From assembly GCA_019359435.1 (NCBI GenBank), contig JAHHHI010000085.1, positions 1 to 64,000 on the forward strand: a stretch of 64,000 nucleotides of DNA, read 5' to 3'. This DNA is from Kaiparowitsia implicata GSE-PSE-MK54-09C (GTDB taxonomy: Bacteria > Cyanobacteriota > Cyanobacteriia > Elainellales > Elainellaceae). The notes under the pieces were generated by a model. The model saw only the letters and a list, made by a program, of their open reading frames with translations. It made no database searches and had not been told where the DNA came from. Positions 1 through 64,000 of the stretch are shown one piece after another. Every line of letters begins with the position of its first letter. Within the stretch, counting starts at the first letter, position 1. The position numbers and the translations under genes are program-made.

Positions 1-127
1 CATCGAGAAGATCGCTTCCGGCTGGCCAGCGTCCCGATGGGACGAGCTCATGCCGTGGGGCTGGCAGCCCGACCAACAACAGCAGGTCGCTCAGGCCGCG
101 TAGCTGCGGCCTTCAGGCCACGCTTAC
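1..127 (+). mobile_element. Right end of an IS66-family insertion sequence
   Basis: The window opens inside a reading frame whose C-terminus looks like IS66 transposase. The frame stops at 101-103, and 18 bases later the sequence reads CGCTTAC (121-127), the reverse complement of GTAAGCG, which is the usual IS66 terminal sequence. The element body lies to the left of the window. Whether an 8-bp target duplication follows (128-135, CGAGGGGC) cannot be tested because the left end is missing. It abuts the defence island and may mark its boundary. Confidence 0.6.
2..103 (+). CDS. IS66-family transposase, C-terminal end (partial)
   Basis: An open frame entering from the left edge gives 33 residues before a TAG stop, including the stretch SRWDELMPWGW. 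This resembles the conserved tail of IS66 TnpC transposases, in which a basic residue, DELLPW and an aromatic segment close the protein. TnpC is the DDE transposase that cuts and joins IS66 ends. Only the tail is present, so intactness of the gene cannot be judged. The IS66-like terminal sequence shortly downstream supports the call. Confidence 0.55.
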   Translation: MEKIASGWPASRWDELMPWGWQPDQQQQVAQAA

Positions 128-341
128 CGAGGGGCCGAGCAACCTGAATTACAAGATTAAGGATCGAGCGCGCTCCGGCCATCGGAAGTCTCGGACAACG
201 CGCCCGTGGACCTTTGCCAGTGCGCCGAGCGCCTTCATGCTGTGCCCGCCATTGAGCGATCATGCGCAATTGACGGCAACCAGCTTCCTCGCCGAGCTCA
301 ACTGAAAACCGCCGCCGCCGAGCGTGATGCAAATCGATCAA
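128..341. other. Intergenic stretch with no recognised gene
   Basis: This lies between the IS66 end and the 3' end of the WYL regulator gene. Open frames exist on both strands, but none has a recognisable domain or a good ribosome binding site, and their compositions look like high-GC background. I see no repeat or strong hairpin here. Confidence 0.4.
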
Positions 342-1325
342 TCAGGGCAGGGCCGGGAAGTCGGCACGCGCATGGCCTTCGACCAGCGCCCGCAGTCCTG
401 CAGGTTCCAGCACCTCGACCTTGTCGCCCCACTGATAGAGATGCCAGGCCATCTCCAGCCAGCCTGCTGCCTTAAACCGGACAATCAGACTGCCGTCGTC
501 CCGATATTCGGCCGACTGGTTGGGGTGGAACTGAAATTCCGCCGCGCGCGAGGCCGCGTCGGGAAGGAAGCGCCAGACGACCTCCCCACATTGGGCAGGA
601 TCCTGATAGGCGCCGAAGGCCTGCGCCGCATGATCGTTCAAGGAAAAGCCGGACTGGAAGAGAAAACTTTCATCGAGGCATTCGGCCTTATGAATGCGGT
701 CCAGGCGAAAATGACGCAGGTTTTCGCCCCGGTCAGCCTGGCGAGCAACGAGGTAACTGCGTAGCCCAAGCAATAGCCCGTGCGGTTCTACGATCCGGGC
801 TTCGGCAGTGGTGGCACCATAAATTATTCGCATCCGGAATGGCCCGCGTAGAGCCTCGATCAGAACGTCAGTCACTTCCGGCTTCATGGCGACCTTGGGG
901 CCTGGCTTGGCCACTTGGCCCAAGGCCGACAGGACCGCCTCTGCATCTGCCTCGGACCGCAAGGCATCGCGAGGAGAGAGGCGCGTGATCAGGTTGTCTC
1001 TTATATCCTCAAGCGCGCGCGCGTGGCGAAGCCGGTTCTCATCGCGGGCCGCACGAGCCGCGATTTCCAGAGCCTCGATGGCATTTTCCTGACGGGGTTG
1101 AAGCCGGTCGGGTATCGGGCTCTCGATACGCCAACGGCGGCGACGATCATCATCTTCCGTAACAACGACATTGGCGAAATTGTCTTCGAGCGCGCTTGTC
1201 ATGCGCTGCGCCGTTCGATGCGAAATGCCAAATTCCTGCGAGATTTCCTCAAGACTGATCCCCAAGCGTCGCGATGCGGCCAATTGGGCGAGACGCAGGA
1301 GATCATTGGCCTTGGCGAAAGTCAT
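342..1325 (-). CDS. WYL-domain transcriptional regulator (BrxR-like)
   Basis: A 327-residue protein. Residues about 15-60 form a winged HTH, with ISLEEISQEFGISHRTAQR as the recognition region. Residues about 150-230 form a WYL domain with the conserved EPHGLLLGLRSYLVAR strand. The rest fits the WCX extension. Length and order match the WYL regulators often found in phage-defence islands, including BrxR of BREX loci, which repress their neighbours and respond to an unknown ligand. It is transcribed away from the nuclease-helicase operon across a 104-bp gap that holds a short inverted repeat. I infer it controls that operon and possibly BREX. Which promoter it binds is not shown by sequence alone. 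Confidence 0.85.
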   Translation of the reverse strand: MTFAKANDLLRLAQLAASRRLGISLEEISQEFGISHRTAQRMTSALEDNFANVVVTEDDDRRRRWRIESPIPDRLQPRQENAIEALEIAARAARDENRLRHARALEDIRDNLITRLSPRDALRSEADAEAVLSALGQVAKPGPKVAMKPEVTDVLIEALRGPFRMRIIYGATTAEARIVEPHGLLLGLRSYLVARQADRGENLRHFRLDRIHKAECLDESFLFQSGFSLNDHAAQAFGAYQDPAQCGEVVWRFLPDAASRAAEFQFHPNQSAEYRDDGSLIVRFKAAGWLEMAWHLYQWGDKVEVLEPAGLRALVEGHARADFPALP

Positions 1326-1335
1326 TGCGTATCCA

Positions 1336-1350
1336 TGTCAGAGATTGACA
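1336..1350. promoter_or_regulatory. Inverted repeat in divergent promoter region, candidate WYL operator
   Basis: TGTCA and TGACA are perfect 5-bp inverted arms separated by five bases. They lie 10 bp from the start codon of the WYL gene and about 80 bp upstream of the nuclease-helicase start. The right arm is part of TTGACA (1345-1350), which matches a -35 box for rightward transcription, but no convincing -10 sits at the right distance. Binding by the WYL protein is inferred from position only. Confidence 0.35.
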
Positions 1351-1429
1351 CCCTCGCATGCTAAGGAACAGGGTACCGCCTGTCGAGGTGATTCCCTCGC
1401 GGGGGCGCGGGGCAATATAAGGGGGCCAA

Positions 1430-4400
1430 GTGAGGACGATCGGGAACTCCATCCTGTTTTCAGCGACGGATCTGATGCGGTTCGTCGGCTGTGCGCATGC
1501 GACGGCACTCGATCTTGCATATATGCGCGGCGAGCCACTCGTCCCCAGGGGGGATACAGAGGATGCCGCACTGCTTCAGCGGCAGGGCGATGCCCATGAG
1601 GCGGCCCATTTGGAGAAGCTCAAGGACGCGGGCCACGGGGTGATCGAGATTGCGCGCGGCGACCTCGTAAATAACGCGGAAGAGACGCGAGCGGCCCTGG
1701 CGCAAGGTTCGCAGATCATATTTCAGGGCGCCTTTCTGTCCGAGCGGTGGGGGGGTTGGTCGGATTTTCTGGAGCGGGTCGATCGGCCGTCATTGCTTGG
1801 GCCGTTCAGCTACGAAGTGACGGACACCAAGCTCAAGCGCAAAGCCCACCCCAAGCATGTGCTGCAGCTTGTGCTCTATTCCGACCTTTTGGCTGAGATC
1901 CAAGGCGTGATGCCACAGTATGCGCACGTGCAGCTCGGCGATGGCACGAGAGCAACGCTGCGCTTGGCCGACTATGCCTATTATGCGCGCGGCGCGCGGG
2001 CGAAGCTCGAAGCCTTCGTTGCTTTGCCCTCACCGACGCGGCCGATTCCTTGCTCTGATTGCTCACTGTGCCGATGGGCCGATCATTGTGACGCTGTCCT
2101 CACCAGCGAGGACAGCCTGTTCCAGGTCGCCAATATGACGCGCGGCCAGGTGAAGAAGCTGGAAGCGTCCGGCATCGAGACCATGGCCGCGCTTGCGCGG
2201 CATGACGGACCCGTGCGCGGCGTTGCGACGGCGACGGTGGAGAAACTTGTCGGCCAGGCAAGATTGCAGCACGCGCGCAAAACGGGCGAACCCACCTTTG
2301 AATTGCGGGCCGAACAGCCAGGCAAAGGCTTTGACCTGCTGCCTCGGCCGCAGGCTGGCGATCTCTTCTATGATATCGAGGGCGACCCCCACTATGAGGG
2401 AGGCCTTGAATATCTGCACGGCGTGTGGGCGGATGGCAATTTCCAGGCCTTCTGGGCTCATGACCATGCCGCCGAAGCGCAGGCGCTCGAACGGCTGCTT
2501 GCCTTTTTTCGCGATCGCCTCACGGCTTATCCGGATGCCCGCATCTATCATTATGCGCCCTATGAGATCACCGCGCTGCGGCGCCTCACCACGCGGTATG
2601 GCATCGGCGAGGCCTTTCTCGACCGGCTCATGCGCGAACGGCGCTTTGTCGATCTTTATGCTGTGGTGCGCGGCGCGCTCATTGCTTCCGAACCGAGCTA
2701 CTCCATCAAGGCGCTAGAAGCCTTTTATGGCTTGAAGCGCGAGGGAGACGTCAAGACAGCGGGCGGGTCGGTCGTTGCTTATGAAAATTGGCGGGAGACC
2801 GGCGATCAGCAAATCCTCGACGAGATCGAGGACTATAACCGGATCGACTGCCAGTCGACCCAGCTCCTGCGGGATTGGCTGGTCGGCATCCGTCCCGATG
2901 GTCCGTGGCCCGTGCTTGCACAGGACGCGGCTGAGCAGGAGTCCGTCGAGGACGAGGAAACGACAGCGCTGCGCGATCGACTAGCCGCATCCTCCTTGTT
3001 GCCGGAACGCCGGGAGTTGCTGTTCAACCTGGGGTTGTTCCACAAGCGCGAGGCGAAGCCTGCCCAGTGGACGGTCTTCGACAGTGCCATGCGTGACGAG
3101 GATGAGCTTGTCGATGATCTTGATGCGCTGGCGGGGCTCGAGGCGATATCCGGGATCGAACCCATCAAGCGCTCGGTGATGCGCACCTATCGCTTTCCGC
3201 CCCAGGAAACCAAATTGCGCGAAGGCGGAAAAGCCACTGTGCCCGGACTCGACGGGCCGCCGGCAACCGTTGCGATTGAGGTGCTTGATCGTGATGCGTG
3301 CGAGATCACGCTGAAGGTGGGCGTCGCAAGGGCCGAGCTCCTTGCCGATCGGCTCACGCTGCATCCCGATTGGCCGCTCGATACCAAGGTGCTGGCAGCG
3401 GCGGTGCGGGACGTCATCGAGGACCAGTGTGGCGCACGGCGCTATAGCGCCGTCGACGCTCTGCTGTCGGGCGCCGCACCGCGCCTGAACGGCGTCAGCG
3501 GCGATATTCTCGGCGGCCGGGAACCGGTGGCGGGTGCTATTGCCGCTGCGCAGGCCATGGACCAGACGCTGCTTCCGATCCAGGGCCCGCCGGGCACGGG
3601 CAAGACGCACGTCACGGCCAGGGTGATCCTGGCGCTGGTTGAGGCGGGACATCGGGTCGGCGTAGCCTCGAACAGCCATGAAGCGATCCGCAACGTCCTG
3701 CGCGGCTGCCTTCGTGCGCGCGCGGAAGAAGGCGGCACGTTTCCAGTGTCGTTTGCCCACAAGGTCTCGGGCGGCGACGATGGCTATGCCAACGATTGCC
3801 CTGTTCACCGCGCCACGGCCAATGATGACCTGATCCTGGCCCGTGCCAATGTGGTTGGCGGCACGGCCTTTTTCTTCGCGCGAGATGAGAATGTGCAGCG
3901 CTTCGATTGGCTGTTTGTCGATGAGGCTGGGCAGGTGGGCCTCGCCAACATGGTCGCCATGGGGCGCGCCGCGCGCAATATCGTGCTGGTCGGCGACCCG
4001 CGTCAATTGCCGCAGGTCATCCAGGGCGCGCATCCTGCGCCTGCCAATCTGTCGTGCCTCGAATGGATGCTGGGCGAGCATGCCACTGTCCCTGCGGATC
4101 GCGGCATCTTCCTCGCGGAGACCCGGCGGATGCATCCGGCAGTCTGCGCATTCATCTCCGAGCAGGTCTATGAGGGACGGCTCGCAAGCCACGACGATAC
4201 TCAGCGTCAGAGCCTGACCGGCACCGCCTGGCCGTCGGCCGGCGCTTACTGGGTACCGGTCGTCCACGAAGGCAATGCACAGATTGCCGCAGAAGAAGTC
4301 GCCGCGATCGGTGCGGCGGTAGAGGATCTGCTGAAGGGAAGCTGGACCGATAAGACCGGCACTACGCGACCGATTGGCCCCAACGATATCATCGTGGTCG

Positions 4401-4729
4401 CCCCCTATAATGCGCAGGTCAACGCGCTCCGGACCGCGCTGCCAGGCAGCATCCGCGTCGGTACGGTCGACAAGTTCCAGGGTCAGGAGGCCCCTATATG
4501 CCTTGTCTCCATGACCGCGTCCTCTGCAGACGAGACGGCCCGCGGCATGGAGTTTCTCTTTTCCCTCAACCGCATCAATGTTGCGATATCGCGCGCCAAG
4601 GCGCTCGCCCTCGTTTTTGGCAGCGACCGCTTGCGCGAGGCGAACTGCGGCAACATCGAGCAGATGCGGCTCGTCAACACGCTTTGCGCCCTTCCTGAGC
4701 TTCCAGTGGCACCCATTACGGGATTTTGA
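1430..4729 (+). CDS. TM0106-type RecB-like nuclease fused to SF1 (AAA_11/AAA_12) helicase
   Basis: A 1099-residue protein with a GTG start. The N-terminal ~480 residues match the TM0106/YprB-type nuclease region: a Cys cluster (C-x2-C-x2-C-x5-C, about residues 207-218) of the kind that binds an Fe-S or zinc centre, then an RNase-H-like exonuclease segment beginning FYDIEGDP (~312) and ending with a DYNRIDC motif. The C-terminal half is an SF1 Upf1/Dna2-like helicase with Walker A GPPGTGKT (~717), Walker B VDEAG (~830), GDPRQLP, and the KFQGQE and NVAISRAK motifs near the end. It probably unwinds and degrades DNA. It is the first gene of a three-gene operon with the SbcD- and SbcC-like genes and sits just upstream of BREX. 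A defence or DNA-processing role is inferred. Confidence 0.8.
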   Translation: MRTIGNSILFSATDLMRFVGCAHATALDLAYMRGEPLVPRGDTEDAALLQRQGDAHEAAHLEKLKDAGHGVIEIARGDLVNNAEETRAALAQGSQIIFQGAFLSERWGGWSDFLERVDRPSLLGPFSYEVTDTKLKRKAHPKHVLQLVLYSDLLAEIQGVMPQYAHVQLGDGTRATLRLADYAYYARGARAKLEAFVALPSPTRPIPCSDCSLCRWADHCDAVLTSEDSLFQVANMTRGQVKKLEASGIETMAALARHDGPVRGVATATVEKLVGQARLQHARKTGEPTFELRAEQPGKGFDLLPRPQAGDLFYDIEGDPHYEGGLEYLHGVWADGNFQAFWAHDHAAEAQALERLLAFFRDRLTAYPDARIYHYAPYEITALRRLTTRYGIGEAFLDRLMRERRFVDLYAVVRGALIASEPSYSIKALEAFYGLKREGDVKTAGGSVVAYENWRETGDQQILDEIEDYNRIDCQSTQLLRDWLVGIRPDGPWPVLAQDAAEQESVEDEETTALRDRLAASSLLPERRELLFNLGLFHKREAKPAQWTVFDSAMRDEDELVDDLDALAGLEAISGIEPIKRSVMRTYRFPPQETKLREGGKATVPGLDGPPATVAIEVLDRDACEITLKVGVARAELLADRLTLHPDWPLDTKVLAAAVRDVIEDQCGARRYSAVDALLSGAAPRLNGVSGDILGGREPVAGAIAAAQAMDQTLLPIQGPPGTGKTHVTARVILALVEAGHRVGVASNSHEAIRNVLRGCLRARAEEGGTFPVSFAHKVSGGDDGYANDCPVHRATANDDLILARANVVGGTAFFFARDENVQRFDWLFVDEAGQVGLANMVAMGRAARNIVLVGDPRQLPQVIQGAHPAPANLSCLEWMLGEHATVPADRGIFLAETRRMHPAVCAFISEQVYEGRLASHDDTQRQSLTGTAWPSAGAYWVPVVHEGNAQIAAEEVAAIGAAVEDLLKGSWTDKTGTTRPIGPNDIIVVAPYNAQVNALRTALPGSIRVGTVDKFQGQEAPICLVSMTASSADETARGMEFLFSLNRINVAISRAKALALVFGSDRLREANCGNIEQMRLVNTLCALPELPVAPITGF

Positions 4730-4732
4730 TCC

Positions 4733-5842
4733 ATGCGTTTCCTGCATACCGCTGACTGGCAGCTCGGCAAGCCCTTCGGCCGGTTCGATCCCGAGGTTCG
4801 CGCGGCACTTGGCGAAGCGCGCTTCGACGCCATCGACCGGATCGGCGAAGCCGCAGCCGCCGAGGAGGTGGCGCATGTGATTGTCGCCGGCGACATCTTC
4901 GACACCGAAGGGCCAGAAGACCGGGTCATCGTGCAGGCGGTGTCACGCATGCAGCGCTATCCCTGCCGCTGGTGGCTGCTGCCGGGCAATCATGACTATG
5001 CCCGCAATGGCGGACTGTGGGACCGCGTTCGCGGCAAAGCCTCCGAGAATGTCATTCTGCTCACCGACCCAGTCGCGCAGGAGATGGAAGCGGGGGTCTG
5101 GCTGCTACCCGCGCCGCTCATCCATCGTCACCATCTCGACGATCCGACCGAGCTTTTCGACACCATGGAAACGCCAGGCGCGAAGCTGCGGATCGGCCTT
5201 GCTCATGGTTCTATCCGCGATTTCACGGCGCGCGGTGAGACCAAGAACCAGATCGCGCCGGATCGCGCGAAGCGTTCCAATCTCGACTATCTGGCGCTCG
5301 GAGACTGGCACGGTACACTCAAGGTCGATTCGCGCACCTGGTATGCGGGAACCCCCGAAACCGATGGCTTCCAGCGCGATGAACCCGGCCATGCGCTGAT
5401 GGTTGAGCTTGCTCCCGGTGAAAATCCAAAAGCCGAGCCTGTCCGCACCGGCCGCTTCCAATGGCTGTTGCGGGATTGGACGCTGCAGGACGCGGCCGCC
5501 TTCTCGGCGGAATGCAATGCGCTGCTCTCGGCTATCGATCCTGCGGCAACGCTGCTGCGCCTTTCGCTTGCGGGCATTACGGGGCTTGCCGACCGCGTCG
5601 AGATCCTGTCGGGTCTCGAAGATGATCTGCGCCACCGCCTGCGCTTCCTTGATATTCGAGCTGATGATCTCGTCGGCCGGCCTAGCGAGCAGGACTTGGC
5701 GGATCTCAAAATCGAGGGATTACTCGGCATAGCGGCTGAGAAGCTTACGGAGACGATCGAAGCCGGCGGGTCCGAAGCCCTGTTGGCGCGGCGCGCAATG
5801 GAGCGGCTGTTTGTCGAATATCATCGGGGAAGCCAAGCATGA
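4733..5842 (+). CDS. SbcD/Mre11-like metallophosphoesterase (DNA exonuclease)
   Basis: A 369-residue calcineurin-like phosphoesterase. Visible metal-site motifs are HTADWQLG (start), GDIFD, PGNHDYA, LAHGS and GDWHG, in the order used by SbcD and Mre11 nucleases. The first motif has Gln where classical SbcD has His (D-x-H becomes D-x-Q), a change in a metal-binding position that may be normal for this subfamily. It begins 3 bp after the helicase stop and overlaps the next gene by 4 bp, so the three are co-translated. With the SbcC-like partner it should form an ATP-dependent nuclease acting on DNA ends or hairpins. It is clearly shorter and simpler than housekeeping SbcD only in its C-terminal part, which I cannot assign. 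Confidence 0.8.
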   Translation: MRFLHTADWQLGKPFGRFDPEVRAALGEARFDAIDRIGEAAAAEEVAHVIVAGDIFDTEGPEDRVIVQAVSRMQRYPCRWWLLPGNHDYARNGGLWDRVRGKASENVILLTDPVAQEMEAGVWLLPAPLIHRHHLDDPTELFDTMETPGAKLRIGLAHGSIRDFTARGETKNQIAPDRAKRSNLDYLALGDWHGTLKVDSRTWYAGTPETDGFQRDEPGHALMVELAPGENPKAEPVRTGRFQWLLRDWTLQDAAAFSAECNALLSAIDPAATLLRLSLAGITGLADRVEILSGLEDDLRHRLRFLDIRADDLVGRPSEQDLADLKIEGLLGIAAEKLTETIEAGGSEALLARRAMERLFVEYHRGSQA

Positions 5843-8469
5843 GCCTGCAACTCCGGCGGATCAGTCTCAATAATTTCCGCAAATTTCGTCAGCCCCTGAC
5901 GATCGAGGGGCTGGGCGAGGGGCTCAACATCATCATCGAGCCCAATGAGAGTGGGAAATCGACGATCCTCGAGGCTTTGCGCGCGGCGTTCTTCGTCCGC
6001 CATGCCACGAAAAACCAGCTTGCCCAGAGTTTTGCGCCCTATGGCGAGGCGGTCGCGCCGGAGATCGAAGTTTGCTTCGATATCGGCGCCGACAGCTGGA
6101 AAGTTGCCAAGCGCTTCCTCAAAAGTCCCCAGGTCGAAGTCACAGGGCCGCAGGGCAGGGCGCAGGGCGAGGAGGCCGAAAACCGGCTGCAAGCGCTTCT
6201 TGGATTCGTCAAGGATAGCAGTCAACGCGGTGACCCGGCCACCTATGGCGCTCTTGGTCTGCTTTGGGTCCCGCAGGCGCAAGCGCTTGAGGTGACAGCA
6301 CCCGGCAGCATTGTGCGCAGCAGCATCCAGGCGACGCTGGAGGCGGAAGTCGGGACGATCGTCGGCGGCGCTGCCTATGACCGGGTCCGAAAGCGGATCG
6401 ATGACCAATATGACATCTATTGGACGCCTACCGGAAAGGCGCAGTCAAAGGGGCGTTCGCAAGCGGCGCGTGATCGGGACCAGCAGGCGCAGCAAGCCGC
6501 CTCGGACGCGGCCGCGCGGCTCGATACGCTCGAGAAGAGCTTCAGCGATCTGGAAACGGCGCGTGGCCGGCTCAAGGTGATCGAGCGCGAGCTAGCGGAC
6601 GAGACCGAGTTAGAACAGCGCGCCGACCTCATCCAGGCTCTGGACGTCGCCAAAACTGCAGCGCAGATCCTCGAAACCCGCAAGGCCGAGCATGAAAATT
6701 TCTCTGCAAACCTTGTTCGCCTTGAGGATCTGCAGGGCCAGCATGATGCGGCAAAGAAAGCGCTGACTGCTGCAGGCGAATCTTTGGAGGCAGTAATTGC
6801 TGATCGCGAACAGCTTGCAGGCGAGCTGGAAACGGGACGCACGAAAGTCGCCGACGCGAAGGCAACCCTCGACAAGGCGCGCGACGATCGCGCAGCAGCT
6901 CGTCGGGCGCTTACGGACGGGGAAGGGCGTCTCGCCCAACGCCAGCGAGGCGTGGCGATCACCGATGCCCGTGAGCAGTACACCAAGTTACTCGACCTTG
7001 AAAAGCAATTGGCCGATGCCCGCAACGTGGCCGCACGGCTCATCCCGGCTGAAGCCCTCGCCCGCCTAGAGGCCAATGACCGCGCGATCGCGGAGGCGCG
7101 GGCCGCGGTCAATGCTGGCGCTACGTCGATCGAGCTTATCGGCAATGTCGCGGATATCACCATAGACGGCGCGCCCCTGGAGCCAAATAGCCCGCGCACC
7201 TTGACCGGCGAGACGCAAATTGCCCTGGGCGGCGGCATCCTCGTCATCCGCCCGCCAGCGACGGCGGCGAGCGCGGAAGCCCGTCTAGCGGAACTGCTCG
7301 AGCGGCAGGCGCTGGAACTGGGCGAATGGGATGTGGGCGACCTTGCCGCGGCGCGGACGCGAAACGATGCCGCGCGCGACGCCCAAGGGGCCGTCCGACT
7401 GCTCGAAACCAAGATTGCCGGCATCACGCCGGCACAGCCGCTATTGGATCTTGCCGCAGGTCCAGATGCGCTCAAGCTGTTCGTGGCCGGCGTGGCGGCA
7501 GAACCCGTGGCGTCCGATGATGACGAGATCTCGATTGATCAGCTCACGCGCAGCCTGGACGAAGCGGAAACTGCCATAGTGCGCGCTGAAACGCTGCATG
7601 AGCAGGCGGTGGAGGACCTGCGCGAAATCGAGGACAAGGACCGCCCGCTTGCCGCAAAGCAGGCGGTCGCCGAGCGCGATCAGACCCATGCGTCCGATCG
7701 CATCGCTCAGATCGAAGGCAGGCCAGATTTCGCTGGGCTTGCCGACGCCATGGTCAAAGCCCGAGAGGGCGCCGCCGAGGCAGCGGTCAAACTGGCCGAG
7801 GCCGAGCGCAACGCCACGGCCCATGATGTGCAGGTGATCAATCGCAAAATCGAAACGATCGATAGCCGGGCAAGGGCCGGCCAAAACCGCCGGAGCGAGC
7901 TCGAAAAGGACATTGCGCGCCTCGAGGCAGTCATTGAAAGCGAGGGGGGCAAAGGCCTAGCGAGCTTGGCCGCTGTGGCGGCCGAGGAAGCTGATGCCGC
8001 GACACAGGCGCTGGTACGGCTCGACGAAGAGGCGGCCACCATCAAACTGCTCAAGGATGTGCTGGATGAGGCTCGTGCCGAGGCGTCCCGGACCTTCGTT
8101 GGGCCAGTGGCACAGCGAGCGCGCGTCCATGTCGAGCGCCTGTTCCCCGGCGCCGACCTCAGCTTCGACGAAGAGTTGGGTCTTTCCTCGGTCACACGGG
8201 CAGGCCTCAGCGAAGCGTGCGGGACGCTATCGAAGGGGACCCAGGAGCAGTTGGCGGTGCTCACCCGCCTTGCCTTTGCCGATATGCTGCTGGAGCAGGG
8301 TACGCCGGTTTCGCTGATCCTCGACGATCCATTGGTCTATTCCGACGACGGTCGGCTCGATCTGATGACGGAGATTCTTGAGGAAGCGTCCCAGCGCATG
8401 CAGGTGATCCTCCTCACCTGCCGGGACCGGGCATTCCGGCATTTGCCTGCAACCCGCGTGCAAATCTGA
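5839..8469 (+). CDS. SbcC/Rad50-like SMC-type ATPase
   Basis: An 876-residue protein with split ABC ATPase halves. Walker A is PNESGKST (~residue 35), preceded by a typical NFRKF start. A long Ala/Glu/Arg/Lys-rich coiled coil fills the middle, with a non-coiled insert near residues 420-500. Near the C-terminus a signature-like segment LSKGTQEQLAVL is followed by Walker B LILDDPLV (~825). This is the AAA_27/YhaN-like branch rather than full-length SbcC (about 1050 residues). It is the partner of the upstream SbcD-like nuclease, overlapping it by 4 bp (ATGA). I infer an end-processing or loop-extruding nuclease complex working with the helicase. Confidence 0.8.
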   Translation: MSLQLRRISLNNFRKFRQPLTIEGLGEGLNIIIEPNESGKSTILEALRAAFFVRHATKNQLAQSFAPYGEAVAPEIEVCFDIGADSWKVAKRFLKSPQVEVTGPQGRAQGEEAENRLQALLGFVKDSSQRGDPATYGALGLLWVPQAQALEVTAPGSIVRSSIQATLEAEVGTIVGGAAYDRVRKRIDDQYDIYWTPTGKAQSKGRSQAARDRDQQAQQAASDAAARLDTLEKSFSDLETARGRLKVIERELADETELEQRADLIQALDVAKTAAQILETRKAEHENFSANLVRLEDLQGQHDAAKKALTAAGESLEAVIADREQLAGELETGRTKVADAKATLDKARDDRAAARRALTDGEGRLAQRQRGVAITDAREQYTKLLDLEKQLADARNVAARLIPAEALARLEANDRAIAEARAAVNAGATSIELIGNVADITIDGAPLEPNSPRTLTGETQIALGGGILVIRPPATAASAEARLAELLERQALELGEWDVGDLAAARTRNDAARDAQGAVRLLETKIAGITPAQPLLDLAAGPDALKLFVAGVAAEPVASDDDEISIDQLTRSLDEAETAIVRAETLHEQAVEDLREIEDKDRPLAAKQAVAERDQTHASDRIAQIEGRPDFAGLADAMVKAREGAAEAAVKLAEAERNATAHDVQVINRKIETIDSRARAGQNRRSELEKDIARLEAVIESEGGKGLASLAAVAAEEADAATQALVRLDEEAATIKLLKDVLDEARAEASRTFVGPVAQRARVHVERLFPGADLSFDEELGLSSVTRAGLSEACGTLSKGTQEQLAVLTRLAFADMLLEQGTPVSLILDDPLVYSDDGRLDLMTEILEEASQRMQVILLTCRDRAFRHLPATRVQI

Positions 8470-8589
8470 GCCAACAGACAACCAGCCACTGGCGGTGTGG
8501 ATCCGAGAGCACATCATGCGGTGAATTTTGCATCACTCTGTTGCAGACCGGTGAGGCGCGCGCTATTCGGAAGGCGGTAGGAGGATGGG

Positions 8590-8796
8590 ATGAATGAACG
8601 ACCCCTCAAATCGACGCGCCTAACTGTCAGCCTCGAGGAGCAAGATTACGACGCCCTGACTCAGATTGCGATCGCGAGAGACGTATCGCTATCTTGGGTA
8701 ATTCGGCAGGCTGTTCGTCAATTCATCGAAAAATGCCGCTTAGAGGAAGACAAAATAGATCATTCTTCTGGGCATAGCGCATCAGATGAACAGTGA
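8590..8796 (+). CDS. Ribbon-helix-helix (CopG-type) DNA-binding protein
   Basis: A 68-residue protein with the pattern TRLTVSLEEQDYDALTQIA followed by a second helix ending VIRQAVRQFIEK, which is the CopG/Arc ribbon-helix-helix fold. The strand would insert into the DNA major groove as a dimer. A strong ribosome binding site (AGGAGG, 8579-8584) precedes it. Its stop overlaps the brxA GTG start (GTGA), so it is translationally coupled to BREX. I infer an autoregulator of the BREX operon, additional to the WYL protein. The 120 bp upstream of it (8470-8589) should hold the BREX promoter, though I could not pick out clear -35/-10 boxes. Confidence 0.75.
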   Translation: MNERPLKSTRLTVSLEEQDYDALTQIAIARDVSLSWVIRQAVRQFIEKCRLEEDKIDHSSGHSASDEQ

Positions 8797-9632
8797 ATTG
8801 GGAGCCAATTAGTTTGCCATCCGGAACGCATCAGTCAATTTGGTTTGGATCGAGGTCCGAGAAGGCGCTGCTCTCGGCGTTCGGCTTTCGCCTTACAGGG
8901 GGCGGCGCACATCAATCGAAGACGATGATGCGACAGGAGTTGGAGCGCCTTCTGATCCCGAGCCGCGTTACTGGTGATGACCTCAGGTCTGCCGCGGTCG
9001 AGGAGAATGCGCTGGGTAAATCGACCACGAACACACGTCGCCTGACCTTTCGTCATATGGTTTCGTTGTATGGTCTGGTTGAGCAACCGCCCTTGACCCA
9101 AGTCTTTCTGAAGCTCTGGCAATCCGATGGGGAGGGCCATAAGTTTCAGGCGCTCCTCGTTTCACTAGCCCGTGATCCCATCCTCCGGGAGACCGCGCCC
9201 GTTGTCCTAAGCAGCGCAATCGGGGAGTATATTTATCGGTCCCAATTTGAGCATGCCCTTTCGTCCGCACTGCCGGACCGCTTCGGCGAGAAGACGCTCC
9301 GGTCCATGGCGCAAAATTGCGCTGCCACTTGGACCCAGAGCGGGCATTTGCAGGGCTCGGTAAAGAAGGTGCGCCGGCGAGTTGCGCCCACACCGGCAGC
9401 CGTGGCTTTGGCAGCGTTGCTGGCCACGGTTGCCGGTTTTGGCGGACCGGCAATCTTGAGTTCCATCTGGATGCAAATCCTCGATCTGTCACCAGACCAG
9501 GCCTTGGATCAACTGCGCCGCGCCGAAGCCATCGGGCTGGCCCGCGTGAGATCTGCCGGCGACGTGACAGAGATTTCGATCCGCCAGCCAATGGCAGCAA
9601 CGTTGGGGGTGCGAGAGCTTGAACACGTTTGA
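8793..9632 (+). CDS. brxA: BREX protein BrxA (DUF1819)
   Basis: A 279-residue protein with a GTG start overlapping the preceding ribbon-helix-helix gene by 4 bp. It has no catalytic motif. Identification rests on size, on the DUF1819-like overall pattern, and on its position as first gene of an ordered BREX set followed directly by DUF1788, BrxC, PglX, PglZ and BrxL. BrxA is known from other systems as a small helical DNA-binding protein resembling NusB-like folds. Its exact job in BREX is unsettled. The stop overlaps the TTG start of brxB by 14 bp. Confidence 0.8.
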   Translation: MNWEPISLPSGTHQSIWFGSRSEKALLSAFGFRLTGGGAHQSKTMMRQELERLLIPSRVTGDDLRSAAVEENALGKSTTNTRRLTFRHMVSLYGLVEQPPLTQVFLKLWQSDGEGHKFQALLVSLARDPILRETAPVVLSSAIGEYIYRSQFEHALSSALPDRFGEKTLRSMAQNCAATWTQSGHLQGSVKKVRRRVAPTPAAVALAALLATVAGFGGPAILSSIWMQILDLSPDQALDQLRRAEAIGLARVRSAGDVTEISIRQPMAATLGVRELEHV

Positions 9633-10164
9633 CGATATCCTGGCTGCCTACACCAAGCAGGTTCTGCTTCCCTGGGCGGCCGATACGCCGCCAGTCGGCC
9701 GCATCTGGGTCGTCTGGTACGAAAAGGCGCTCCAGCGTCGCTTCACCGGTCGACTGGGCGAGTTCGAACATGCGACGCAAAAGGCGGGCCACGGATGGCA
9801 GCATCTCGACCTCGCCCCATGGTTTGGAAAGTGGATTGCACGGCACGAATTCTTTGCGGCCCTTGTCGAGCAACCCAAGGAGCTTCGTGGTCTGCTCCCA
9901 GACATCGAGGATGCTCTTGTCTCCGACATGAAGGGGGCACTGGCCGCTTGTTCGCCGAACGATGTCTTGGCGGTGGACGGCTGCGGCGCGCTGTTTGGCG
10001 TTGCAAGAATTTCGACACTGATCAGCAGGATTGCTGATTCGGTTCCGGGGCGGTTGCTAGTCGGCTTTCCCGGGAAACATTCGGGCGGCGTCTATCGCCT
10101 GCTCGATGCGCGGGACGGGTGGAACTACCACGCGATTCCAATCCCCCCCGACAACGCATTGTGA
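9619..10164 (+). CDS. brxB: BREX protein BrxB (DUF1788)
   Basis: A 181-residue protein with TTG start inside the end of brxA. It shows the DUF1788 style N-terminus (FDDILAAYTK) and the C-terminal segment RLLVGFPGKHSGGVYRLLD, in which a PG-x-H/Y-x2-G-x-YRLLD pattern is characteristic of BrxB. No enzymatic motif is visible. BrxB is a required scaffold-like component in type 1 BREX and is thought to contact PglZ. Ten bases separate it from the brxC start. Confidence 0.82.
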   Translation: MNTFDDILAAYTKQVLLPWAADTPPVGRIWVVWYEKALQRRFTGRLGEFEHATQKAGHGWQHLDLAPWFGKWIARHEFFAALVEQPKELRGLLPDIEDALVSDMKGALAACSPNDVLAVDGCGALFGVARISTLISRIADSVPGRLLVGFPGKHSGGVYRLLDARDGWNYHAIPIPPDNAL

Positions 10165-10174
10165 GGCTAAGAAC

Positions 10175-13100
10175 ATGCTGAATCGCGAGACATTTCACAC
10201 TGATCCGGCCGTGTATCGGCTTGCCAACCAAGGCGTGGCGAAGATCTCTTTTCCACCGACGCCAGAGGCAATGGATACGCTTCGGGGGGAGTTATCGACC
10301 TTCGTGTGCGATGGCGCCTACGCAAACGGATTGGCGCGAATTCTCGAAGCGTTTCTCGGTTCGGTCGGCAGAGGCGGTGGCGGCGCTCCTGCCGTGTGGA
10401 TTTCCGGCTTTTACGGTTCGGGCAAATCTCACCTTGCGAGCATGCTGGCCGCACTCTGGACCAACCTCGAGTTCTCCGATGGTGCGACGGCGGAAGGGCT
10501 TATTCATCATCTGCCGCCTGAAGTATCAGCACCGCTAAAGGAACTTCGTATCGCAGCGAAGCGAGCTGGCGGAGTGGTCGCCGCCGGCGATACGCTAGGC
10601 ACCGGGCCATCTGATCCCGCTGAGGCCACCCTCGGTATCATCCTTCGCGCCGTGGGGCTGCCTAGCGATCTGCGCGCCGCGCAAGTAGCGTTATGGCTTG
10701 ATAGCCTTGATATTCTGGAAGCTGTTCGCACGGAGTTAGGCGATCGGTTCCAAACCGATATTCGAAACTTCATCCTTTCCCCGCGATTTGCCGCTGCTGT
10801 CCTGAAAGCGAAACCCGACCTCGCCAACTCGGCCAAGGAGCTGAGCGGTCTGCTCCAGTCGCAATTCCCTGAGCCTCCGCCTGTCACCGTCGATCTTCTG
10901 GAAACGGTGGCGCGCCAAGCGCTGATGCTCGGCCGCAAGGAAATACCCCTCACACTCGTCGTGCTCGATGAGGTCCAGCAATTCATTCGCCAAGATCCCG
11001 GCTTGACCTTGAAAATTCAGACGATCGCCGAGCGGCTGGCTGGCCGGTTCGATGGACGGGTGTTGCTAGTGGCGACCGGACAGCAAGCACTGAGCGACGT
11101 GCAGAACCTGCAAAAGCTCCTTGATCGCTTCCCGGTCCAGATCGCGCTCGGCGAAGCCGACGTTGACTCCGTGATCCGCAAGACGGTCCTGCGCAAAAAG
11201 TCGGGAGCAGAGCGAGACATTCGCCAGATGCTGGGCGCGAATGCTGGAGAGATCAGCCGCCATCTGCAAGGCAGCCGACTTGCGCATACCGTTCAGGACG
11301 AGAATGAAGCAGTCCTCGATTGGCCTCTTCTGCCGTCGCGTCGCCGCGTCTGGGAGCGTATCCTGCGCGAGCTCGACCGGACCGGCCTAGGCGGAACACT
11401 GCGCGGCCAGCTCCGCACAACGCTCGATGCAGCGCGCACCTATGGGGAAAGGCCGCTTGGACATGCGGTCCCCGTCGATTTCCTTTATGGCCGCTTCGCA
11501 ACAGAAGCCTACAACGCTGGCTTACTCCCCGCGGAAACGCGTAATCGGATCGAGTCTCTCAACGGCGGAAATGACCGCGACAAGTTGAAGGCTCGCATTT
11601 TGATGTTGGTCTACATGCTGGGCCGAATTGCGCCCGAAGCGGACCATCATGGCGTTCGCGCTCAGCCGGAAACAATCGCCGATCTCCTAATCGTCAACCT
11701 CGGCGGCGAAGACGATCTGCGCCGAAAGGTTCCTGAACTGCTGCAGGAACTGCAAGCGGATGGCGCCGCCATTGAAGTCGGAGGCGAATGGCGACTTCAG
11801 ACCAAAGAGAGCGCCGAGTGGGAAGCTGCCTATCGCGGCGAGGAAAAAACGATCCTTGCCGATCAATCCACGCTCGGCCGCACACGTCGTGACCTGCTTG
11901 GTGAAGCGACCGAAACTGCGCTGACAGGTGCCGCCAGTGTGCCGCACGGCGCCAGTCGCCAGCAACGCCGCATCCATCGTTTGCAGCCCGACGAGAAAGC
12001 ACCCGCCGACGGCGTCGCTCTGCGCCTACATAACGGTTGGGGGGAGGACTTAGCCGCGGTCGAGAAGGAAATTGCGGCAGCAGCCACATCGGACGCAACA
12101 ATTCACTTACTCATTCCGCGCCATCCCTCGCGCGACAACGAGCTGACTGCGGCGCTCACAACATGGCGGGCAGCCGAGCATGTTCTGCAGCTTCGTGGCG
12201 TGCCACAGACCGACGCTGGCCGCGAGGCGCAGTCTGCGATGCAATCGCGGGCAAACAAGGCACAGACCGCCGCGAAGGAAATCATTCGCGAAGTAGTGGC
12301 CCAGGCTCGCGTTTTCCAAGCCGGCGGAAAACTTATCGGCGGCTCACCGGCCGACGCGGTCAAAGAAGCCGCGACGAACGCCCTCGCCCGTCTCTATCCG
12401 CAGTTCGCCGATGGTGATCATGCGGGATGGGACAAGGTGCGAGAGCGCGCTGTGCGTAAAGATCCGGACGCCATGAAGGCCGTGGATCACACCGGCGCGC
12501 CTGAGAGCCATCCTGTTTGCAAGGCGCTGTTGGTCGACCTCGGCCCCGGGCGCAAAGGCTCAGATCTCCGGACGAAATTCACCAGCCCGCCCTACGGCTG
12601 GTCGCAAGATACGGTGGACGGCGCGCTCATCGTCCTGGCGAACGCCGGCCTCGTGCGCGTGACCGGTGACGATGGCAAGCCCGCTTCGCTTCCGGATCTG
12701 CCACGCCAGAAGCTCGGCACCTGTACCTTTCGCGCTGAGACGACCATCATCACGATCGCGCAGCGGATGCCAGTGCGGGGGTTGCTGAACGATACCGGCG
12801 TCCAGTTCGAGAACAATCAGGAACAGTTGGCGCTCTCCGCGCTCCTCGACCGCCTTGAGAGTGCAGCTCGGCATTCCGGCGGCGAAGTACCTGCGCCTGC
12901 GCCGGAGTTGGTTCCGAATCTGACGGCTTACAAAAGTTTATCAGGCAACGATCTGCTGGCTGCGCTGGCGGCAGATGCAACTGCGCTGCGCGCGAAGATC
13001 AAGCAGTGGAAAGCCGCCGAGAACAAGATTGCTGACCGCTTGCCGCTCTGGGGCCTCGCCGAGCGATTGGTGCGACTTGGCGCAATGGACCAGGAAGTCG

Positions 13101-13600
13101 ACTTGGAGAGCATCCGGTCTGGTCGCCGCCTGCTAGCCGACCCCGACCCTGTGCCGCCGCTGGTTGCCGCCGCCTCGGATGCCTTGCGTGCCAAGCTGAA
13201 TGCAGCTCACGCAGCGTGGGAAGCGGCCTGGAGCAAAGGCGAGGAACGGTTGGGCGTCAATCCGACGTGGGCAAAGCTCTCGCCCGAACAGAAGCACGAC
13301 ATTCGCCAAGATAGCGGCCTGTTGATGGTGACGAAGCCTGCCGTGGATACGCCGCAGGCGATTGCTGATGCCCTTGCCCAGCGCGGGCTCTCCGAGTGGG
13401 AGAACATGGCCAAGGCCTTGCCGGCGCGAATCGATGAGGCATTGACAGCCGCTGCAGCACTCTTGGAACCCAAGGCCCATACCGTGCAACTGCCAGGCGC
13501 GATGGTGGAGTCCGAGGCTGACCTCGATGAATGGCTCGCCAAGGTTCGAACCAGGATTGCTGAGGCGCTCGCCGACGGCCCCGTAATTCCAAAGGTTTAG
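10175..13600 (+). CDS. brxC: BREX ATPase BrxC
   Basis: The ATG at 10175 gives 1141 residues. I prefer it over the upstream in-frame start at 10106, which would overlap brxB by about 60 bp. The protein starts MLNRETFHTDP, the usual BrxC beginning. Walker A is GFYGSGKSH (~residue 78) and Walker B is LVVLDEVQQF (~261), within a large P-loop ATPase. The remaining two thirds are helical with long Ala/Arg/Glu-rich stretches. BrxC is an oligomeric ATPase that binds DNA and is needed for both host methylation and phage exclusion in type 1 BREX. The length fits the family (about 1200 residues). Confidence 0.88.
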   Translation: MLNRETFHTDPAVYRLANQGVAKISFPPTPEAMDTLRGELSTFVCDGAYANGLARILEAFLGSVGRGGGGAPAVWISGFYGSGKSHLASMLAALWTNLEFSDGATAEGLIHHLPPEVSAPLKELRIAAKRAGGVVAAGDTLGTGPSDPAEATLGIILRAVGLPSDLRAAQVALWLDSLDILEAVRTELGDRFQTDIRNFILSPRFAAAVLKAKPDLANSAKELSGLLQSQFPEPPPVTVDLLETVARQALMLGRKEIPLTLVVLDEVQQFIRQDPGLTLKIQTIAERLAGRFDGRVLLVATGQQALSDVQNLQKLLDRFPVQIALGEADVDSVIRKTVLRKKSGAERDIRQMLGANAGEISRHLQGSRLAHTVQDENEAVLDWPLLPSRRRVWERILRELDRTGLGGTLRGQLRTTLDAARTYGERPLGHAVPVDFLYGRFATEAYNAGLLPAETRNRIESLNGGNDRDKLKARILMLVYMLGRIAPEADHHGVRAQPETIADLLIVNLGGEDDLRRKVPELLQELQADGAAIEVGGEWRLQTKESAEWEAAYRGEEKTILADQSTLGRTRRDLLGEATETALTGAASVPHGASRQQRRIHRLQPDEKAPADGVALRLHNGWGEDLAAVEKEIAAAATSDATIHLLIPRHPSRDNELTAALTTWRAAEHVLQLRGVPQTDAGREAQSAMQSRANKAQTAAKEIIREVVAQARVFQAGGKLIGGSPADAVKEAATNALARLYPQFADGDHAGWDKVRERAVRKDPDAMKAVDHTGAPESHPVCKALLVDLGPGRKGSDLRTKFTSPPYGWSQDTVDGALIVLANAGLVRVTGDDGKPASLPDLPRQKLGTCTFRAETTIITIAQRMPVRGLLNDTGVQFENNQEQLALSALLDRLESAARHSGGEVPAPAPELVPNLTAYKSLSGNDLLAALAADATALRAKIKQWKAAENKIADRLPLWGLAERLVRLGAMDQEVDLESIRSGRRLLADPDPVPPLVAAASDALRAKLNAAHAAWEAAWSKGEERLGVNPTWAKLSPEQKHDIRQDSGLLMVTKPAVDTPQAIADALAQRGLSEWENMAKALPARIDEALTAAAALLEPKAHTVQLPGAMVESEADLDEWLAKVRTRIAEALADGPVIPKV

Positions 13601-13604
13601 CCAG

Positions 13605-16600
13605 ATGAGCAATCGCTACCTCTCAACCGCGATGCGCCGCGCCCTTGAAAAGGCGGTGAAGGACGCCCGTCTCGTAGCCGAGGAAGGAGCGCGAGATGCA
13701 ATCCGTCGCCTCGGTGTCGCGGACGGTAAGGCACCGAGCTATCTGAACGACCCTGAGAAGGAGCTCCGCCGTCGTCTGCGCGCGCATGCCCGCGCGCTCG
13801 GAGATGCATTCGACCGGAACGAGGAGACGCAAGAGACAAAGCGCCTGGTCGAGGCCGCGGCCTATGCTCATTGGCACCGCATGCTCTTCGCACGGTTCTT
13901 GGCGGAGCGGGGGCTGTTGCGGAATCCAGAACACGACGTGGCTATCACACTCGAAGATTGCCGCGAATTGGCGGAGGCCGAAGGACTTACGGACGCCTGG
14001 GCGGTGGCGGAGCGTTATGCGGCCGCAATGCTGCCGGCCGTCTTTCGCATCGATGATCCAGTCTTGGCGCTCGACCTTGACCCGGTGCATACGCAAAAGC
14101 TGCACCGGCATGTGACGGGGCTGGAGGCCGAAGTATTCCAGGCCGAGGACAGCCTCGGGTGGACCTACCAGTTCTGGCGAGCGGCAGAGAAGGATGCGGT
14201 CAACAAGTCGGGCGTGAAGATCGGGGCGGACGAGCTTCCTGCTGTCACGCAGCTCTTCACCGAGCCGTACATGGTGCGATTCCTGCTGCACAACACGCTC
14301 GGCGCATGGTGGGCGGGCAAGGTTCTGACAGCCGATCCGGCGTTGGCCGAGACGGCGTTGGATGAAGACGCGCTACGGACGGCCTGTTCGCTGCCGGATT
14401 ACGGCTTCGACATGTTGCGCTTCGTCCGCGAAGGCGACGATGGTCCTTGGCGTCCGGCGGCAGGAACATTTCCGGGCTGGCCGACCGAGGCCGAGGCCAT
14501 CACCATGCTCGATCCCTGCTGTGGCTCGGGTCACTTTCTAACTGAGGCGCTGGCGATCCTTGCGGCACTGCGCCAAGCGGAAGAACGGCTGTCTCCGGCC
14601 GATGCCGTCGCCGCAGTCTTACGGGACAATTTGCACGGCCTTGAGATTGACGGACGCTGCGTTCAGATCGCGGCGTTCGCAGTCGCCCTAACAGCATGGC
14701 GGATCGGCGGCTGGCAGAACTTACCGCTGCCACATATTGCTTGGGTTGGAGCACCGCCACCACTGCCGAAGCGAGAGTTCGTTGCGCTTGGAGGCGGCGA
14801 CCCTGACCTCGAGTACGCGCTGACCGCACTTTACGAGCTATTCGTACAGGCGCCCATTCTTGGGACGCTTCTTGAGACGTCCAGCGGAGACCTGTTCGAA
14901 GCGGAAAAGATGGGGCAAATCGAGAGATTTCTCGAACCTCTAATTGATAAAGCGCGACGCGCCGAACCCGAAAAGGCAGAGGGTGCCCTCGCGGCGCGGG
15001 GCATGGCAGATGCGGCAGCTCTGCTACACCGCCGGTTTGTACTTCAGGCTACCAACGTCCCATTTCTCGGCTATCGGGAGATGTCACAGGGTTTGATTGA
15101 ATTCATTCAGCGCCGATTCCCCGAAACCAAGGGCGATCTTGGCTACAGTATGTGGGATCGTTGCTACCGTTTATCCGAACCGGACGGATCAATTGCTCTA
15201 ATTTGTCTCCAGCATTGGCTGTCATTGACATCATATGAAAGTTTTCGTCGCAGAATTCTGCGTACGAAGAGACTAGACTTCTTATCGCATCTTGGAAGTG
15301 GCGCCTTTGAAACGATATCCGGTGAAAAGGTCAATGTTACCCTGACAATTTCGACCAATGTTCAACCATCAAATGAGTCATCTACGGCTCTTATTGACTG
15401 CAGCTCAAAAAAAACTCCAAGTGAAAAAGCGGCTTCGTTGGGTAGCGATTCGCCAAATGAAATCTACCAACATAAGCAATTGTCGAATACGGCGGCTACA
15501 ATCGTATTCAAGGAACTTGGGCAGGGCATTCCTATCCGCGAAGTTGCCGACAGCCTTGCTGGAATCATGAATGGAGATACCCCAAGGTTTGTCTTTAACT
15601 TTTGGGAACCCGCGACAATTCAGCCGGAATGGGCATATCTTCAATCCACGACACAGGGTGGATCCTTCTCCGGAGGATTTTTTAAGGTTGTTCGATACGA
15701 CGAAAAGAACGGGCACCTTCGCGAAGATCGCAAGATAAGGCGCGATAGACTTCATGACTCGGATCAGAGAGGGAATAGTGTTTGGGGGAAACTTGGCATT
15801 GCCGTTAATCAGATGGCTGACCTTTCCGTGAACTATTACTTCGGAAACAAATTTGATTCAAATGTTGCTGTAATATGCCCGAACGATCCGAATGATTTGC
15901 TCGCGCTGGCGGCCTTTGCATCTTCCAGTGATTTCCAGGAGCAGGTTCGCATCGTTGAAAAGAAGATGAACATTACGAACGCTACTTTCGGACGCGTTCC
16001 GATTGACCTGCCGAAGTGGCGTGGCGTTGCCAAGCAGGCCTATCCAAACGGCTTTCCGGAGGCCTTCACCGAAGACCCCGCGCAGTGGACATTTCACGGA
16101 CATCCAAAGGCTGCCAAGCCTGGCGTCGCACTGCACGTCGCGCTCGCTCGGCTGTGCGGCTACCGCTGGCCCGCTGAAGATGATCCCGACATGCGCCTCT
16201 CCGCTGAGGCTCGAGGTTGGATTGCCAAGGCAGCAATGCTTCCCTCTGGTGACAACGACGGTCTTCTCAGTATCCCTGCCGTCGCCGGAGAAAAGCCGCT
16301 CGCAGATCGCCTGCGTACATATCTTTCTGCAGCCTATGGCGGGGACTGGTCAGATGCGCTCGAACGTCGCCTGATCGCGGAGGCTGACGAGTTGTTCGAT
16401 AGAAAAACCGCCCGCGATGGCTCACTCGAAACTTGGTTGCGTGACCGCGCTTTCCGCCAACACTGCACTCTGTTCGGCCAGCGCCCGTTCCTCTGGCATA
16501 TCTCGGACGGGCTGAAGGATGGTTTCTCGGTCGTCGTTCATTACCACCGCTTCAATCAGGCTATGCTGCGTAAGCTCACTTACACCATGCTGGGTGACTG

Positions 16601-16982
16601 GCTGGCGCGGGCGAAAGCTGAGAACAACATGCTGCGTTACGAGAAGGCCCGCGAGCTCCAGCAAATATTGGAAAAGGTGCTGGCGGGCGAAAAGCCCTAC
16701 GACATCTTCGCGCGCTGGAAGTCGCTCGCCCGGCAGCCGCTTGGTTGGGATCCCGATATCGACGACGGCGTGCGCCAGAATATCCGTCCCTTTGTTATGG
16801 CGGGCGTGCTCACCCACGACCTGTCGAATATCTTAAAGGACAAGGACCGCGGAAATGACGTGACCTCTGCTCCCTGGTCCTCGGTCTTCAAGGGCGAGCG
16901 GCGCAACGATCACCACACGACATTGGCCGAAAAGCGCGCGGCACGCGAGGCGGCAGCCGAGCGGGTGGAGGCCGCGAAGTGA
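13605..16982 (+). CDS. pglX: BREX adenine-specific DNA methyltransferase PglX
   Basis: An 1125-residue class I methyltransferase. The SAM-binding motif LDPCCGSGHFL lies at ~residue 302. The catalytic motif IV position (~483) reads TNVPF rather than the usual NPP(Y/F), so the second Pro-Pro residue is Val, a substitution in the active-site loop. PglX methylates the fifth adenine of a 6-bp asymmetric site to mark self DNA for BREX. DNA from about 15160 to 15960 is clearly more AT-rich than the rest of the gene, with runs of A and T absent elsewhere. It corresponds to the region after motif IV, where the target-recognition domain lies, suggesting domain exchange. The frame is intact. The stop overlaps the pglZ GTG by 4 bp. 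Confidence 0.9.
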   Translation: MSNRYLSTAMRRALEKAVKDARLVAEEGARDAIRRLGVADGKAPSYLNDPEKELRRRLRAHARALGDAFDRNEETQETKRLVEAAAYAHWHRMLFARFLAERGLLRNPEHDVAITLEDCRELAEAEGLTDAWAVAERYAAAMLPAVFRIDDPVLALDLDPVHTQKLHRHVTGLEAEVFQAEDSLGWTYQFWRAAEKDAVNKSGVKIGADELPAVTQLFTEPYMVRFLLHNTLGAWWAGKVLTADPALAETALDEDALRTACSLPDYGFDMLRFVREGDDGPWRPAAGTFPGWPTEAEAITMLDPCCGSGHFLTEALAILAALRQAEERLSPADAVAAVLRDNLHGLEIDGRCVQIAAFAVALTAWRIGGWQNLPLPHIAWVGAPPPLPKREFVALGGGDPDLEYALTALYELFVQAPILGTLLETSSGDLFEAEKMGQIERFLEPLIDKARRAEPEKAEGALAARGMADAAALLHRRFVLQATNVPFLGYREMSQGLIEFIQRRFPETKGDLGYSMWDRCYRLSEPDGSIALICLQHWLSLTSYESFRRRILRTKRLDFLSHLGSGAFETISGEKVNVTLTISTNVQPSNESSTALIDCSSKKTPSEKAASLGSDSPNEIYQHKQLSNTAATIVFKELGQGIPIREVADSLAGIMNGDTPRFVFNFWEPATIQPEWAYLQSTTQGGSFSGGFFKVVRYDEKNGHLREDRKIRRDRLHDSDQRGNSVWGKLGIAVNQMADLSVNYYFGNKFDSNVAVICPNDPNDLLALAAFASSSDFQEQVRIVEKKMNITNATFGRVPIDLPKWRGVAKQAYPNGFPEAFTEDPAQWTFHGHPKAAKPGVALHVALARLCGYRWPAEDDPDMRLSAEARGWIAKAAMLPSGDNDGLLSIPAVAGEKPLADRLRTYLSAAYGGDWSDALERRLIAEADELFDRKTARDGSLETWLRDRAFRQHCTLFGQRPFLWHISDGLKDGFSVVVHYHRFNQAMLRKLTYTMLGDWLARAKAENNMLRYEKARELQQILEKVLAGEKPYDIFARWKSLARQPLGWDPDIDDGVRQNIRPFVMAGVLTHDLSNILKDKDRGNDVTSAPWSSVFKGERRNDHHTTLAEKRAAREAAAERVEAAK

Positions 16983-19261
16983 CGACACCTCTCGACGCAT
17001 TGGTCGCGGCACTGCGCGACGCCGCGAGCTACAACGCCGCGGCCGAAGCCCCGCCGGAGGCCATCGTCTGGTGCGATGCCCAGCACGAATTTCTGCCGCT
17101 TCTGCCTGCTTTGCGCGATCGTCTGCCGGAACTGCTCACCTATGGCGAATTCGATCTCGCCATGCGCACCGGCCCGGCGATCTGGCTCCGGGCAGCAACT
17201 GTGCGCGCAGTCGACTCCGTGTCGTGGCCCGAAGGCGCGACGCCGATCATCTATCTGCCCGGCATCGGCCGCGAGACCCTTAAGGGGGCTGAGGACTGCC
17301 CGGCGCTCTTGCAGCCGCTAATCTGGTTCACTGTCGCCGGTTCGTTCTTCGGCCACGTTAACGGCAAGGACTGGACATTGCGCGGCTTTCTGGCTGCGGA
17401 GCGCGGATCGCTAAAGCTGACGCTTGCAGATGACGTGAACACCCGCGCGGCGCTCGCCCATGCCGCACTCAGATTCTGCACCCGTCCAATCGAGGAATTG
17501 CGCGGCAAGCGCTGGGATGCCGATCAGCTCAATTCGCTGCTGGCGCCTGATCTCGCCGCCGACATGCTTGACTGGATCGATGGCGCTTTCTCCGAGGTGG
17601 CCGATGCCGGCCGTTTTGCCGCCTTCGCCAGCATCGCCGAGAGAGAGCTGAAATTCGATCCACGCAAGCTTTCGCGCCAGGACGCGGTCACACGTCTGGC
17701 AAAGCGGGAGGGGCGTTGGGCTGCCATATGGTCCCGGTTCGCAGATTCCACCGGCTATGCCGGGGTCGTTGGCTATCTGGGTGCCGCAGAGCCGGGAACA
17801 CTCTTCGATCACGCGGAAAACCGAGACTCCTACCCGAAGCTCAACGCGCAAGCCGAGATCAAGCTGCGCGAGGAACTCGGAAAATGCGCCGATCTCTCGC
17901 TGGCCGAGGCCCGGCATCGTATTGCGACGCTGGAGAATGAACATGGCTGGCGGCGCGAGACCGTCTGGGCAAGACGCGGAGAAGCACCCCTAGCGCGAGC
18001 GCTCTCGCACCTTGCCGCCGTAGCGAAGGCAATTCCGTTGCCGAGCCATGACGGTGCGGCCCTTGCTGAAGCCTATGTTGCGGATGGAGCCCGGACGGAT
18101 TGGGCGGCCATGGCCGCTCTCGAAGCCGCGCCACGGGAACTGGACCGTGTCGCGGTGACGACCGCGTTGCGTGCGACCTATCTACCATGGCTCGAGGAAG
18201 GCGCGCTGGCGCTCCAAGAGCTCGTTCGCTCCGGCAAGGTTCGCTTCGCGGGCGCTCCAACTTCCAAGCCCACCGCCTCCACCATCCTGTTCGTCGATGG
18301 GTTCCGTATGGATCTGGCGCATGAGCTTGTCCGCCTGCTCGAAACGGAGGGTGTCACAGTCGGCCTCGGCTGGGCATGGTCAGGTTTTCCAACGGTCACT
18401 GCCACCTGCAAGCCTATGGTGTCGCCCGTGGCCTCGATGCTCATTGGCCCTTCGGCAACCACCGATGTCCTGCCGCTCTCCCAGGACGGCAAGCCGGCGA
18501 CCAAGGCTGTGCTGTTCAAGCTGATGCAAGCCGAAGGCTGGGAAACCGACAATACCTTGCTGTCCAGCGGGAAGCTCTGGGCGGAGACGGGGCGCTTTGA
18601 TGAGGAAGGACATGCGCTCGGCGCTCGCCTCGCCGAGCGGCTGTCGCCAGGAATCCGCGATGCCGCAGATCGGGTTCTTCAACTCGTCCGCCAAGGGCGA
18701 AGCGTCCGCATCGTCACCGATCATGGCTGGCTGCTAATGCCCGGCGGCTTGCAGCAGGCCGCTCTGGATATCAGCCTCGTTGAGCCGAACGGGAAGAGGA
18801 CGCGCTGCGCGATGGTGAAGTCGAAGGCGCAGACGTCCTATCTTCAGGTTCCCTGGTCGTGGAATGACGAAGTTTCGATTGCTGCCGCAACTGGCGCACG
18901 CTCTTTCTATGCCAGTTACGAGTATGCCCACGGTGGGATCAGCCCACAGGAATGCGTTCTGCCGGTGCTAGAAGTCGCCGGCAGTGGAATGCCGAGAGAC
19001 GTGTCCATTCATCGGGCAGCATGGGAAGGATTGCGTCTGCGCGTCGAGGTGTCCGGCGGCGCGGACCTTCATGTCGATCTCCGGCTCGGCGCAGAAACCA
19101 GCGGCCCGACCCTAATCAAGGGGGGCCGCGTACTCGATGAAAATGGTCGCACCTCATTTCTGGTCAGCGACGAACACGAACGCGAGGGCGTCTGCCTGGT
19201 CGTGCTCGATGACAACAATCGGGTGCTTGCCCACCGCGTTCTGACGGTTGGAGGGGAGTGA
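16979..19261 (+). CDS. pglZ: BREX alkaline-phosphatase-like protein PglZ (type B)
   Basis: A 760-residue protein with GTG start overlapping pglX. It carries the alkaline-phosphatase-superfamily metal motifs expected in PglZ: LFVDGFRMDLAHEL (~residue 438) with the nucleophile region, and VRIVTDHGWLLMPGG (~580) with the D-H-G metal ligands. Near the end ISPQECVLPVL is another PglZ hallmark. PglZ proteins have metal-dependent phosphodiesterase or nuclease activity and are required for BREX. The long helical N-terminal region before residue 400 fits the shorter type-B PglZ. The stop lies just before the brxL start. Confidence 0.88.
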   Translation: MTTPLDALVAALRDAASYNAAAEAPPEAIVWCDAQHEFLPLLPALRDRLPELLTYGEFDLAMRTGPAIWLRAATVRAVDSVSWPEGATPIIYLPGIGRETLKGAEDCPALLQPLIWFTVAGSFFGHVNGKDWTLRGFLAAERGSLKLTLADDVNTRAALAHAALRFCTRPIEELRGKRWDADQLNSLLAPDLAADMLDWIDGAFSEVADAGRFAAFASIAERELKFDPRKLSRQDAVTRLAKREGRWAAIWSRFADSTGYAGVVGYLGAAEPGTLFDHAENRDSYPKLNAQAEIKLREELGKCADLSLAEARHRIATLENEHGWRRETVWARRGEAPLARALSHLAAVAKAIPLPSHDGAALAEAYVADGARTDWAAMAALEAAPRELDRVAVTTALRATYLPWLEEGALALQELVRSGKVRFAGAPTSKPTASTILFVDGFRMDLAHELVRLLETEGVTVGLGWAWSGFPTVTATCKPMVSPVASMLIGPSATTDVLPLSQDGKPATKAVLFKLMQAEGWETDNTLLSSGKLWAETGRFDEEGHALGARLAERLSPGIRDAADRVLQLVRQGRSVRIVTDHGWLLMPGGLQQAALDISLVEPNGKRTRCAMVKSKAQTSYLQVPWSWNDEVSIAAATGARSFYASYEYAHGGISPQECVLPVLEVAGSGMPRDVSIHRAAWEGLRLRVEVSGGADLHVDLRLGAETSGPTLIKGGRVLDENGRTSFLVSDEHEREGVCLVVLDDNNRVLAHRVLTVGGE

Positions 19262-19262
19262 C

Positions 19263-21311
19263 GTGATCGCGCTTGACGAATTGGATCGCAAAGCCGCCGC
19301 TGCCTTCCCAGGCCATATCGTCAGAAAGGATCTGGTGCGACGCTTCCGGGGCCAGTTCCCCGTGCCGACCTATGTGGTCGAGTTCATGCTCGGTCGTTAT
19401 TGCGCCAGCACGGAACCCGAGGAGATCGAGGAAGGTCTCCAGATGGTCCAGTCACAATTGTCAGATCGGACTGTTCGCGCCGGCGAAGAGGAGTTGTTCA
19501 AGTCGCGAGCACGTGACCGCGGATCGGTGCGCATCATCGACATCGTGACCGCCAGGCTGGATGCAAAAACCGACAGCTACCTCGCTACCCTTCCGAGCTT
19601 ACGGCTGAACGACGTGCGCATTGCGGACAAGATCGTTCACGATCATGAGCGGATGCTGACGGGCGGTTTTTACGCCGAGGTCGAGCTCGGCTACGACGCC
19701 AGCATCGCACAAGAGAAAGGCGGGCGGCCTTTTGAGGTCATGAACCTGCGCGAGATTCAGCTCTCCACACGCGACATTCTCGACAAGATCGCGGTCGGAC
19801 GCGCCCAACTGACCACAGCCGACTGGAAGAATTTCCTGTTACGGAGTGTCGGTCTGGAACCTGAAAAGCTGAGCCAGCGCGCCCAGGACGCGATGTTATT
19901 GCGCATGGTTCCGTTCGTCGAGGCCAACTACAACATTGTCGAGCTGGGTCCGCGCGGCACTGGCAAGAGCCATTTGTTCCAGCAAGTTTCGCCCTACGCC
20001 CATCTGGTTTCGGGCGGCAAGGCGACCGTCGCTCGCATGTTCGTCAACATGTCGAACGGCCAGCGTGGGCTGGTCTGCCAATACGATGTTGTCTGCTTCG
20101 ACGAGGTGTCGGGCATATCCTTCGACCAGAAGGACGGCGTCAACATCATGAAGGGTTATATGGAGTCCGGCGAGTTCTCGCGCGGCCGCGAGAGCATCCG
20201 CGCCGAAGGCAGTATCGTGATGGTCGGCAACTTCGACGTTGACGTGCAACATCAGCAGCGGGTCGGCCATCTCTTCGGGCCTATGCCGCCCGAGATGCGC
20301 AACGACACGGCTTTCATGGACCGGATCCATTGCTATCTGCCGGGATGGGATGTTCCGAAGATGAGCAAAGATCTCTTCACCGACCAATTTGGCCTGGTGA
20401 GTGACGTTCTCGCCGAATGCTTCTCGCGGCTACGAGCTCAAACCAGGGTCAATGTCCTTCCGGGTCGCGTGCATTTCGGCGGGGCGCTTTCCGGACGCGA
20501 TCAGAACGCCGTCAACAAGACGGTCTCGGGCCTATTGAAGCTAATGTACCCCGACCCCGCCACGACTGCTCCCGATGAGGATCTGGAGTGGGCCGTGCGT
20601 CTTGCACTCGAGGTGCGCCGACGGGTTAAGGAACAGCAGAAGCGCATCGGGTCGGCCGAGTTTCGGAACACCCAGTTCAGCTATGTGATGGGCCTCGACG
20701 GTGTAGAGAAATTTGTCTCGACACCTGAGCTGCAAAGCGAGGACAGCATCGGCTCCGATCCCCTGCCGGCGGGCCAGGTATGGGCCATCAGTCCCGGTGG
20801 TCAGGACGAAGCTGCGGGCTTGTTCCGGATCGAAGCCACCGAGAACAGCGGCAGCGGAATTCGCATTCTGAACCAATCGCCTCCGGCGCCATTCAGAGAA
20901 AGCGTCCGGATCGCCGAGCAGAACCTCTATGCACGCTCCCGAGACCTGATTGGCGAACGCAACCCCCGCGAGCATGAATTTGCGGTGCAGCTCCGTTCCT
21001 TTGATGCAGCTAAGCAAGGCGGCCAAATTGGCGTCGGCGTACTGGTAGCGCTTTGCTCGGCGCTGCTCGGCAAACCACTGAAGGGCGGCCTAATCATTTC
21101 CGGTGCAATTACCTTGGGCGGCTCGCTTGAACCGATCCACAATCCGATCGACGTCGTCGAACTGGCGTTGGAGAAGGGAGCAAATGCCATTCTGCTCCCG
21201 GTCGCATGCCGCCGAGCGCTAATTGATCTTTCCGATGACGTCGCAACTAAGGTACAGGTATTATTCTACGCTGACGGTGCAGACGCTCTTCGAAAGGCGC
21301 TGCATGACTAA
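19263..21311 (+). CDS. brxL: BREX AAA+/Lon-like protein BrxL
   Basis: I choose the GTG at 19263 (682 residues, starting MIALDELDRK) because a good purine-rich site (GGAGGGGA, 19250-19257) sits at normal distance and BrxL proteins begin with a LDELDRK-type sequence. A TTG at 19248 is also in frame. Walker A is GPRGTGKSH (~228) and Walker B VVCFDEVSG (~275). The C-terminal ~150 residues resemble the Lon proteolytic domain, but the catalytic Ser region (normally GPSAG) reads GGQIGVG and the region of the catalytic Lys is IHNPIDVVE, so the protease appears inactive. BrxL is an MCM-like DNA-binding AAA+ ring that is dispensable for methylation but needed for phage restriction in type 1 BREX. It ends the operon. 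Confidence 0.9.
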   Translation: MIALDELDRKAAAAFPGHIVRKDLVRRFRGQFPVPTYVVEFMLGRYCASTEPEEIEEGLQMVQSQLSDRTVRAGEEELFKSRARDRGSVRIIDIVTARLDAKTDSYLATLPSLRLNDVRIADKIVHDHERMLTGGFYAEVELGYDASIAQEKGGRPFEVMNLREIQLSTRDILDKIAVGRAQLTTADWKNFLLRSVGLEPEKLSQRAQDAMLLRMVPFVEANYNIVELGPRGTGKSHLFQQVSPYAHLVSGGKATVARMFVNMSNGQRGLVCQYDVVCFDEVSGISFDQKDGVNIMKGYMESGEFSRGRESIRAEGSIVMVGNFDVDVQHQQRVGHLFGPMPPEMRNDTAFMDRIHCYLPGWDVPKMSKDLFTDQFGLVSDVLAECFSRLRAQTRVNVLPGRVHFGGALSGRDQNAVNKTVSGLLKLMYPDPATTAPDEDLEWAVRLALEVRRRVKEQQKRIGSAEFRNTQFSYVMGLDGVEKFVSTPELQSEDSIGSDPLPAGQVWAISPGGQDEAAGLFRIEATENSGSGIRILNQSPPAPFRESVRIAEQNLYARSRDLIGERNPREHEFAVQLRSFDAAKQGGQIGVGVLVALCSALLGKPLKGGLIISGAITLGGSLEPIHNPIDVVELALEKGANAILLPVACRRALIDLSDDVATKVQVLFYADGADALRKALHD

Positions 21312-21445
21312 AGCTCGTAGGCCAGAACGGGCGTCATTTAACATAAGATATACAGGCAATAAGAACTCGCACAATTAAGAGCGCAATCAGCGTTTATTTT
21401 GGGGTCCTCGCGCCAGTCCCAATTCGGTTGATGAAGGAGGGAAGA

Positions 21446-21463
21446 GGGCGGCTCGCGCCGCCC
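21446..21463 (-). terminator. GC-rich hairpin between brxL and the ParB-fold gene
   Basis: GGGCGGC and GCCGCCC form a perfect 7-bp stem around a TCGC loop. It lies 9 bp beyond the stop of the leftward ParB-fold gene and could terminate it. No strong T run follows on the leftward strand (it reads CTCTTCCCTCC), so the call is moderate. Confidence 0.5.
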
Positions 21464-21471
21464 CCGGGCAC

Positions 21472-23304
21472 TCATGCCATTTCGTCGGCACCCCCTTCGG
21501 CCTCGATGCTGTCCATCATGCCATCATCGTCGTCGGGCATTTCAGGCTGATCGAAGGCCCCAACCTTCATCGGTTCGGGAAGCCACTTGCTGGGGAGACG
21601 GCCTGACACATTGACAGCGAGGTCCGATTTTTTCTTGATGGTCGCGCAATTATCGGCGCTGGCATCGCCTGTTTCCTGACGCAGCAGGGTAATCAGCGAA
21701 GCCCGCTTCATGCGGTCGAACACCGCGATTGGAGCCGACCAACGATCAGCAATGTCCACCTCGCTCGCCTTGGCAATCTGCTCGAACTGGTGATGCCGCT
21801 CAGATGGCGAGCCGCCCGCGAACACGGTGCCGTCGATCATCATGGCGACCAAGCCCGCCAGCAGGGCCATTTTGTCGTCGGTCGTCATAGCGCGGATCGC
21901 TTCAAACCGTCCCTCGGTAGGCAGCGAAGCGAACCGGGTCGCCATCACTTCCTCAACCCGACGAACATCGCTTGTAGCCATCATTTCATCGGGCACATCG
22001 GTCGTCACGGCCTCGGCCTTCAATTCCAGCGCTAAGCGATAGCTATGCGCGCCATGCAACAGTTGACCGGACAGCGAGTCCAACAGCACATCAAGCGCCA
22101 GCACCGGATTGGCCGCGACGGCTTCCTGCACGATCTGCGTCTTGATCCGGGTCAGGTCCGCAAACAGGCTGTTGGGGTAGAGTGGGGCAGGGCCGTCGCT
22201 CACACTCGACGCCTTGGATGCCCTCTCGGCCTTCGCGCGGTAGATACGATGGGAAACCGAACCGTCGCGAGAAATCCAAAGCGCAACGCCGCCCACCTCT
22301 TTCTGATCCGCATTGTAGGAGCGCAGCCCTTCCACGATGGCCTCTCTTTCCTCCAACAGCGGTTCGATCCGGTCGCTATCCTCGCCCTCAGCTTCGGCAA
22401 TGGCCTCAATCTGGGTGTCCAGCTCGGCCATGCGCGCCGCTTCCGTCTCGCTGGGATCGCGCTCGCTGGGGTAGAGGTAGCCTTTGGAATAGAGGTCATA
22501 GGGCTGGTCGAGCGCGGCGCCCACCTCATACCAGCCTTCCGACCGATATTCTTCCGCCAGTGCATCCAGCTTGGTTTCGGCCAAATCCTGCACGATTTCC
22601 GGCTGATCGGCATAACCCTCGTCTCCCTGCGAGAACAGGTCCGGGGTGATCGTCCCGCCCTGTGCAAGATAGGCATCGCGTCCAATAAACAGGAACGCGC
22701 CGCTCTGAGTCGTCACCTTCTCCTGCGTCAGCATCCGCCGAATGCTATGCGCCTGCCCGTTAGACGCCTTGAACACGCGAAGCTGCTCAGCATGGTCGTC
22801 CGACAAGGTGAGAGCCTTCGCGGCTTCAAGCGTAAGTTGATCCTTGGCGAGAATGTCGATCAGCTTGGGATTGAGCGCCGAAAGACGCAGCATCCGCGCC
22901 ACATAGCTTTCGGCATAACCGAACCGGCCCGCAATCTCGGATGCCGACATGCCCACGTCGCGCATCGCCGCAAAGGCCCGGATGGCATCGGCAGCGTGCA
23001 TGTCCTCCCGCGCCGCATTTTCGGCATAGGAGAGCTCGATCGCTTCTTCCTTGCTCCGCACTTCGACGGGGAAGGTGTCGCCGTTGCTGATCTTCTTGCG
23101 CTTCACCAGTTCCTTGAGCGCCCGATAGCGACGCCCACCGGCAAACACCCACAACAGGTCATCTTCCTCATAGGCGACGAGGTTCTGCAACAGGCCGTGC
23201 GCGGCAATGTCGTCGGCCATGGAGTCGATGGCGGAAGGCTTCACCCGCCGCGTGTTGAGCGGCGAGAGGCGAAGCTGGGACAGCTTGGCGGTGATGATAG
23301 CCAT
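21472..23304 (-). CDS. ParB/RepB/Spo0J-fold protein (large, plasmid accessory type)
   Basis: A 610-residue protein. Residues about 1-110 are a ParB N-terminal (CTPase-type) domain with VFAGGRRYRALKEL and ELSYAENAARED, the ParB box I and box II signatures. An HTH follows (ASEIAGRFGYAESYVARML, ~residues 123-141). The C-terminal two thirds are unassigned and contain Glu/Asp-rich coiled segments. It is twice the size of classical ParB, has no ParA next to it, and differs from the ParB at 58634-59512. Such orphan large ParB-like proteins are common on sphingomonad and rhizobial plasmids and may act as nucleoid or transcription regulators rather than partition factors. An AGGAGA site lies 8 bp upstream. 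Confidence 0.8.
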   Translation of the reverse strand: MAIITAKLSQLRLSPLNTRRVKPSAIDSMADDIAAHGLLQNLVAYEEDDLLWVFAGGRRYRALKELVKRKKISNGDTFPVEVRSKEEAIELSYAENAAREDMHAADAIRAFAAMRDVGMSASEIAGRFGYAESYVARMLRLSALNPKLIDILAKDQLTLEAAKALTLSDDHAEQLRVFKASNGQAHSIRRMLTQEKVTTQSGAFLFIGRDAYLAQGGTITPDLFSQGDEGYADQPEIVQDLAETKLDALAEEYRSEGWYEVGAALDQPYDLYSKGYLYPSERDPSETEAARMAELDTQIEAIAEAEGEDSDRIEPLLEEREAIVEGLRSYNADQKEVGGVALWISRDGSVSHRIYRAKAERASKASSVSDGPAPLYPNSLFADLTRIKTQIVQEAVAANPVLALDVLLDSLSGQLLHGAHSYRLALELKAEAVTTDVPDEMMATSDVRRVEEVMATRFASLPTEGRFEAIRAMTTDDKMALLAGLVAMMIDGTVFAGGSPSERHHQFEQIAKASEVDIADRWSAPIAVFDRMKRASLITLLRQETGDASADNCATIKKKSDLAVNVSGRLPSKWLPEPMKVGAFDQPEMPDDDDGMMDSIEAEGGADEMA

Positions 23305-23351
23305 GGTAATATCTCCTGAAATTCTGATCGAATGATGGGGAAGGAGAGGGA

Positions 23352-23543
23352 TCAGCCCTCCAGTGCGGCCAGTTCGTCGAACTCGGCCGACGCGCGCTGC
23401 GCGGCATCTCCGGCGTAAATCGCGCCGGTGCGGGGATAGAAGAACACCCGCTCGCCCCGCTTGTAGGCGGAGCCGTCCACGCTCACGCCATCAGCCTTTG
23501 CGCGCTTCCAATAGGGGTCGCCCCGGTATCGTGTGTAAGCCAT
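23352..23543 (-). CDS. Small hypothetical protein (63 aa)
   Basis: 63 residues, basic N-terminus (MAYTRYRGDPYWKRAKADG) and acidic Ala/Glu-rich C-terminus (ASAEFDELAALEG). The ribosome binding site AGGAGG at 7 bp from the ATG is excellent, which supports expression. No known domain. It is 47 bp upstream of the large ParB-fold gene on the same strand and probably shares its transcript. The conserved hairpin region at 23560-23760 forms its leader. Confidence 0.6.
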   Translation of the reverse strand: MAYTRYRGDPYWKRAKADGVSVDGSAYKRGERVFFYPRTGAIYAGDAAQRASAEFDELAALEG

Positions 23544-23559
23544 TTTCCTACCTCCTTTT

Positions 23560-23760
23560 CAGGCGAAGCCGCTGCCTGCGGCTCTGCCCCTCCGGCGAGG
23601 AGCGGGACGGGGAGGGAGGGCAAAAATCGACCGCTGGCGCGGGCGGGCCGCATAGCCTGGTCGCCGCCCACAAGGCGGCGGGCCTACCGGGCTTGGCGGA
23701 CTACACGGGCGGTCTATTTTTGTTCGGGAACGAAAGGGCGGCCGCCCTTGGTGTTCCCCG
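23560..23760 (-). ncRNA. Candidate structured 5' leader element, copy A
   Basis: Upstream of the 63-aa gene. Coordinates here are for the + strand. Hairpin 1: 23590-23593 pairs with 23599-23602 around loop GGCGA, extended by 23587-23588 with 23604-23605. Hairpin 2: CCGCC 23664-23668 with GGCGG 23674-23678. Hairpin 3: a 16-base palindrome at 23734-23749. A nearly identical 40-base block (23703-23741) recurs in copy B. Paired positions differ from copy B in a compensating way (see copy B). Whether it works as RNA, as single-stranded DNA or as a protein site is unknown. Confidence 0.5.
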
Positions 23761-23827
23761 CACTGATGGCCTTCGTGGGGCGAAGGTCAGCGGGGCCACA
23801 AGCCCATGCCATGCCGGGGCGTGCCCG

Positions 23828-25117
23828 CTATCGCGTCCTGCCTCGGTCGGGGGTGTTGGGGGCAGGGGACGCGGAGAAGAAAATCCCCTCATCGAACGGC
23901 TTGCCTGCGCGGATATTGGCGGCAACGGCGGTGCGCGCCATGTCCGTTGCCGCCTCGATCATCCGCACCCCGTCGCCGCGCGCCTGTGAAGCGGCATGGG
24001 CCTTATCGACAATGGCCTGCGCACCGGCAAACCGCGGATCGGCCCGGTTCTGATCGGGCATGTTCTTGAGGAAGGCTTCAGCCAGACGATCATGCGCCGG
24101 CGACTGCCCGGGCGGGAGGACAGGGCGCTCCAGCGAGCGCACGGCGCGCTGCACCTGGGCGAGCTGCTGGCTGTTGATCCGTGCAGCAAGCGCGGCGCCG
24201 ATCTCGCGCACGCGCTCGAGCGGGGTCTGCTGCGCGGTAATGACGGCATCGACCTCGCGTAGCCCCAGATGGGTCAGCAAGTGCGATTGATAGACCGGCC
24301 CCTTGGCGTGGCGGACATAGGCCAGCTCGATGCGCGCAGCGTCGATCCGGTTGGGGGGTGCATTGTCCGCCACGAGGGTTTTCAGGCGTTCGGCCGCTTC
24401 GGTCCGTGCAGCGGGAAGATTGCGGTCCAGCTCGTCGCGAACCTTGGTGAGCGACAGACGATAGCGTTGCCCGGTCGGGGGATCACGCGGAGGAAGAAAT
24501 GCCATGCCACCAGGGCCGGTGCGAGGCTGGTCCGGTTCCGCACGCTCATGGGCAGCGGCCAGCACCGCACTGAAAGGCTGATGATCGCCGGTCGTGAAGC
24601 CGTGGCGGGATGCCTCCATCCATGCCTGTTTGTCGATCGCGGCTATCCTAAACGGATGCCCGGCCTCGCGCGCGAGCTGGGTGGCATGATGGCGCATCGT
24701 GCGGCCATTGCCTTCGCGGAAAGGGTGGATCGCGTTCAGCTCGTTCATGTGGTGGCCGAGCCGGTCGAAGAAATCTTCGCGCGAAAGGCCCTGAAGCTGG
24801 TTGCTGGCCGCAAGATCCTTGAATACGGCCGACAGGGCATTGGCGACATATGGGGCGTGAGCGAACAGGCTCCCGCCCTTGCCGATGTTCACCGTTCGGT
24901 CCTGCCCGGCCCATTCATAAAGGTCCTGGAACAGGTGCTCATGGAGCGCGCGATAGCCATCGGCATCGAGCGGAAACGACATGCGTGCGGCCTCGCGGCC
25001 GCGCGCATGGGTCAACATCCTCTCTGCCTGCAAAAGCGCGGCGTCATCTTTCAGGCCGAGACGATTCCTGAGCGTATCGGTGCCAGGATAGAGATAAGGA
25101 TCAGGGTCGGAGGCCAA
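23828..25117 (-). CDS. Fic-family AMP-transferase toxin
   Basis: A 429-residue protein with TTG start at 25117, chosen because the sequence DPYLYPGTDTLRNRLG just after it is typical of Fic N-termini. The active-site loop HPFREGNGRT (residues 131-140) matches the Fic consensus HPFx(D/E)GNGRxxR with the catalytic His131 intact, so it should transfer AMP from ATP to target proteins. The C-terminal ~200 residues are helical, as in VbhT-type conjugal Fic toxins where a BID secretion domain follows. A BID identity here is only a guess. It is preceded by a small antitoxin gene 6 bp upstream, giving a type II-like toxin-antitoxin pair that could stabilise the plasmid or be delivered by the T4SS. Confidence 0.85.
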   Translation of the reverse strand: MASDPDPYLYPGTDTLRNRLGLKDDAALLQAERMLTHARGREAARMSFPLDADGYRALHEHLFQDLYEWAGQDRTVNIGKGGSLFAHAPYVANALSAVFKDLAASNQLQGLSREDFFDRLGHHMNELNAIHPFREGNGRTMRHHATQLAREAGHPFRIAAIDKQAWMEASRHGFTTGDHQPFSAVLAAAHERAEPDQPRTGPGGMAFLPPRDPPTGQRYRLSLTKVRDELDRNLPAARTEAAERLKTLVADNAPPNRIDAARIELAYVRHAKGPVYQSHLLTHLGLREVDAVITAQQTPLERVREIGAALAARINSQQLAQVQRAVRSLERPVLPPGQSPAHDRLAEAFLKNMPDQNRADPRFAGAQAIVDKAHAASQARGDGVRMIEAATDMARTAVAANIRAGKPFDEGIFFSASPAPNTPDRGRTR

Positions 25118-25123
25118 CGGGGG

Positions 25124-25381
25124 TCAAGCGGACAGGTCGCCCGCGCCCCGCGCGAGCAGGGCCGCGACAATCTGGGATGCGAGGGCAGGGGGCACCGCCT
25201 CTTCCAGCATCATGTCGAACAGTCCCGCCTCGTTGGACGCCAGCGCCATGTCCTCGATCGCGAGATTTGCGCGCGATTCCGCATCGTCGAGCCGCCATTG
25301 CTCGACTTCCTGCGGCGTGCCGCGAACGAAATCCATCGCCCTGATCTGCGCCCGAATGGCCTCGATGTCGAAATGAAGCAT
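25124..25381 (-). CDS. Fic antitoxin (VbhA-like), 85 aa
   Basis: 85 residues starting MLHFDIEAIRAQ at 25381. The stretch DDAESRANLAIEDMALAS resembles the inhibitory helix of VbhA-type Fic antitoxins, in which a Glu blocks the ATP gamma-phosphate site (consensus S/T-x3-E-G/N). Here the local pattern is N-LAI-E-D, a slightly off version. Helical and acidic overall, ending 6 bp before the toxin start. The small size, position and helix agree with an antitoxin of the downstream Fic gene. A longer in-frame start upstream would run into a predicted operator and is not preferred. Confidence 0.7.
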   Translation of the reverse strand: MLHFDIEAIRAQIRAMDFVRGTPQEVEQWRLDDAESRANLAIEDMALASNEAGLFDMMLEEAVPPALASQIVAALLARGAGDLSA

Positions 25382-25404
25382 GGTAAAAATCCTTGGCTCG
25401 ATCC

Positions 25405-25448
25405 TATTCAGAATGGAGTGAAATCGCAACAAATCACTTCTCCTGAAT
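25405..25448. promoter_or_regulatory. Imperfect inverted repeat upstream of the Fic antitoxin
   Basis: ATTCAG...AGTGA on the left (25405-25420) is mirrored by TCACTTCTCCTGAAT on the right (25434-25448), with a short AT-rich centre. It sits 24-67 bp upstream of the antitoxin start, where autoregulatory operators of toxin-antitoxin operons usually lie. Regulator unknown. Confidence 0.4.
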
Positions 25449-25488
25449 TGGAGCGGTCCTCGCCCCGGCGGGCGGAGCGAGGGCGCGA

Positions 25489-25887
25489 TCAATATTCGCT
25501 CCCCAGCATGATCGTCAGCACGCGAACGGTCTGCGAGGCGTCCCACGGTGCTTCGCTGCCGAACTCCAACGCCTTGTCATAGCAGTCGATTTTCCAGATG
25601 ACGGTCTGCGTGATCGCATCCTCCCTGTCTGGGCGCTGCTGGACCCATTGGCCGGTCGCAAGACGATAGATCAGCGCGCAATCATGCTCACCATGGGGAT
25701 CGTTGTCGTCGGTGAACTGGTTAAAGGCGATGATCTGCATCACCGCCGCATGGCGATCATGATCGGGCAGGGCAGCAAAGCCGAGTGCCATGTTGGCCCG
25801 GCACGCCACGCCGGGGTTCTCGCGCGCCATATCGTTGAGCGCGCGAATGCGCTCGATCTTCTCGGCGTCGGTCAGGGTCTGGCTCAT
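25489..25887 (-). CDS. DUF3768-family protein
   Basis: 132 residues from the ATG at 25887, chosen because AAGGAGGA (25895-25902) is an ideal ribosome binding site. The sequence has the DUF3768 pattern: an N-terminal KIERIRALND segment, then DDNDPHGEHDCALI and TVIWKIDCYDKAL, ending VLTIMLGSEY. DUF3768 proteins are small plasmid-associated proteins of unknown function, common in rhizobial and sphingomonad accessory regions. It is the gene following the structured leader copy B. Confidence 0.75.
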   Translation of the reverse strand: MSQTLTDAEKIERIRALNDMARENPGVACRANMALGFAALPDHDRHAAVMQIIAFNQFTDDNDPHGEHDCALIYRLATGQWVQQRPDREDAITQTVIWKIDCYDKALEFGSEAPWDASQTVRVLTIMLGSEY

Positions 25888-25902
25888 CGGTTCGTCCTCC
25901 TT

Positions 25903-26250
25903 GGGTGCAGGCCGCAAAGGCCACGGCCCTGCGGACCTGCCGTTCCGGCGAGGAACGGGATGGGGAGGGAGAGCGAGAATCGACCGCTGGCGCGGGCGAG
26001 CTGGATAGGGCGGTCGCCGCTTTCCAAGCGGTGGGCACCGGCCTTGGCAGATTACACGGGCGGTCTATTGTCGTTCGGGAACGAAAGGGCGGCGCCCTTG
26101 GCGTTCCCTTCCATGCCAAAGGATCTCGCTGGCAGCGCCGGCACCGCTGAGCGGGCGGATGCTCGCCCCTGCGCGAGGATCGTCACGCTATGCGACGAGA
26201 CGCCGGCACGGCGGCTCGGTCGGAGCCGCCAGGCGGAGATAGAGCCGTAC
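25903..26250 (-). ncRNA. Candidate structured 5' leader element, copy B
   Basis: Lies between the DUF3768 gene and the HigBA pair. + strand coordinates: hairpin 1 CCGTTCC 25940-25946 with GGAACGG 25952-25958 around loop GGCGA; hairpin 2 CCGCTT 26017-26022 with AAGCGG 26026-26031; hairpin 3 AAGGGCG 26085-26091 with CGCCCTT 26093-26099; hairpin 4 GGCGGCTC 26210-26217 with GAGCCGCC 26223-26230. Compared with copy A, hairpin 1 changes C-G to T-A and hairpin 2 changes C-G to T-A with pairing kept, and hairpin 3 loses one central base yet stays palindromic. Hairpin 4 and its flank recur in copy C. Confidence 0.5.
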
Positions 26251-26326
26251 CCGAAGGGCCGCGCCCAACCTTTATTGATCTGGAAACAGATTGCGCCTAT
26301 ATTCCATACATGGAATGTCATTGCTG

Positions 26327-26689
26327 ATGAGCTGGGATGTCGAAATCACTGATGAGTTCGGAGAATGGTTCAGCGATCTCGGGCACGCCGATCAGGACGC
26401 GATCGACTTCACCGTCGATCTGCTGATCGCCGAAGGACCGAAGCTGCGTTTTCCCCATTCGTCGGGGATCAGCAATTCGCGGCACTCGCACATGCGCGAG
26501 CTGCGAACCCAGAGCGGAGGCAGGCCGCTGCGGATCTTCTACGCTTTCGATCCGCGCCGGTCGGCGATTCTGCTCATCGGCGGTGACAAGACCGGGGACG
26601 ACCGTTTCTACGAGCGGATGATCCCGGTCGCGGATGATCTTTACGACGTCTATTTGCAGGAATTGAAACAAGAAGGATTGATAAAATGA
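26327..26689 (+). CDS. higB: HigB/Gp49-like (DUF891) toxin
   Basis: 120 residues from the ATG at 26327; in-frame starts at 26291 (TTG) and 26315 are possible but would place the gene in the promoter. It has the RelE/HigB DUF891 pattern: an N-terminal VEITDEFGEWFSDL, the core SHMRELRTQSGGRPLRIFYAF, and ILLIGGDKTGDDRFYE. This family cleaves mRNA on the ribosome. It overlaps the antitoxin start by 4 bp (ATGA), the toxin-first order typical of higBA. It faces rightward, away from the structured element B. Confidence 0.82.
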   Translation: MSWDVEITDEFGEWFSDLGHADQDAIDFTVDLLIAEGPKLRFPHSSGISNSRHSHMRELRTQSGGRPLRIFYAFDPRRSAILLIGGDKTGDDRFYERMIPVADDLYDVYLQELKQEGLIK

Positions 26690-27009
26690 GCGGACATCGC
26701 CCGTTTTCCGACCTCAAGAAGGACTGGAGCGCCGAGCGCCGCGCCAAGAACGCGGCCCGCAAGGCCGAAATGGCGGCCGAGCTAGTCAGCCTCGAACAGT
26801 TGCGCGAGGGGTTAGGCATCAGCCAGGAGGAGTTGGCGAACGTCCTCGACGTGCAGCAGCCAGCCATCTCGAAGCTGGTGCGCCGACCCGACATGAAGGT
26901 GAGCACGCTACGCGAGTTGATCGCGGCGATGGGCGGAGAGCTGCACATCACCGCGACCTTCGCCGGCCGTTCGGTCGAGATCGACAATTTCAAGTCGGCC
27001 GCTGCGTGA
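26686..27009 (+). CDS. higA: HigA-like XRE-family antitoxin
   Basis: 107 residues. A Lys/Arg/Ala-rich N-terminal helix (residues about 8-30) is followed by a Cro/CI HTH with LGISQEELANVLDVQQPAISKL and then VSTLRELIAAMGGELHITATF, the usual XRE antitoxin ending. It should neutralise HigB and repress its own operon. Overlap with higB by 4 bp indicates coupled translation. Together they form a plasmid-stabilising pair. Confidence 0.85.
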   Translation: MSGHRPFSDLKKDWSAERRAKNAARKAEMAAELVSLEQLREGLGISQEELANVLDVQQPAISKLVRRPDMKVSTLRELIAAMGGELHITATFAGRSVEIDNFKSAAA

Positions 27010-27283
27010 ACGAGCGTGGTTGCTCGCGTCGCCGAGCGAATCCGCCTGCACCTTTGACGAGTGGAAGCGCTACCCGCAGCAAGTCGGACAATCCGTCTGC
27101 GCTGACGCTGCTTGTCCGTGACGGGCAGTACGCCACACTGGCGACGCCTTCGCCCTAACTATCGCTCATTTGCGACATACTGCTCGCAAAAGCTCTTGAG
27201 ATTGGGGCTGAAGCGATTTCGTGCAATCAAGCTTCCAGAATTGGCAGAAGCATCCGGTCGCGACCTTGCCCTGTCCGGCGCTT

Positions 27284-27820
27284 TCACCGCCAGACTCTAG
27301 CCAATCCCATCGACACGAGATGGTCGCCTGCATCGTTGCCGCGGACGGTTAGCGTTGCCAGCGTGCGCCCGTAGCGATCGGTGCCGTTGCGCGAGATGAC
27401 AACCGGCCCGTCCGCGAGAAAGGAAGCCAGTTCGTCGCGGCTGCGCTCAGCTAAAGCGTAGTCGCACCAACCCTGCCGGCGAGGATCTTCGCATTTCGGG
27501 CTTCCCGACATTTCCGGGGCGTCAATATTCTCGATGCGAACCCGCTCGCCCTCGCATGTACGGATCGTATCTCCATCGTGGACATTCGCGATGCACAATG
27601 CAGGCGTCGCATAGGTGACGGCGTTAGTACTCGCCAAGCCGGACCATCCTGGCCCCATCCAATAACTGGCGCCAAGGCCGAGCCCACCGCCAGCGAAAAG
27701 GCCAACAATGATGATCGCTGCCGTGCCCGGTCCCTTCTTTGCTCGTCGGGACGCGGGACCGGAGCGGGTTCGATGCCCCCGGAATTGCAGCACGTTATTA
27801 GCACCCCGCCTCTTGCGCAT
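27284..27820 (-). CDS. Staphylococcal-nuclease-like (thermonuclease) protein, membrane anchored
   Basis: 178 residues. After a basic N-terminus there is one hydrophobic segment (residues about 30-52, AAIIIVGLFAGGGLGLGASYW) and then an SNase domain. The catalytic positions are present: VHDGDTI, RVRIENIDAPE (Arg, Asp, Glu of the active site) and DRYGRTLATL. This suggests an active Ca-dependent phosphodiesterase facing the periplasm. It ends MGLARVWR, as in many short SNase-domain proteins. A second, more divergent SNase gene lies at 34778-35377. Such genes are frequent on alphaproteobacterial conjugative plasmids; role unproven. Confidence 0.8.
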   Translation of the reverse strand: MRKRRGANNVLQFRGHRTRSGPASRRAKKGPGTAAIIIVGLFAGGGLGLGASYWMGPGWSGLASTNAVTYATPALCIANVHDGDTIRTCEGERVRIENIDAPEMSGSPKCEDPRRQGWCDYALAERSRDELASFLADGPVVISRNGTDRYGRTLATLTVRGNDAGDHLVSMGLARVWR

Positions 27821-27979
27821 TGTGCTCGTATCGGCGGCGAAACTTCACCGCGCAAGCTCAATTCAGAGGGGCCATGGTATGATGCTCATCTGCGGATTCG
27901 AAATGCGGCCCTTGATCTGAAATCACCGGAGGACCAAGCTTCCCTGTCGCTTGTTCCATATTTGTTCTAACAAGCGGAC

Positions 27980-28342
27980 ATGCGAATCGACCGGATCACC
28001 CACATTGCCATGCGCGTCCTCTACGACGCAGCGGCCCGGGCGAAATGCGGCGAGGTTGAGCGAACATGGGGGCACCGCCTCGCGCTGGAATGGATGGTGC
28101 AAAAGGGCATTGCGGAGCCGTGGCAAGCGGCGGACTTCTGGGACGCCCTCGCGATCCAGTGGGACACTCACCAATACGAGCACACCGCCGGGTACGTTCA
28201 AGTCACCCGGCTCATGGGTGCGCTGACCAACTGGAGCTATCGGTTAGGCCTCGAACCGCTTGGCCCGATCGAAATGGGCCGGCTCGCGCACCCATATCTG
28301 GCGGACCTTGAATTCGACTGCGGAACACAGCAGCTTCCCTGC
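27980..28342 (+). other. In-frame 121-codon extension or gene fused to the SRAP gene
   Basis: From an ATG at 27980 the frame runs without stop into the SRAP gene at 28343. The encoded stretch looks coding (regular codon use, MRIDRITHIAMRVLYDAAAR, then aromatic-rich helices) and resembles small plasmid proteins of unknown function that normally stand alone. The ribosome site before 27980 is weak (AAGCGG). Either two genes have fused by loss of a stop, or ribosomes start again at 28343. Confidence 0.5.
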
Positions 28343-29029
28343 ATGTGCAACCGCTACAGGCCTGGTGAACGCCACCGCATCGAGGATCACTTCTCGGCCC
28401 GTCGCCTCCGTGAGTTCAACGAAGGCCCTGCGATCGTGCATCCACGCGAACCGGGCTGGGTGGTGCGTCAGGGCGACGGCCAGCGCATTCTCGAACACAT
28501 GACGTGGGGCTTTCCGGTCTATCTGCGGGGCAAGTCAGGACAACCCCTCAAGGTCAAGCCCACCAACAATGCCCGCTTCGACAAGCTGGGCGCCTATTGG
28601 AAACAGTGGGCAATGTTCCCCAAGAACCGTTGCCTCATTCCCGCCGCGGCCTACGCCGAAGCGGTCGGCCCCGCCGGCGCAATGATGACCACATGGCTTT
28701 CCGTGAAGGATAGTCCCGTATTCGCGTGGGCAGGGCTGTGGCGCGAAAGCGATGAGTGGGGCCTATGCTACACCGGCGTCATGACCGATAACGCGCCTGA
28801 GCTGGCATCAATTCATGATCGCTCGCCGGTCATCCTCGATCCCCAAGATTGGGATACCTGGCTCAATGCACCGTTGGACGACCTGTATAGCTTCGATCGA
28901 CCGTTCCCGGCCGATCGAATCGCCGTAAAGCGAACAAGCGTGCTCTGGAAAAATGGGGGCAGAGCCGACCAATTCGCCGACATTCCAGGCGAGCATCAAC
29001 CAGCGCCCCAAAGTCCCGCGAACGAATAA
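28343..29029 (+). CDS. SOS-response-associated (SRAP/YedK/HMCES) protein
   Basis: 228 residues counted from MCNRYRPG. SRAP proteins use Cys2, exposed after Met removal, to form a covalent thiazolidine link with abasic sites in single-stranded DNA, shielding them. The other active-site regions are visible: PTNNARFD (Asn), the Glu in AAAYAEAV, and HDRSPVIL (His). Only a start at 28343 places the Cys at position 2, yet no clear ribosome binding site precedes it and the frame is open 121 codons upstream. Proteolytic release of Cys from the longer protein is another option. On a conjugative plasmid this protein may protect incoming single strands. Confidence 0.8.
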   Translation: MCNRYRPGERHRIEDHFSARRLREFNEGPAIVHPREPGWVVRQGDGQRILEHMTWGFPVYLRGKSGQPLKVKPTNNARFDKLGAYWKQWAMFPKNRCLIPAAAYAEAVGPAGAMMTTWLSVKDSPVFAWAGLWRESDEWGLCYTGVMTDNAPELASIHDRSPVILDPQDWDTWLNAPLDDLYSFDRPFPADRIAVKRTSVLWKNGGRADQFADIPGEHQPAPQSPANE

Positions 29030-29112
29030 CGCCTAGCGGAAAGCTCGCTGCGCAAAATTTACAGGTCCAGCTCCTGCTGCCGAAACTCAGCGGGTTCGTC
29101 GCCCTCGTTTCC

Positions 29113-29460
29113 TTACCAAAGGATCTTGTCGCCCTTCCAGATGGTCACAAATCCGCGCCCGGAGTGGTCAGGCCTGGGGTCGGCCATTCGCTCGAAATTG
29201 TAGCAACGACTGCGGCCCATCGTACCCGAAAAGCTTAAAGGGCCTCCAAGGCGGTGCATGACGCGGTGGCAAGCGCCGCTCGGCTCCTTGACCCGTCGAC
29301 CATACCCGCCCTTCCACGCCCGATAGTCCGATTCCTCTCGCTCGCTGGGCTGGGTCCAGTGCTGGCAACGGACGCAAGCAGCATCATAGGGTAGGGGCGG
29401 GTTTGCCGCCGCTGGGCGGTCATCGTCCAGCGGCGGCCCGTTATTGTGGCCGATGCTCAC
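29113..29460 (-). CDS. Hypothetical protein with paired cysteines (115 aa)
   Basis: 115 residues starting MSIGHNNGPPLDDD, an N-terminus seen in several small alphaproteobacterial plasmid and phage proteins. Four Cys are spread over the protein (CVRCQHW, GACHRV, RCYNFE), which could bind a metal. No domain recognised. The start overlaps the end of the next upstream gene by 4 bp, so it is the last gene of a three-gene leftward set. Confidence 0.55.
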   Translation of the reverse strand: MSIGHNNGPPLDDDRPAAANPPLPYDAACVRCQHWTQPSEREESDYRAWKGGYGRRVKEPSGACHRVMHRLGGPLSFSGTMGRSRCYNFERMADPRPDHSGRGFVTIWKGDKILW

Positions 29461-29810
29461 GCCGCACTCTCACCCTCGGCCAGCTCGCGGCGCGCGTTAC
29501 GCTTAGCCAAAACGCGAATTGCGGCCCGTGTCGAAGACAAGTCGGGATGGCCGGCGGCGATCTGCTCGAGCGTGGGGCGTGACGGCGCGACGATGGCACC
29601 GGCCTCAATCTGCACACGGTAGAGTAGGGCAGTCCGCCCGGCCTCGACCAAGAGGCGGCGCGTCTCAGCGTCATACCAACGCCGGAAACGCTTGGTCGGC
29701 GGCGCTGAGCGCAGACCGGCATGAATATGGCTACGCGCGTCGGCCATCGTCACCAATCCGCGCGCGCGGGCAAAAGCCGCAAGGCTTTGAACAATGGGGA
29801 CGGCGCTCAT
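29457..29810 (-). CDS. Hypothetical protein (117 aa)
   Basis: 117 residues, Ala/Arg-rich and mostly helical, starting MSAVPIVQSLAAFARARGL. It has no motif I recognise. It overlaps both neighbours by 4 bp (29457-29460 and 29807-29810), so it is translated with them and is very likely real. Confidence 0.6.
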   Translation of the reverse strand: MSAVPIVQSLAAFARARGLVTMADARSHIHAGLRSAPPTKRFRRWYDAETRRLLVEAGRTALLYRVQIEAGAIVAPSRPTLEQIAAGHPDLSSTRAAIRVLAKRNARRELAEGESAA

Positions 29811-30097
29811 GGCTGCGGCTCCCGCGCGTCGCCGCGCACGATCTGGAAGCCCGCGCGCGCCAGCTCGTCACACAGCGCCCGCTTGCGCTCGATCCCTTCG
29901 CCTTTGCTGGCGATATAGGCGGAACGGCCATGATGAAATTCGAACCCGGCGCGTTTCAGACAACCGCGAAACCGCTGGTGGGTGCGCTCGCTCCAATCAA
30001 AGGTGCCCGCATAATTGCGGAAAGCGGCGACGGCATAGACGGAGCCGTAATTTTCATTACGCCAGCTAAGTTCGATTTTCGGGGGATTCTTGGGCAT
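29807..30097 (-). CDS. Hypothetical protein (96 aa)
   Basis: 96 residues from the ATG at 30097 (MPKNPPKIELSWRNENYG). The in-frame extension further upstream enters the space behind ardC and looks non-coding. The protein is basic with the pattern FDWSERTHQRFRGCLKRAGFEFHHGRSAY, suggestive of a small DNA-binding or winged fold, but I cannot assign a family. It follows ardC by 56 bp on the same strand and is the first of three overlapping small genes. Confidence 0.6.
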   Translation of the reverse strand: MPKNPPKIELSWRNENYGSVYAVAAFRNYAGTFDWSERTHQRFRGCLKRAGFEFHHGRSAYIASKGEGIERKRALCDELARAGFQIVRGDAREPQP

Positions 30098-30153
30098 CGG
30101 TCGATCCTTCGGAAACGGGTACGGGGCGGCGCTGATGGCCGCCCTTGATCTGG

Positions 30154-31092
30154 TCAGGCAGCGCGAGCCATGACGGGCGCGCCCATGAGGGACAGGATCC
30201 ATTCGCTTGCCGCTTGCGCGGCGGTCGCGGCCCGGAAGATGGCGCGTTTGTCGTTGCGGAGCGCCCCGATCCAACTTGAGACGTAAGCGGCGTGGTCCTC
30301 GCGCTCGGTCGGTTCCATGCCAAGCTGCGCGCAAAGCATCGCTGCGCCAATTTCAGCTATGAGCTCTTCGGCGGCCCTGATTTCCTTTGATTTTCCATAT
30401 TGATAGAGCGTTTCGCGGTTAAGCCGGGACGTGTGCCCGCTGCTGTGCACTACCTCGTGCGCGAGGGTCGCATAGAAGGCATTGCCGCTCACGAAATCCG
30501 CGAAGGCGGGCATCGTGATGCTGTCCAAAATCGGGTGATAATAGGCGCTGTTGCCGCCTTCACGGTACGGGACCTGATAGCGGGCAAAGGTTGCGTCAAG
30601 TCCCGGATCGCGCTGGTCACGGTTCTTTAACGCGATCTGCGGCGCGGGATATTTGGCAATGTCGAGGCTGTCGATCTGCTCGACATTGAACACGACATAT
30701 TTCTTCAGATAGCTGCGGGTCCGGTCCTCCTCGCCACCACCGCTCGGCTGCTCCTCGGCCTCCGCATCCTTGGGGGTGAAGATTCCGGCATGAACAACAA
30801 GATTGCCCTTCTCGCCCTTCCTGACCTGTCCGCCCAACTCGCTCGCTTGCCGGTAAGTCATCCAATAGGGGTTGCTATAACCGCGCGCCATCGCGGCGGA
30901 CCAAAGGAGGAGAATATTGATCCCGCGATAGGCGGTGCCCTCGTGCCGCAGGGGAAGCGATGCCGCGCCGCTTGCCCATGACGGGGTCCAAGGCCGGGTG
31001 CCTGCTTCCAGCATGGCGACGATCTGGTTGGTCACTTCCTCGTAAATGTCGATCCGGTGAGGTTTGGCGCTACGGGCTGCGGTGCGGGCCAT
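30154..31092 (-). CDS. ardC: ArdC-type antirestriction protein
   Basis: 312 residues. The N-terminal ~130 residues match the ArdC/DUF1738 single-stranded-DNA-binding domain (IYEEVTNQIVAMLEAGTRPW, YRGINILLLW, YWMTYRQA, VRKGEKG). The C-terminal half is a zincin-like metallopeptidase with HEVVHSSGH (residues 212-220, HExxH metal motif). ArdC proteins protect the incoming plasmid strand from host restriction. Its presence on a plasmid that also carries BREX is notable. It is leftward, preceded by a 455-bp stretch containing a structured element of the A/B type, and is followed by three small coupled genes. Confidence 0.87.
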   Translation of the reverse strand: MARTAARSAKPHRIDIYEEVTNQIVAMLEAGTRPWTPSWASGAASLPLRHEGTAYRGINILLLWSAAMARGYSNPYWMTYRQASELGGQVRKGEKGNLVVHAGIFTPKDAEAEEQPSGGGEEDRTRSYLKKYVVFNVEQIDSLDIAKYPAPQIALKNRDQRDPGLDATFARYQVPYREGGNSAYYHPILDSITMPAFADFVSGNAFYATLAHEVVHSSGHTSRLNRETLYQYGKSKEIRAAEELIAEIGAAMLCAQLGMEPTEREDHAAYVSSWIGALRNDKRAIFRAATAAQAASEWILSLMGAPVMARAA

Positions 31093-31547
31093 GTCTTTGT
31101 TTCCCTTCCTAAATGGAGTTGAAGGCGATGGGTGCCATCGGCTTCTGCCCGCTGGCGAAGCGGGTCGGGGAATGGCGCAAATCAGGGCCGGTCAGCGGGG
31201 AGGGGGATCACCCGGCCTGCACGGAACGTGGGTGAAGGAAGGGCGGGGAAACCCCGCTGATCGCCAAGCGAGGCCGAGAGGCCGAGACGGTCCAGCCCTT
31301 GCGCCAGGGGGCCGGAACAGGCCCCGGAAACGAACCGGTTAACGCCGACGGCCATCGCCGTCGCCATGCCCCGCGCGAGCGATCGAAACCCGGATGGGCC
31401 GAGACGGATTGCGGCTCGGTCGGAACCGCCAGGTGCAGATAGAGCGCGGTCCCGAACGGGACGCGCTATCCTTGTCGCCTTGTCAGAATAGGTTTGACAG
31501 CATCGTTCGCCGCACAAATATTTCGGCCACCGGGGGGATGGACTTTA
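31093..31547 (-). ncRNA. Candidate structured leader, copy C, upstream of ardC
   Basis: 455 bp without a gene between ardC and the divergent DUF3644 gene. + strand coordinates: hairpin 1 CCCGCT 31148-31153 with AGCGGG 31159-31164 around the same GGCGA loop as copies A and B but with different stem bases; hairpin 4 GCGGCTC 31411-31417 with GAACCGC 31423-31429, which pairs fully on the leftward strand if G-U is allowed; then a long stem AGCGC..GTCCC with GGGACGCGCT at about 31441-31465 with one bulged base. The loop identity and changed but pairing stems support a conserved leader on the leftward transcript or on the single strand. Confidence 0.5.
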
Positions 31548-32753
31548 ATGCCAGGAAGGAAAAAAGGACATCATCTGGAGCGTTGGGAAGTCGCGCTCGT
31601 AAAGGCCATGCTCGCAACCCAGAAATATAACGACCAGGACGTGCTTGCCTATTTCACCCGTCCGACCCGGACCATCAATCATCGGCTGATTTCCGAGATA
31701 CGGTCCGATAAGAAACACAAGGCCATAAAGGCAGCCAACCCCGACCAGCTTACCGAGTTTCTGCAAAACTGGCCTGACCTCGACGGTGAAACCGGCCTCA
31801 GCGTGCGCGGAGACGAGCTGCTGATAAAGGCGCGGGAGGCAATGATCGCCGCGGTTCATAATTTCAATGCGGCGGGACTGACGTTCCGATCCGAGATTTT
31901 CATCACCACCGCCATGATCGCATGGACCTATCTGTGTCACGCATGGTTCAAACGCGAAGGCATCGACTATCGCTACAAGGAAAATGGCGCGGTCAAGAAG
32001 CTCGCCAGCGGCGCCGACGCCTATTGGGAACTGGGCAAATGCGTCCGCAACAACAAGCTTCCGATCACCAAGGGCGTGCGGCAGAATCTCGAACTGTTGC
32101 TGGAGATCCGGCACGAGATCGAACATCGCTCGACGGACCGGATCGACAATGCGCTAGGGTCGCTGATGCAGGCGTGCTGCATCAATTTCAACGAGGCCCT
32201 GCGCATGTGGTTCGGCGAACAATTCGGCCTGGAGCGGCGCTTGCCAATTGCGCTCCAGTTCGTAACTTTCAACGCCGCCCAGGCCGCGGGGCTAAAAAAG
32301 GCTTCGGCACTGCCGTCCACCATCGCCGCGAGAATGGATGCCTTCCATGCAGCAATGAGCGACGATGAGCTTCGTGACCCGGCATTCTCCTACCGGGTTG
32401 CCTTCGTACCGAAGGTGGGCAGCAAGGCCAGCAAATCCGATCTGGCTGTCGAGTTCATCAAACCCGATTCAGCCGAGGGTAAGGCGATCAATTCGGTGTT
32501 GCTCAAGGAGGTCGACAAGGCGCGCTACACCGCAAGCCAAATTATCAAGGCTATGCAGGATGATGGATTTCCCCGGTTCAACCAGGCCCACCATACGGCC
32601 TTGTGGAAGGAGCTGGACGCCAAAGACCCGGAAAAGGGCTTTGGCCGCGAAGGTGACTATAGCGGCACCTGGGTCTGGTTCGACAGTTGGATCGCCCGCG
32701 TGAAAGCGCATTGTCAGGAAAACGCTGCAAAATATGTCGGTGGAGCTGAATAA
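31548..32753 (+). CDS. DUF3644-domain protein
   Basis: 401 residues from the ATG at 31548 (MPGRKKGHHLERWEVALVKAML). The upstream in-frame start at 31494 would read through a promoter-like region. The N-terminal ~60 residues resemble a small HTH-like segment (YNDQDVLAYFTRPTRTINHR), followed by the DUF3644 region with WTYLCHAWFKREGIDYRY and LLLEIRHEIEHRS, whose R-x-E-I-E-H pattern recalls HEPN-like helical folds. Function of DUF3644 is unknown. It occurs near defence genes in various genomes. Here it is followed by a gene fragment and then the nucleotidyltransferase pair, on the same strand. Confidence 0.75.
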   Translation: MPGRKKGHHLERWEVALVKAMLATQKYNDQDVLAYFTRPTRTINHRLISEIRSDKKHKAIKAANPDQLTEFLQNWPDLDGETGLSVRGDELLIKAREAMIAAVHNFNAAGLTFRSEIFITTAMIAWTYLCHAWFKREGIDYRYKENGAVKKLASGADAYWELGKCVRNNKLPITKGVRQNLELLLEIRHEIEHRSTDRIDNALGSLMQACCINFNEALRMWFGEQFGLERRLPIALQFVTFNAAQAAGLKKASALPSTIAARMDAFHAAMSDDELRDPAFSYRVAFVPKVGSKASKSDLAVEFIKPDSAEGKAINSVLLKEVDKARYTASQIIKAMQDDGFPRFNQAHHTALWKELDAKDPEKGFGREGDYSGTWVWFDSWIARVKAHCQENAAKYVGGAE

Positions 32754-32762
32754 CTCCGCTGC

Positions 32763-32891
32763 GCTTGCCCAATTGTCGATGAGTATCCGAACCTGGCCGC
32801 CTACGTCGCACGCGGCCAAGCACGGCCCGCTTACAAGCGCGCTTTCGACGCTCAGTTATCGGTCTTCACCAGCGCCTCATCAACCGCCTGA
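32763..32891 (+). pseudogene. C-terminal fragment of a glutathione S-transferase
   Basis: A frame ending in TGA at 32889-32891 reads EYPNLAAYVARGQARPAYK, then a QLSVF segment. This is the typical tail of bacterial glutathione S-transferases (conserved YPNLAAYxARGxARPAYxRA). Nothing of the N-terminal thioredoxin-like half or the rest of the helical domain is present upstream, where the DUF3644 gene ends at 32753. It is a remnant, probably of chromosomal origin, left by recombination, and marks a junction between DUF3644 and the following pair. Confidence 0.75.
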
Positions 32892-33051
32892 TGATCGTCT
32901 GCTTCGCGCAACATTGCCGCCGCTCAGTGGATCAGGCGGCGATCCTGAAACCGGCCATTCATTTAGCCACGGCACCGCTCAGGCAAAGTTTTGCGGATTG
33001 CGGCTGTCCGGTCTGCTTGTACATTTGGTGCCGCGCCATATTGTCCCCACC

Positions 33052-33813
33052 ATGGTAGGGATCGACGAACATCTGCGCGCGGTATTAGCAAGACATCGGG
33101 TAGACACCGGCCTCTTTTCGCCCGTGCGCAGCGTCCAGCCATTGATCGAGCCGGTCATCCGCAAGTGGGGTGGCCCATTCATCGTCGATATCCGCACGAG
33201 CGGTTCGTTCGCAAAGGGAACCGCAGTGCATGGCGGCACGGACATCGACCTCTTCGTCTCGCTGACATCGACGCTGACCGACACTTTGCAGCAGATCTCG
33301 GACACCCTTTTCAACGCCTTTTCCCAGGCCGGCTATGCGACGCGCCGTCAGAATGTTTCGATCGGATTGACGGTCAATGGCTGGAAAGTCGATGTAACGC
33401 CGAGCAGGCGGCAAGATCAGCGCGGGAATTATCACAGTCTTTGGAGCACCAAAACGGCTAGCTGGTTGCAGACGAACATCAGCGAACACATTCGGGTGGT
33501 GTCCAACTCTGGGCGTCTCGACGAAATTCGTCTGATCAAAATCTGGCGCAATCGCTTTGGCATCGACTGGCAATCGTTCTATCTTGAGCTTTTCGTACTC
33601 GATGCGCTCCGAGGTGCCCGGGTCGGCAATGTCCAGGAGAACGTCGTTACCGTGTTTCGAGCTATTACGACCTCGCTTGCCACCAAACGGCTCATCGACC
33701 CGGCGAACACCAACAATGTCGTCTCGAATGTGCTGACGGCGCAGGGCAAGTCCGCTGTGATGAAAAGTGCGCAGTCCGCCCTTGAGAGCCCATGGAACGT
33801 CGTGTTTCAATGA
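33052..33813 (+). CDS. OAS/CD-NTase-like nucleotidyltransferase
   Basis: 253 residues from the ATG at 33052; further upstream the same frame crosses the GST fragment region and is not credible. No strong ribosome binding site is seen. The polymerase-beta fold signature GSFAKGT (Gly51-Ser52) is followed by TDIDLFV (Asp64, Asp66), and a third acidic residue sits in WKVDVTPS (Asp114). The C-terminal RLIKIWRNRFGI..FYLELFVLDAL resembles the helical half of 2'-5'-oligoadenylate synthases and bacterial CD-NTases. All three metal ligands are intact, so it may make a nucleotide second messenger. It overlaps the next gene, a nuclease-like protein, by 4 bp, as signalling enzymes overlap effectors in CBASS. 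The link to CBASS is inference. Confidence 0.78.
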   Translation: MVGIDEHLRAVLARHRVDTGLFSPVRSVQPLIEPVIRKWGGPFIVDIRTSGSFAKGTAVHGGTDIDLFVSLTSTLTDTLQQISDTLFNAFSQAGYATRRQNVSIGLTVNGWKVDVTPSRRQDQRGNYHSLWSTKTASWLQTNISEHIRVVSNSGRLDEIRLIKIWRNRFGIDWQSFYLELFVLDALRGARVGNVQENVVTVFRAITTSLATKRLIDPANTNNVVSNVLTAQGKSAVMKSAQSALESPWNVVFQ

Positions 33814-34523
33814 CGTCTGAATGGTCCCTCGCGGCGTTGTTCGCCGACTTCCATGAGAAGATCCAAAGCGAGCTGGCAACAGCGCGTAAGCTGGGCCATC
33901 CTACCGACAAGGGCGACGCGAGCGAGCAGGTCTGGATCGATGTCCTGACCCATTATCTGCCGCGCAGATATGAGGCTCGCAAAGGGTTCGTTGTCGATAG
34001 CCGGGGTGACTTCAGCCAGCAAATCGACGTGATCATCCACGACCGCCAATATTCTCCTTTCGTGTTCACGTTTAAGGGGACCGACGTCGTGCCGGCGGAG
34101 AGCGTCTATGCGGTGTTTGAAGCGAAGCAGGAGTTGACAGGGGATTATATCCAATATGCCGGTGAGAAGGCGGCATCGGTGCGCCGATTGCACCGCACAA
34201 GCCTAGCTGCCGAGACGATCCACGGGCCTTCCCGCGCGAAACCGCTCCACCACATTCTCGCCGGCATCGTGACATTGAGCGCGGCTTGGAAGCCCCCTCT
34301 GGGTGATACCCTGGTCGGTCATCTTGAGCGCGACTTGGGGGACGGCGTGCTCGATGTCGGATGCATTGCCGATGCGGGCTGGTTTACCCGGCGCGCCGAC
34401 CAGTTCGATCTACACGCGGTCGACAAGGCCGCGACCCGCTTTCTGTTTGAGCTGATAGCCCAGCTTCAGAGGATAGGCACCGCACCGATGCTCGACATTA
34501 GGGCCTATGCGGGAATGATCTGA
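33810..34523 (+). CDS. DUF6602 protein with PD-(D/E)XK nuclease-like motif
   Basis: 237 residues from the ATG at 33810 that overlaps the upstream stop (ATGA); the ATG at 33792 is also in frame. The N-terminal half has the spacing of a restriction-endonuclease-like fold: Glu39 in GDASEQVW, Asp73 in QQIDVIIHD, and Glu104-x-Lys106 in YAVFEAKQEL. I recognise the DUF6602 style. The C-terminal half, with HHILAGIVTLSAAW, is unassigned. A metal-dependent nuclease activity is predicted. Coupled translation with the nucleotidyltransferase suggests the two work as enzyme and effector. Confidence 0.72.
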   Translation: MTSEWSLAALFADFHEKIQSELATARKLGHPTDKGDASEQVWIDVLTHYLPRRYEARKGFVVDSRGDFSQQIDVIIHDRQYSPFVFTFKGTDVVPAESVYAVFEAKQELTGDYIQYAGEKAASVRRLHRTSLAAETIHGPSRAKPLHHILAGIVTLSAAWKPPLGDTLVGHLERDLGDGVLDVGCIADAGWFTRRADQFDLHAVDKAATRFLFELIAQLQRIGTAPMLDIRAYAGMI

Positions 34524-34777
34524 CGGGGAAATGAAGAATTGATGTGTCCCAACTGAGCGGTTCTGAAACTGCGCAGACGGCCGCTTTATGCTTGGCGACA
34601 CCAGAAGCTGCCAGTCAGCAAAGCGGCATTTTGTCATAAAACGAACGGTCGATCGGGCCGATCGGCTCCCCCCGCCCCGTTAGTCGATCGTCACCCGCAT
34701 GGGCGGAAACTCGTGGTGGGGTTCCGTGAAGCGCCAGAGCGGGGCGGAATAGAGCGCGGGCCGAAGGCAACGGTATC
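34524..34777. other. Convergent intergenic region, possible degenerate copy of the hairpin element
   Basis: 254 bp between two genes that end facing each other. From about 34729 to 34775 the order GTTCCG, CGCCAGAGCGG, AATAGAGCGCGG, CCGAAGGC, GGTATCC parallels the 3' part of copies B and C (CGGTCGGA, CCGCCAGG, GATAGAGC, CCGAACGGG, CTATCC). The match is weaker than between the other copies. I see no gene. Confidence 0.3.
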
Positions 34778-35377
34778 CTATTCCCTGGCTGAATTGGCCT
34801 CACATCCCTTCGGCAATGTCGCCCGCTCAATCGCCAGTTGGCGCATCCCTTCATAGTCCTGGCCCCACAGACCAAGCCGTTGCTCTGCTGCTCGTTGCAT
34901 CAGCTTCACATAGGCACCGCCCGAATATCTTCGGTAGTCCACGGCATAGCCCTGGGCCACCATCGTCGCTGCCACACTCGCTTCGTTCGCCTTGAAACGG
35001 CATGACAGGTTCAGCCTGCCATAGCTCGTCGCCGGACTGCGGCACTGCTTCTCCCGCCTCAACGCAAAATCGAACAGGCTCGTGGCACATTCTACCCCGC
35101 CATCCCGGTCGACCAACCCCTGCATCGTCAGCGTCGAAAGCTGCTTCAACCGCAGCCGATCGTCATCCGGCGCGTCGATCCCCACAATCCGGATCCGCGA
35201 CCCCGACACCTCGAGCGTATCACCGTCCACGACACGCGGCTTTGGATCATTGAGCCGCAGCGAGGTGATCCGCGCGACCTGCTCCTTCTGCTGCGCCAGG
35301 GCATAGACGGACACCGCCCCGAACATCACCGCGATTATGACGCGCTGGTGATTTGGCAGCCCCGGAAACAGCTTCAT
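34778..35377 (-). CDS. Secreted or membrane-anchored SNase-like protein
   Basis: 199 residues with an N-terminal hydrophobic segment (residues about 13-28, VIIAVMFGAVSVYALA) that could be a signal or anchor, then a thermonuclease-like domain: VVDGDTLEV, SRIRIVGIDAPD and YGRLNLSCRF. The residue after AP is Asp where active SNases have Glu, a conservative change at the general-base position, so activity may be reduced. Its start overlaps the stop of the toprim gene by 4 bp, forming a two-gene leftward operon. Paralogous in type to 27284-27820 but not closely similar. Confidence 0.72.
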   Translation of the reverse strand: MKLFPGLPNHQRVIIAVMFGAVSVYALAQQKEQVARITSLRLNDPKPRVVDGDTLEVSGSRIRIVGIDAPDDDRLRLKQLSTLTMQGLVDRDGGVECATSLFDFALRREKQCRSPATSYGRLNLSCRFKANEASVAATMVAQGYAVDYRRYSGGAYVKLMQRAAEQRLGLWGQDYEGMRQLAIERATLPKGCEANSARE

Positions 35378-36258
35378 TGCGCGCGGACCTCGCGCAGAAG
35401 GTCATTCCAGTCGCCGGCATGAGGCGGCAGCTTCACGCTGAGCTGACGGTCATTGGCTGTCAGGTGAGGCGCCGCACGCTCGACAGCGCGCGCCGCCTCG
35501 GCCCCATGCTGGCTGTAGATGATGATCGTGTGGATGCTCTCAGGAATAGTGAGGGTCTGGTATCGCTCGATCCCCAGCACCGGCCAGACATACGTTTCCG
35601 GCTCAAGCATGTTCATCACACTGGCAGCTTCCTCGACCCCTTCCGCAAGACGCAGGATGCCTGTCGAGGGGATGCCGCCCCAGCGCACCGCCCCGCCGCC
35701 GGGGTTGCCCAACATCCGCTTGGGCTTGGTGATCTCGGCCTTATCGGTGCCATCGGCGCGCAGGAAAGTGCGATGGATGGCGACGACGCCCGCGTCTTCT
35801 TCGACGGGTACGATCAGCGCTGGCGCAAACGCCTTTTCTTCACCGGCGCCAAACTGACAGCGCGCGTCAAAGCGAGCGTTGATGCCGACAGGGATGATGG
35901 CACGCGTGCGCAGATAGCGTTCAGCCAGGCTGCCAGTGAAGGGGTCGGCAAATCGCCATATCGACAGGGCAAGCTTGTTGAAGTCGCCCTTCCTTCCCTC
36001 ATGGCGCTGACCTGGATCATGATCGCGCGCGACCGAGAAGGTGCCGGTCCGCAGCGCATCAACGATCGCGTCGGAAGTGCAGCCCGCGAAGCAATGAAAC
36101 AGGATGGCGCGCCGCCCCACGCGCACCGAAAGGCTGGGATCGCCATCGGCATGGGCTGGGCACCGGCACATGGCGTAATCGCCCTGCCATTTGCCGCCGA
36201 GCTGTCGCACAATGCGATCGGCATCGCGGGCAACGGCGTCAGGATCGCGTCCGCTCAC
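35374..36258 (-). CDS. Primase/Toprim-like plasmid protein with Zn finger (DUF7146 type)
   Basis: 294 residues. The N-terminus has a CHC2-like zinc-binding pattern (CRCPAHADGDPSLSV, then FHCFAGCTSDAIVDAL), as in plasmid and phage primases. The Toprim region follows from ~residue 180: LAEGVEEAASVMNM with the conserved Glu, then TIIIYSQHGAEAARAVERA where a functional Toprim would carry a D-x-D pair. Those Asp residues are replaced by Ser-Gln, so catalytic ability is doubtful. Such proteins are frequent beside T4SS genes of alphaproteobacterial plasmids. It may bind single-stranded DNA without priming. Confidence 0.75.
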   Translation of the reverse strand: MSGRDPDAVARDADRIVRQLGGKWQGDYAMCRCPAHADGDPSLSVRVGRRAILFHCFAGCTSDAIVDALRTGTFSVARDHDPGQRHEGRKGDFNKLALSIWRFADPFTGSLAERYLRTRAIIPVGINARFDARCQFGAGEEKAFAPALIVPVEEDAGVVAIHRTFLRADGTDKAEITKPKRMLGNPGGGAVRWGGIPSTGILRLAEGVEEAASVMNMLEPETYVWPVLGIERYQTLTIPESIHTIIIYSQHGAEAARAVERAAPHLTANDRQLSVKLPPHAGDWNDLLREVRAQ

Positions 36259-36323
36259 TGGACCTCCTCTCTCTTGCCACTTACTCTATGGCTAATCGAA
36301 ATGACACCAAATAACCAGCGAAA

Positions 36324-36641
36324 ATGATCGAAATCGCTAAATGGGGGAAAATGGAACTTGAACTGATCCTGGAGCGCGAGCTGACATCACAGCGTCCCGT
36401 CGCCGGCACCATCACCGATGTCCAGGTGCATCAGCGCGAGGATGACGGCAAGTGGTACATCAATGTCCGCGTGAGCTGGCGCGGATCGACACCCTATCAT
36501 GTCGCGCTCTATGACAAGAAGAGAATCCGCTTATATTCAAAGGTTTCCTCGGCTATCCGGCATATCGTGGCGGCCTATGGTTACAGTTCTGTAATCGGCG
36601 TCAACCCATCGCCCCTTTGGAACAACCCATCCCGTTTCTGA
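36324..36641 (+). CDS. Hypothetical protein (105 aa)
   Basis: 105 residues from 36324. The in-frame ATG at 36351 (MELELILERELTS, 96 aa) is preceded by GGGGGAAA and may be the true start. The middle (VQVHQREDDGKWYINVRVSWRG) looks like a small beta-rich fold. No family recognised. It lies between the divergent primase-like gene and the T4SS operon, 106 bp upstream of the first T4SS gene. Confidence 0.5.
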   Translation: MIEIAKWGKMELELILERELTSQRPVAGTITDVQVHQREDDGKWYINVRVSWRGSTPYHVALYDKKRIRLYSKVSSAIRHIVAAYGYSSVIGVNPSPLWNNPSRF

Positions 36642-36747
36642 CGTAGAATAGAGGGCGAAACGGGGAAAACCCGTTATTGCGAGTCCTTCGCAGTCTAGGC
36701 AGAGTCACAAAAGCGATTTAGAGTGTTTTCCCTAGAGAGGTGAAAAC

Positions 36748-37125
36748 ATGCGAAATCGCTTGTCACTTTCGATCCCGGCATTCGCGTTTCTGCTGGCATC
36801 GGCAACGCCATCCTCGGCACGGGCCGCTGACAGCACATGGGCTTGTGAAGTGCTGTTGTGCGCCAGCAATCCCGGGGGCTGGATGCAATATGCCCAGTGC
36901 GTCCCGCCGATCCGCAAGTTGTTGCGACACCTCGCGTTGGGCGGCGGTTTTCCGACCTGCTCCGCAGGTGGCGTCGCCGCCGCAAAATATACCAAGCCGA
37001 AATATGGTCGTCCTGGCTTCGTGGTGATGACCATGCGTGACGGGAGCCGCACCACCTACACGGTCCCGACCGAAGCCGACGCGGCGCAGGCGGAGGCCAC
37101 TGCCATACCGGGGGGAGTGCAGTAA
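36748..37125 (+). CDS. TrbM/KikA-like conjugal transfer protein
   Basis: 125 residues with a clear signal peptide (residues 1-26, cleavage after SARA). The mature part has CEVLLCASNPGG, CVPPIRKLL and FPTC, the Cys spacing of the TrbM/KikA/MpfK family, periplasmic accessory factors of IncP and IncN transfer systems. A ribosome site GAGAGGTG precedes it. It shares one base with the virB1 start (AATG overlap at 37125), placing it first in the transfer operon. The family call is moderate because the C-terminus (repeated Ala/Glu) is unusual. Confidence 0.65.
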   Translation: MRNRLSLSIPAFAFLLASATPSSARAADSTWACEVLLCASNPGGWMQYAQCVPPIRKLLRHLALGGGFPTCSAGGVAAAKYTKPKYGRPGFVVMTMRDGSRTTYTVPTEADAAQAEATAIPGGVQ

Positions 37126-37805
37126 TGCAGTTCACCACGGCAGCGATCCTCGGCCTTGCGGCGCAATGTGCATCGGGCGTGGCTCCTTCCACGATCGCCG
37201 CCGTCGTGCATACCGAGAGCAAGGGCTATCAGTTCGCACTCAACGTCAACGGCGTCGCCCGCCAACCAACGCGGCCGACCAATGCCGTCAATGCCGCGCG
37301 CGTCGCGCGAAGCTACATCGCGCAGGGCTATTCGGTGGATCTCGGCCTCGGCCAGATCAACTCCAACAACATGTCCGCGTTGGGCCTGACATGGGACAGC
37401 GTGTTCGATCCCTGCACGAACATCGGCGCTGCCGGAAAGGTGCTCGCGGGCAACTATCATCAGGTCCGCGGCGGAAGGATGCCGCAAGAGGCGCTTAGGG
37501 TCGCCCTGTCCATGTACAATACCGGCTCGAGAACGCGGGGTTTTCGCAATGGCTATGTCGGCCGCGTGCTGAACAATGCCGGCGTGTCCGACAGGATCGC
37601 TCCTGTTGCCTATGTGCCCCCTGCCCCGCCTGGACAAGAGGATGCAGCGGGCAAGCCGCCAGCCACAATGCTGGCTGATCTGGTCGCGGAGAACATGCCC
37701 CAAGCCAATCCTGCGCGGGCAGCATCACCACCACCCCCGGCTTGGGATGTCTTCTCCCGGGCCGCTTACGAGCGTGCGCGGAGCGCCAAAACAGGAGGAA
37801 GCTGA
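37125..37805 (+). CDS. virB1: VirB1-like lytic transglycosylase
   Basis: 226 residues with an SLT-type lysozyme fold: VHTESKGYQFALNVNG with the catalytic Glu, DLGLGQINSNNMSAL, and ALSMYNTGSRTRGF. VirB1 opens the peptidoglycan for T4SS assembly. The C-terminal ~60 residues are Pro/Ala-rich and disordered. No obvious Sec signal is seen beyond the hydrophobic start (FTTAAILGLAAQC). It overlaps virB2 by one base. Confidence 0.85.
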   Translation: MQFTTAAILGLAAQCASGVAPSTIAAVVHTESKGYQFALNVNGVARQPTRPTNAVNAARVARSYIAQGYSVDLGLGQINSNNMSALGLTWDSVFDPCTNIGAAGKVLAGNYHQVRGGRMPQEALRVALSMYNTGSRTRGFRNGYVGRVLNNAGVSDRIAPVAYVPPAPPGQEDAAGKPPATMLADLVAENMPQANPARAASPPPPAWDVFSRAAYERARSAKTGGS

Positions 37806-38182
37806 TGAAGTCACACGCATCCATGGACAAGCCGGCGAAATCCGCGCGATCGACAGTTCAACGCCATGTGGCGGCGCTGTCGCCGCGCCAGCGCAAGACG
37901 GCGGCGATCGCCGTCACCGTTGCCGTAGCGGGACTTGCCTCGCTCGTTTCACCGGACCCGGCATTTGCCCAATCCGCCAATCTGGAGGGGTTCGCCAACA
38001 ATGTGCTGGGCCTGCTCAGCAACGGCTTGCTCCGCGCCATCGCGGTCATCGCCGTCATTGTCGCTGGCGCGGGATGGTTGATGGGCCGGGTCAACACGGG
38101 CGCACTGGTGACGGTCATCATCGGCATCGCGATCATCTTCTCGGCACCGTGGATCGTGGACCAGATCGCAGGCTCGGCCTGA
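37805..38182 (+). CDS. virB2: VirB2/TrbC-type major pilin
   Basis: 125 residues from the ATG at 37805. A long basic leader (residues 1-30) precedes a signal segment ending SPDPAFAQSA, then two hydrophobic helices (about 73-93 and 98-117) with a short polar turn GRVNTG, as in TrbC/VirB2 prepilins that are cleaved and inserted in the membrane before pilus assembly. Ends IVDQIAGSA. It is followed by a GC-rich 65-bp gap before virB3. Confidence 0.85.
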   Translation: MKSHASMDKPAKSARSTVQRHVAALSPRQRKTAAIAVTVAVAGLASLVSPDPAFAQSANLEGFANNVLGLLSNGLLRAIAVIAVIVAGAGWLMGRVNTGALVTVIIGIAIIFSAPWIVDQIAGSA

Positions 38183-38247
38183 CGAACAGGCGGCCCGACA
38201 CCGCGTCGGGCCGTCACTTTTTAACGCAGGCAGGCAGGCAGGTAGAT

Positions 38248-38589
38248 ATGGCCGAGAGAGAAGAGATAGCGCGCAACACGCTGTTCCTTGCGGTGACGCG
38301 GCCAGCCCTGTGGGGGGGCATCCCGATCGAAGCGGCAGTGCCCATCCTGCTGGTATCGGCCTGTGTCCTGATTGGCACCAACAATCCCGTCTATGCGCTC
38401 GTCACGGCAGCGGTTTGCTACGGCCTTGCCCGCCTTGTGGTGCGTCAGGATGTCAACGCTTTTCGGCTGATGTTCCTGTTCTTCCGCACCAAGGCGGCAA
38501 ACCGCAATCGCACCTTCTGGGGTGGGTCGAGCTACACGCCCCTCCCCCTCAAAGGCATTGCCCGCAAGGGCTTCGGTCGCCGTGGCTAG
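38248..38589 (+). CDS. virB3: VirB3-type inner-membrane protein
   Basis: 113 residues from ATG 38248. A short polar start is followed by a hydrophobic pair of segments (about residues 25-60, VPILLVSACVLIGTN and VYALVTAAVCYGLARL), then RQDVNAFRLMFLFFRTK, the usual VirB3 pattern. VirB3 anchors the VirB4 ATPase at the membrane. Its stop overlaps the GTG of virB4 by 8 bp. Confidence 0.85.
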   Translation: MAEREEIARNTLFLAVTRPALWGGIPIEAAVPILLVSACVLIGTNNPVYALVTAAVCYGLARLVVRQDVNAFRLMFLFFRTKAANRNRTFWGGSSYTPLPLKGIARKGFGRRG

Positions 38590-40972
38590 AGCGGACCGCC
38601 TTTCGGCCCAGGTGCCGATGAAGGTCGCGCTCAAGGAAGTGCTGCCCACCAAGTTCCTGCCCTATGCGCGGCACATCAATGACGAGATGATCGTTCTCGA
38701 TTCCGGCGCGATCATGCTGACATTCGAGTTGCAGGGCCGCGCCTTCGAGACAGCCGACGTCCGCGATCTCAATGACTGGCATTCCAAGCTCAACGGGATG
38801 CTCCGCAATCTGCACGACGATCGCCTGTCGATCTGGACGCATCTGGTCAGGGCGCGGGTCGAGCAATATCCCGGCGGCAATTTCCGGTCGAAATTCGCCC
38901 GCGATCTCGATGCCGCCTATTTCGCGCGCATCAACCGCGAGCGGATGTTCATCAACCGCTTCTTCGTCACCCTCCTTGCGCGCCCTGCGGTGCATGGCGC
39001 GGACAAGCTGGTTCATCTGTTCCGGTCCAAGGCCAAGGTCGAGTCGGCGGCCGATGCGGTGGATGAGAATCTGATCGAGTTCCTTGAGGACAAGGCCCGC
39101 GACTTCGAGAAGCTGATGGCGCGCTGCGAGCCGCGCCGCCTCGCAATCTATGGCCATAACGGCCTCAAATTCTCCGAACCGCTCGAAGTCGCCGAAATGG
39201 TGATGACGGGGCGCCACCGGCGTGTGCCGATCATCCGCGGCCATCTTGGCAGCGCCCTGTACCGGCAACGCGTCATTTTCGGCGGCGAGACGGTTGAGGT
39301 TCGCGATGCCGACCGCAGCTCGTTCGGCGGCATATTTGGTATCCGCGAGTATCCGGCCTTCACCACGCCCCGCCAGTTTGAATCCCTGCTGGCTGTCGAT
39401 TTCGGCTTCGTTCTCACGCAATCGTTCACCTTCCTGAGCCGCGCCACGGCGGCCGAGCGGTTCCGCTTGCGGCAACGGCAGATGGAGAATGCCGACGATC
39501 GGGCCATCAGCCAGATGCATGATCTGGTCGATGCGGCGGACGACCTCATGTCGAACCGCTTCGTGCTGGGCGATCATCATTTCACGCTCGCGGTCTATGG
39601 CGGGAGCCTGAAATCGCTGCGCGACCATATGTCGATCGCGCGCGCCGCGCTGGCCGATACGGGCATGGTCGCGGCGCGGGAGGGGGCGGCGCTGGAAGCG
39701 GCCTATTGGAGCCAGCTCGTTGGCAATTTCGCGTGGCGGGCGCGCCCCGCACCGATCACGTCGCTCAACTTCGCCGCCTTTGCGCCCTTCCACACCTATC
39801 CCGCTGGCCGCGCCGCCGGCAACCATTGGGGCGACGCCATCGCGCTTCTCAAGACGAGCGCGCGCAGCCCCTATTTCTTCAGCTTCCACAAGCGCGACGT
39901 CGGGCACACGATGGTCATCGGTCCGACAGGCGGCGGCAAGACGGTGCTGCTCAACTTCCTGATGGCGCAGGCCGAAAAGACAGGTTCGCGTCAGATCTTC
40001 ATCGACAAGGATCGCGGCGCGCAGATTTTCGTGTTGGCGAGCGGAGGTGCCTATCTCACGCTTGAGAACGGCACGCCCACTGGCTTCGCCCCGTTGAAGG
40101 CGCTGGCCGATACGGCTGAGGATCGGGCCTGGCTGTCGCTATGGGTCCGCCAGCTCGTCCGTGCAGAAGGGCGGCCGATCACAGTGCAGGAGGAAAGGCG
40201 CATCGATGATGGCATTGCCGCCGTCATGAAGCTTCCGCCGGCAGCGCGCTCCCTCGATGCCCTGCGCACCATGCTCGGCATGGCAGACGAGGGCGGAGTT
40301 GGCGCGAGGCTGGAAAAATGGACCTCGCGCGGCGCGCTGGGATGGGCGTTCGATAACGCGCAAGACGAAATGACACTCGATGCCCGGTTCATCGGGTTCG
40401 ACATGACGGACTTCCTCGACAACGCCGATATCCGCGCCCCATTGATGCTCTACCTGTTCCACCGGATCGACAAGATGTTGACCGGCGAGCGCACCATGAT
40501 CGTGATCGACGAGTTCTGGAAGGCGCTCGGGGACAATGCGTTTCGCAGCTTCGCCCAGGACGGGTTGAAGACATACCGCAAGCGCAATGCGCTGATGGTG
40601 TTCGCCACCCAATCCCCTGGCGACGCGCTCAAGAGTGATATCAGCCACTCCATATTGGAACAGGTGGCGACGAAGATCATGCTGCCCAATCCGAACGGGC
40701 AGCGCCGCGATTATATTGACGGCTTCTCCATGACGGATGCCGAATTCGCGCTGATCCGCGAGGAACTGTCGCAGGAATCGCACAAATTCCTCGTGAAGCA
40801 GGGGCATGACTCGGTCGTCGTGGAACTGGATCTGACCGGCCTCGACAACGAGCTGGCCGTTCTATCGGGCCGCGCGGAAACGACCGCGGTCGCCGCGCAA
40901 GTGATCGCCGAACATGGCCGCGATCCGGCTGTGTGGCTCCCCATCTTCCACCAGCGCCGACGTTCAAGTTGA
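38582..40972 (+). CDS. virB4: VirB4-type T4SS ATPase
   Basis: 796 residues from GTG at 38582 within the end of virB3; ATG at 38618 is an alternative, and the longer frame from 38522 would lie inside virB3. The N-terminal CagE/VirB4 domain precedes a RecA-like ATPase with Walker A GPTGGGKTVLLN and Walker B MIVIDEFWKAL, then FATQSPGDAL. VirB4 energises pilus biogenesis and substrate transfer at the inner membrane. Length is normal. Confidence 0.93.
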   Translation: MARADRLSAQVPMKVALKEVLPTKFLPYARHINDEMIVLDSGAIMLTFELQGRAFETADVRDLNDWHSKLNGMLRNLHDDRLSIWTHLVRARVEQYPGGNFRSKFARDLDAAYFARINRERMFINRFFVTLLARPAVHGADKLVHLFRSKAKVESAADAVDENLIEFLEDKARDFEKLMARCEPRRLAIYGHNGLKFSEPLEVAEMVMTGRHRRVPIIRGHLGSALYRQRVIFGGETVEVRDADRSSFGGIFGIREYPAFTTPRQFESLLAVDFGFVLTQSFTFLSRATAAERFRLRQRQMENADDRAISQMHDLVDAADDLMSNRFVLGDHHFTLAVYGGSLKSLRDHMSIARAALADTGMVAAREGAALEAAYWSQLVGNFAWRARPAPITSLNFAAFAPFHTYPAGRAAGNHWGDAIALLKTSARSPYFFSFHKRDVGHTMVIGPTGGGKTVLLNFLMAQAEKTGSRQIFIDKDRGAQIFVLASGGAYLTLENGTPTGFAPLKALADTAEDRAWLSLWVRQLVRAEGRPITVQEERRIDDGIAAVMKLPPAARSLDALRTMLGMADEGGVGARLEKWTSRGALGWAFDNAQDEMTLDARFIGFDMTDFLDNADIRAPLMLYLFHRIDKMLTGERTMIVIDEFWKALGDNAFRSFAQDGLKTYRKRNALMVFATQSPGDALKSDISHSILEQVATKIMLPNPNGQRRDYIDGFSMTDAEFALIREELSQESHKFLVKQGHDSVVVELDLTGLDNELAVLSGRAETTAVAAQVIAEHGRDPAVWLPIFHQRRRSS

Positions 40973-40985
40973 AAGGAGAACTCTC

Positions 40986-41696
40986 ATGAGCCCCAAGAAA
41001 CTTCGCTATTTCGTGATGGGAGCCTCGCTCCTGACCTGCATGGGTTCCGCGCACGCGCAGGGCATCCCTGTGACCGACACGCGCAGCTTGTTTCAGCAGC
41101 TTGAGCAAGTCCGCCAGGGCGTGTCGATGCTCGCGCAGGGGGCCGACCAGCTCCAACAGGCACGCGATCTCTATCGTGATCTCAACAAGGCGACGGATAT
41201 CGGGCGGGTCGCGGATAGCCTGCGCACCGACGCCATGCGCGAACTGAACGTGTCGTCGGGCAGCCTCGACGGTTACGCCAACGGCGATCTTAACGTGATC
41301 GGCCGCCTGCGTGGTCGCTCCGATGGCATCTATCAAGGATTGATGGGGCAACTTTCCCCCGACACCTCGGAAAGCGCGCGGGCAAGCTATGAGACGGGTG
41401 CCCGGCAAGCGGCCGTCACAGCCGGGCTTGCCGGGTCCGTGGGGGATTCGGTGACGAGCCGTCGCGAGGGCCTGGAGGAGCTGCGCTCGCGGCTCGCCAG
41501 CGCAAATTCGGCTGCCGAGCGGGCCGACATGAGCGCCCGCCTCCAGCTTGAACAGGCGCAGATGACAAATGACATGATGGCGCTGCAAGCCGTCGAGTTG
41601 CAGCGTCGCGCGAAGGCTGAGGCCGAATATCAAGGCTATCTGACACTTCAGCAGCGCGAGAGCGCAAAATTCCGTCGGCAGATGGGCATCGACTGA
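40986..41696 (+). CDS. virB5: VirB5-like minor pilin
   Basis: 236 residues with a signal peptide (cleavage after GSAHAQ) and a long helical coiled body (LFQQLEQVRQGVSMLAQGADQLQQ) typical of VirB5/TrbJ proteins that cap the pilus. A clear ribosome site AGGAGAA precedes the ATG at 40986. Ends SAKFRRQMGID. Its stop shares one base with the start of the lipoprotein gene. Confidence 0.82.
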   Translation: MSPKKLRYFVMGASLLTCMGSAHAQGIPVTDTRSLFQQLEQVRQGVSMLAQGADQLQQARDLYRDLNKATDIGRVADSLRTDAMRELNVSSGSLDGYANGDLNVIGRLRGRSDGIYQGLMGQLSPDTSESARASYETGARQAAVTAGLAGSVGDSVTSRREGLEELRSRLASANSAAERADMSARLQLEQAQMTNDMMALQAVELQRRAKAEAEYQGYLTLQQRESAKFRRQMGID

Positions 41697-42001
41697 TGCG
41701 AGCAGCACTCGTCCTATGGGGTAGCCTCATGGCGCTATCTGCCTGCTCTCCCTCGGAGAAAGCACAGACGGGCGATGGTCTTCGTTCGGACATCCCACTC
41801 CGGACTGTCGACTACTTCGTGAAGAACAACGCCGAACGGACCGAAATGGAAGCTGTATGCACCGACTGGAAGGGGTCGCAACGCCCAATCACTAGTTGGC
41901 CCGCTGTCGTGACCGAGAACTGCAACAACGCCGACACCGCTAGGTATCAACTGATCCAGAAGCGCGAACGCGAGAAGTTCAAAAAGCAAATGGGCATCTG
42001 A
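41696..42001 (+). CDS. eexN: EexN-family entry-exclusion lipoprotein
   Basis: 101 residues. Signal sequence ends in the lipobox LSAC (residues about 15-18), so it is a lipoprotein. The mature part has TVDYFVKNNAERTEMEAVC and NCNNADTARYQ, the EexN pattern. EexN prevents entry of a second copy of the same plasmid. Its place between virB5 and virB6 is the usual one. The ending KKQMGI repeats that of virB5 (RRQMGID), perhaps from a shared ancestry of C-terminal tails. Confidence 0.82.
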   Translation: MRAALVLWGSLMALSACSPSEKAQTGDGLRSDIPLRTVDYFVKNNAERTEMEAVCTDWKGSQRPITSWPAVVTENCNNADTARYQLIQKREREKFKKQMGI

Positions 42002-42024
42002 TGTCGCGGTAGGGTGGAAGACTA

Positions 42025-43029
42025 ATGGATTTCCCGATCTTCGAGAACATGATGAATTCGGTGGATGGCGCCCTTGCCGGCATCATCGCACTGTATTCCT
42101 CGGTGATCGGCATTATCTCCGGACCCCTCCGGGTCGGCGTCACCATTTACATCATCCTGCTGGGCGGCGCGATCCTTCGGGGTGCGGTCCAGTATCCCGC
42201 CCGCGAGTTCATATATCGCACGCTCAAGCTCGCCGCCCTCACATGGGCAGTCAGCTCGCTCTATGGGGCATCGGTCGGTCTCTTCACAATGAACGGACTG
42301 CCGGGGCAATTCGCCAGTGCCCTTGGCGGCGCCGATGTCGGCGGTCTGGGCGGCTACTTCGATTCCCTGCTTCAAGGTGCCGCGCGAGCCATAGCGAAAA
42401 TCACTGAGATTGTGGATCAGCATACGCAGGAGGCGGGAAAGAACCTCGTTGGAATCCCCAACAACTTCGTGGAAATCATGCTCGCCGCTGTCGCTAATCT
42501 AGTGATTTTGGTCGTTGCACTCCTCTCCTGCGCGCTTGGCTTCACGATCTGCGCATTCGCCCTTTTCGCGCTCGCGCTGCTGGCTGTCGTCGGCCCTCTT
42601 TTCGTGGCCGCACTACTGTTCGATTCAACGCGGGGCTGGTTCTTCGCGTGGCTCGGCTCCGCCATCAGCTACATCATGCTGGTGGTGTTCGCACTGCTGG
42701 TCACGCTGTTCATCTCGCAGACGACGGACACGTTCATCAATGCGATCACGAACGACGACAGCGTGCTTGTTGCGACATTCAAAGCCCTGTCGTTCTACAT
42801 CCTGGGCTTCTTCTTCTTCCTGCAAATCCCAAGCCTCGCGTCGGGCCTGGGTGGCGGCGGCCCTGCCCTGGCAGCGCAGTTCGCCAACGCCGTTACCGGA
42901 AACCTGGCCCCGATCGCTGGCCGCACCATGGCAGGCGCGCCCCTGAGCGGCGCGCGCGCCGTCGGCGCCGGCGCGCGCCGATTGGGTGGAGGCGGTGGCA
43001 CCGGCGGAACGCTGACCCGGACGCGATAG
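42025..43029 (+). CDS. virB6: VirB6/TrbL-type polytopic membrane protein
   Basis: 334 residues with about six hydrophobic segments, among them VGVTIYIILLGGAIL, LVILVVALLSCALGFTICAFALFALALLAVVGPLFVAALL (split here into several helices) and YIMLVVFALLVTLF. The C-terminus is Gly/Ala/Arg-rich and disordered. VirB6 forms the inner-membrane part of the T4SS channel that contacts DNA. Length is slightly above the usual ~300. Confidence 0.85.
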   Translation: MDFPIFENMMNSVDGALAGIIALYSSVIGIISGPLRVGVTIYIILLGGAILRGAVQYPAREFIYRTLKLAALTWAVSSLYGASVGLFTMNGLPGQFASALGGADVGGLGGYFDSLLQGAARAIAKITEIVDQHTQEAGKNLVGIPNNFVEIMLAAVANLVILVVALLSCALGFTICAFALFALALLAVVGPLFVAALLFDSTRGWFFAWLGSAISYIMLVVFALLVTLFISQTTDTFINAITNDDSVLVATFKALSFYILGFFFFLQIPSLASGLGGGGPALAAQFANAVTGNLAPIAGRTMAGAPLSGARAVGAGARRLGGGGGTGGTLTRTR

Positions 43030-43039
43030 GAGTAATGTC

Positions 43040-43372
43040 ATGAAGATTGCCATGGCGCTCGCGCCGCTCGCCCTGCTTTCCCTTTCGACCCCTGCGCCGG
43101 TCCTTGCCGCCAAGGAAGCCAAGGTTCCGCGCTGCAACGGACAGTCGAAGCGGCCCGCCAACCCTTATGGAACCATCCTCCCTACCCTGCCCGCCCGTAA
43201 TGTTCCGGGTGCGGCGCCGGCTGCCCCGCCCACCAATCTCTTCCCTTCATCGTCATCGCCGGAGGCCGCTTCGCCGGCCGCGCGCGACGACAATGGCGTG
43301 CCGCCGATCAGTGCCGTCACGCCGCTCCCTGAAAACAAAGCGGCCTCACGGCCCGTCTATGCGAGCTGCTGA
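43040..43372 (+). CDS. Secreted Pro/Ala-rich protein in the VirB7 position
   Basis: 110 residues, signal peptide ending LAAKEA, then a Pro/Ala/Ser-rich mature chain with a single central Cys (VPRCNGQ) and a final Cys (VYASC). It has no lipobox, unlike classical VirB7, but occupies the gap between virB6 and virB8 where VirB7 is found. It could stabilise VirB9 by a disulphide. No family recognised. Confidence 0.55.
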   Translation: MKIAMALAPLALLSLSTPAPVLAAKEAKVPRCNGQSKRPANPYGTILPTLPARNVPGAAPAAPPTNLFPSSSSPEAASPAARDDNGVPPISAVTPLPENKAASRPVYASC

Positions 43373-43374
43373 CG

Positions 43375-44067
43375 ATGGCGATCGGAGTCAAAGATAGCGC
43401 GGAGGATTTGAAGGCATATTTTGCCGAAGCCCAAAGCTGGGATCGCGAGCGCATCGTGGCGGCCAACCAGTCGAAGCGACTGGCATGGATGGTCGCAGGT
43501 GTTGCCAGCGCCATAGCGGTCGTGGGCGTGGCGTCCGTGGCGATGTTGTCGCCGCTCAAGACGGTGGTGCCCTACGTGGTGACGGTCGATCGCTCGACGG
43601 GCGCAACCGAAGTGACGCAGCAGCTTCGCGGCGACAAGACGATCACCTATGACGAGGCGGTCCGCAAATACTTCCTCGCCAACTATGTGAGGGCGCGCGA
43701 GGGCTGGATCCCACAGGCCCGCCAAGAGTATTTCAACCAGGTTCTCGCGCTATCGGCGCCCGAGGAACAACGGCGATGGATCGCCTTCTATAAGAAGGAC
43801 AACCCGGACTCCCCGCAAAACCAGCTCACCGCCAGCGATACGGTGTTCGTGGCTGTCAGGGCGGTTTCCTTCATCTCGCCGAACGTCGCGCAGGTACGCT
43901 TCACCAAGCGGCTCGAACGCGATGGGCAGGCCACCGAAACCCCAGCCATCGCAACCATCACGTTCGATGTGCTGTCCAAGCCGGAATCAGAAGCGGGGCG
44001 CTACGCCAATCCGCTGGGCTTTCAGGTCAAATCCTATCGAGCGGACGTGGAGATAGGTGGAAAATGA
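43375..44067 (+). CDS. virB8: VirB8-type inner-membrane scaffold
   Basis: 230 residues. One transmembrane helix (about residues 38-60, AWMVAGVASAIAVVGVASV), then the periplasmic NTF2-like domain with VVPYVVTVDRSTGATEV, YFLANYVRAREGW and ARVEFTKR-type strands (VAQVRFTKRLER). VirB8 nucleates the T4SS core. Start ATG 43375 begins 3 bp after the preceding stop. Its stop overlaps virB9 by 4 bp. Confidence 0.92.
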   Translation: MAIGVKDSAEDLKAYFAEAQSWDRERIVAANQSKRLAWMVAGVASAIAVVGVASVAMLSPLKTVVPYVVTVDRSTGATEVTQQLRGDKTITYDEAVRKYFLANYVRAREGWIPQARQEYFNQVLALSAPEEQRRWIAFYKKDNPDSPQNQLTASDTVFVAVRAVSFISPNVAQVRFTKRLERDGQATETPAIATITFDVLSKPESEAGRYANPLGFQVKSYRADVEIGGK

Positions 44068-44909
44068 AACAGCTTCACATGCTTGTCGCAGCGATCCTGG
44101 CCGCCGCGCTGCCCGGACAAGTCAGCGCCGAAAACACGCCCCGCCCCGTCACCGCCGATCGCCGGGTGCGGGAGGTCAACTATAGCGACCAGAACGTCAT
44201 TGCGATCCGCAGCGCCTTCAGGACCGCGACCCAGATCGAGTTCGCACAAGGCGAGGTTATCAAGTTCGTCGCCATGGGCGATACGGTGTCATGGGAGGTC
44301 GCCCCGGCTGAAAATTCGCTGTTCATCAAACCGCGTGAACGCGCGGGCGGAACCAATCTCATCGTCGTGACCGATTATGCGGGCCAGAAGCGCAACTACA
44401 CCTTCGCTTTGTCCGCCGTGGCCAATTCGCGCGCAGCCGAAACCTTCTTCAAGGTCCGTGTCCGCTACCCAGAACAAGAGGCGGCCGCTCTGCGCGAGGC
44501 AGTGGCTCGCCGCCAGCTCGCAGCAGTGCTGGCGCAGCAGAACGGCGCGATAAAGGCCGCCTTGGATCTCGGCGTGTTGGAAGGCACCCGCAATCTCAAT
44601 TACACCGTGCAGGGGGCATCTGCCATCCAACCGTCCGAAGTGACGGACAACGGGCAGTTCACGGTTCTGCGCTTCCCAAACCAGCGCGAAATCCCGGCCA
44701 TCTTCACGGTGAATCCTGATGGCAGCGAGGCCACGGCTTCCTTTGATGTGCGTGACGAATTCGTCGTCATCCATGGCGTGTTCCGGCAATTGCGGCTGCG
44801 CCGAGGCAAGGTGGTGCTGTGCATCTACAATGACAATCCGAACTTCTACGGCCGCGATCCCAAGACGGACACCGCCTCGGAAGTGGTTGGGCGGCAGACG
44901 GAGGATTGA
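44064..44909 (+). CDS. virB9: VirB9-type outer-membrane complex protein
   Basis: 281 residues with a signal peptide (cleavage around VSAEN) and the VirB9/TrbG pattern: RVREVNYSDQNVIAI, then FAMGDTVSWEVAP-like strand, IKPRERAGGTNLIVVTD, and a C-terminal domain with NYTVQGASAIQPSEV and FVVIHGVFRQLRLRRGKVVLCIYN. VirB9 and VirB10 form the core ring. Overlaps virB8 by 4 bp; virB10 starts after one base. Confidence 0.92.
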   Translation: MKQLHMLVAAILAAALPGQVSAENTPRPVTADRRVREVNYSDQNVIAIRSAFRTATQIEFAQGEVIKFVAMGDTVSWEVAPAENSLFIKPRERAGGTNLIVVTDYAGQKRNYTFALSAVANSRAAETFFKVRVRYPEQEAAALREAVARRQLAAVLAQQNGAIKAALDLGVLEGTRNLNYTVQGASAIQPSEVTDNGQFTVLRFPNQREIPAIFTVNPDGSEATASFDVRDEFVVIHGVFRQLRLRRGKVVLCIYNDNPNFYGRDPKTDTASEVVGRQTED

Positions 44910-44910
44910 T

Positions 44911-46092
44911 GTGAACGACAAGAGATTCGACGTCGACGCCACCCCGGACATGAACGAAATCGACCGCGAGGCACCCGCGGTCGATCGGCCAAACCGCATT
45001 CCTTCCCTCAAGTCCTTCCAGTGGGACACGAAGAAGATGATCGTGGCGGGCGCGCTGGGCGGCTCGCTGCTCTTTGCTGCCCTCACGATCGCTGCAGGTG
45101 TCGGCGGCAACAACCAGATGCCGGAAGTCAAACCGAAACCGCCCGCTCCGGAAGTGCCCTATGATCCCAAGACCGTGATCGCGCCCACGCTCCAGTCAGC
45201 GCCGCAAGACCCCAATGCGCCGGTCCAGCTTGCTGGTGAACAGGTGCCTGCGATCGGGCCAGGTGGCGCGGGAGCTGGCGGCCCGCAAACGGCCGCAGTG
45301 ACGGCAGCGCAGCGCCGCGCCGCGGAAGCTCAAGAGTTGCGAGATTCCGCGCGCCGTTCCACCCTCGTCGCCTATAACGGCACGTCGGGCCTACAGGGCG
45401 CTGGCGGTGTCGGCGGCTTTGGCGGACAGACGCCCCAGGCCGCCGCAACCGATGCCACATCCGGCGAGGCCACGCCGCTCGATGATCTGAAGCGCACATC
45501 GGCGATCGGGCGCACCAGCGCCCGCATGATTGGCGACCGCAATTATCTCGTCACAGCAGGCACGATCATTCCCTGCACGCTTCAGACCTCCATGGACAGC
45601 AGCGTGCCTGGCTATGCGACCTGCATCGTTCCCCGCGACATCTATTCCGACAACGGCCGTGTCGTTTTGTTGGAGAAGGGCACAAAGGTCTTTGGCGAAT
45701 ATCAGAGCGGCTTGAACCGAGGCCAATACCGGCTGTTCGCGATGTGGAGCCGCGCCGTGACCCCGCGCGGGGTGTCGATCGACATCGCCTCGCCTGCCTC
45801 CGACAGCCTCGGCCGTGCCGGCATTGGCGGCAAGGTGGATCGGTTCTTCTGGGATCGGTTCGGCTCCGCGCTGCTTTTCAGCGTGCTTGAGGACGGGGCC
45901 TACGTCGCGTCCACCGCTGTCGGGCGCGCCGGCAACAATGTGACGCGCGTCCCTTCGGATTCCGCCTCGACCATCCTTCAGGACACGCAGCAGATAAAGC
46001 CCGTCCTTCGCGTCGCCCAAGGCACCGATCTGGCCATCACCGTGGCGCAGGATTTCGACTTCTCCCATGTTTACGGATTGGGGCTGAAATGA
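44911..46092 (+). CDS. virB10: VirB10-type core complex protein
   Basis: 393 residues from the GTG at 44911, placed right after the virB9 stop. The longer frame from 44719 lies inside virB9 and is rejected. A cytoplasmic start is followed by one transmembrane helix (about residues 45-65, IVAGALGGSLLFAALTIAAG), a Pro-rich region, and the C-terminal TrbI/VirB10 beta-barrel with NYLVTAGTIIPC and GYATCIVPRDIYSDNG, then the antenna region. It spans both membranes and senses ATP use by VirB4 and VirD4. Confidence 0.92.
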   Translation: MNDKRFDVDATPDMNEIDREAPAVDRPNRIPSLKSFQWDTKKMIVAGALGGSLLFAALTIAAGVGGNNQMPEVKPKPPAPEVPYDPKTVIAPTLQSAPQDPNAPVQLAGEQVPAIGPGGAGAGGPQTAAVTAAQRRAAEAQELRDSARRSTLVAYNGTSGLQGAGGVGGFGGQTPQAAATDATSGEATPLDDLKRTSAIGRTSARMIGDRNYLVTAGTIIPCTLQTSMDSSVPGYATCIVPRDIYSDNGRVVLLEKGTKVFGEYQSGLNRGQYRLFAMWSRAVTPRGVSIDIASPASDSLGRAGIGGKVDRFFWDRFGSALLFSVLEDGAYVASTAVGRAGNNVTRVPSDSASTILQDTQQIKPVLRVAQGTDLAITVAQDFDFSHVYGLGLK

Positions 46093-47102
46093 CCGTCACG
46101 GCCTTTCGCAACACCGCTGTCCTCGACGATGCGATGCAACCCCTTCGCAAATATCTCGATGACGAGGAGGTGACGGAGGTCGTCATCAACCAGCCCCTTG
46201 AGGTGGCGGTGGAGCGCAAGGGCGGTTGGACCTGGGCCGTCGAAGAGGAGCTGACCCTACCTCGCCTCAACATATTGGCGACGGCCGCAGCGGCGTTCAC
46301 TTCGCAGGACGTCACGCGCGAAAACCCGATCTGCTCCACCATCTTCCCGACAGGCGAGCGCGTCCAGATTGTCGCCCCCCCTGTCGCGCCCGATGGCACG
46401 GTATCCATCACGATCCGCAAACCCTCTCGCCGGACGATGACGCTGGGGGATTTTCACGCCAGCGGCCTCTTCACGGAAACGAAAGTCGCAGCGCGGGGGA
46501 TGACCGAAACTGAAGATCGGCTGCTCGCCCTGCTGGGCGAGGGGCGTCACGTTGAGTTTTTCGAGCTGGCGGTGCGCAGCCGCCTCAACATCCTGATCTC
46601 CGGGGCAACCGGGTCGGGCAAAACGACATTGGCCAAAGGCCTGATCCAGCTCATTCCAGAGGATGAGCGGCTGCTGACCATCGAGGACACCCGCGAACTG
46701 GTCGTCCCACATCGCAACGTCGTCCACATGACCTACAGCAAGGACGGCCAGGGCACCGCCAAGGTGACGGCCAAGGAATTGCTCGAGAGCGCATTGCGTA
46801 TGCGCCCCGATCGCATCCTGTTGCAGGAGCTGCGCGACGGCACCGCCTTTTTCTACCTGCGCAACGTCAACAGCGGTCATCCCGGCTCGATCACGACAAT
46901 CCATGCCGCTTCGGCCGAACTCGCGTTCGATCAACTCACTTTGCTCGTCAAGGAGAGCGAGGGCGGCGCGGATCTCGGACGCGATGACATTCGCTCGCTC
47001 CTCAAGATCCTCGTGGATGTCGTGGTGCAGATGAAGAAGGTGCAAGGCAAGTTTCGCGTCACGGAGATTTACTATGACCCTGCAGGGCGGCACGCAGCAT
47101 GA
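46089..47102 (+). CDS. virB11: VirB11-type T4SS ATPase
   Basis: 337 residues. N-terminal domain with EEVTEVVINQP; C-terminal RecA fold with Walker A ISGATGSGKTTLAKGL, Asp-box TIEDTREL, Walker B RILLQELRDGTAF and GHPGSITTIHA. A hexameric motor switching the T4SS between pilus making and DNA export. Overlaps virB10 and virD4 by 4 bp each. Confidence 0.93.
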   Translation: MTVTAFRNTAVLDDAMQPLRKYLDDEEVTEVVINQPLEVAVERKGGWTWAVEEELTLPRLNILATAAAAFTSQDVTRENPICSTIFPTGERVQIVAPPVAPDGTVSITIRKPSRRTMTLGDFHASGLFTETKVAARGMTETEDRLLALLGEGRHVEFFELAVRSRLNILISGATGSGKTTLAKGLIQLIPEDERLLTIEDTRELVVPHRNVVHMTYSKDGQGTAKVTAKELLESALRMRPDRILLQELRDGTAFFYLRNVNSGHPGSITTIHAASAELAFDQLTLLVKESEGGADLGRDDIRSLLKILVDVVVQMKKVQGKFRVTEIYYDPAGRHAA

Positions 47103-48895
47103 GGAGAGGAGTGACGCTGGCGCTCGGCTTGCCCGTAGCGCTCGTCCTCCTGGGCCTCACCGGCTCCATCGTCGCGTGGTTCGTACTCGGGCTTCCGGCA
47201 TCGGCCTACGACCCAATGAAGATGCCGGCATTCTTCTGGTACTATCGCGGTGATCCCGTCGTACTGAAGGCGCTGGGCGCGGGCCTTGCCGCCGGATCGG
47301 TCCTGTCTGGACTGCTGCTCTTTTGGTTTGTAACGCGCAAGCCGCCGCTTCACGGGGCCGCGCGCTTCGCGAAGGAAGGGGAAATCCGGCGCAACGGTTT
47401 CCGGGGGGATGAGGGTATCGTCCTCGGCAAGAAATCGGGACGCTTCCTGATTTTCGAAGGCAATGAGCATTGCATCGTGGAGGCCCCAACCCGTTCGGGG
47501 AAAGGCGTGGGCGTCGTCATTCCCAACCTCTTGAGCTGGGCAGGCTCCACGGTCGTCCTCGACGTGAAGCGGGAAAACTATGAGGCCACGGCGGGGTTTC
47601 GCGCCAAACACGGCCAGGCCGTGTTCCTGTTCAACCCGACCGACCCGGAAGGCCGAACCGCGCGCTATAATCCCTTGGGCTATATCGACAGGACCGATGC
47701 CGATCAGGCCATAATCGAGCTTCAGAAGATCGCGACGATGCTGTTCGTTCCGCCAGAGCGGGGCGAGCCGTTCTGGACCGATTCCGCAAGGACCGCATTT
47801 GTAGGCGTGGGTGCCTATCTCGCCCAGGCCGATGCGCCGTTCACCATCGGCGCCATCTACCGGCTGATGACCACCGGCGATACGCGGGGATATTTCCGCA
47901 AGGTGCTCGATGATCGGTCGCTTGTCTTTTCCACCGGGTGCCGCAATGCCCTGGCCGACTTCACGTCGGGCGCGGACAACACATTCGCCGGCATCGTCCA
48001 GACCGTCACCTCCAAACTGAGCCTATGGCTCAATCCGCGTGTCGATGCAGCGACAGAGGAAAGCGACTTCGATCTGCGTGAGCTGCGCATGCGGCCGATG
48101 TCTGTTTATCTCGGCGTCTCGCCCGACGAACTGGATCGTGTGGCGCCGCTCTACAATCTCCTGTTCCAGCAGCTCGTCGATCTCAATGTTCGCGACCTCC
48201 CCGATGTGACCACGCCGATCAAGGTTCTGGTCCTGCTCGATGAGTTTGCCCGCCTCGGCCGCGCCCAGGTGATTGCCAGCGCATTCTCCTATGTGGCGGG
48301 TTACGGAATCCGGCTGCTCCCCGTTATCCAATCGCGGTCTCAGCTTCGTGCGGTCTATGGCGAGCATGTCGCTGACGAAATTGTATCAAATTGCGGCGTC
48401 GAAGTTGCCTTCACGCCGAAGCAACTGAGGGTGGCTAACGAGCTTTCCGAACGTATCGGTTATATTGGCCAGGAGGCCATCACCCGCTCGCTGACGATCC
48501 ACGGCATCTTGGCCAACCGTTCCAAGTCGATGTCCGATCACCGTCGCGCGCTCCTGCTCCCGCAAGAGCTGATGCAGTTTCCCGGTGACGAGCTGCTGTT
48601 GCTGCGCGGAGGGATGCCCCCCATTCGGGGCGACAAGATCCGCTATTATGCCGACAGCCATTTCACGCGCCGGGTCGCCCCGGCACCGATCGTCGCGCCG
48701 ATCCCTCGGCGCATTCGGGAGGATGAAGAACTTCCTCCCTGTGTGCTGCCTGACGCCGACCAGCTTGCAAACCCAGACCCCGAAACCTTCGCCATGGATT
48801 GCGTCGTCATCTCGGAGTTCGAGGACATTCTGGTCGACGTCGAGGCAGATCAACGCGGCCACGAGCGCGTGGGCGTGATCGAGCAGGAGCGATAA
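47099..48895 (+). CDS. virD4: VirD4/TraG-type coupling protein
   Basis: 598 residues. Two N-terminal hydrophobic segments (about 5-30 and 58-80), then the coupling-protein ATPase: Walker A APTRSGKGVGVVIPNLL, Walker B VLVLLDEFARLGR, and GIRLLPVIQSRSQL. It brings the relaxase-DNA complex to the T4SS channel. Its start overlaps virB11. The C-terminus is acidic (EFEDILVDVEAD), often where relaxosome proteins bind. Confidence 0.93.
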   Translation: MRRGVTLALGLPVALVLLGLTGSIVAWFVLGLPASAYDPMKMPAFFWYYRGDPVVLKALGAGLAAGSVLSGLLLFWFVTRKPPLHGAARFAKEGEIRRNGFRGDEGIVLGKKSGRFLIFEGNEHCIVEAPTRSGKGVGVVIPNLLSWAGSTVVLDVKRENYEATAGFRAKHGQAVFLFNPTDPEGRTARYNPLGYIDRTDADQAIIELQKIATMLFVPPERGEPFWTDSARTAFVGVGAYLAQADAPFTIGAIYRLMTTGDTRGYFRKVLDDRSLVFSTGCRNALADFTSGADNTFAGIVQTVTSKLSLWLNPRVDAATEESDFDLRELRMRPMSVYLGVSPDELDRVAPLYNLLFQQLVDLNVRDLPDVTTPIKVLVLLDEFARLGRAQVIASAFSYVAGYGIRLLPVIQSRSQLRAVYGEHVADEIVSNCGVEVAFTPKQLRVANELSERIGYIGQEAITRSLTIHGILANRSKSMSDHRRALLLPQELMQFPGDELLLLRGGMPPIRGDKIRYYADSHFTRRVAPAPIVAPIPRRIREDEELPPCVLPDADQLANPDPETFAMDCVVISEFEDILVDVEADQRGHERVGVIEQER

Positions 48896-48897
48896 AT

Positions 48898-49677
48898 ATG
48901 GCTGAAAACCTCAACCTTCCCGACCCGCGCGAGGAAGCAACTCGCAAGCGTCCCGACGTGGAAATGCCAGAAGAGCTGCAATCCCGCTTTCTGCGTGTGG
49001 GAAACAAGCTCTATCGCAACGCCCATGATAAAACGCCGGTCGCGACGATATCGCCTGACCGCATCAAGGCCCGCGATGCCAGCGCCCTCCCCGATCTAGT
49101 GCGGCTAGCCAAAGCGAATGGTTGGACTTCTCTCAAGATCAACGGCGATCCTGATTTCAAGCGGGCCGCCTATTTGGCCGCTGCCGCACAAGGCCTGACG
49201 ATCGAGGGCTACAGGCCGGATGCCAAGACCCGTGCGGCGGCCGAACGGGACCAAGCACGGCAACCCGGGCCGACCACTACACGCACTCAGACCCGTCAGA
49301 CCGACGGTGCGGAGAAGGAGCCACGCGCGCCACTAACCCCGAACCAAGTTCGTGACAGCAAGGAAAAGCCCGATCAGAGCCTAGATCTCGCTGAGCGCTT
49401 CCGCCGACAATCTCACACTGAAAATGCCAAAGACCCCGCCTTGCGTCGCGCTCAAAGCCATGTCGCGCACGCCATGGTCATCGCCGCCAACCGTTTCCCC
49501 CAGGACCGGCAACAGCAAAAGGCATTTGTCGATCAGCGGAAAGATGAAGTGGCTGACAGAATCGAACGTGGCGACCGCATCGCCGGCGTTCAAGTCCGCC
49601 GGCAACAAGATGAGCGTATTCGTACACTTCAACAGAGCCAGATTTTGCAACGACAGCGATCGCCGAGCGGCCGCTGA
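48898..49677 (+). CDS. LPD7-domain protein of the transfer operon
   Basis: 259 residues from the ATG at 48898, 2 bp after the virD4 stop. Residues about 35-110 match the large polyvalent protein-associated domain 7 (LYRNAHDKTPVATI, LVRLAKANGWTSLKINGDPDFKR, YLAAAAQGLTIEGYRP). LPD7 occurs in relaxases and in proteins carried into recipients. The C-terminal part is Arg/Gln/Asp-rich and helical (VIAANRFPQDRQQQKAF). It could be a translocated protein or an accessory of conjugation; I cannot say which. It ends the operon. Confidence 0.75.
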   Translation: MAENLNLPDPREEATRKRPDVEMPEELQSRFLRVGNKLYRNAHDKTPVATISPDRIKARDASALPDLVRLAKANGWTSLKINGDPDFKRAAYLAAAAQGLTIEGYRPDAKTRAAAERDQARQPGPTTTRTQTRQTDGAEKEPRAPLTPNQVRDSKEKPDQSLDLAERFRRQSHTENAKDPALRRAQSHVAHAMVIAANRFPQDRQQQKAFVDQRKDEVADRIERGDRIAGVQVRRQQDERIRTLQQSQILQRQRSPSGR

Positions 49678-49716
49678 GCTGTCCTCCAGTTATAATGGGC
49701 CTAATGAGCGCCAAGA

Positions 49717-51423
49717 TCACCCAAGTATGCGATCACACGCTTCGCGCGTTCCGCAGACGAACAACACGGACTTCGCGCGCGACATGCCCACATAGAGCGT
49801 CTCGCGGTCCCGGCTCACATCGCAATTGTCAAATGCCCAAAGGATTATCACTGCCCGCTCCAATCCCTTGAAGCGCGCCACAGTATCGACAGTGAGGCGG
49901 CCCGGCCCGAAATCCTCCACGCGCCCGAGTTTCACAGCTGCCGGCAATGGCAACTTCTGGAGCGCGCGCTCCCGCGCTGGACGGTCGCTGGCATCGCACA
50001 GGAGGATCGCGATCTCATGCGGGGCCACATCCTCGTCGACCACGAGCTTCGTGACTAACGAGCCAATGGATTTCGCCTGTTTTTCCATATCCGAGGCGAG
50101 GAGACGGTCGACGCCGACCCCGACAATCTCTGGCGGCTCAACGGCTGCCCCCCTATAGTGGCTGTAGGCAGCCGCGTGGATCGCATCGGTATTGCGGCAG
50201 TTGCGGTCGAGTACCATCGGCTCGCCGGGCACTGGGATGTTGGCAGACCGGCGATATATGTCCTGGTTTTCGTCCAGAAACACATAGAGCATGGCTTCGT
50301 CGGGGCGGGTGAGCAGCATCTCGACGGGCAACCAATATTCGTCACCAAAGTCCTGCGCCTCGTCCACGACGATCGCGTCGTAGATGGGATCGAGCGCGTC
50401 GACTGCGACAGCCAGTGCCATTGGCATGTGATGATCGAACTCGTCGCCGCCCGGCAGGTCGGCGCGGGCCTCGGCGAGCAGATCCCGCGCCTTTTTCACT
50501 TTCGCGCGGTCGATCCAGCGGTGACACACCTGGTGAAAGGTCGCGACATCGAGACCCTCGATCCCGGCACACTGCTCCCGAAGGTGATCCGCAAGGCCAC
50601 GATTGTAGCAAAGCAGCAGAGTCCGCATCCCTTCCGACGCTAAACGAACTGCTTTCTCGCGCGCTATCAGGGTCTTTCCGGTTCCTGCGCCCCCGGCGAT
50701 CATCACCCTGCGCTGTCGCCGCAGCATGTCCAGAATAGCAGCCTGGCGATTTGTCAAAGCGAGCCTGGCATCGTCCTCGTCGGATATGCGAGCCGAAAGG
50801 AGCGGGCGGGTCGAGACTGTGCGCGCAAAGAGAGCCACGAGGGCATCCATGCCGCGCGTTCCAATTTGCTTGCCGGCCCTTTCCTCGCCTTCCCAATAAG
50901 CGAATGCCTGCTCTACCCATGCGTTGAGGTCAGAGAGGTCGCGCCGATCGCCGATGATTTCGACGGGCGCGTCGGGTCCGCGCAGCCGGCTTCCATCGCC
51001 GACACCGGGCACGAAGACTGCATATCCGAGATTGAACCGCCCGATGTCGAGCTTCTTCCAGGCGGGGCTCTCCCTCAGCTTCTCCAGCAGTGCGAACTTT
51101 CCGCGCCGCGCCTGATCGAACGGGTTCTTGATCTCGTGAGTGACGTTATCCCCGTCGATCGAGACCCAGGTCCGAGTGCCATAGTCGAGCGAGACGCGTC
51201 CGCCTTTCACCTCGATAGCAAGCAAACCACGAGCAGGATGGGCGATGAGGATGTCAGTTTCCCCCTCGCGGGGGCCGCCGCCGCCAGGCCGCGAAATCCA
51301 TGCGACCGAATGAAGGATGGCGTAGTCGGGTCCGAGCTGCTCTGCGAGGGCTCGGTAGACGATGAGCTCTGCGTTGGAATCGGAGACCGCGTGATCCGGG
51401 TCAGGGTAGCATCGGGCCATCAA
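49717..51423 (-). CDS. NERD nuclease-domain / UvrD-like helicase
   Basis: 568 residues. The N-terminal ~150 residues form a NERD domain with the restriction-endonuclease-type acidic pattern: GETDILIAHP (Asp) then LLAIEVKGG (Glu-x-Lys). Helicase motifs follow: Walker A AGGAGTGKTLIA, VVDEAQDFGDEYW, then TVDTVARFKGLE and LYVGMSRAK at the end. SF1 helicase with nuclease is predicted. It is the second gene of a two-gene leftward operon: the ATG at 51423 overlaps the stop of the sacsin-like gene (51420). It faces the end of the transfer operon. Confidence 0.82.
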   Translation of the reverse strand: MMARCYPDPDHAVSDSNAELIVYRALAEQLGPDYAILHSVAWISRPGGGGPREGETDILIAHPARGLLAIEVKGGRVSLDYGTRTWVSIDGDNVTHEIKNPFDQARRGKFALLEKLRESPAWKKLDIGRFNLGYAVFVPGVGDGSRLRGPDAPVEIIGDRRDLSDLNAWVEQAFAYWEGEERAGKQIGTRGMDALVALFARTVSTRPLLSARISDEDDARLALTNRQAAILDMLRRQRRVMIAGGAGTGKTLIAREKAVRLASEGMRTLLLCYNRGLADHLREQCAGIEGLDVATFHQVCHRWIDRAKVKKARDLLAEARADLPGGDEFDHHMPMALAVAVDALDPIYDAIVVDEAQDFGDEYWLPVEMLLTRPDEAMLYVFLDENQDIYRRSANIPVPGEPMVLDRNCRNTDAIHAAAYSHYRGAAVEPPEIVGVGVDRLLASDMEKQAKSIGSLVTKLVVDEDVAPHEIAILLCDASDRPARERALQKLPLPAAVKLGRVEDFGPGRLTVDTVARFKGLERAVIILWAFDNCDVSRDRETLYVGMSRAKSVLFVCGTREACDRILG

Positions 51424-54400
51424 TCAAGGATCTTCAGCGAGGAGTTGAAGGGGATGCCGCGTCGTCCTTCGAGAGATCCAAAATCGACCACGACGAATGG
51501 AATGAGACCACGTGATTTGATCTCGACGACCACGCCCTTGCCCCAAGTGTGGTGCTGAACCTTCAACCCTTCTTTCAGGTGGAGGTCGCGCGACGAAGCT
51601 CGCTCTTCGGAAGCCTCGCGCCAGTTATGATCGAACCAATATTCTTCGACCTTGCCGAACGGATTGCCGATCGCCGTGACCTTCTGGCGCTCTAGGTCGC
51701 GAGCATGTTCGACGATGTAGATCCAAAACTCTTCCGGATGCTCGCGGGCCATCGAGAATTGGACATGGCTGAGCTTGATACCACGCTCCGTCCATTCGTC
51801 ATCGAGACCTTTGACCTCGATCAGGCGCCGGCCGCCGCTCGGCGACTTCGAGATTATGTCGAACCCGGGATTGAAATGTGGCTGTCGCTCAGGCTCCCAG
51901 CCACGGCCCTGCTCATAGCTTAAGGCTGCCTTCATGGCTGCCGCGTCGATCAGATCGGAGATGTCCTCCGTTCCGGCCGCGGGACTGGCGTCACCATCCC
52001 CACGGGTGCCGTTGCGCGAGACATAGGAGAGCATGCGAGAGCGCCGCACCTGTCGCTCTTCTGCGGCATCGTTCTGCCGGCTGCTGCCACTCCGGAATGG
52101 CGAACGGCCACCCCGACTTTGCCCGTCGGACGGCCCGCCGCGGTGCGCATTGTCACCCACAGCGTCGCCGCTCGTCGAGTCATTCTCCTCCGGATCGGCT
52201 CCGAAGGCGCCACGACTTGAGGCAGACCCGTAAGCGTCGTCATCGTGGTCGACATCCAATTTCTGCTCATCATCGTCTTCGCCGCTGGCGCTATCCTCCG
52301 CGTGTTCGTTGTGGGGCCTACCTCCCGCCGAACCAGCAGAGCCCCCTGCAGCGGAGGTAGTAGTACCTGCTCTGCCTTCACCTGCAGCTCCATTCCCCGA
52401 CACAGCACCCGTCGCGTTCAACTTCGTGGAGCCGGCATCGTCGACGGCAGGATCTTCCGGGATTTCATCGCTATCGAGATTTTCGTCGGATGACGCTTCA
52501 TCATTCTCAGGGAAGGCTGCCGCAGCCTCCGCCGGCTCGTCGTTCAATGTCTCGTCATCGGGTTGGTCCTCGAGCTCACGCCCGACCTCGATGCTGACAT
52601 CAAGGTCGTCCGGTGCCTTGAAGTCCGATGCGAGCAGCGCCTGCTCTGCATCCGCCCAGTCCCGATGCGACATGATGTAGGCCGCCGTCATGCACAGCGG
52701 TGGTATCTCCGTGGTCGGGCAGAAGCGCTCCACCTCGGAGAATAGGGCGCGGAACGCCCCCGCCCAATCCACTCGGCCAGACGGGCTGCGGAGATGCAGC
52801 ACTCCCGCCTCATGGTCGAGATAGGCTGGCGCCGATGCCGCCGGGGACCTGACGGGAGGTTCGAACGCATCGATCTCGGCCTGCACCAGCAACTGATCGG
52901 ACAGGCGGATCTCAATCCCTAAAAGGATTTCGCGCAATGCCTGGCGGCTCGCGCGATTTGGCGCCAGCCAGAGAAGCAGGTCAGCTCGTGACTGTAGGAG
53001 CGATGTTGCATCAACCGCAATTCGTCCCTCAGGCTCCGCCGCCAGCCGAAACTGCGCAATGTCGGTGAGAGCCGGCACGTCTAGGCGCTTCAGAAACCGG
53101 GATGAGGCGGATCGGCTGACATCCGGCAGTCTAATAAGGCGCTCGTTGAGCACGGACCCGAACGATGCTGCCAGCTGCTCGGAATCCAACCAGACCGCTT
53201 CCCCCGTCCAGGTCGCCCCGCCATCGAGGTTGAGGAACGCGTCCTCGTCGATGAGCATATCTACAGCTTCCGCCGCTCCAGCGTCTTCACGCTCCAGCGC
53301 TTCCGCGAGCGAGGCGAGACAGCGGCCATGGATCGCAATGTCAGTCGCTGACGAATTGGAACTGGCTGCGATGCGCAGTGCGAGGATCGCGAAGTGGCGC
53401 GGTTCTGGTGAATCGAGGACGCCGAGCCGACGATATAGCTGGTCGCGCTGGCGCATCCGCGAGCTGGCAGTATGCCAGTGCCCTCCGAACATAGGAGGGA
53501 TCCAGAAAACCTCGCCCGCGCCGATGAAGCCGACGTCGGGAACGTGGATGAAGTCGGTCCCTTCAAGGCGACCGATGCAGGCCGCTTCGTCTCCGCGCTC
53601 CAGCCTTTCATTCAGCATCTGATAGGTCAGATCGTTCACTGCCGAACCCGTACTCATGCAATGCTCGAGATGTGCCACGATCTTTTCAGTCGGCGGCTCC
53701 GCCGGCATCTCGATCAAATCCAGGAACTCGAGCACCGCCGCATTCGCTTGCCGCAACGCAGTCATCTCGACCACCGGCACCTGGGACGAAAAGCCGGGTG
53801 CGCGGCCCGCTCGGTAGAGGCCATTCGGCGGATATCTAAAGCCATCCTCGCGCTCTCCGTCGACGATAGCCGCAAGAAACTCTACTTCTTTAAGCCGGCT
53901 CAACGCGACCCGATCCTGGTCATCGAATCGCGACCAGCGTTCCAGCACATGTCGGATGATGGGTGTGGTTCCAGCGACTATGGCGTCGAGGCCGCCGCCC
54001 GCCTCCGCGATGGCTTCGATCCTATCGACGATGTGTTCGGCCGCGACCGTGAAAGGCATGCCAAGGCGGTCGAAAAGGTCTCGGGACCGTGACTGCACGT
54101 CTCCAGGAATCCAGGCCTCATCTACCCAGCGGGCCGGATCGGTTCCAAGGATGGCCTCAAGGGGGGCAGACCAAATGTACACTTCGTCGGGGCGAGCATA
54201 GCTCTCCGCGCGGGTCCGTACGAACGCTAGCTTGGCAAGCACTCCCAGCGTCCCGTCTTCATCCAGCTGGGACCGGTGGTTGACGATTTCGGTAATTAAC
54301 GCGCCATATTGCTGGCGCGTCACGCCGTTTTGGACGATCTCCTCTAGGTGTTCCGACACATAATCGCGAAAGGTTAGGACATCGACCTGAAGAACGTTCC

Positions 54401-56432
54401 GCGCGAGCTCGCGCATGTCGGGGACAAAAAGCCGGCTTTCGACAATTTCGAAGTGACCGATGGGGTCGCGAAAGTCCCCAGGCAGCTGCCCTCGCGATGG
54501 GCTGACGAACCCAGTGCCCGTACGCAGCATCGGAACATCCACAAGCACGCTGGCAACGGTGCCGGTCTTTCGGTCCATGGGAAAGGATGTCAGCAGGGAA
54601 TAGAAGCGTCGCACATCGGCATCGGCTATTCCGATAGCAGCCTCGGCGGCAGCCTCATCGGTGATGGCGCCGGCCAGGTCCGAGGCGAGATCATCAAGGA
54701 GATACTCGGGCACGAGGCTTGCCAGATGAGGCGACTGAAGCACGTCGTCATGCACTACGCGTCGAGCAGGGATCACCTTCCGCAGCACGTGACGCGACAC
54801 ACCCATTGGCAACCTGCGTGCGTCCCTTGGCCTGATCGGAGCGTCATCGACATCGGTGATGAAGGGGATGGCCTTCAGTTTAGGTAGCACCGTGGTCAGG
54901 ACGTTTCGTTCGGACGGGGCCTCGATCATCACGCTGATCGCTGACCAGAGCCTTCGCAGTTGTTCGCCCCCGCCGCCCGTCGCGTCGTCTCCGCGGGCCT
55001 CCAGCGCAGCAACGAGACTTGAAAGACGAAGCTGAAGCGCCCCAATGCTTGCCAATACGCTCCAGTGGCGACGAAGTTCGGGGTGGATCAACGCGAGACC
55101 CAGATCGGCTACCGCATTCTGATCAACCGTCGTCATCAAATCCGGCGGCAGGAACGTCTCCTTCGCCACGCGCCATTCGCCGCGCGTTGTCCAAATGGAG
55201 GGCGTCTCGGCCGCGACCGCCGCAAGCCTGTCCCAGAACGACTTGAACGCCGGCTCACCCTTGCGCTGGAACGCGCACTCCGCCAGCGTCCAGAACCGCG
55301 TCGGGCCGAGCAGATCGCGAATACGGACGAAATTCTCTGAAAGCGCTGCCGCCGCAGTCTCGATGAGCGCTTCGTTCCAATATTTCTCGTGCTGCTCACC
55401 CTCGAGGACGATCGCCTGCCGGCTGGCATGTGGGAAGAAGTCGGCATTCACATGGATCGGCATGCGCATGGACTGGCGCGTCGGCAGATATGCGTAGAGC
55501 AGGCCGTCGACCTGCTCGAGATTGATGGGCACCGCGACGTTGACCGTCAGCGAACGCTCCAACCGCGTCAGCGCCTCGAACCGCTCGAACAGGTTCGCAG
55601 CCGCCAGGACGTCATCGGCCCGTCTCGAGAGAACGAGCCATCGCTGGGTAACATCGGATGGTGAGAAGCGTAGGGTGACATCCTCGCCCGAACGGTCGAT
55701 GTCGACCGAAAGGACAGGATGGCCGTTGCGCCGCAGCTCCACCTGCTCGACATGACGCAGAAACAGGAGGCTGCCCTGCAGAACGAGGTCAACCTCCGCG
55801 ACAACCTTGTCGGCGACATCCTCCGGTGTGGGTGAGGCGTTTAGGCCGTCGCGGACTTCGGATTGAGACGATGCCCAGGGCAGGATGAACTGGGTCCCGA
55901 CTGTCGGTCCGACATCACTCTTCATGACCTCCTGGGTCTGCGGGTTGAGGCGCAACTCGACACCGGAGGATCGGACGATCGGCGTGTCCGTGATCTGGTA
56001 GACTGAGACGAAGCCGATGCCGAACCGCCCAATCTGCTCCGCAGCATGCAGCTTGCTCCTGCTCCCCATCTCGGAAATCGCATGGAAGTTACAGGGCCGC
56101 TTCAGACCTGACACATCGCCGGTTCGAAGCCATGGGCACTCCGCATCATGGAGGCCGCAACTGCTGAACTCCCCATCGTTTCCGACGACGAGCGCATCAT
56201 CCCGCGCATCGAAGAACAACCGCTTGGATTCGGCATCGTCCGCATTCTGAATGAGCTCCAGCGCCATTATGCCGTAGCCCTGCAAACCCTTCAGGGCCTG
56301 CTCGATGTTACCGAGCAGGTTCGCCCGATATGGAATAGTCACCGCTGGCCGCTTACTCTCAGCAACCAGCGTTGGGCCCCCCCCATCAACTTGGGCCGCA
56401 TTGCCATGCTCATGTCGAACCTGATCGTGCAC
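51420..56432 (-). CDS. Giant sacsin-like GHKL ATPase with DUF3883 end
   Basis: 1670 residues, GTG start at 56432. N-terminal residues ~35-250 are a sacsin/Nov-type GHKL (Hsp90-like) ATPase: ALELIQNADDA (Asn63), DALVVGNDGEFS, and IGRFGIGFVSVYQITD as the glycine box. A large unassigned central region follows. From about residue 1290 comes a long Asp/Glu/Ser/Gly-rich disordered stretch (DDETLNDEPAEAAAAF, SGEDDDEQKLDVDHDDD). The C-terminus is a DUF3883 domain with NPGFDIISKS and RRLIEVKGLDDE, whose Asp and Glu-x-Lys look like a PD-(D/E)XK nuclease core. Overlaps the NERD-helicase gene by 4 bp. I infer a two-gene defence-like system; no described system name is claimed. Confidence 0.8.
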   Translation of the reverse strand: MHDQVRHEHGNAAQVDGGGPTLVAESKRPAVTIPYRANLLGNIEQALKGLQGYGIMALELIQNADDAESKRLFFDARDDALVVGNDGEFSSCGLHDAECPWLRTGDVSGLKRPCNFHAISEMGSRSKLHAAEQIGRFGIGFVSVYQITDTPIVRSSGVELRLNPQTQEVMKSDVGPTVGTQFILPWASSQSEVRDGLNASPTPEDVADKVVAEVDLVLQGSLLFLRHVEQVELRRNGHPVLSVDIDRSGEDVTLRFSPSDVTQRWLVLSRRADDVLAAANLFERFEALTRLERSLTVNVAVPINLEQVDGLLYAYLPTRQSMRMPIHVNADFFPHASRQAIVLEGEQHEKYWNEALIETAAAALSENFVRIRDLLGPTRFWTLAECAFQRKGEPAFKSFWDRLAAVAAETPSIWTTRGEWRVAKETFLPPDLMTTVDQNAVADLGLALIHPELRRHWSVLASIGALQLRLSSLVAALEARGDDATGGGGEQLRRLWSAISVMIEAPSERNVLTTVLPKLKAIPFITDVDDAPIRPRDARRLPMGVSRHVLRKVIPARRVVHDDVLQSPHLASLVPEYLLDDLASDLAGAITDEAAAEAAIGIADADVRRFYSLLTSFPMDRKTGTVASVLVDVPMLRTGTGFVSPSRGQLPGDFRDPIGHFEIVESRLFVPDMRELARNVLQVDVLTFRDYVSEHLEEIVQNGVTRQQYGALITEIVNHRSQLDEDGTLGVLAKLAFVRTRAESYARPDEVYIWSAPLEAILGTDPARWVDEAWIPGDVQSRSRDLFDRLGMPFTVAAEHIVDRIEAIAEAGGGLDAIVAGTTPIIRHVLERWSRFDDQDRVALSRLKEVEFLAAIVDGEREDGFRYPPNGLYRAGRAPGFSSQVPVVEMTALRQANAAVLEFLDLIEMPAEPPTEKIVAHLEHCMSTGSAVNDLTYQMLNERLERGDEAACIGRLEGTDFIHVPDVGFIGAGEVFWIPPMFGGHWHTASSRMRQRDQLYRRLGVLDSPEPRHFAILALRIAASSNSSATDIAIHGRCLASLAEALEREDAGAAEAVDMLIDEDAFLNLDGGATWTGEAVWLDSEQLAASFGSVLNERLIRLPDVSRSASSRFLKRLDVPALTDIAQFRLAAEPEGRIAVDATSLLQSRADLLLWLAPNRASRQALREILLGIEIRLSDQLLVQAEIDAFEPPVRSPAASAPAYLDHEAGVLHLRSPSGRVDWAGAFRALFSEVERFCPTTEIPPLCMTAAYIMSHRDWADAEQALLASDFKAPDDLDVSIEVGRELEDQPDDETLNDEPAEAAAAFPENDEASSDENLDSDEIPEDPAVDDAGSTKLNATGAVSGNGAAGEGRAGTTTSAAGGSAGSAGGRPHNEHAEDSASGEDDDEQKLDVDHDDDAYGSASSRGAFGADPEENDSTSGDAVGDNAHRGGPSDGQSRGGRSPFRSGSSRQNDAAEERQVRRSRMLSYVSRNGTRGDGDASPAAGTEDISDLIDAAAMKAALSYEQGRGWEPERQPHFNPGFDIISKSPSGGRRLIEVKGLDDEWTERGIKLSHVQFSMAREHPEEFWIYIVEHARDLERQKVTAIGNPFGKVEEYWFDHNWREASEERASSRDLHLKEGLKVQHHTWGKGVVVEIKSRGLIPFVVVDFGSLEGRRGIPFNSSLKILD

Positions 56433-56823
56433 GAATAGCCCCCCTTGAAGATCGATATATGTTCGACGCGAGAATGCCGATAGGGCCTGGTAGAGGAGAA
56501 TTTTGTATGCAGTGTCCTGATCTGAGCTTAGGCATTCAGCTGCGCTAGAAAAGGAATGTCACAATTTATTGCCTAGCCGATCATGTGGAACCGCAACGGA
56601 TACAGCGCCCCTCCGGCACGAAGAGCTCGTCCGGGCCAAAAATCGCTTTGGAGTGGAACGCGTGATTTTCGGCCGCAGCTCCGCATATGAGCTTTGAGGC
56701 CGAGCGCCAGCGCTGGGACCAAACATGAACAAACGACTGGCTTCGGATCGCCAGATCAACGATTGAACGACGAGAATGGGGCGCGAAGCAGCCAACGACC
56801 TAAGAGCCAGCGAAGCCCTTCCA
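56433..56823. other. Intergenic region upstream of the sacsin-like operon
   Basis: 391 bp between the divergent-looking start of the sacsin-like gene and the end of the relaxase gene (both leftward). I see no convincing gene: open frames here are long-G+C background without good ribosome sites. The segment 56440-56580 is more AT-rich than its surroundings (AATTTTGTATGCAG, CACAATTTATTG) and should contain the promoter of the sacsin-like operon. No strong repeat was found. Confidence 0.4.
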
Positions 56824-57912
56824 TTATCTTGTTCGGTCAGGCGGGCCATGACCGGAGGGGTTCGATTTCCCCTGCCCTTCCTGTTGTTGCTCCCTCGCAT
56901 GACGCACCCGCTCAACCGCGTCCTTCAACACACGATCGGGCACGGTTTCGATGGTGGGCCGATCCTTCAGGAACGCGCGCAACTCGCGCGCAAGAGCCTG
57001 GTCGCGCGGATCACCCGTCCGATCGAAACCATCCGCAGCCTTCTCATACTCCTGGCGGGTTTTTTCCCAACGCTCCTTCGCTCGTGCGACAAAGGGCGGG
57101 GATTCTGCTTTCCCGCTCGCGATGGCCAGCGCCTCGCGCGCCTGACGCAAATCCGCCTCGGTGGGCTGCCGTGACGCGCCCTGCCGGATTTTCTCGCGCA
57201 TCTGGGCGAGAGCCATACTCGTGCCCGCCCTGCCCTGCCCGCGCGTCCAGCGCGGCGTCGCCTCGCACTCCACACCCCGGCTCCGTAGGGCTTCGGCAAA
57301 CGCCTCTCGAAAATTGAATAGGTCTTCGCGCCGAGGATCGAAACGCTCACCGTCCAGCCCCTCGGCTTGGACCGTCAAATGCACATGGGGCCTGGGCGTG
57401 TCGGTGTGCAGCGCCATCAGATAATCATGATTGTCGCCAAGCATTCGCTCAGCCGTCTCGCGCACGGCCTGCCGAACCGTTTCAGGATTCGTCCCTTCCG
57501 GCATCGAAAACACCATTGAGACAGCAGACACTGTAGCCCGTTGCCGCCAGTAGAGCGGATCGGACCACTCCTGTGCGATCTGCTGGACCCCACCCTTTTC
57601 CGTTATGATTTCACCATCGCGAGTCTCGATCGCGATCTCCCCATTGCGGCCGATATAGCTCAGGTGAGCGCCCAAATGATCCGCGCCCTTCTTACGCCCC
57701 GTTACTTTCACCAGAACTTCAGGCGCTTTGCGGACCACGCGGGCTAGGACGGCGCGAGAATCCGCGTGTCCGACATGCGCGACCGACTTGAACTGGCCGG
57801 TCTGCTTCAAGAGATGCTTGGCGTATTTGATATTGGGATCGCCGGACACGCGCGGCCGAAACGTCGGCTTGAGCACACCCCATAATTCATCCTCGCGCTC
57901 ACCGATGGCCAT
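56824..57912 (-). CDS. MOBP/VirD2-type relaxase
   Basis: 362 residues from the ATG at 57912; an upstream in-frame start at 57930 lies inside mobC. The putative nicking Tyr is Tyr86 in HLSYIGRNGE, and the metal-binding triad is in LHTDTPRPHVHLTVQ (H-x-D-x4-H-x-H). This fits MOBP relaxases, which nick oriT and stay linked to the 5' end. The C-terminal half is helical and basic, ending in Gly/Pro/Arg-rich disorder, which may be the secretion signal. Its ATG overlaps the mobC stop. It is small next to TraI of RP4, resembling VirD2. Confidence 0.87.
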   Translation of the reverse strand: MAIGEREDELWGVLKPTFRPRVSGDPNIKYAKHLLKQTGQFKSVAHVGHADSRAVLARVVRKAPEVLVKVTGRKKGADHLGAHLSYIGRNGEIAIETRDGEIITEKGGVQQIAQEWSDPLYWRQRATVSAVSMVFSMPEGTNPETVRQAVRETAERMLGDNHDYLMALHTDTPRPHVHLTVQAEGLDGERFDPRREDLFNFREAFAEALRSRGVECEATPRWTRGQGRAGTSMALAQMREKIRQGASRQPTEADLRQAREALAIASGKAESPPFVARAKERWEKTRQEYEKAADGFDRTGDPRDQALARELRAFLKDRPTIETVPDRVLKDAVERVRHAREQQQEGQGKSNPSGHGPPDRTR

Positions 57913-58475
57913 CAGTCGGCGACCTCCCAATAAGCAAGGTCCCCCCGCAACGCTTCACCCAACGCGGCAATCTGCTCATTGATGTCCTGGCGCATCTCGA
58001 TGATGCGGCGAAGCTCGCGTTCGATCTGCAAGCCACTATCGGCCATCATCGCCGCATTGCCTGCCTTCATGGCCTGGTTAAGATTGCGCCCGATGCGCTG
58101 CAACTGCATCCGCACCGGACCAAGGCTTTCGCGAAGGCCATCGTCCACATTTCCCTTCAAGCCGAGGTGACGGCGCATCAAGGCCTTCACCCACCCCGCC
58201 CTGTCAGTTCCGCGGTCGGACGCTCGCGCGTTCAGAACAGCTAACTCGGCATCGGTGACGCGAAAGGAAACGCGATTGGTCGCCGGCTCCGCGCGAGCCT
58301 GCACCTTCGGGGCATCGCCGGCCTGTCGCATCGCCTGATCCAACAAGGATCGAAGGAGCGCGCTGCGCCCTCCCCTTCCCTCGGCAAGGGCATCGAAAGC
58401 CTCGAGCGTGGCCCGATCCAGACGGATCGTCATGCTTGTCTTGCCTTCGGTGGAGGTTGTTGTGGTTGCCATCAT
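57912..58475 (-). CDS. mobC: MobC-like relaxosome accessory protein
   Basis: 187 residues from the ATG at 58475 (MMATTTTSTEGKTSMTI). A ribbon-helix-helix-like N-terminal segment (MTIRLDRATLEAFDALAEG) is followed by a MobC-type C-terminal helix LQRIGRNLNQAMKAGN (the L-x2-IG-NLNQ signature of relaxosome proteins). It should bind oriT and aid strand opening. The first codons lie in the left arm of the oriT inverted repeat, so it probably represses its own expression. Stop overlaps the relaxase start. Confidence 0.85.
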   Translation of the reverse strand: MMATTTTSTEGKTSMTIRLDRATLEAFDALAEGRGGRSALLRSLLDQAMRQAGDAPKVQARAEPATNRVSFRVTDAELAVLNARASDRGTDRAGWVKALMRRHLGLKGNVDDGLRESLGPVRMQLQRIGRNLNQAMKAGNAAMMADSGLQIERELRRIIEMRQDINEQIAALGEALRGDLAYWEVAD

Positions 58476-58580
58476 CGTCCTTGTTTGCGAGGCTAATGTA
58501 AGACAATGGCAACCACAACCCCTATCCTGCCCTAAACAACCTCCACAAAATATCATTCGAATCTGTGGCTCGGGCCACAG
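58459..58580 (+). other. oriT: Origin of transfer (oriT) with RP4-like nic
   Basis: A perfect 14-bp inverted repeat, left arm 58459-58472 and right arm 58506-58519 (ATGGCAACCACAAC), is followed after a few bases by CTATCCTGC at 58522-58530, which equals the IncP/MOBP nic core TATCCTG|C. The nick is predicted between 58529 and 58530 on the + strand. The transferred strand then runs right through parB, parA, ssb and rep. A second hairpin, CTGTGGC with GCCACAG (58563-58569 and 58574-58580), lies on the leading side. The repeat-then-nic order agrees with MOBP oriTs and with the relaxase type next door. Confidence 0.78.
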
Positions 58581-58633
58581 GCTCCTATCATTCCATGATG
58601 ATTAGAAAACGCGGAAAAGAATGCTGTGCTCGA

Positions 58634-59512
58634 TTAACTGTCAAATTGGACCGTACGCACCTGGGACTCGCCCTCGAATTGCACCACTGCCTCTAGCAAG
58701 CGTGCCATCCGTCCGTCGATATCAATGAACCGTTCACCGCAGACTTTGTTCTCAGCCGGGATTACTGACTCCGACGGTTGATGGTGCGTGGGCGACGGAG
58801 CGACAGGCTCATCAGCGGGCCGCGATGGACGGGCACGTCCATTCTCCACTCTCTCATCCGACCGCAGTGCCACAGTGCGGGATAAGGTCTCGCAGGCAGC
58901 TACCGTCAATGAACCAAGGGGCGCACCGTCGAGAAAGACGCGCACGCCTGCCTCATCATGCTGGGCCGCCTTCATCAAAGCGACCGCACCACGAACAGGC
59001 AGGTCATCCAGTCTGTCAGCGATGAAGTCCGGTGCGGATGCCAAGCCATGCAATCGTGATAGTCGCGCACGATCTCGACCCGTGGCGCGGGCTAGATCCA
59101 CTATGCTCGTCCCGGCAGCGACCTGCCCTGCAACAAACGCAACCATGTCTCGAACAGAAAGTTCTTCGCGTTGATCGTTCTCGATGAACTGGTCGATACG
59201 CACCTGGACGGGATCGGATACCTCGCGGACGATAGCGCGGACTTTGCGCCCAAGCTTGTGGCAGGCTCGCCACCGCCGCTCTCCAAACTGGATCATGTAG
59301 CGGCCGTCATCACCGGCGGGTGCCACGATGATGGGTTGTAGCTGCCCCCGCGCGCTGATCGTCTCGGCCAATGTGTCGATTTCGCTTGGGTTGATCGCGC
59401 GGCGCACGTTCTCTGGATCAGGATATACGTTCGCCGGGTCGAGGGTCAGCACCCTCTCCTGTTGGGCAACCTCATCCTTCGCCGCGAAGATATCGAAATC
59501 GCCAAAGTCCAT
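58634..59512 (-). CDS. parB: ParB-type partition protein
   Basis: 292 residues. N-terminal segment DFDIFAAKD, then the ParB domain with LDPANVYPDPENVR, IDTLAETISARGQLQPIIV and FGERRWRACHKLG (ParB box with the CTP-binding arginines), then box IENDQREELSVRD and HTH DLARATGRDRARLSRL. It binds a centromere-like site and loads on DNA as a clamp. Start shares one base with the parA stop (TGATG). I could not identify parS with confidence. Confidence 0.88.
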   Translation of the reverse strand: MDFGDFDIFAAKDEVAQQERVLTLDPANVYPDPENVRRAINPSEIDTLAETISARGQLQPIIVAPAGDDGRYMIQFGERRWRACHKLGRKVRAIVREVSDPVQVRIDQFIENDQREELSVRDMVAFVAGQVAAGTSIVDLARATGRDRARLSRLHGLASAPDFIADRLDDLPVRGAVALMKAAQHDEAGVRVFLDGAPLGSLTVAACETLSRTVALRSDERVENGRARPSRPADEPVAPSPTHHQPSESVIPAENKVCGERFIDIDGRMARLLEAVVQFEGESQVRTVQFDS

Positions 59513-60246
59513 CAGGCCGCGATCCTCTCCATCGCTTCTTCAAGAAATGCACGCATAGGGGGAAGTGACGACCGCACGTCCTTATCAAACCTCCACACCG
59601 GAACGCCCGCCTGAACAGCCTGGCTGTAATGCGAACGGTCGGGGAGATGGGTCGAAAAAAGGTTGCGACCGATCTTGGCCTTCAAGTCCGCAAGCATCGC
59701 GATTTGGTTCCGATCATTCGCCTTCACCCGGTTTGCAATCAGGCCCGCGATCCGGATTGGGGTCCGCCGCCCCCGCTGGTTGACCGTCTGGATCGAGTTG
59801 GAGAGTTGCTTGGTCGAGTCAGGTCCGAAAGGCCCCAACTCGACTGGCACGATAAGGTCGTCACAGACCATCAGCGCCGCGAAGTTAATCCAGCTCCAGG
59901 CAGGAGGCGTGTCGATCACGCAATAGTCATAAGCATCGGTCAGCGCCGGAAAGTTTGCTCGGAAGCTACTCAGCGCCTTTCCGAAATCGGCATCATACTC
60001 GCCCGTCAGGTGATTGGAGTAGATTCCGCGATGGCACCCCACCGGGGCGGCAAAGCCGGCGTCAAAGAGTTGCTTGCACGATCCTAAGGGCTCGAAATCG
60101 CGCAACGCAGCCGAAGCGTTGCGTTGGCGGTCGAGATCCAGCACGAGAACCCGATGCCCGGCGTCAGCGAGGTACCACGCAAGATGGCAGGCGATCGTGG
60201 TCTTCCCCGCCCCGCCCTTCTCGATGTTCACCGTGATCGTTTTCAC
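59512..60246 (-). CDS. parA: ParA-type partition ATPase
   Basis: 244 residues from the GTG at 60246. Deviant Walker A KGGAGKTT (residues 10-17), LVLDLDRQRNASAAL, and DYCVIDTPPAW as Walker B. It resembles type Ib/plasmid ParA without a long N-terminal HTH. ParA drives segregation with ParB. The GTG overlaps the stop of a 51-aa gene (GTGA), so it is translated with two tiny upstream genes. Confidence 0.9.
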   Translation of the reverse strand: MKTITVNIEKGGAGKTTIACHLAWYLADAGHRVLVLDLDRQRNASAALRDFEPLGSCKQLFDAGFAAPVGCHRGIYSNHLTGEYDADFGKALSSFRANFPALTDAYDYCVIDTPPAWSWINFAALMVCDDLIVPVELGPFGPDSTKQLSNSIQTVNQRGRRTPIRIAGLIANRVKANDRNQIAMLADLKAKIGRNLFSTHLPDRSHYSQAVQAGVPVWRFDKDVRSSLPPMRAFLEEAMERIAA

Positions 60247-60398
60247 CGCCGTTCATCCCACCACGAGCGTCGAGCGAACCACCACGTCTCTTCATCCTCA
60301 TTGCGGATGCGTGGCTCTGCTCCCCTGTCTCGCGCGCTGAGGATCATCAGCACGATGAGGACAAGGAAGATAAGACCGGCTTGAGCGATCCCACTCAC
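60243..60398 (-). CDS. 51-aa single-span membrane protein upstream of parA
   Basis: Reading leftward from GTG at 60398: MSGIAQAGLIFLVLIVL, continuing MILSARDRGAEPR, then an acidic and Trp-rich tail (DEETWWFARRSWWDERR). One hydrophobic segment (about residues 7-20) then a charged cytoplasmic or periplasmic tail. Ribosome site GGGAGG lies 6 bp upstream. Start and stop each overlap neighbours by 4 bp (GTGA on both sides), strong evidence of a coupled gene. No family recognised. Confidence 0.62.
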   Translation of the reverse strand: MSGIAQAGLIFLVLIVLMILSARDRGAEPRIRNEDEETWWFARRSWWDERR

Positions 60399-60589
60399 CT
60401 AGCGCCTCCCGACTTGCTCCACTTCTGGACGGCTACGCAGTTGCGCTGCTGGAACCGGTCCAAATGCAGAAAAGCCAAACTGCGCCCACCCTTCAATGGC
60501 TTATCACTCTCAATCGGCTTAACTGACCACCTTCCACGCTGGAATGTGGAGCGGGTCGGATCAGGAGTCCTCTGGCCACCGTGAACCAT
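60395..60589 (-). CDS. 64-aa basic protein, first gene of the par operon
   Basis: 64 residues from ATG 60589: MVHGGQRTPDPTRSTF, SVKPIESDKPLKGG, then LDRFQQRNCVAVQKW and SKSGGAR. Basic with a single Cys. The stop overlaps the next GTG by 4 bp. A weak ribosome site AGGTAG is 5 bp upstream. The protein sequence alone is not convincing; the coupling is what supports it. Confidence 0.45.
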   Translation of the reverse strand: MVHGGQRTPDPTRSTFQRGRWSVKPIESDKPLKGGRSLAFLHLDRFQQRNCVAVQKWSKSGGAR

Positions 60590-60613
60590 CTTCTACCTGA
60601 CCGAAGACGGGCT

Positions 60614-60640
60614 GCTGGGGCCGCCCACGGCGGCCCCAGC
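60614..60640 (-). terminator. Strong hairpin downstream of ssb
   Basis: GCTGGGGCCGCC (60614-60625) and GGCGGCCCCAGC (60629-60640) form a perfect 12-bp stem with a 3-base loop, five bases past the ssb stop on the leftward strand. No long T run follows (AGCCCGTCTTC), but stability is very high. It would separate ssb from the par operon. Confidence 0.7.
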
Positions 60641-60644
60641 ATTC

Positions 60645-60974
60645 TCAGCGGTGAGCCAGATCTGCGTCATTGGCTTTGGCAAGTACGGCGAAGCCGTCAG
60701 CAATAAGTTCGACGGTGTATCGCTTGCCCTCGGGGGCATCATACGAATTCTGGCGGACCCGTCCGGCGATATGGACCATGTCACCCTTCTCGGCCTTTGC
60801 AGCGCGTTCGATCAACCGGCCAAACAGGGTCACTTCATTCCAATGTGTGTCGGTGATCCATTCGCCGTTGTCCTGCCGATTGTAATTTGCGGCGACGGAA
60901 ACCTTGGTGACCTTGTCGAGCTCGGCAATTTTTCCGATGCGACCGATGATGCGAAATTCAGCAATGTTCTGCAT
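60645..60974 (-). CDS. ssb: Single-stranded-DNA-binding protein
   Basis: 109 residues, the OB-fold part only: MQNIAEFRIIGRIGKI, KVSVAANYN, THWNEVTLFGRLIERA and KGDMVHIAGRVRQNSY. It lacks the acidic C-terminal tail used by housekeeping SSB to recruit partners, as do many plasmid forms. It is the third gene to the right of the nic site and leftward, so it lies in the leading region that enters the recipient early, where plasmid ssb genes are typical. Confidence 0.87.
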   Translation of the reverse strand: MQNIAEFRIIGRIGKIAELDKVTKVSVAANYNRQDNGEWITDTHWNEVTLFGRLIERAAKAEKGDMVHIAGRVRQNSYDAPEGKRYTVELIADGFAVLAKANDADLAHR

Positions 60975-61035
60975 TTGGCTAACTCCACTCGATCAGGCTA
61001 ATTCCTGATGGGGACGAACAGGAAGCGGGACAGGC

Positions 61036-61108
61036 GCGATCAAGAGAAAAAACGGAGGGTCCACCTGTGGAAGCCGTAGCCCACAAGGGCGTTTATTCTC
61101 TTGATCGC
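61036..61108. repeat. 19-bp near-perfect inverted repeat upstream of ssb
   Basis: GCGATCAAGAGAAAAAACG (61036-61054) and its complement (61090-61108) match at 18 of 19 positions, with a 35-base loop that holds a smaller hairpin (CCAC, GTGG at 61061-61070). It lies 62-134 bp upstream of the ssb start. Such a long stem in the leading region could be a single-strand promoter or a priming site, or a protein site. The rest of 60975-61272 holds only a doubtful leftward frame of 74 codons (61040-61264). Confidence 0.55.
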
Positions 61109-61272
61109 ATAGGCGGCGCCGCGACCACATCCCCATTTGAAACAGGAATTTTTTGGTCGAGCAACCAAGGTTAGGCCGGCTGAACTTGTTGAAACGTCAT
61201 CTCGTCTTTTCGCATCTTCTATGCCGTCTGCGAGATTGAGCCACAGGCAACCATTGGCTGCCACCGCCTATG

Positions 61273-62463
61273 TCAGACTGCCGCGCCCTCCCCTGCAGGC
61301 ATGATCCGGCGCATAAACGCATCGAATAGCGGCACGGTGAATGCGGTTTGCCCGTAGCCAGGAGTGTAGATCATACCCTTGGCCACCAATGACGCGCGCA
61401 CAGGACCGAACGAGGAGGGTTTGCGCCCCAGATGATCGGCAACCACTGTTGAACTGTAAGGTCCCTCCCCCAGATCTGCCATGGCTCGCAGGTAACGCTT
61501 CTCCGATGGCGTGAGACGATCAAACCGGACCCGGAAGAAGCTTTCATCAAGAGCTGAGATGGCGGTGGGGTATGCAAGGTCGACGTCGTGGGCAGTGATC
61601 GGGCAGGTATCGGCCGCCTCCCAGCACTGCTTACCCCATTCCTGGAGAAAATAGGGATAGCCCTGCGTCACTGACAATATTTTTGCCACCGCATCTGGCT
61701 CAATGCTGCACTCTTCAAACTCTATCGGATGTACGATCGCGGCTGTTGCTGCGTCATCATCGAGCGGGCCGATGCTGTTAAAAAGAAAGAGCCGCTCGGC
61801 GTAGGATTTGGCCTTCCCCATCTGTCCTGCCAGTTGCGGTAGGCCGGCAGCTACCAACGTGATTGGCCGTTCGTTCTGTCGGGCGCGATGCAGCGCGGTG
61901 ATGAGAGCAGCGAGTTCGCGCTCCTGTACATATTGCAGTTCGTCGATGAACAGAACGACCGCGGTGTTGCGCTCTGCGGCGGCAGCTCCGACTAAATCGA
62001 TGAGATCGATAAGGTCGGATTCGAGATCGCCATTATCCGCAACGCCTACCTCGCCCAGATCCAGTGATGCCTCAAGTTCGCCGTAGCTGAGTTTGAAGGC
62101 CTTCACGAAACGAGCGAGAGCGCCCAACCCTCGCTTTGCGACGGTCATCGCCGCCTGTCCTCGATCGAGTTTGAGCAGGGCAGTACGAAGGGCTGGCACG
62201 AGCATGGCCGGTAGGGATTGCCCTTCGGGCGCCTCGATAGGCACGCATTGGATGCCCTCGCCTTCCGCTGCCCGGCGCATCTCGTTCAACAGGACTGTTT
62301 TGCCGACACCCCGCAACCCCATCAGGATACTGCTTTGGGCGTGGCGTCCATTGCGGATGCGATCGAGGGCAATGGAAACAGCTTCCAGGACGGTTTCTCG
62401 GCCCGCGAGTTCTGGGGGACGGCTGCCTGCACCTGGCGCGAAGGGATTACGACGGGGATCCAT
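61273..62463 (-). CDS. AAA/STAND-like ATPase (ORC/Cdc6-related)
   Basis: 396 residues. P-loop MGLRGVGKTVLLNEM (about 48-62), Walker B VVLFIDELQYVQE (about 169-181), sensor ITLVAAGLPQLAG, then a C-terminal winged helix (FDRLTPSEKRYLRAMADLG). This is the AAA family with HTH that resembles archaeal ATPases and Orc1/Cdc6. It sits between the origin and ssb in the leading region. Role unknown: replication loader, regulator or defence sensor are possible. No ribosome site is visible before the ATG at 62463. Confidence 0.75.
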   Translation of the reverse strand: MDPRRNPFAPGAGSRPPELAGRETVLEAVSIALDRIRNGRHAQSSILMGLRGVGKTVLLNEMRRAAEGEGIQCVPIEAPEGQSLPAMLVPALRTALLKLDRGQAAMTVAKRGLGALARFVKAFKLSYGELEASLDLGEVGVADNGDLESDLIDLIDLVGAAAAERNTAVVLFIDELQYVQERELAALITALHRARQNERPITLVAAGLPQLAGQMGKAKSYAERLFLFNSIGPLDDDAATAAIVHPIEFEECSIEPDAVAKILSVTQGYPYFLQEWGKQCWEAADTCPITAHDVDLAYPTAISALDESFFRVRFDRLTPSEKRYLRAMADLGEGPYSSTVVADHLGRKPSSFGPVRASLVAKGMIYTPGYGQTAFTVPLFDAFMRRIMPAGEGAAV

Positions 62464-62868
62464 ATGTAGGAGATTTATGGCATTCTATGCGATCTGTATA
62501 GAACTATCTAATTTTCCTAGACGCTGCGACATGATTCTGTCGGACCTCTTTCCTTCCGCGTCCTAGGGCTGCTGCCACGGCTTTGAACGAAGCGTCCCTT
62601 GTGAGCGCGCTGTGCCCAGCATGGATGCTTAGCTGTCAGCGGCAGGTTGTATCTCGTATTCGCCAGCCTATGCCCCTTCCCTCGTTCAGCGTTGGTCGGG
62701 TCCAACTGTCTGGCGATGCTCGTCATTGGCGATCGCGAATCGGGCGATGATGTTCAAAGAATCATTCTATAAAAACGCCGCTGCCCCGCAGCGGAAGGAT
62801 TCATGATTCAAAAGATTCTAATTCAGGTCCACAAAAGCGACGCGTTTACAATGCGATAGACGGTTTTG
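62464..62868. other. Non-coding stretch left of the iterons
   Basis: No gene is convincing in 405 bp. It holds TTCTAT/ATAGAA inverted arms (62483-62488 and 62498-62503) near the AAA gene start, which may be its operator or promoter (TAGAAT on the leftward strand could be a -10). It also holds a hairpin at 62778-62794 bracketed by GAATCAT (62759-62765) and ATGATTC (62803-62809). The segment 62755-62830 is AT-rich and may be where the origin melts. Confidence 0.45.
62778..62794. terminator. Short GC hairpin inside a longer palindrome
   Basis: CCGCTGC (62778-62784) pairs with GCAGCGG (62788-62794), loop of three C. Outer arms GAATCAT and ATGATTC pair further out with AT-rich spacers. It could be a terminator or part of the origin. 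The call is weak. Confidence 0.3.
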
Positions 62869-63134
62869 CCTGACCTGCTGGGGGAGTTTGGCTGACCGAT
62901 CGGGGGCTCTAGCCTGCCCTCCCGGGGGATCATTCCTGACCCGCTGGGGCAATCCTGACCTCTTGGGGACCGCGCCGTTTCAACTCCTCGCCAAGCCCGA
63001 TTTGATGTCCAGTAGGAGCAAAAATGCGCCTGGAAAGCAAGTTGATCGACCGCCCCCAACGGAAAACGCGACTCGGCGAAACTGCTGGCATTTCGGTGTC
63101 GATCACCGTGATTCTATCCTGACCGTTTGGGGGT
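62869..63134 (+). repeat. oriV: Iterons of the replication origin (oriV)
   Basis: Six direct repeats of the 17-base pattern CCTGACC-N3-TGGGG-N2: 62869-62885, 62891-62907, 62913-62929, 62935-62951, 62954-62970 and 63118-63134. The first five are spaced 19-22 bases start to start (about two helical turns), and the sixth is isolated about 150 bp on, next to the rep operator. The third copy is the most diverged. Such spaced repeats upstream of a Rep gene are the binding sites for iteron-type initiators and control copy number. Confidence 0.82.
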
Positions 63135-63152
63135 GGTGAGAAAGGATTCTAT

Positions 63153-63187
63153 CCTGACCTGACTTGACGGATGGGGTCAGGTCAGGC
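63153..63187. promoter_or_regulatory. Inverted repeat before rep, candidate autorepression operator
   Basis: CCTGACCTGAC (63153-63163) and GTCAGGTCAGG (63177-63187) form a perfect 11-bp inverted repeat. The arms contain the CCTGACC half of the iterons. In iteron plasmids Rep dimers bind such operators and monomers bind iterons. It lies 42 bp upstream of the rep start. Confidence 0.72.
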
Positions 63188-63229
63188 AGCAAACATGCTT
63201 CGAAGACTCAGTTTCGATTGTATTATGGC

Positions 63230-64000
63230 ATGGAAACGGATGCTGGCCAAATAACAGACGCAGTTGAAGATGCGACGGAGGAAGCAACGCCCGGTCGCGC
63301 AATGCGCGTTGCGGCTGCTTTGCGGGCCAAAGGCGGCGATGAGTTCGCAAAGCCGGGCAACATCATTGAAGTTAAGTTCGTCAAGGGCGAGTCCCTGAGC
63401 CTGACGGCATCCCGGCTGCTGGCGCTCATGATTTTAACGGCCGGAGGTGATGCTTGGGAAGACAAGCCGCACCGAATGCGCAAAGCCGACATTCGCCGTG
63501 GCCACAAAGGCAATGAGCGCATCACCGACATGCTTCAGGAACTGCATCGAACGCTGTTCGCGGTCGATGATCGATCGTGGCGCGGGAAGAAGGCCACGTT
63601 GCTGTTCTCGCTGATCTCTCGCTCTCGAGAGGAGACGGAGGAGGATGGCGGCGAAGCGGGCTGGATAGAGTGGGAATTTACGCCCGACGCGCGCAAGATG
63701 ATCCAGGCCTCGGAGACCTATGCCGTGCTGAACCGGCAAGCGGTCCTGGGATTCCGCTCAAACTATGCGTTGAAGCTCTACGAGCTTGGCGCACTGCGGT
63801 TGCATCGCCGACAGGCGACTTGGAAAGGGGACATGGCAGCGCTGCGCGCAGCCCTGGGCATTCCACCGGAAGTTTACACCGATTTCGCACAGTTGCGCCG
63901 CAAGGTTCTTGAGAAGGCGAAGGCCGAGATCGACCAGCTCGCGCATTTCCGTGTTGAGTGGCGGGAAATACGGCAGGGTCGAACCGTCGCGGAGATCGAG
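63230..64000 (+). CDS. repA: Plasmid replication initiator (Rep), partial at right edge
   Basis: 257 codons from the ATG at 63230 with no stop before the edge, so only the N-terminal part is seen. It has the double winged-helix pattern of iteron Rep proteins: IIEVKFVKGESLSLTASRLLALMI, then HRMRKADIRRG, ITDMLQELHRTLF, and YAVLNRQAVLGFRSNYALKLYELGAL with the typical Tyr-Ala-Leu-x-LYE segment, followed by a LGIPPEVYTDFAQLRRKVLEKA recognition helix. It should bind the iterons and operator upstream and start replication there. Confidence 0.88.
   Translation, partial: METDAGQITDAVEDATEEATPGRAMRVAAALRAKGGDEFAKPGNIIEVKFVKGESLSLTASRLLALMILTAGGDAWEDKPHRMRKADIRRGHKGNERITDMLQELHRTLFAVDDRSWRGKKATLLFSLISRSREETEEDGGEAGWIEWEFTPDARKMIQASETYAVLNRQAVLGFRSNYALKLYELGALRLHRRQATWKGDMAALRAALGIPPEVYTDFAQLRRKVLEKAKAEIDQLAHFRVEWREIRQGRTVAEIE

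Follow-up and report, generated by a model that had tools for sequence, protein, structure and literature searches.

In the definition given in PMC9122588, a type I CBASS system consists of a cyclase and an effector only; a passage of the same source names NucC among the effectors of CapW-linked CBASS, with no type given there. Trimers of NucC that have bound cAAA are reported to pair into active hexamers (PMC10419184), and the NucC of Vibrio metoecus is described as half-activated at about 0.1 nM cA3 (PMC8682760). According to PMC13424991, clade C/D cyclases that carry a small first residue (Ser/Thr) in the XGSX motif and a His in Lid 2 make 3'3'3'-cAAA. Viral RNA is presented as the trigger of a type I cyclase other than the one described here (PMC11153139). 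A literature search, with most subscription papers outside its scope, found no paper on a minimal type I pair containing NucC, and a search on DUF6602 found none either.

The window, which is the whole 64,000-nucleotide stretch of DNA analysed here, contains a cyclase gene (gene 1) joined to an effector gene (gene 2) and lying downstream of a DUF3644 gene (Table 1). These two genes very probably form a two-gene CBASS of type I, in which the cyclase would act on NucC through cA3, with DUF3644 as separate cargo. Gene 2 has an alternative in-frame start at 33792 that is also open; the start in the table is preferred, since it yields the residue numbering of an earlier note on this DNA and matches E. 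coli NucC. The cyclase has a longer in-frame start at 32734, and DNA homology to seven relatives spans from 33001-33060 at the start to 34510-34531 at the end, so that the tabulated cyclase start is the likely one. The stretch from 32700 to the cyclase start yielded no promoter-like site, and the window contains no tRNA and nothing that Rfam reports at gathering scores.

Table 1. Features of the window referred to in the text.
Feature	Position	Strand	Details
WYL/WCX-domain regulator gene	342-1325	-	opposite strand to BREX
BREX genes BrxA, BrxB, BrxC, PglX, PglZ, BrxL	8793-21311	+	PADLOC
ArdC-type anti-restriction protein gene, zincin domain	30154-31092	-	near defence genes
DUF3644 gene	31551-32753	+	Pfam 1e-51; ends 298 bp upstream of the cyclase
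Glutathione S-transferase (GST) gene remnant	about 32772-32906		between DUF3644 and the cyclase; plasmid DNA search
Gene 1, CD-NTase (oligonucleotide cyclase), 253 aa	33052..33813	+	ATG 33052, stop ends 33813
ATGA stop/start overlap, 4 bp, joining cyclase and NucC	33810..33813	+	sequence
Gene 2, NucC effector endonuclease (Pfam DUF6602), 237 aa	33810..34523	+	ATG 33810

Gene 2 is matched by the PADLOC model 'Endonuclease (NucC)' (PDLC00745) at 1e-93 and by the PDB sequences of NucC from E. coli, Vibrio and Serratia at 1e-74 to 2e-42, the best being 6p7o (1e-74). It is 54.9% identical over 99% to genes on plasmids, one of E. coli among them, whose annotation reads 'nucC: CBASS effector endonuclease NucC'. 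The Pfam model that hits the protein is PF20247 (DUF6602), and proteins annotated only as 'DUF6602' are now tied to NucC. The PD-(D/E)xK residues D73, E104 and K106 are present and aligned to the same positions of E. coli NucC, as is E39, and the three are kept in 85-86 of 87 aligned NucC members, the remainder being gaps. Residues R53, Y81 and T226, which we take to be the cA3 contacts in the pocket of E. coli NucC, are also found in the window protein and in 84-85 of the 87. At the positions of H136 and Y141, presumably gate-loop residues of the E. coli enzyme, the window NucC has Thr and Ser, and its ligand fit may differ because of these changes. Both positions vary within the family (H136 is kept in 40/87 members, Y141 in 27/87, and both in all 7 type III NucC rows), and they are therefore not taken as defining NucC. 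Phage records contain two partial NucC matches only, at 28.6% identity over 46%.

Gene 1 retains the residues G51-S52, D64, D66 and D114 of the active site. Counting the window, 88-89 of 90 aligned cyclases share them; the departures are L083, a truncated copy with a gap, and the Calothrix locus L009, with altered residues. The PADLOC oligonucleotide-cyclase model PDLC00803 matches residues 5-252 of 253 at 2e-82, and PADLOC CBASS models thus cover both proteins over nearly their full length. Pfam SMODS matches at 3e-7, and the nearest solved sequence is that of E. coli CdnC (4e-5). Scores against the NCBIfam CBASS cyclase equivalogs NF041116 and NF041117 (58.5 and 53.2 bits) lie below the curated cut-off of 200 bits, so gene 1 is a CD-NTase outside these two subfamilies. 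An AlphaFold2 model built from 37 sequences (pLDDT 92.4, pTM 0.88) was aligned by VIA-align with P. aeruginosa CdnD at Z 23.9 (246 residues, 2.6 A), with E. coli CdnC at Z 21.9 (253 residues, 3.3 A) and with human cGAS at Z 20.3, and Foldseek placed E. coli CdnC at the top, followed by P. aeruginosa CdnD. As modelled, gene 1 is grouped with CdnD/CdnC by HMM and fold comparison.

The earlier note had described the intact nucleotidyltransferase site of the first gene, the residues Glu39, Asp73 and Glu104-x-Lys106 of the second, the 4 bp overlap, and the link of a CD-NTase with an effector that is a nuclease; all of these stand. Its suggestion of an undescribed anti-phage system does not, because gene 2 is the known NucC by sequence and the pair is accordingly of the two-gene CBASS type. 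As far as can be judged from its sequence, the pair is a further example of a known CBASS kind and not a new system.

The pairing is conserved among 89 related loci, which comprise the best 80 of 155 genome relatives, 8 plasmid loci and one viral contig; this cut among the genome relatives leaves distant ones under-sampled. In 86 of the 89 the cyclase is directly followed by NucC in the same orientation (78/80 genome, 7/8 plasmid and 1/1 viral contig loci). Co-occurrence by chance alone, which the earlier note had named as an outcome that would refute its reading, is not what was found: strong NucC matches, defined by an E-value below 1e-80, are rare, with 3/395 drawn same-order genomes carrying one besides the draw centre, yet NucC sits beside the cyclase in nearly all of the surveyed loci. 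The three loci without NucC are L061, whose contig stops 12 bases past the cyclase, L009 and L053. The Calothrix plasmid cyclase of L009 (5992-6735) carries D64E and D114N and is, by its sequence, possibly repurposed or dead. In L053 (2695-8765) a short cyclase lies beside a HORMA/TRIP13/CdnC set, NucC was not found in the locus, and a type II-like NucC locus (L171) is present in the same genome about 95 kb away.

An automatic rule with a limit of 300 bases recovers NucC in 85 of 90 loci (window included), its two extra losses being L013 and L046, in each of which the NucC ORF opens at a more upstream position. Broken-looking copies also occur: both genes of L002 are frame-split, L083 is cut short, and one ORF is shortened in L013 and one in L062. 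When the in-frame NucC start nearest -4 is chosen by script, 64 of 87 cyclase-NucC pairs (window included) have one at exactly -4, with the others ranging from -11 to +179. The protein distances of the two partners are correlated (Mantel r 0.83 for 82 pairs, from 82 of 90 sources, 8 being omitted for missing or short proteins); 0/999 permutations reached this value, with a mean of about 0 and a maximum of 0.20. Part of this co-divergence reflects simple linkage. The 80 genome loci are distributed over Pseudomonadota (62), Bacillota (10), Acidobacteriota (2), Melainabacteria (2) and one each in Cyanobacteriota (L011), Chlorobiota, Chloroflexota and an unplaced genome, the phylum labels being those deposited, as 29/80 genome titles are marked MAG. 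The cyanobacterial locus, filed under Tolypothrix, shares its plasmid backbone with the window and is probably likewise a contaminant.

The best reading of the two genes is a chain that leads from a phage cue through the cyclase, cA3 and the NucC hexamer to cell death. Since no regulator gene is seen beside the cyclase, the infection cue would be sensed by the cyclase itself, which would then join ATP into 3'3'3'-cAAA. The residues on which this product is predicted are Ser50, Thr141 (Lid 1) and His146 (Lid 2), the two lid positions having been mapped through an ungapped alignment to B. cereus CdnD; S50 is kept in 88/90, T141 in 90/90 and H146 in 88/90 aligned cyclases. Binding of cA3 would pair NucC trimers into hexamers that cut dsDNA, and the resulting DNA destruction would kill the cell before phage release, as reported for homologues in both cases.

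The cyclase might make something other than cA3, either another trinucleotide or a linear molecule, to which the NucC of this clade would be tuned; this is unlikely, since the predictor residues agree with those of cA3 makers and the pocket residues named above are kept almost throughout the family, even if the gate loop differs from that of E. coli NucC in the window, varies among the relatives, and belongs to the partner of a distinct short cyclase clade with about 20% identity to CdnC/CdnD in structure alignments. That the two genes instead represent an MNT/HEPN-type toxin-antitoxin or an RNA-modifying nucleotidyltransferase pair, unrelated to CBASS, is extremely improbable. The signals in this direction are a Pfam NTP_transf_2 match just above its cut-off (21.3 vs 21), a weak match of the NCBIfam archaeal CCA nucleotidyltransferase (27.7 vs a cut-off of 281.3) and the CCA-adding enzymes in the Foldseek list, which appear from rank 27 on. 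CD-NTases, however, come first in each of the two fold rankings, aligned along the full model, and the partner is NucC and not a HEPN protein. A toxin-antitoxin or CCA-type identity is unsupported by profile, PDB sequence and fold searches; the earlier note had named placement with MNT-type toxins or CCA enzymes as an outcome that would refute its reading, and the fold comparisons rank CdnC and CdnD above CCA-adding enzymes.

A different question is whether the system includes a third gene. The DUF3644 gene, which the earlier note had thought might belong to the pair, is real, and its protein contains an RX4H motif (R187-H192) as found in HEPN proteins, the family to which DUF3644 is assigned in PMC3710099; PADLOC lists it as the phage-defence candidate PDC-S19, and its structure model is poor (pLDDT 53.9, 3 sequences). 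These features, and its place upstream on the same strand, would suit an extra effector of the cyclase and NucC, or a gene that regulates them, but such a three-gene system is very improbable. Within the flanks examined, DUF3644 is found in 0/89 related cyclase loci, and all five DUF3644 loci examined are without cyclase or NucC. Among plasmid records, 23 have the cyclase and 21 have DUF3644, and in the 3 that share both the genes are about 200 kb apart. None of the seven relatives matches the DUF3644 gene, their homology beginning at the boundary given above, and a GST-gene remnant separates this gene from the pair. The remnant is 77-80% identical to plasmid DNA among the best 10 of 94 records, 4 of those 10 being annotated as glutathione S-transferase, and the spacer at 32781-32885 has no Pfam match. 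The survey, the plasmid records, the remnant and the homology boundary lead to rejection of DUF3644 as a third component, and its staying with the pair, which the earlier note had proposed to check, is not borne out. It is probably a stand-alone HEPN-type defence gene and separate cargo. Relatives of DUF3644 were seen on roseobacter and rhizobial plasmids and on two viral contigs.

The genomic setting of the two-gene CBASS is a plasmid of sphingomonad type, rich in defence genes; the window resembles sphingomonad conjugative plasmids and includes VirB-type transfer genes at about 38 to 49 kb. The BREX genes upstream make up what we take to be a complete-looking type 1 BREX set. The GC content of the window is 61%, vs 46-58% in nine short stretches of the assembly, whose one S12 gene has chloroplast S12 as its best PDB match and in which RecA gives one strong match. 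The cyclase is absent from the other 35 genomes of the assembly's family. The contig (C92 of G000) probably entered the cyanobacterial assembly as a contaminant from a co-cultured sphingomonad; genuine transfer of the plasmid contig into the cyanobacterium is also conceivable.

Assignment to a CBASS type depends on the genes near the pair. Profiles for HORMA and TRIP13, built from the type III loci L101-L107, and single-sequence searches with the Cap2/Cap3-like proteins of L165 gave no match in positions 25001-42000 of the window, which agrees with the remark in the earlier note that no Cap2/Cap3-type gene is present. The Prok-JAB matches of the whole assembly sit on other contigs (C84, C101). 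As no Cap2/Cap3 or HORMA/TRIP13 gene was found nearby, the pair is of type I under the definition quoted from PMC9122588. HORMA or TRIP13 profile matches occur in 7/89 relatives (L013, L026, L027, L032, L045, L053, L064), of which L032 and L053 also contain another cyclase and hence a second system beside the pair, and the single Cap2-like match among the 89 is weak (L070, 0.0011).

The distribution of NucC was followed in four genome draws of 396, 398 (L010, order then phylum), 398 (L078, phylum) and 390 (L049, order) genomes. Strong matches were found in 16 drawn genomes: the first draw yielded 3, the second added 4, the third gave none and the fourth 9; three draw centres are left out of this count because they were picked for carrying the pair. 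Matches of PDLC00745 between E 1e-15 and 1e-80 occur in 15 drawn genomes. Six of the 16 strong loci are of type III (L155, L156, L159, L162, L164, L169) and five have the two-gene layout (L157, L158, L160 with a split cyclase, L167, L170), of which at least L157, L158 and L170 are contigs equal in length to L030, L038 and L044 from the survey of 89 loci. Two resemble type II in carrying ThiF/JAB genes (L165, L166), and three have no cyclase match in the stretch examined (L161, at a contig end, L163 and L168). The ThiF/JAB domains are named by Pfam in L165 and by similarity in L166 and L171.

On a first NucC tree made by a quick method from 84 two-gene and 7 type III rows, the type III label requires 3 changes, 1 of them forced by starred branches. 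A second tree (81 two-gene, 13 type III and 6 other, with 11 loci named for omission) requires 6 changes, 4 of them forced. The direction of change is not given by these trees, in which the position of the root is arbitrary and long branches come together; the omissions from the second tree add to this. A broader and rather doubtful proposal is that the clade of ~253-aa cyclases, recorded from at least six phyla, might sense phage unaided and work with NucC alone, and that the regulator-free pair might be one of the main contexts of NucC and perhaps its oldest, systems with Cap2/Cap3 and HORMA/TRIP13 taking the effector by repeated swaps. The DNA-shredding NucC, whose solved CBASS partners are HORMA-held cyclases according to PDB titles, is widely found with a lone small cyclase, which must therefore hold its own trigger in check. 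With its two proteins, the pair is a clean system for seeking the activating phage cue.

In its two-gene layout without Cap2/Cap3 or HORMA/TRIP13 the window pair is like type I CBASS. Its cyclase shares the fold and active site of P. aeruginosa CdnD and E. coli CdnC at the identity of about 20% already noted, but these two were solved in complexes with HORMA proteins, as their PDB titles state, whereas gene 1 has no HORMA/TRIP13 beside it. Lid 1 Thr and Lid 2 His are common to gene 1 and the type III cyclases of L101-L107, which are longer (299-321 aa vs 253 aa). The effector is a full-length match to NucC of the E. coli MS115-1 CBASS (6p7o/6p7p) with the catalytic and presumed ligand residues kept, and the NucC proteins of Vibrio metoecus and Serratia (6uxf, 7zgv) are also among its closest known relatives. 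By contrast with these three, the window NucC has a different gate loop, a partner cyclase of another clade and no HORMA/TRIP13 beside it. The same effector is used in type III CBASS (L101-L107, L155 and others), together with HORMA/TRIP13 genes and other cyclases, and in type II-like CBASS (L165, L166, L171), together with ThiF/JAB (Cap2/Cap3-like) genes and, again, other cyclases.

Follow-up and report, generated by a model that had tools for sequence, protein, structure and literature searches.

The locus described here raises the question of whether two adjoining genes on a plasmid contig, one encoding a very large ATPase and the other a helicase with a nuclease-like domain, act together in antiphage defence, and whether the system to which they belong already has a name. 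A preliminary description of the window (the whole stretch of 64,000 nucleotides that was analysed) had proposed a two-gene operon carried as defence cargo, and had recognised no named system. On the basis of the sequence comparisons presented below, our preferred reading, to which we assign a probability of roughly 0.6, is that the pair is plasmid cargo and constitutes a two-component form of Tiamat, an antiphage system. The operon-like pair is intact and conserved, with its frames located as had been claimed, and comprises the following features:

49717..51420, minus strand: NERD-UvrD SF1 helicase gene, 567 aa, with its ATG at 51420
49717-51423, minus strand: the mechanical helicase frame, with a TTG start at 51423
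51418..51422, minus strand: stop/start junction TGATG, a 1-nt overlap joining tmtA and the helicase gene
51420..56432, minus strand: tmtA-like gene, 1670 aa, GTG start, with AAGGGGGG upstream
TmtA residues about 45-250: sacsin-type GHKL ATPase (Pfam SACS 45-168, 4.7e-18)
TmtA between ATPase and linker: long, mostly helical middle region
TmtA residues about 1290-1460: acidic low-complexity linker
TmtA residues 1497-1581: NOV_C/DUF3883 (Pfam, 1.9e-14)
TmtA residues about 1607-1665: Tudor-like C-terminus of the PcrA/UvrD type (Pfam, sub-threshold)

By its sequence, the large protein is TmtA and belongs to the named Tiamat system, not to an unnamed one. The PADLOC TmtA profile PDLC03969 matches it over its full length with 1226 bits and an E-value of 0, residues 29-1665 of the protein being aligned with positions 5-1559 of the 1563 in the profile. 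The search against defence-system models that had been suggested earlier thus gave a named match for one half of the pair. The other part of the earlier statement stands, in that no description of the exact combination of TmtA and NERD-UvrD helicase was found in the literature searched. Tiamat was reportedly described by Millman and colleagues in 2022. Its mechanism is listed as unknown (PMC12926258, PMC10482375).

The domains of TmtA have been further analysed, and agree with those first proposed. The N-terminal ATPase is of the Bergerat or GHKL type, and its N-box ELIQNADDA (containing E59 and N63) and GRFGIGF box are invariant among relatives; the G1 box is NxGxF-like, not DxGxG. An AlphaFold2 model of the N-terminal region was built from 7 sequences, with plasmid-record sequences left out of the input, and has a mean pLDDT of 57, higher in the ATPase region. 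The fold is predicted to be like that of sacsin SR1, which aligns with the model over 164 residues (Z 15.4, rmsd 2.7) and ranks above MutL, MORC and Hsp90. The acidic linker (1300-1450) is only 30-35% identical between relatives, the rest of TmtA being far more conserved. Within DUF3883, the nuclease-like residues D1525, E1539 and K1541 (the last two forming E-V-K) are invariant among relatives (D, E and K in 9 sequences). The model of this domain has a pLDDT of 46, and matches to lambda exonuclease, Hjc and RecU-type folds appear only among noise.

The nuclease-like domain proposed for the helicase is identified by Pfam as NERD (residues 16-119, 1.5e-8), and is accompanied by UvrD-helicase, AAA_19 and UvrD_C_2. 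In the NERD domain D57 and K73 (the latter numbered from the TTG start) are invariant, and E71 is replaced by D in 1 of 19 sequences; little or no variation is seen in Walker A and B, DEAQDF, RNT, KGLE and the SF1 motifs that come later. The best PADLOC profiles are RTasNERD-Hel (2.7e-67, in two stretches) and C3a187 NERD+UvrD (6.4e-29), with weak matches to GajB (6e-7) and Nhi (4e-5). The nearest relatives of solved structure are Schlafen 11 (SLFN11) and proteins of the HelD and UvrD types (UvrD1).

The two genes had been described as overlapping by 4 bp. The junction, GATTGATGGCC, reads GAT TGATG GCC, and the overlap is instead a single nucleotide: the most likely start of the helicase is the ATG at 51420, whose first base is the last of the tmtA stop codon, and this 1-nt overlap is shared with L002, L003 and L004, the three closest relatives. 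A sigma-70-like promoter was looked for upstream of tmtA, and none was found. In comparison with Hoeflea, pN and pS are 0.19 and 0.69 for tmtA and 0.10 and 0.76 for the helicase gene; pN is thus well below pS for both, which indicates that both are real genes under purifying selection.

The order of the pair is conserved. It is the same in all five TmtA loci above 39% identity, namely the window and four relatives (L002, L003, L004 and L035), as the preliminary description had proposed should be checked. The TmtA proteins of Hoeflea marina, Sulfitobacter undariae and a Rhizobiales isolate are 69, 61 and about 61% identical to that of the window, and the TmtA of a Sphingomonas naphthae plasmid 39-42%; the corresponding helicases are 84, 77, 74 and 58% identical. 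In each of the four the helicase lies directly downstream of tmtA; three of them show the 1-nt overlap, and in the remaining one the genes are 2 bp apart. In the Rhizobiales isolate, an inserted segment of about 2.3 kb, which has frames of its own, splits tmtA (L004:11839-14112), and the helicase is intact. Defence genes are found beside the pair in two of these genomes, in agreement with the proposed defence-island context: in Hoeflea (L002) it comes after PglZ-BrxL (BREX) and a group of ZacB/DrmD-like genes, and in L004 it is followed by ZacA-ZacB (Azaca-type).

Beyond these relatives the pair is not seen. The 11 more distant TmtA proteins examined are without it: no helicase neighbour was found for the next closest, from a Microvirga plasmid (33%), and the copies from Calothrix, from Deinococcus and from six genomes of cyanobacteria likewise have none. 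Since most of the TmtA examined have no helicase neighbour, the helicase would not be needed by Tiamat generally. A search of 289 alphaproteobacterial genomes found only Hoeflea, the query's own; cyanobacterial genomes, sampled by class, order and phylum, contain remote TmtA homologues as well as NERD helicases, and in none of them was the pair found. Phage records gave no relatives of TmtA, and viral contigs none of either protein, in a scan that used short exact peptides and so reaches only close kin. The helicase-linked proteins group together in the TmtA tree at only 91/92, with long-branch warnings, and the tree is compatible both with a single gain of the partnership and with its loss elsewhere.

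These observations bear on a simpler interpretation, that this is an ordinary single-gene Tiamat lying beside a NERD-helicase defence gene with which it is mobilised but has no functional connection. Tiamat is represented in PADLOC by TmtA models only, as a one-protein system, solo TmtA is common, and NERD helicases also occur without TmtA. We nevertheless find this interpretation rather doubtful. The near-zero spacing and identical gene order hold across Rhizobiaceae, Roseobacteraceae, Rhizobiales and Sphingomonas, and in a tree of 23 helicases those linked to TmtA form one exclusive clade (100/100), separate from sister clades with other partners. The conserved translational coupling of tmtA and the helicase gene argues against a single-gene function in this clade.

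The surroundings of the pair are those of a cargo slot on a conjugative plasmid:

48799..49677, plus strand: left flank, the gene after virD4 and last backbone gene (LPD7-domain family in siblings; 5' end uncertain)
49678..56903, no strand: cargo segment, from local blastn against sibling plasmid loci L099, L100 and L103
56824..57930, minus strand: right flank, MobA/VirD2-type relaxase (Pfam Relaxase, 3.6e-16)
8793-21311, plus strand: BREX operon BrxA, BrxC, PglX, PglZ, BrxL (full-length profile matches), 28 kb from the pair
342-8469: WYL regulator, TM0106/RecB-like helicase with RNase_H_2, calcineurin-like exonuclease and SMC/SbcC-like ATPase

Homology to the backbone of sibling plasmids ends at 49677-49681 and restarts at 56904-56917. 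The position between transfer genes and relaxase noted earlier is therefore a variable 7-kb slot, of which the pair alone is the cargo. Each end region, searched on its own, showed no repeats that would mark the insertion. In sibling plasmids this position is occupied by AbiE-type genes, by AbiEii with Fic, or by almost nothing; in one (L103:3813-16847, AP027326.1) it holds a gene for a 4344-aa hypothetical protein together with type I secretion genes. The VirB4 of the contig is 96.5% identical to that of the Sphingobium TomTYG46 plasmid, marking the backbone as sphingomonad and conjugative, and the GC content is 0.59-0.63 (about 0.61); a sample of eleven further contigs from the same assembly gave 0.48-0.58. 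The assembly groups with the cyanobacteria, since a genome listed in its class carries the Calothrix PCC 7716 plasmid, with the gene also seen in L037. The simplest reading is that the contig is probably a contaminant of the cyanobacterial assembly from a co-cultured sphingomonad; acquisition of a foreign plasmid is a less simple alternative. The 79135-bp contig has no end overlap that would indicate circularity.

Other parts of the window also carry candidate defence genes. The block at 342-8469 is 86% identical to one that many Sphingobium plasmids carry ahead of DEAD helicases; in the window BREX takes their place. The block is possibly an unnamed, exchangeable defence module. The same plasmid has a PDC-S19/DUF3644 candidate defence gene (window 31494-32753) and an ArdC anti-restriction gene (30154-31092).

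Since the pair fills a slot adjoining the relaxase of a conjugative plasmid, it could be asked whether it is a plasmid-against-plasmid module for exclusion of incoming DNA, in which the helicase-nuclease would cut DNA entering by conjugation, and not antiphage at all. Wadjet-like systems provide a precedent for anti-plasmid defence. We consider this improbable, as the sibling slots contain unrelated cargo (the AbiE-type genes, Fic and type I secretion cluster noted above), and the pairs of Hoeflea and L004 sit with BREX or Azaca genes, not with transfer genes.

The C-terminus of TmtA has a Tudor-like region that the preliminary description had not mentioned. PF21196 (PcrA_UvrD_tudor) matches 6 of 9 TmtA C-termini, these being all that have residues in this region; the best match is that of the window copy (E 1.6e-4), and in the domain scan of TmtA, read to an E-value of 1, the match is weak and falls below Pfam's cut-off. 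The first three solved-structure matches of a TmtA family profile are UvrD/PcrA C-terminal domains (E 0.01-0.02). The helicase itself stops after motif VI, and has no Tudor-like domain. The Tudor does not track the helicase, because the solo Microvirga TmtA has it too. In PcrA and UvrD the Tudor domain binds RNA polymerase (PMC5397179); as the match here is sub-threshold, a link between TmtA and RNA polymerase is a lead only. On such a link, the pair might be a plasmid DNA-repair or R-loop factor, in which a sacsin-type chaperone would use its Tudor to hold a helicase at RNA polymerase. The type of the tail, the UvrD-family core of the helicase and its nearest solved relatives fit this idea, but we regard it as most improbable: TmtA belongs to a tested defence system, its distribution is sporadic (1 of the 289 alphaproteobacterial genomes), it is found in defence islands, and both proteins retain nuclease-like residues.

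Comparison with named systems places the pair closest to Tiamat, with which it shares the full-length TmtA profile match, the sacsin-type GHKL ATPase and the C-terminal DUF3883. Tiamat is known as a single gene, and the pair differs in that tmtA is coupled to a NERD-UvrD helicase and carries a Tudor-like tail. It also lies on a conjugative plasmid, whereas in Actinobacteria Tiamat is almost always chromosomal (PMC10482375). Like the pair, Tiamat has been reported from defence islands, and from genomic islands as well (PMC12629846). The helicase shares its architecture, NERD followed by UvrD, with its best PADLOC matches, the DRT-associated RTasNERD-Hel and C3a187 NERD+UvrD; unlike in RTasNERD-Hel, its partner is TmtA, and no reverse transcriptase is adjacent, the direct neighbours being TmtA, the gene after virD4 and the relaxase. 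Gabija (GajB) and Nhi resemble the pair in the UvrD-type or NERD-helicase logic of antiphage defence. Gabija itself was rejected: there is no GajA OLD nuclease, the neighbour being TmtA, and the GajB matches are weak.

A precedent for how the ATPase might act is VcSduA (Shedu type I-D), an antiphage protein in which a GHKL ATPase is fused to a PD-(D/E)XK Shedu nuclease and is proposed to control it (PMC12137116). TmtA similarly combines a GHKL ATPase with a C-terminal domain, DUF3883, in which the D and ExK residues expected of a PD-(D/E)XK nuclease are conserved. VcSduA differs in having another nuclease family (DUF4263), and in being a single protein without a helicase. The pair is not Shedu type I-D, as Pfam finds only SACS, NOV_C and the weak PcrA_UvrD_tudor in TmtA, and no DUF4263.

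The best reading is that the GHKL ATPase gates or recruits the helicase-nuclease. TmtA would be the sensor and switch, binding an infection cue through its long middle region, or through the Tudor tail at a transcribing RNA polymerase. Binding would alter the GHKL domain in its ATP state and its dimer form, ATP cycling and dimerisation being suggested as the switch because of the VcSduA precedent. This change would license the helicase-nuclease; the putative nuclease in DUF3883 may be licensed with it. As the effector, the licensed helicase-nuclease would unwind and cut its target, invading or replicating DNA.

The helicase family extends well beyond Tiamat. Homologues of 28-35% identity adjoin DrmA and DrmB (L048-L051, and in another order L077) or DruE (L054 and L055), and others (L064 and L065) occur with an HmaB-like methylase and DpdF-like and PLD/PbeA-like helicases, a cluster that is possibly an undescribed system. 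Each partner type corresponds to a supported helicase clade (DrmAB 100/99, DruE 100/98, Hma-like 100/100), the exception being L077, which is placed elsewhere on a long branch. In the DISARM and Druantia loci the partner is a YprA-type SF2 helicase and not a GHKL ATPase, and neither DrmA-DrmB nor DruE is present beside the window helicase. NERD nucleases are known from other systems, including Mokosh I, Nhi-like, PglW and TALON (PMC10952713, PMC12839542, PMC12458937). The NERD-UvrD helicase thus seems to be a module that several defence systems have reused, and an interchangeable effector, because its sisters accompany DISARM, Druantia and Hma/Dpd-like genes. More tentatively, it may be a portable effector module adopted by sacsin-type ATPases, DISARM DrmAB, Druantia DruE, Hma/Dpd-like clusters and reverse transcriptases, which here, with the Tudor tail on the ATPase and not on the helicase, would form a transcription-coupled, ATP-gated antiviral helicase-nuclease.

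A second Tiamat branch is found in two cyanobacterial loci (L057 and L058), where a TmtA homologue of 1860 aa lies between an upstream GajB-like UvrD helicase and a downstream PD-(D/E)XK (PDDEXK_1) nuclease gene that overlaps tmtA by one base. These loci also have an additional conserved 700-aa gene. They are possibly a three- or four-gene Tiamat, and their arrangement implies that two or more Tiamat branches have helicase-nuclease partners, encoded by different genes. The presence of helicase or nuclease partners in two branches turns the control of a DNA helicase-nuclease by a sacsin-type ATPase into a testable hypothesis, and suggests that one helicase family is common to several otherwise unrelated immune systems.
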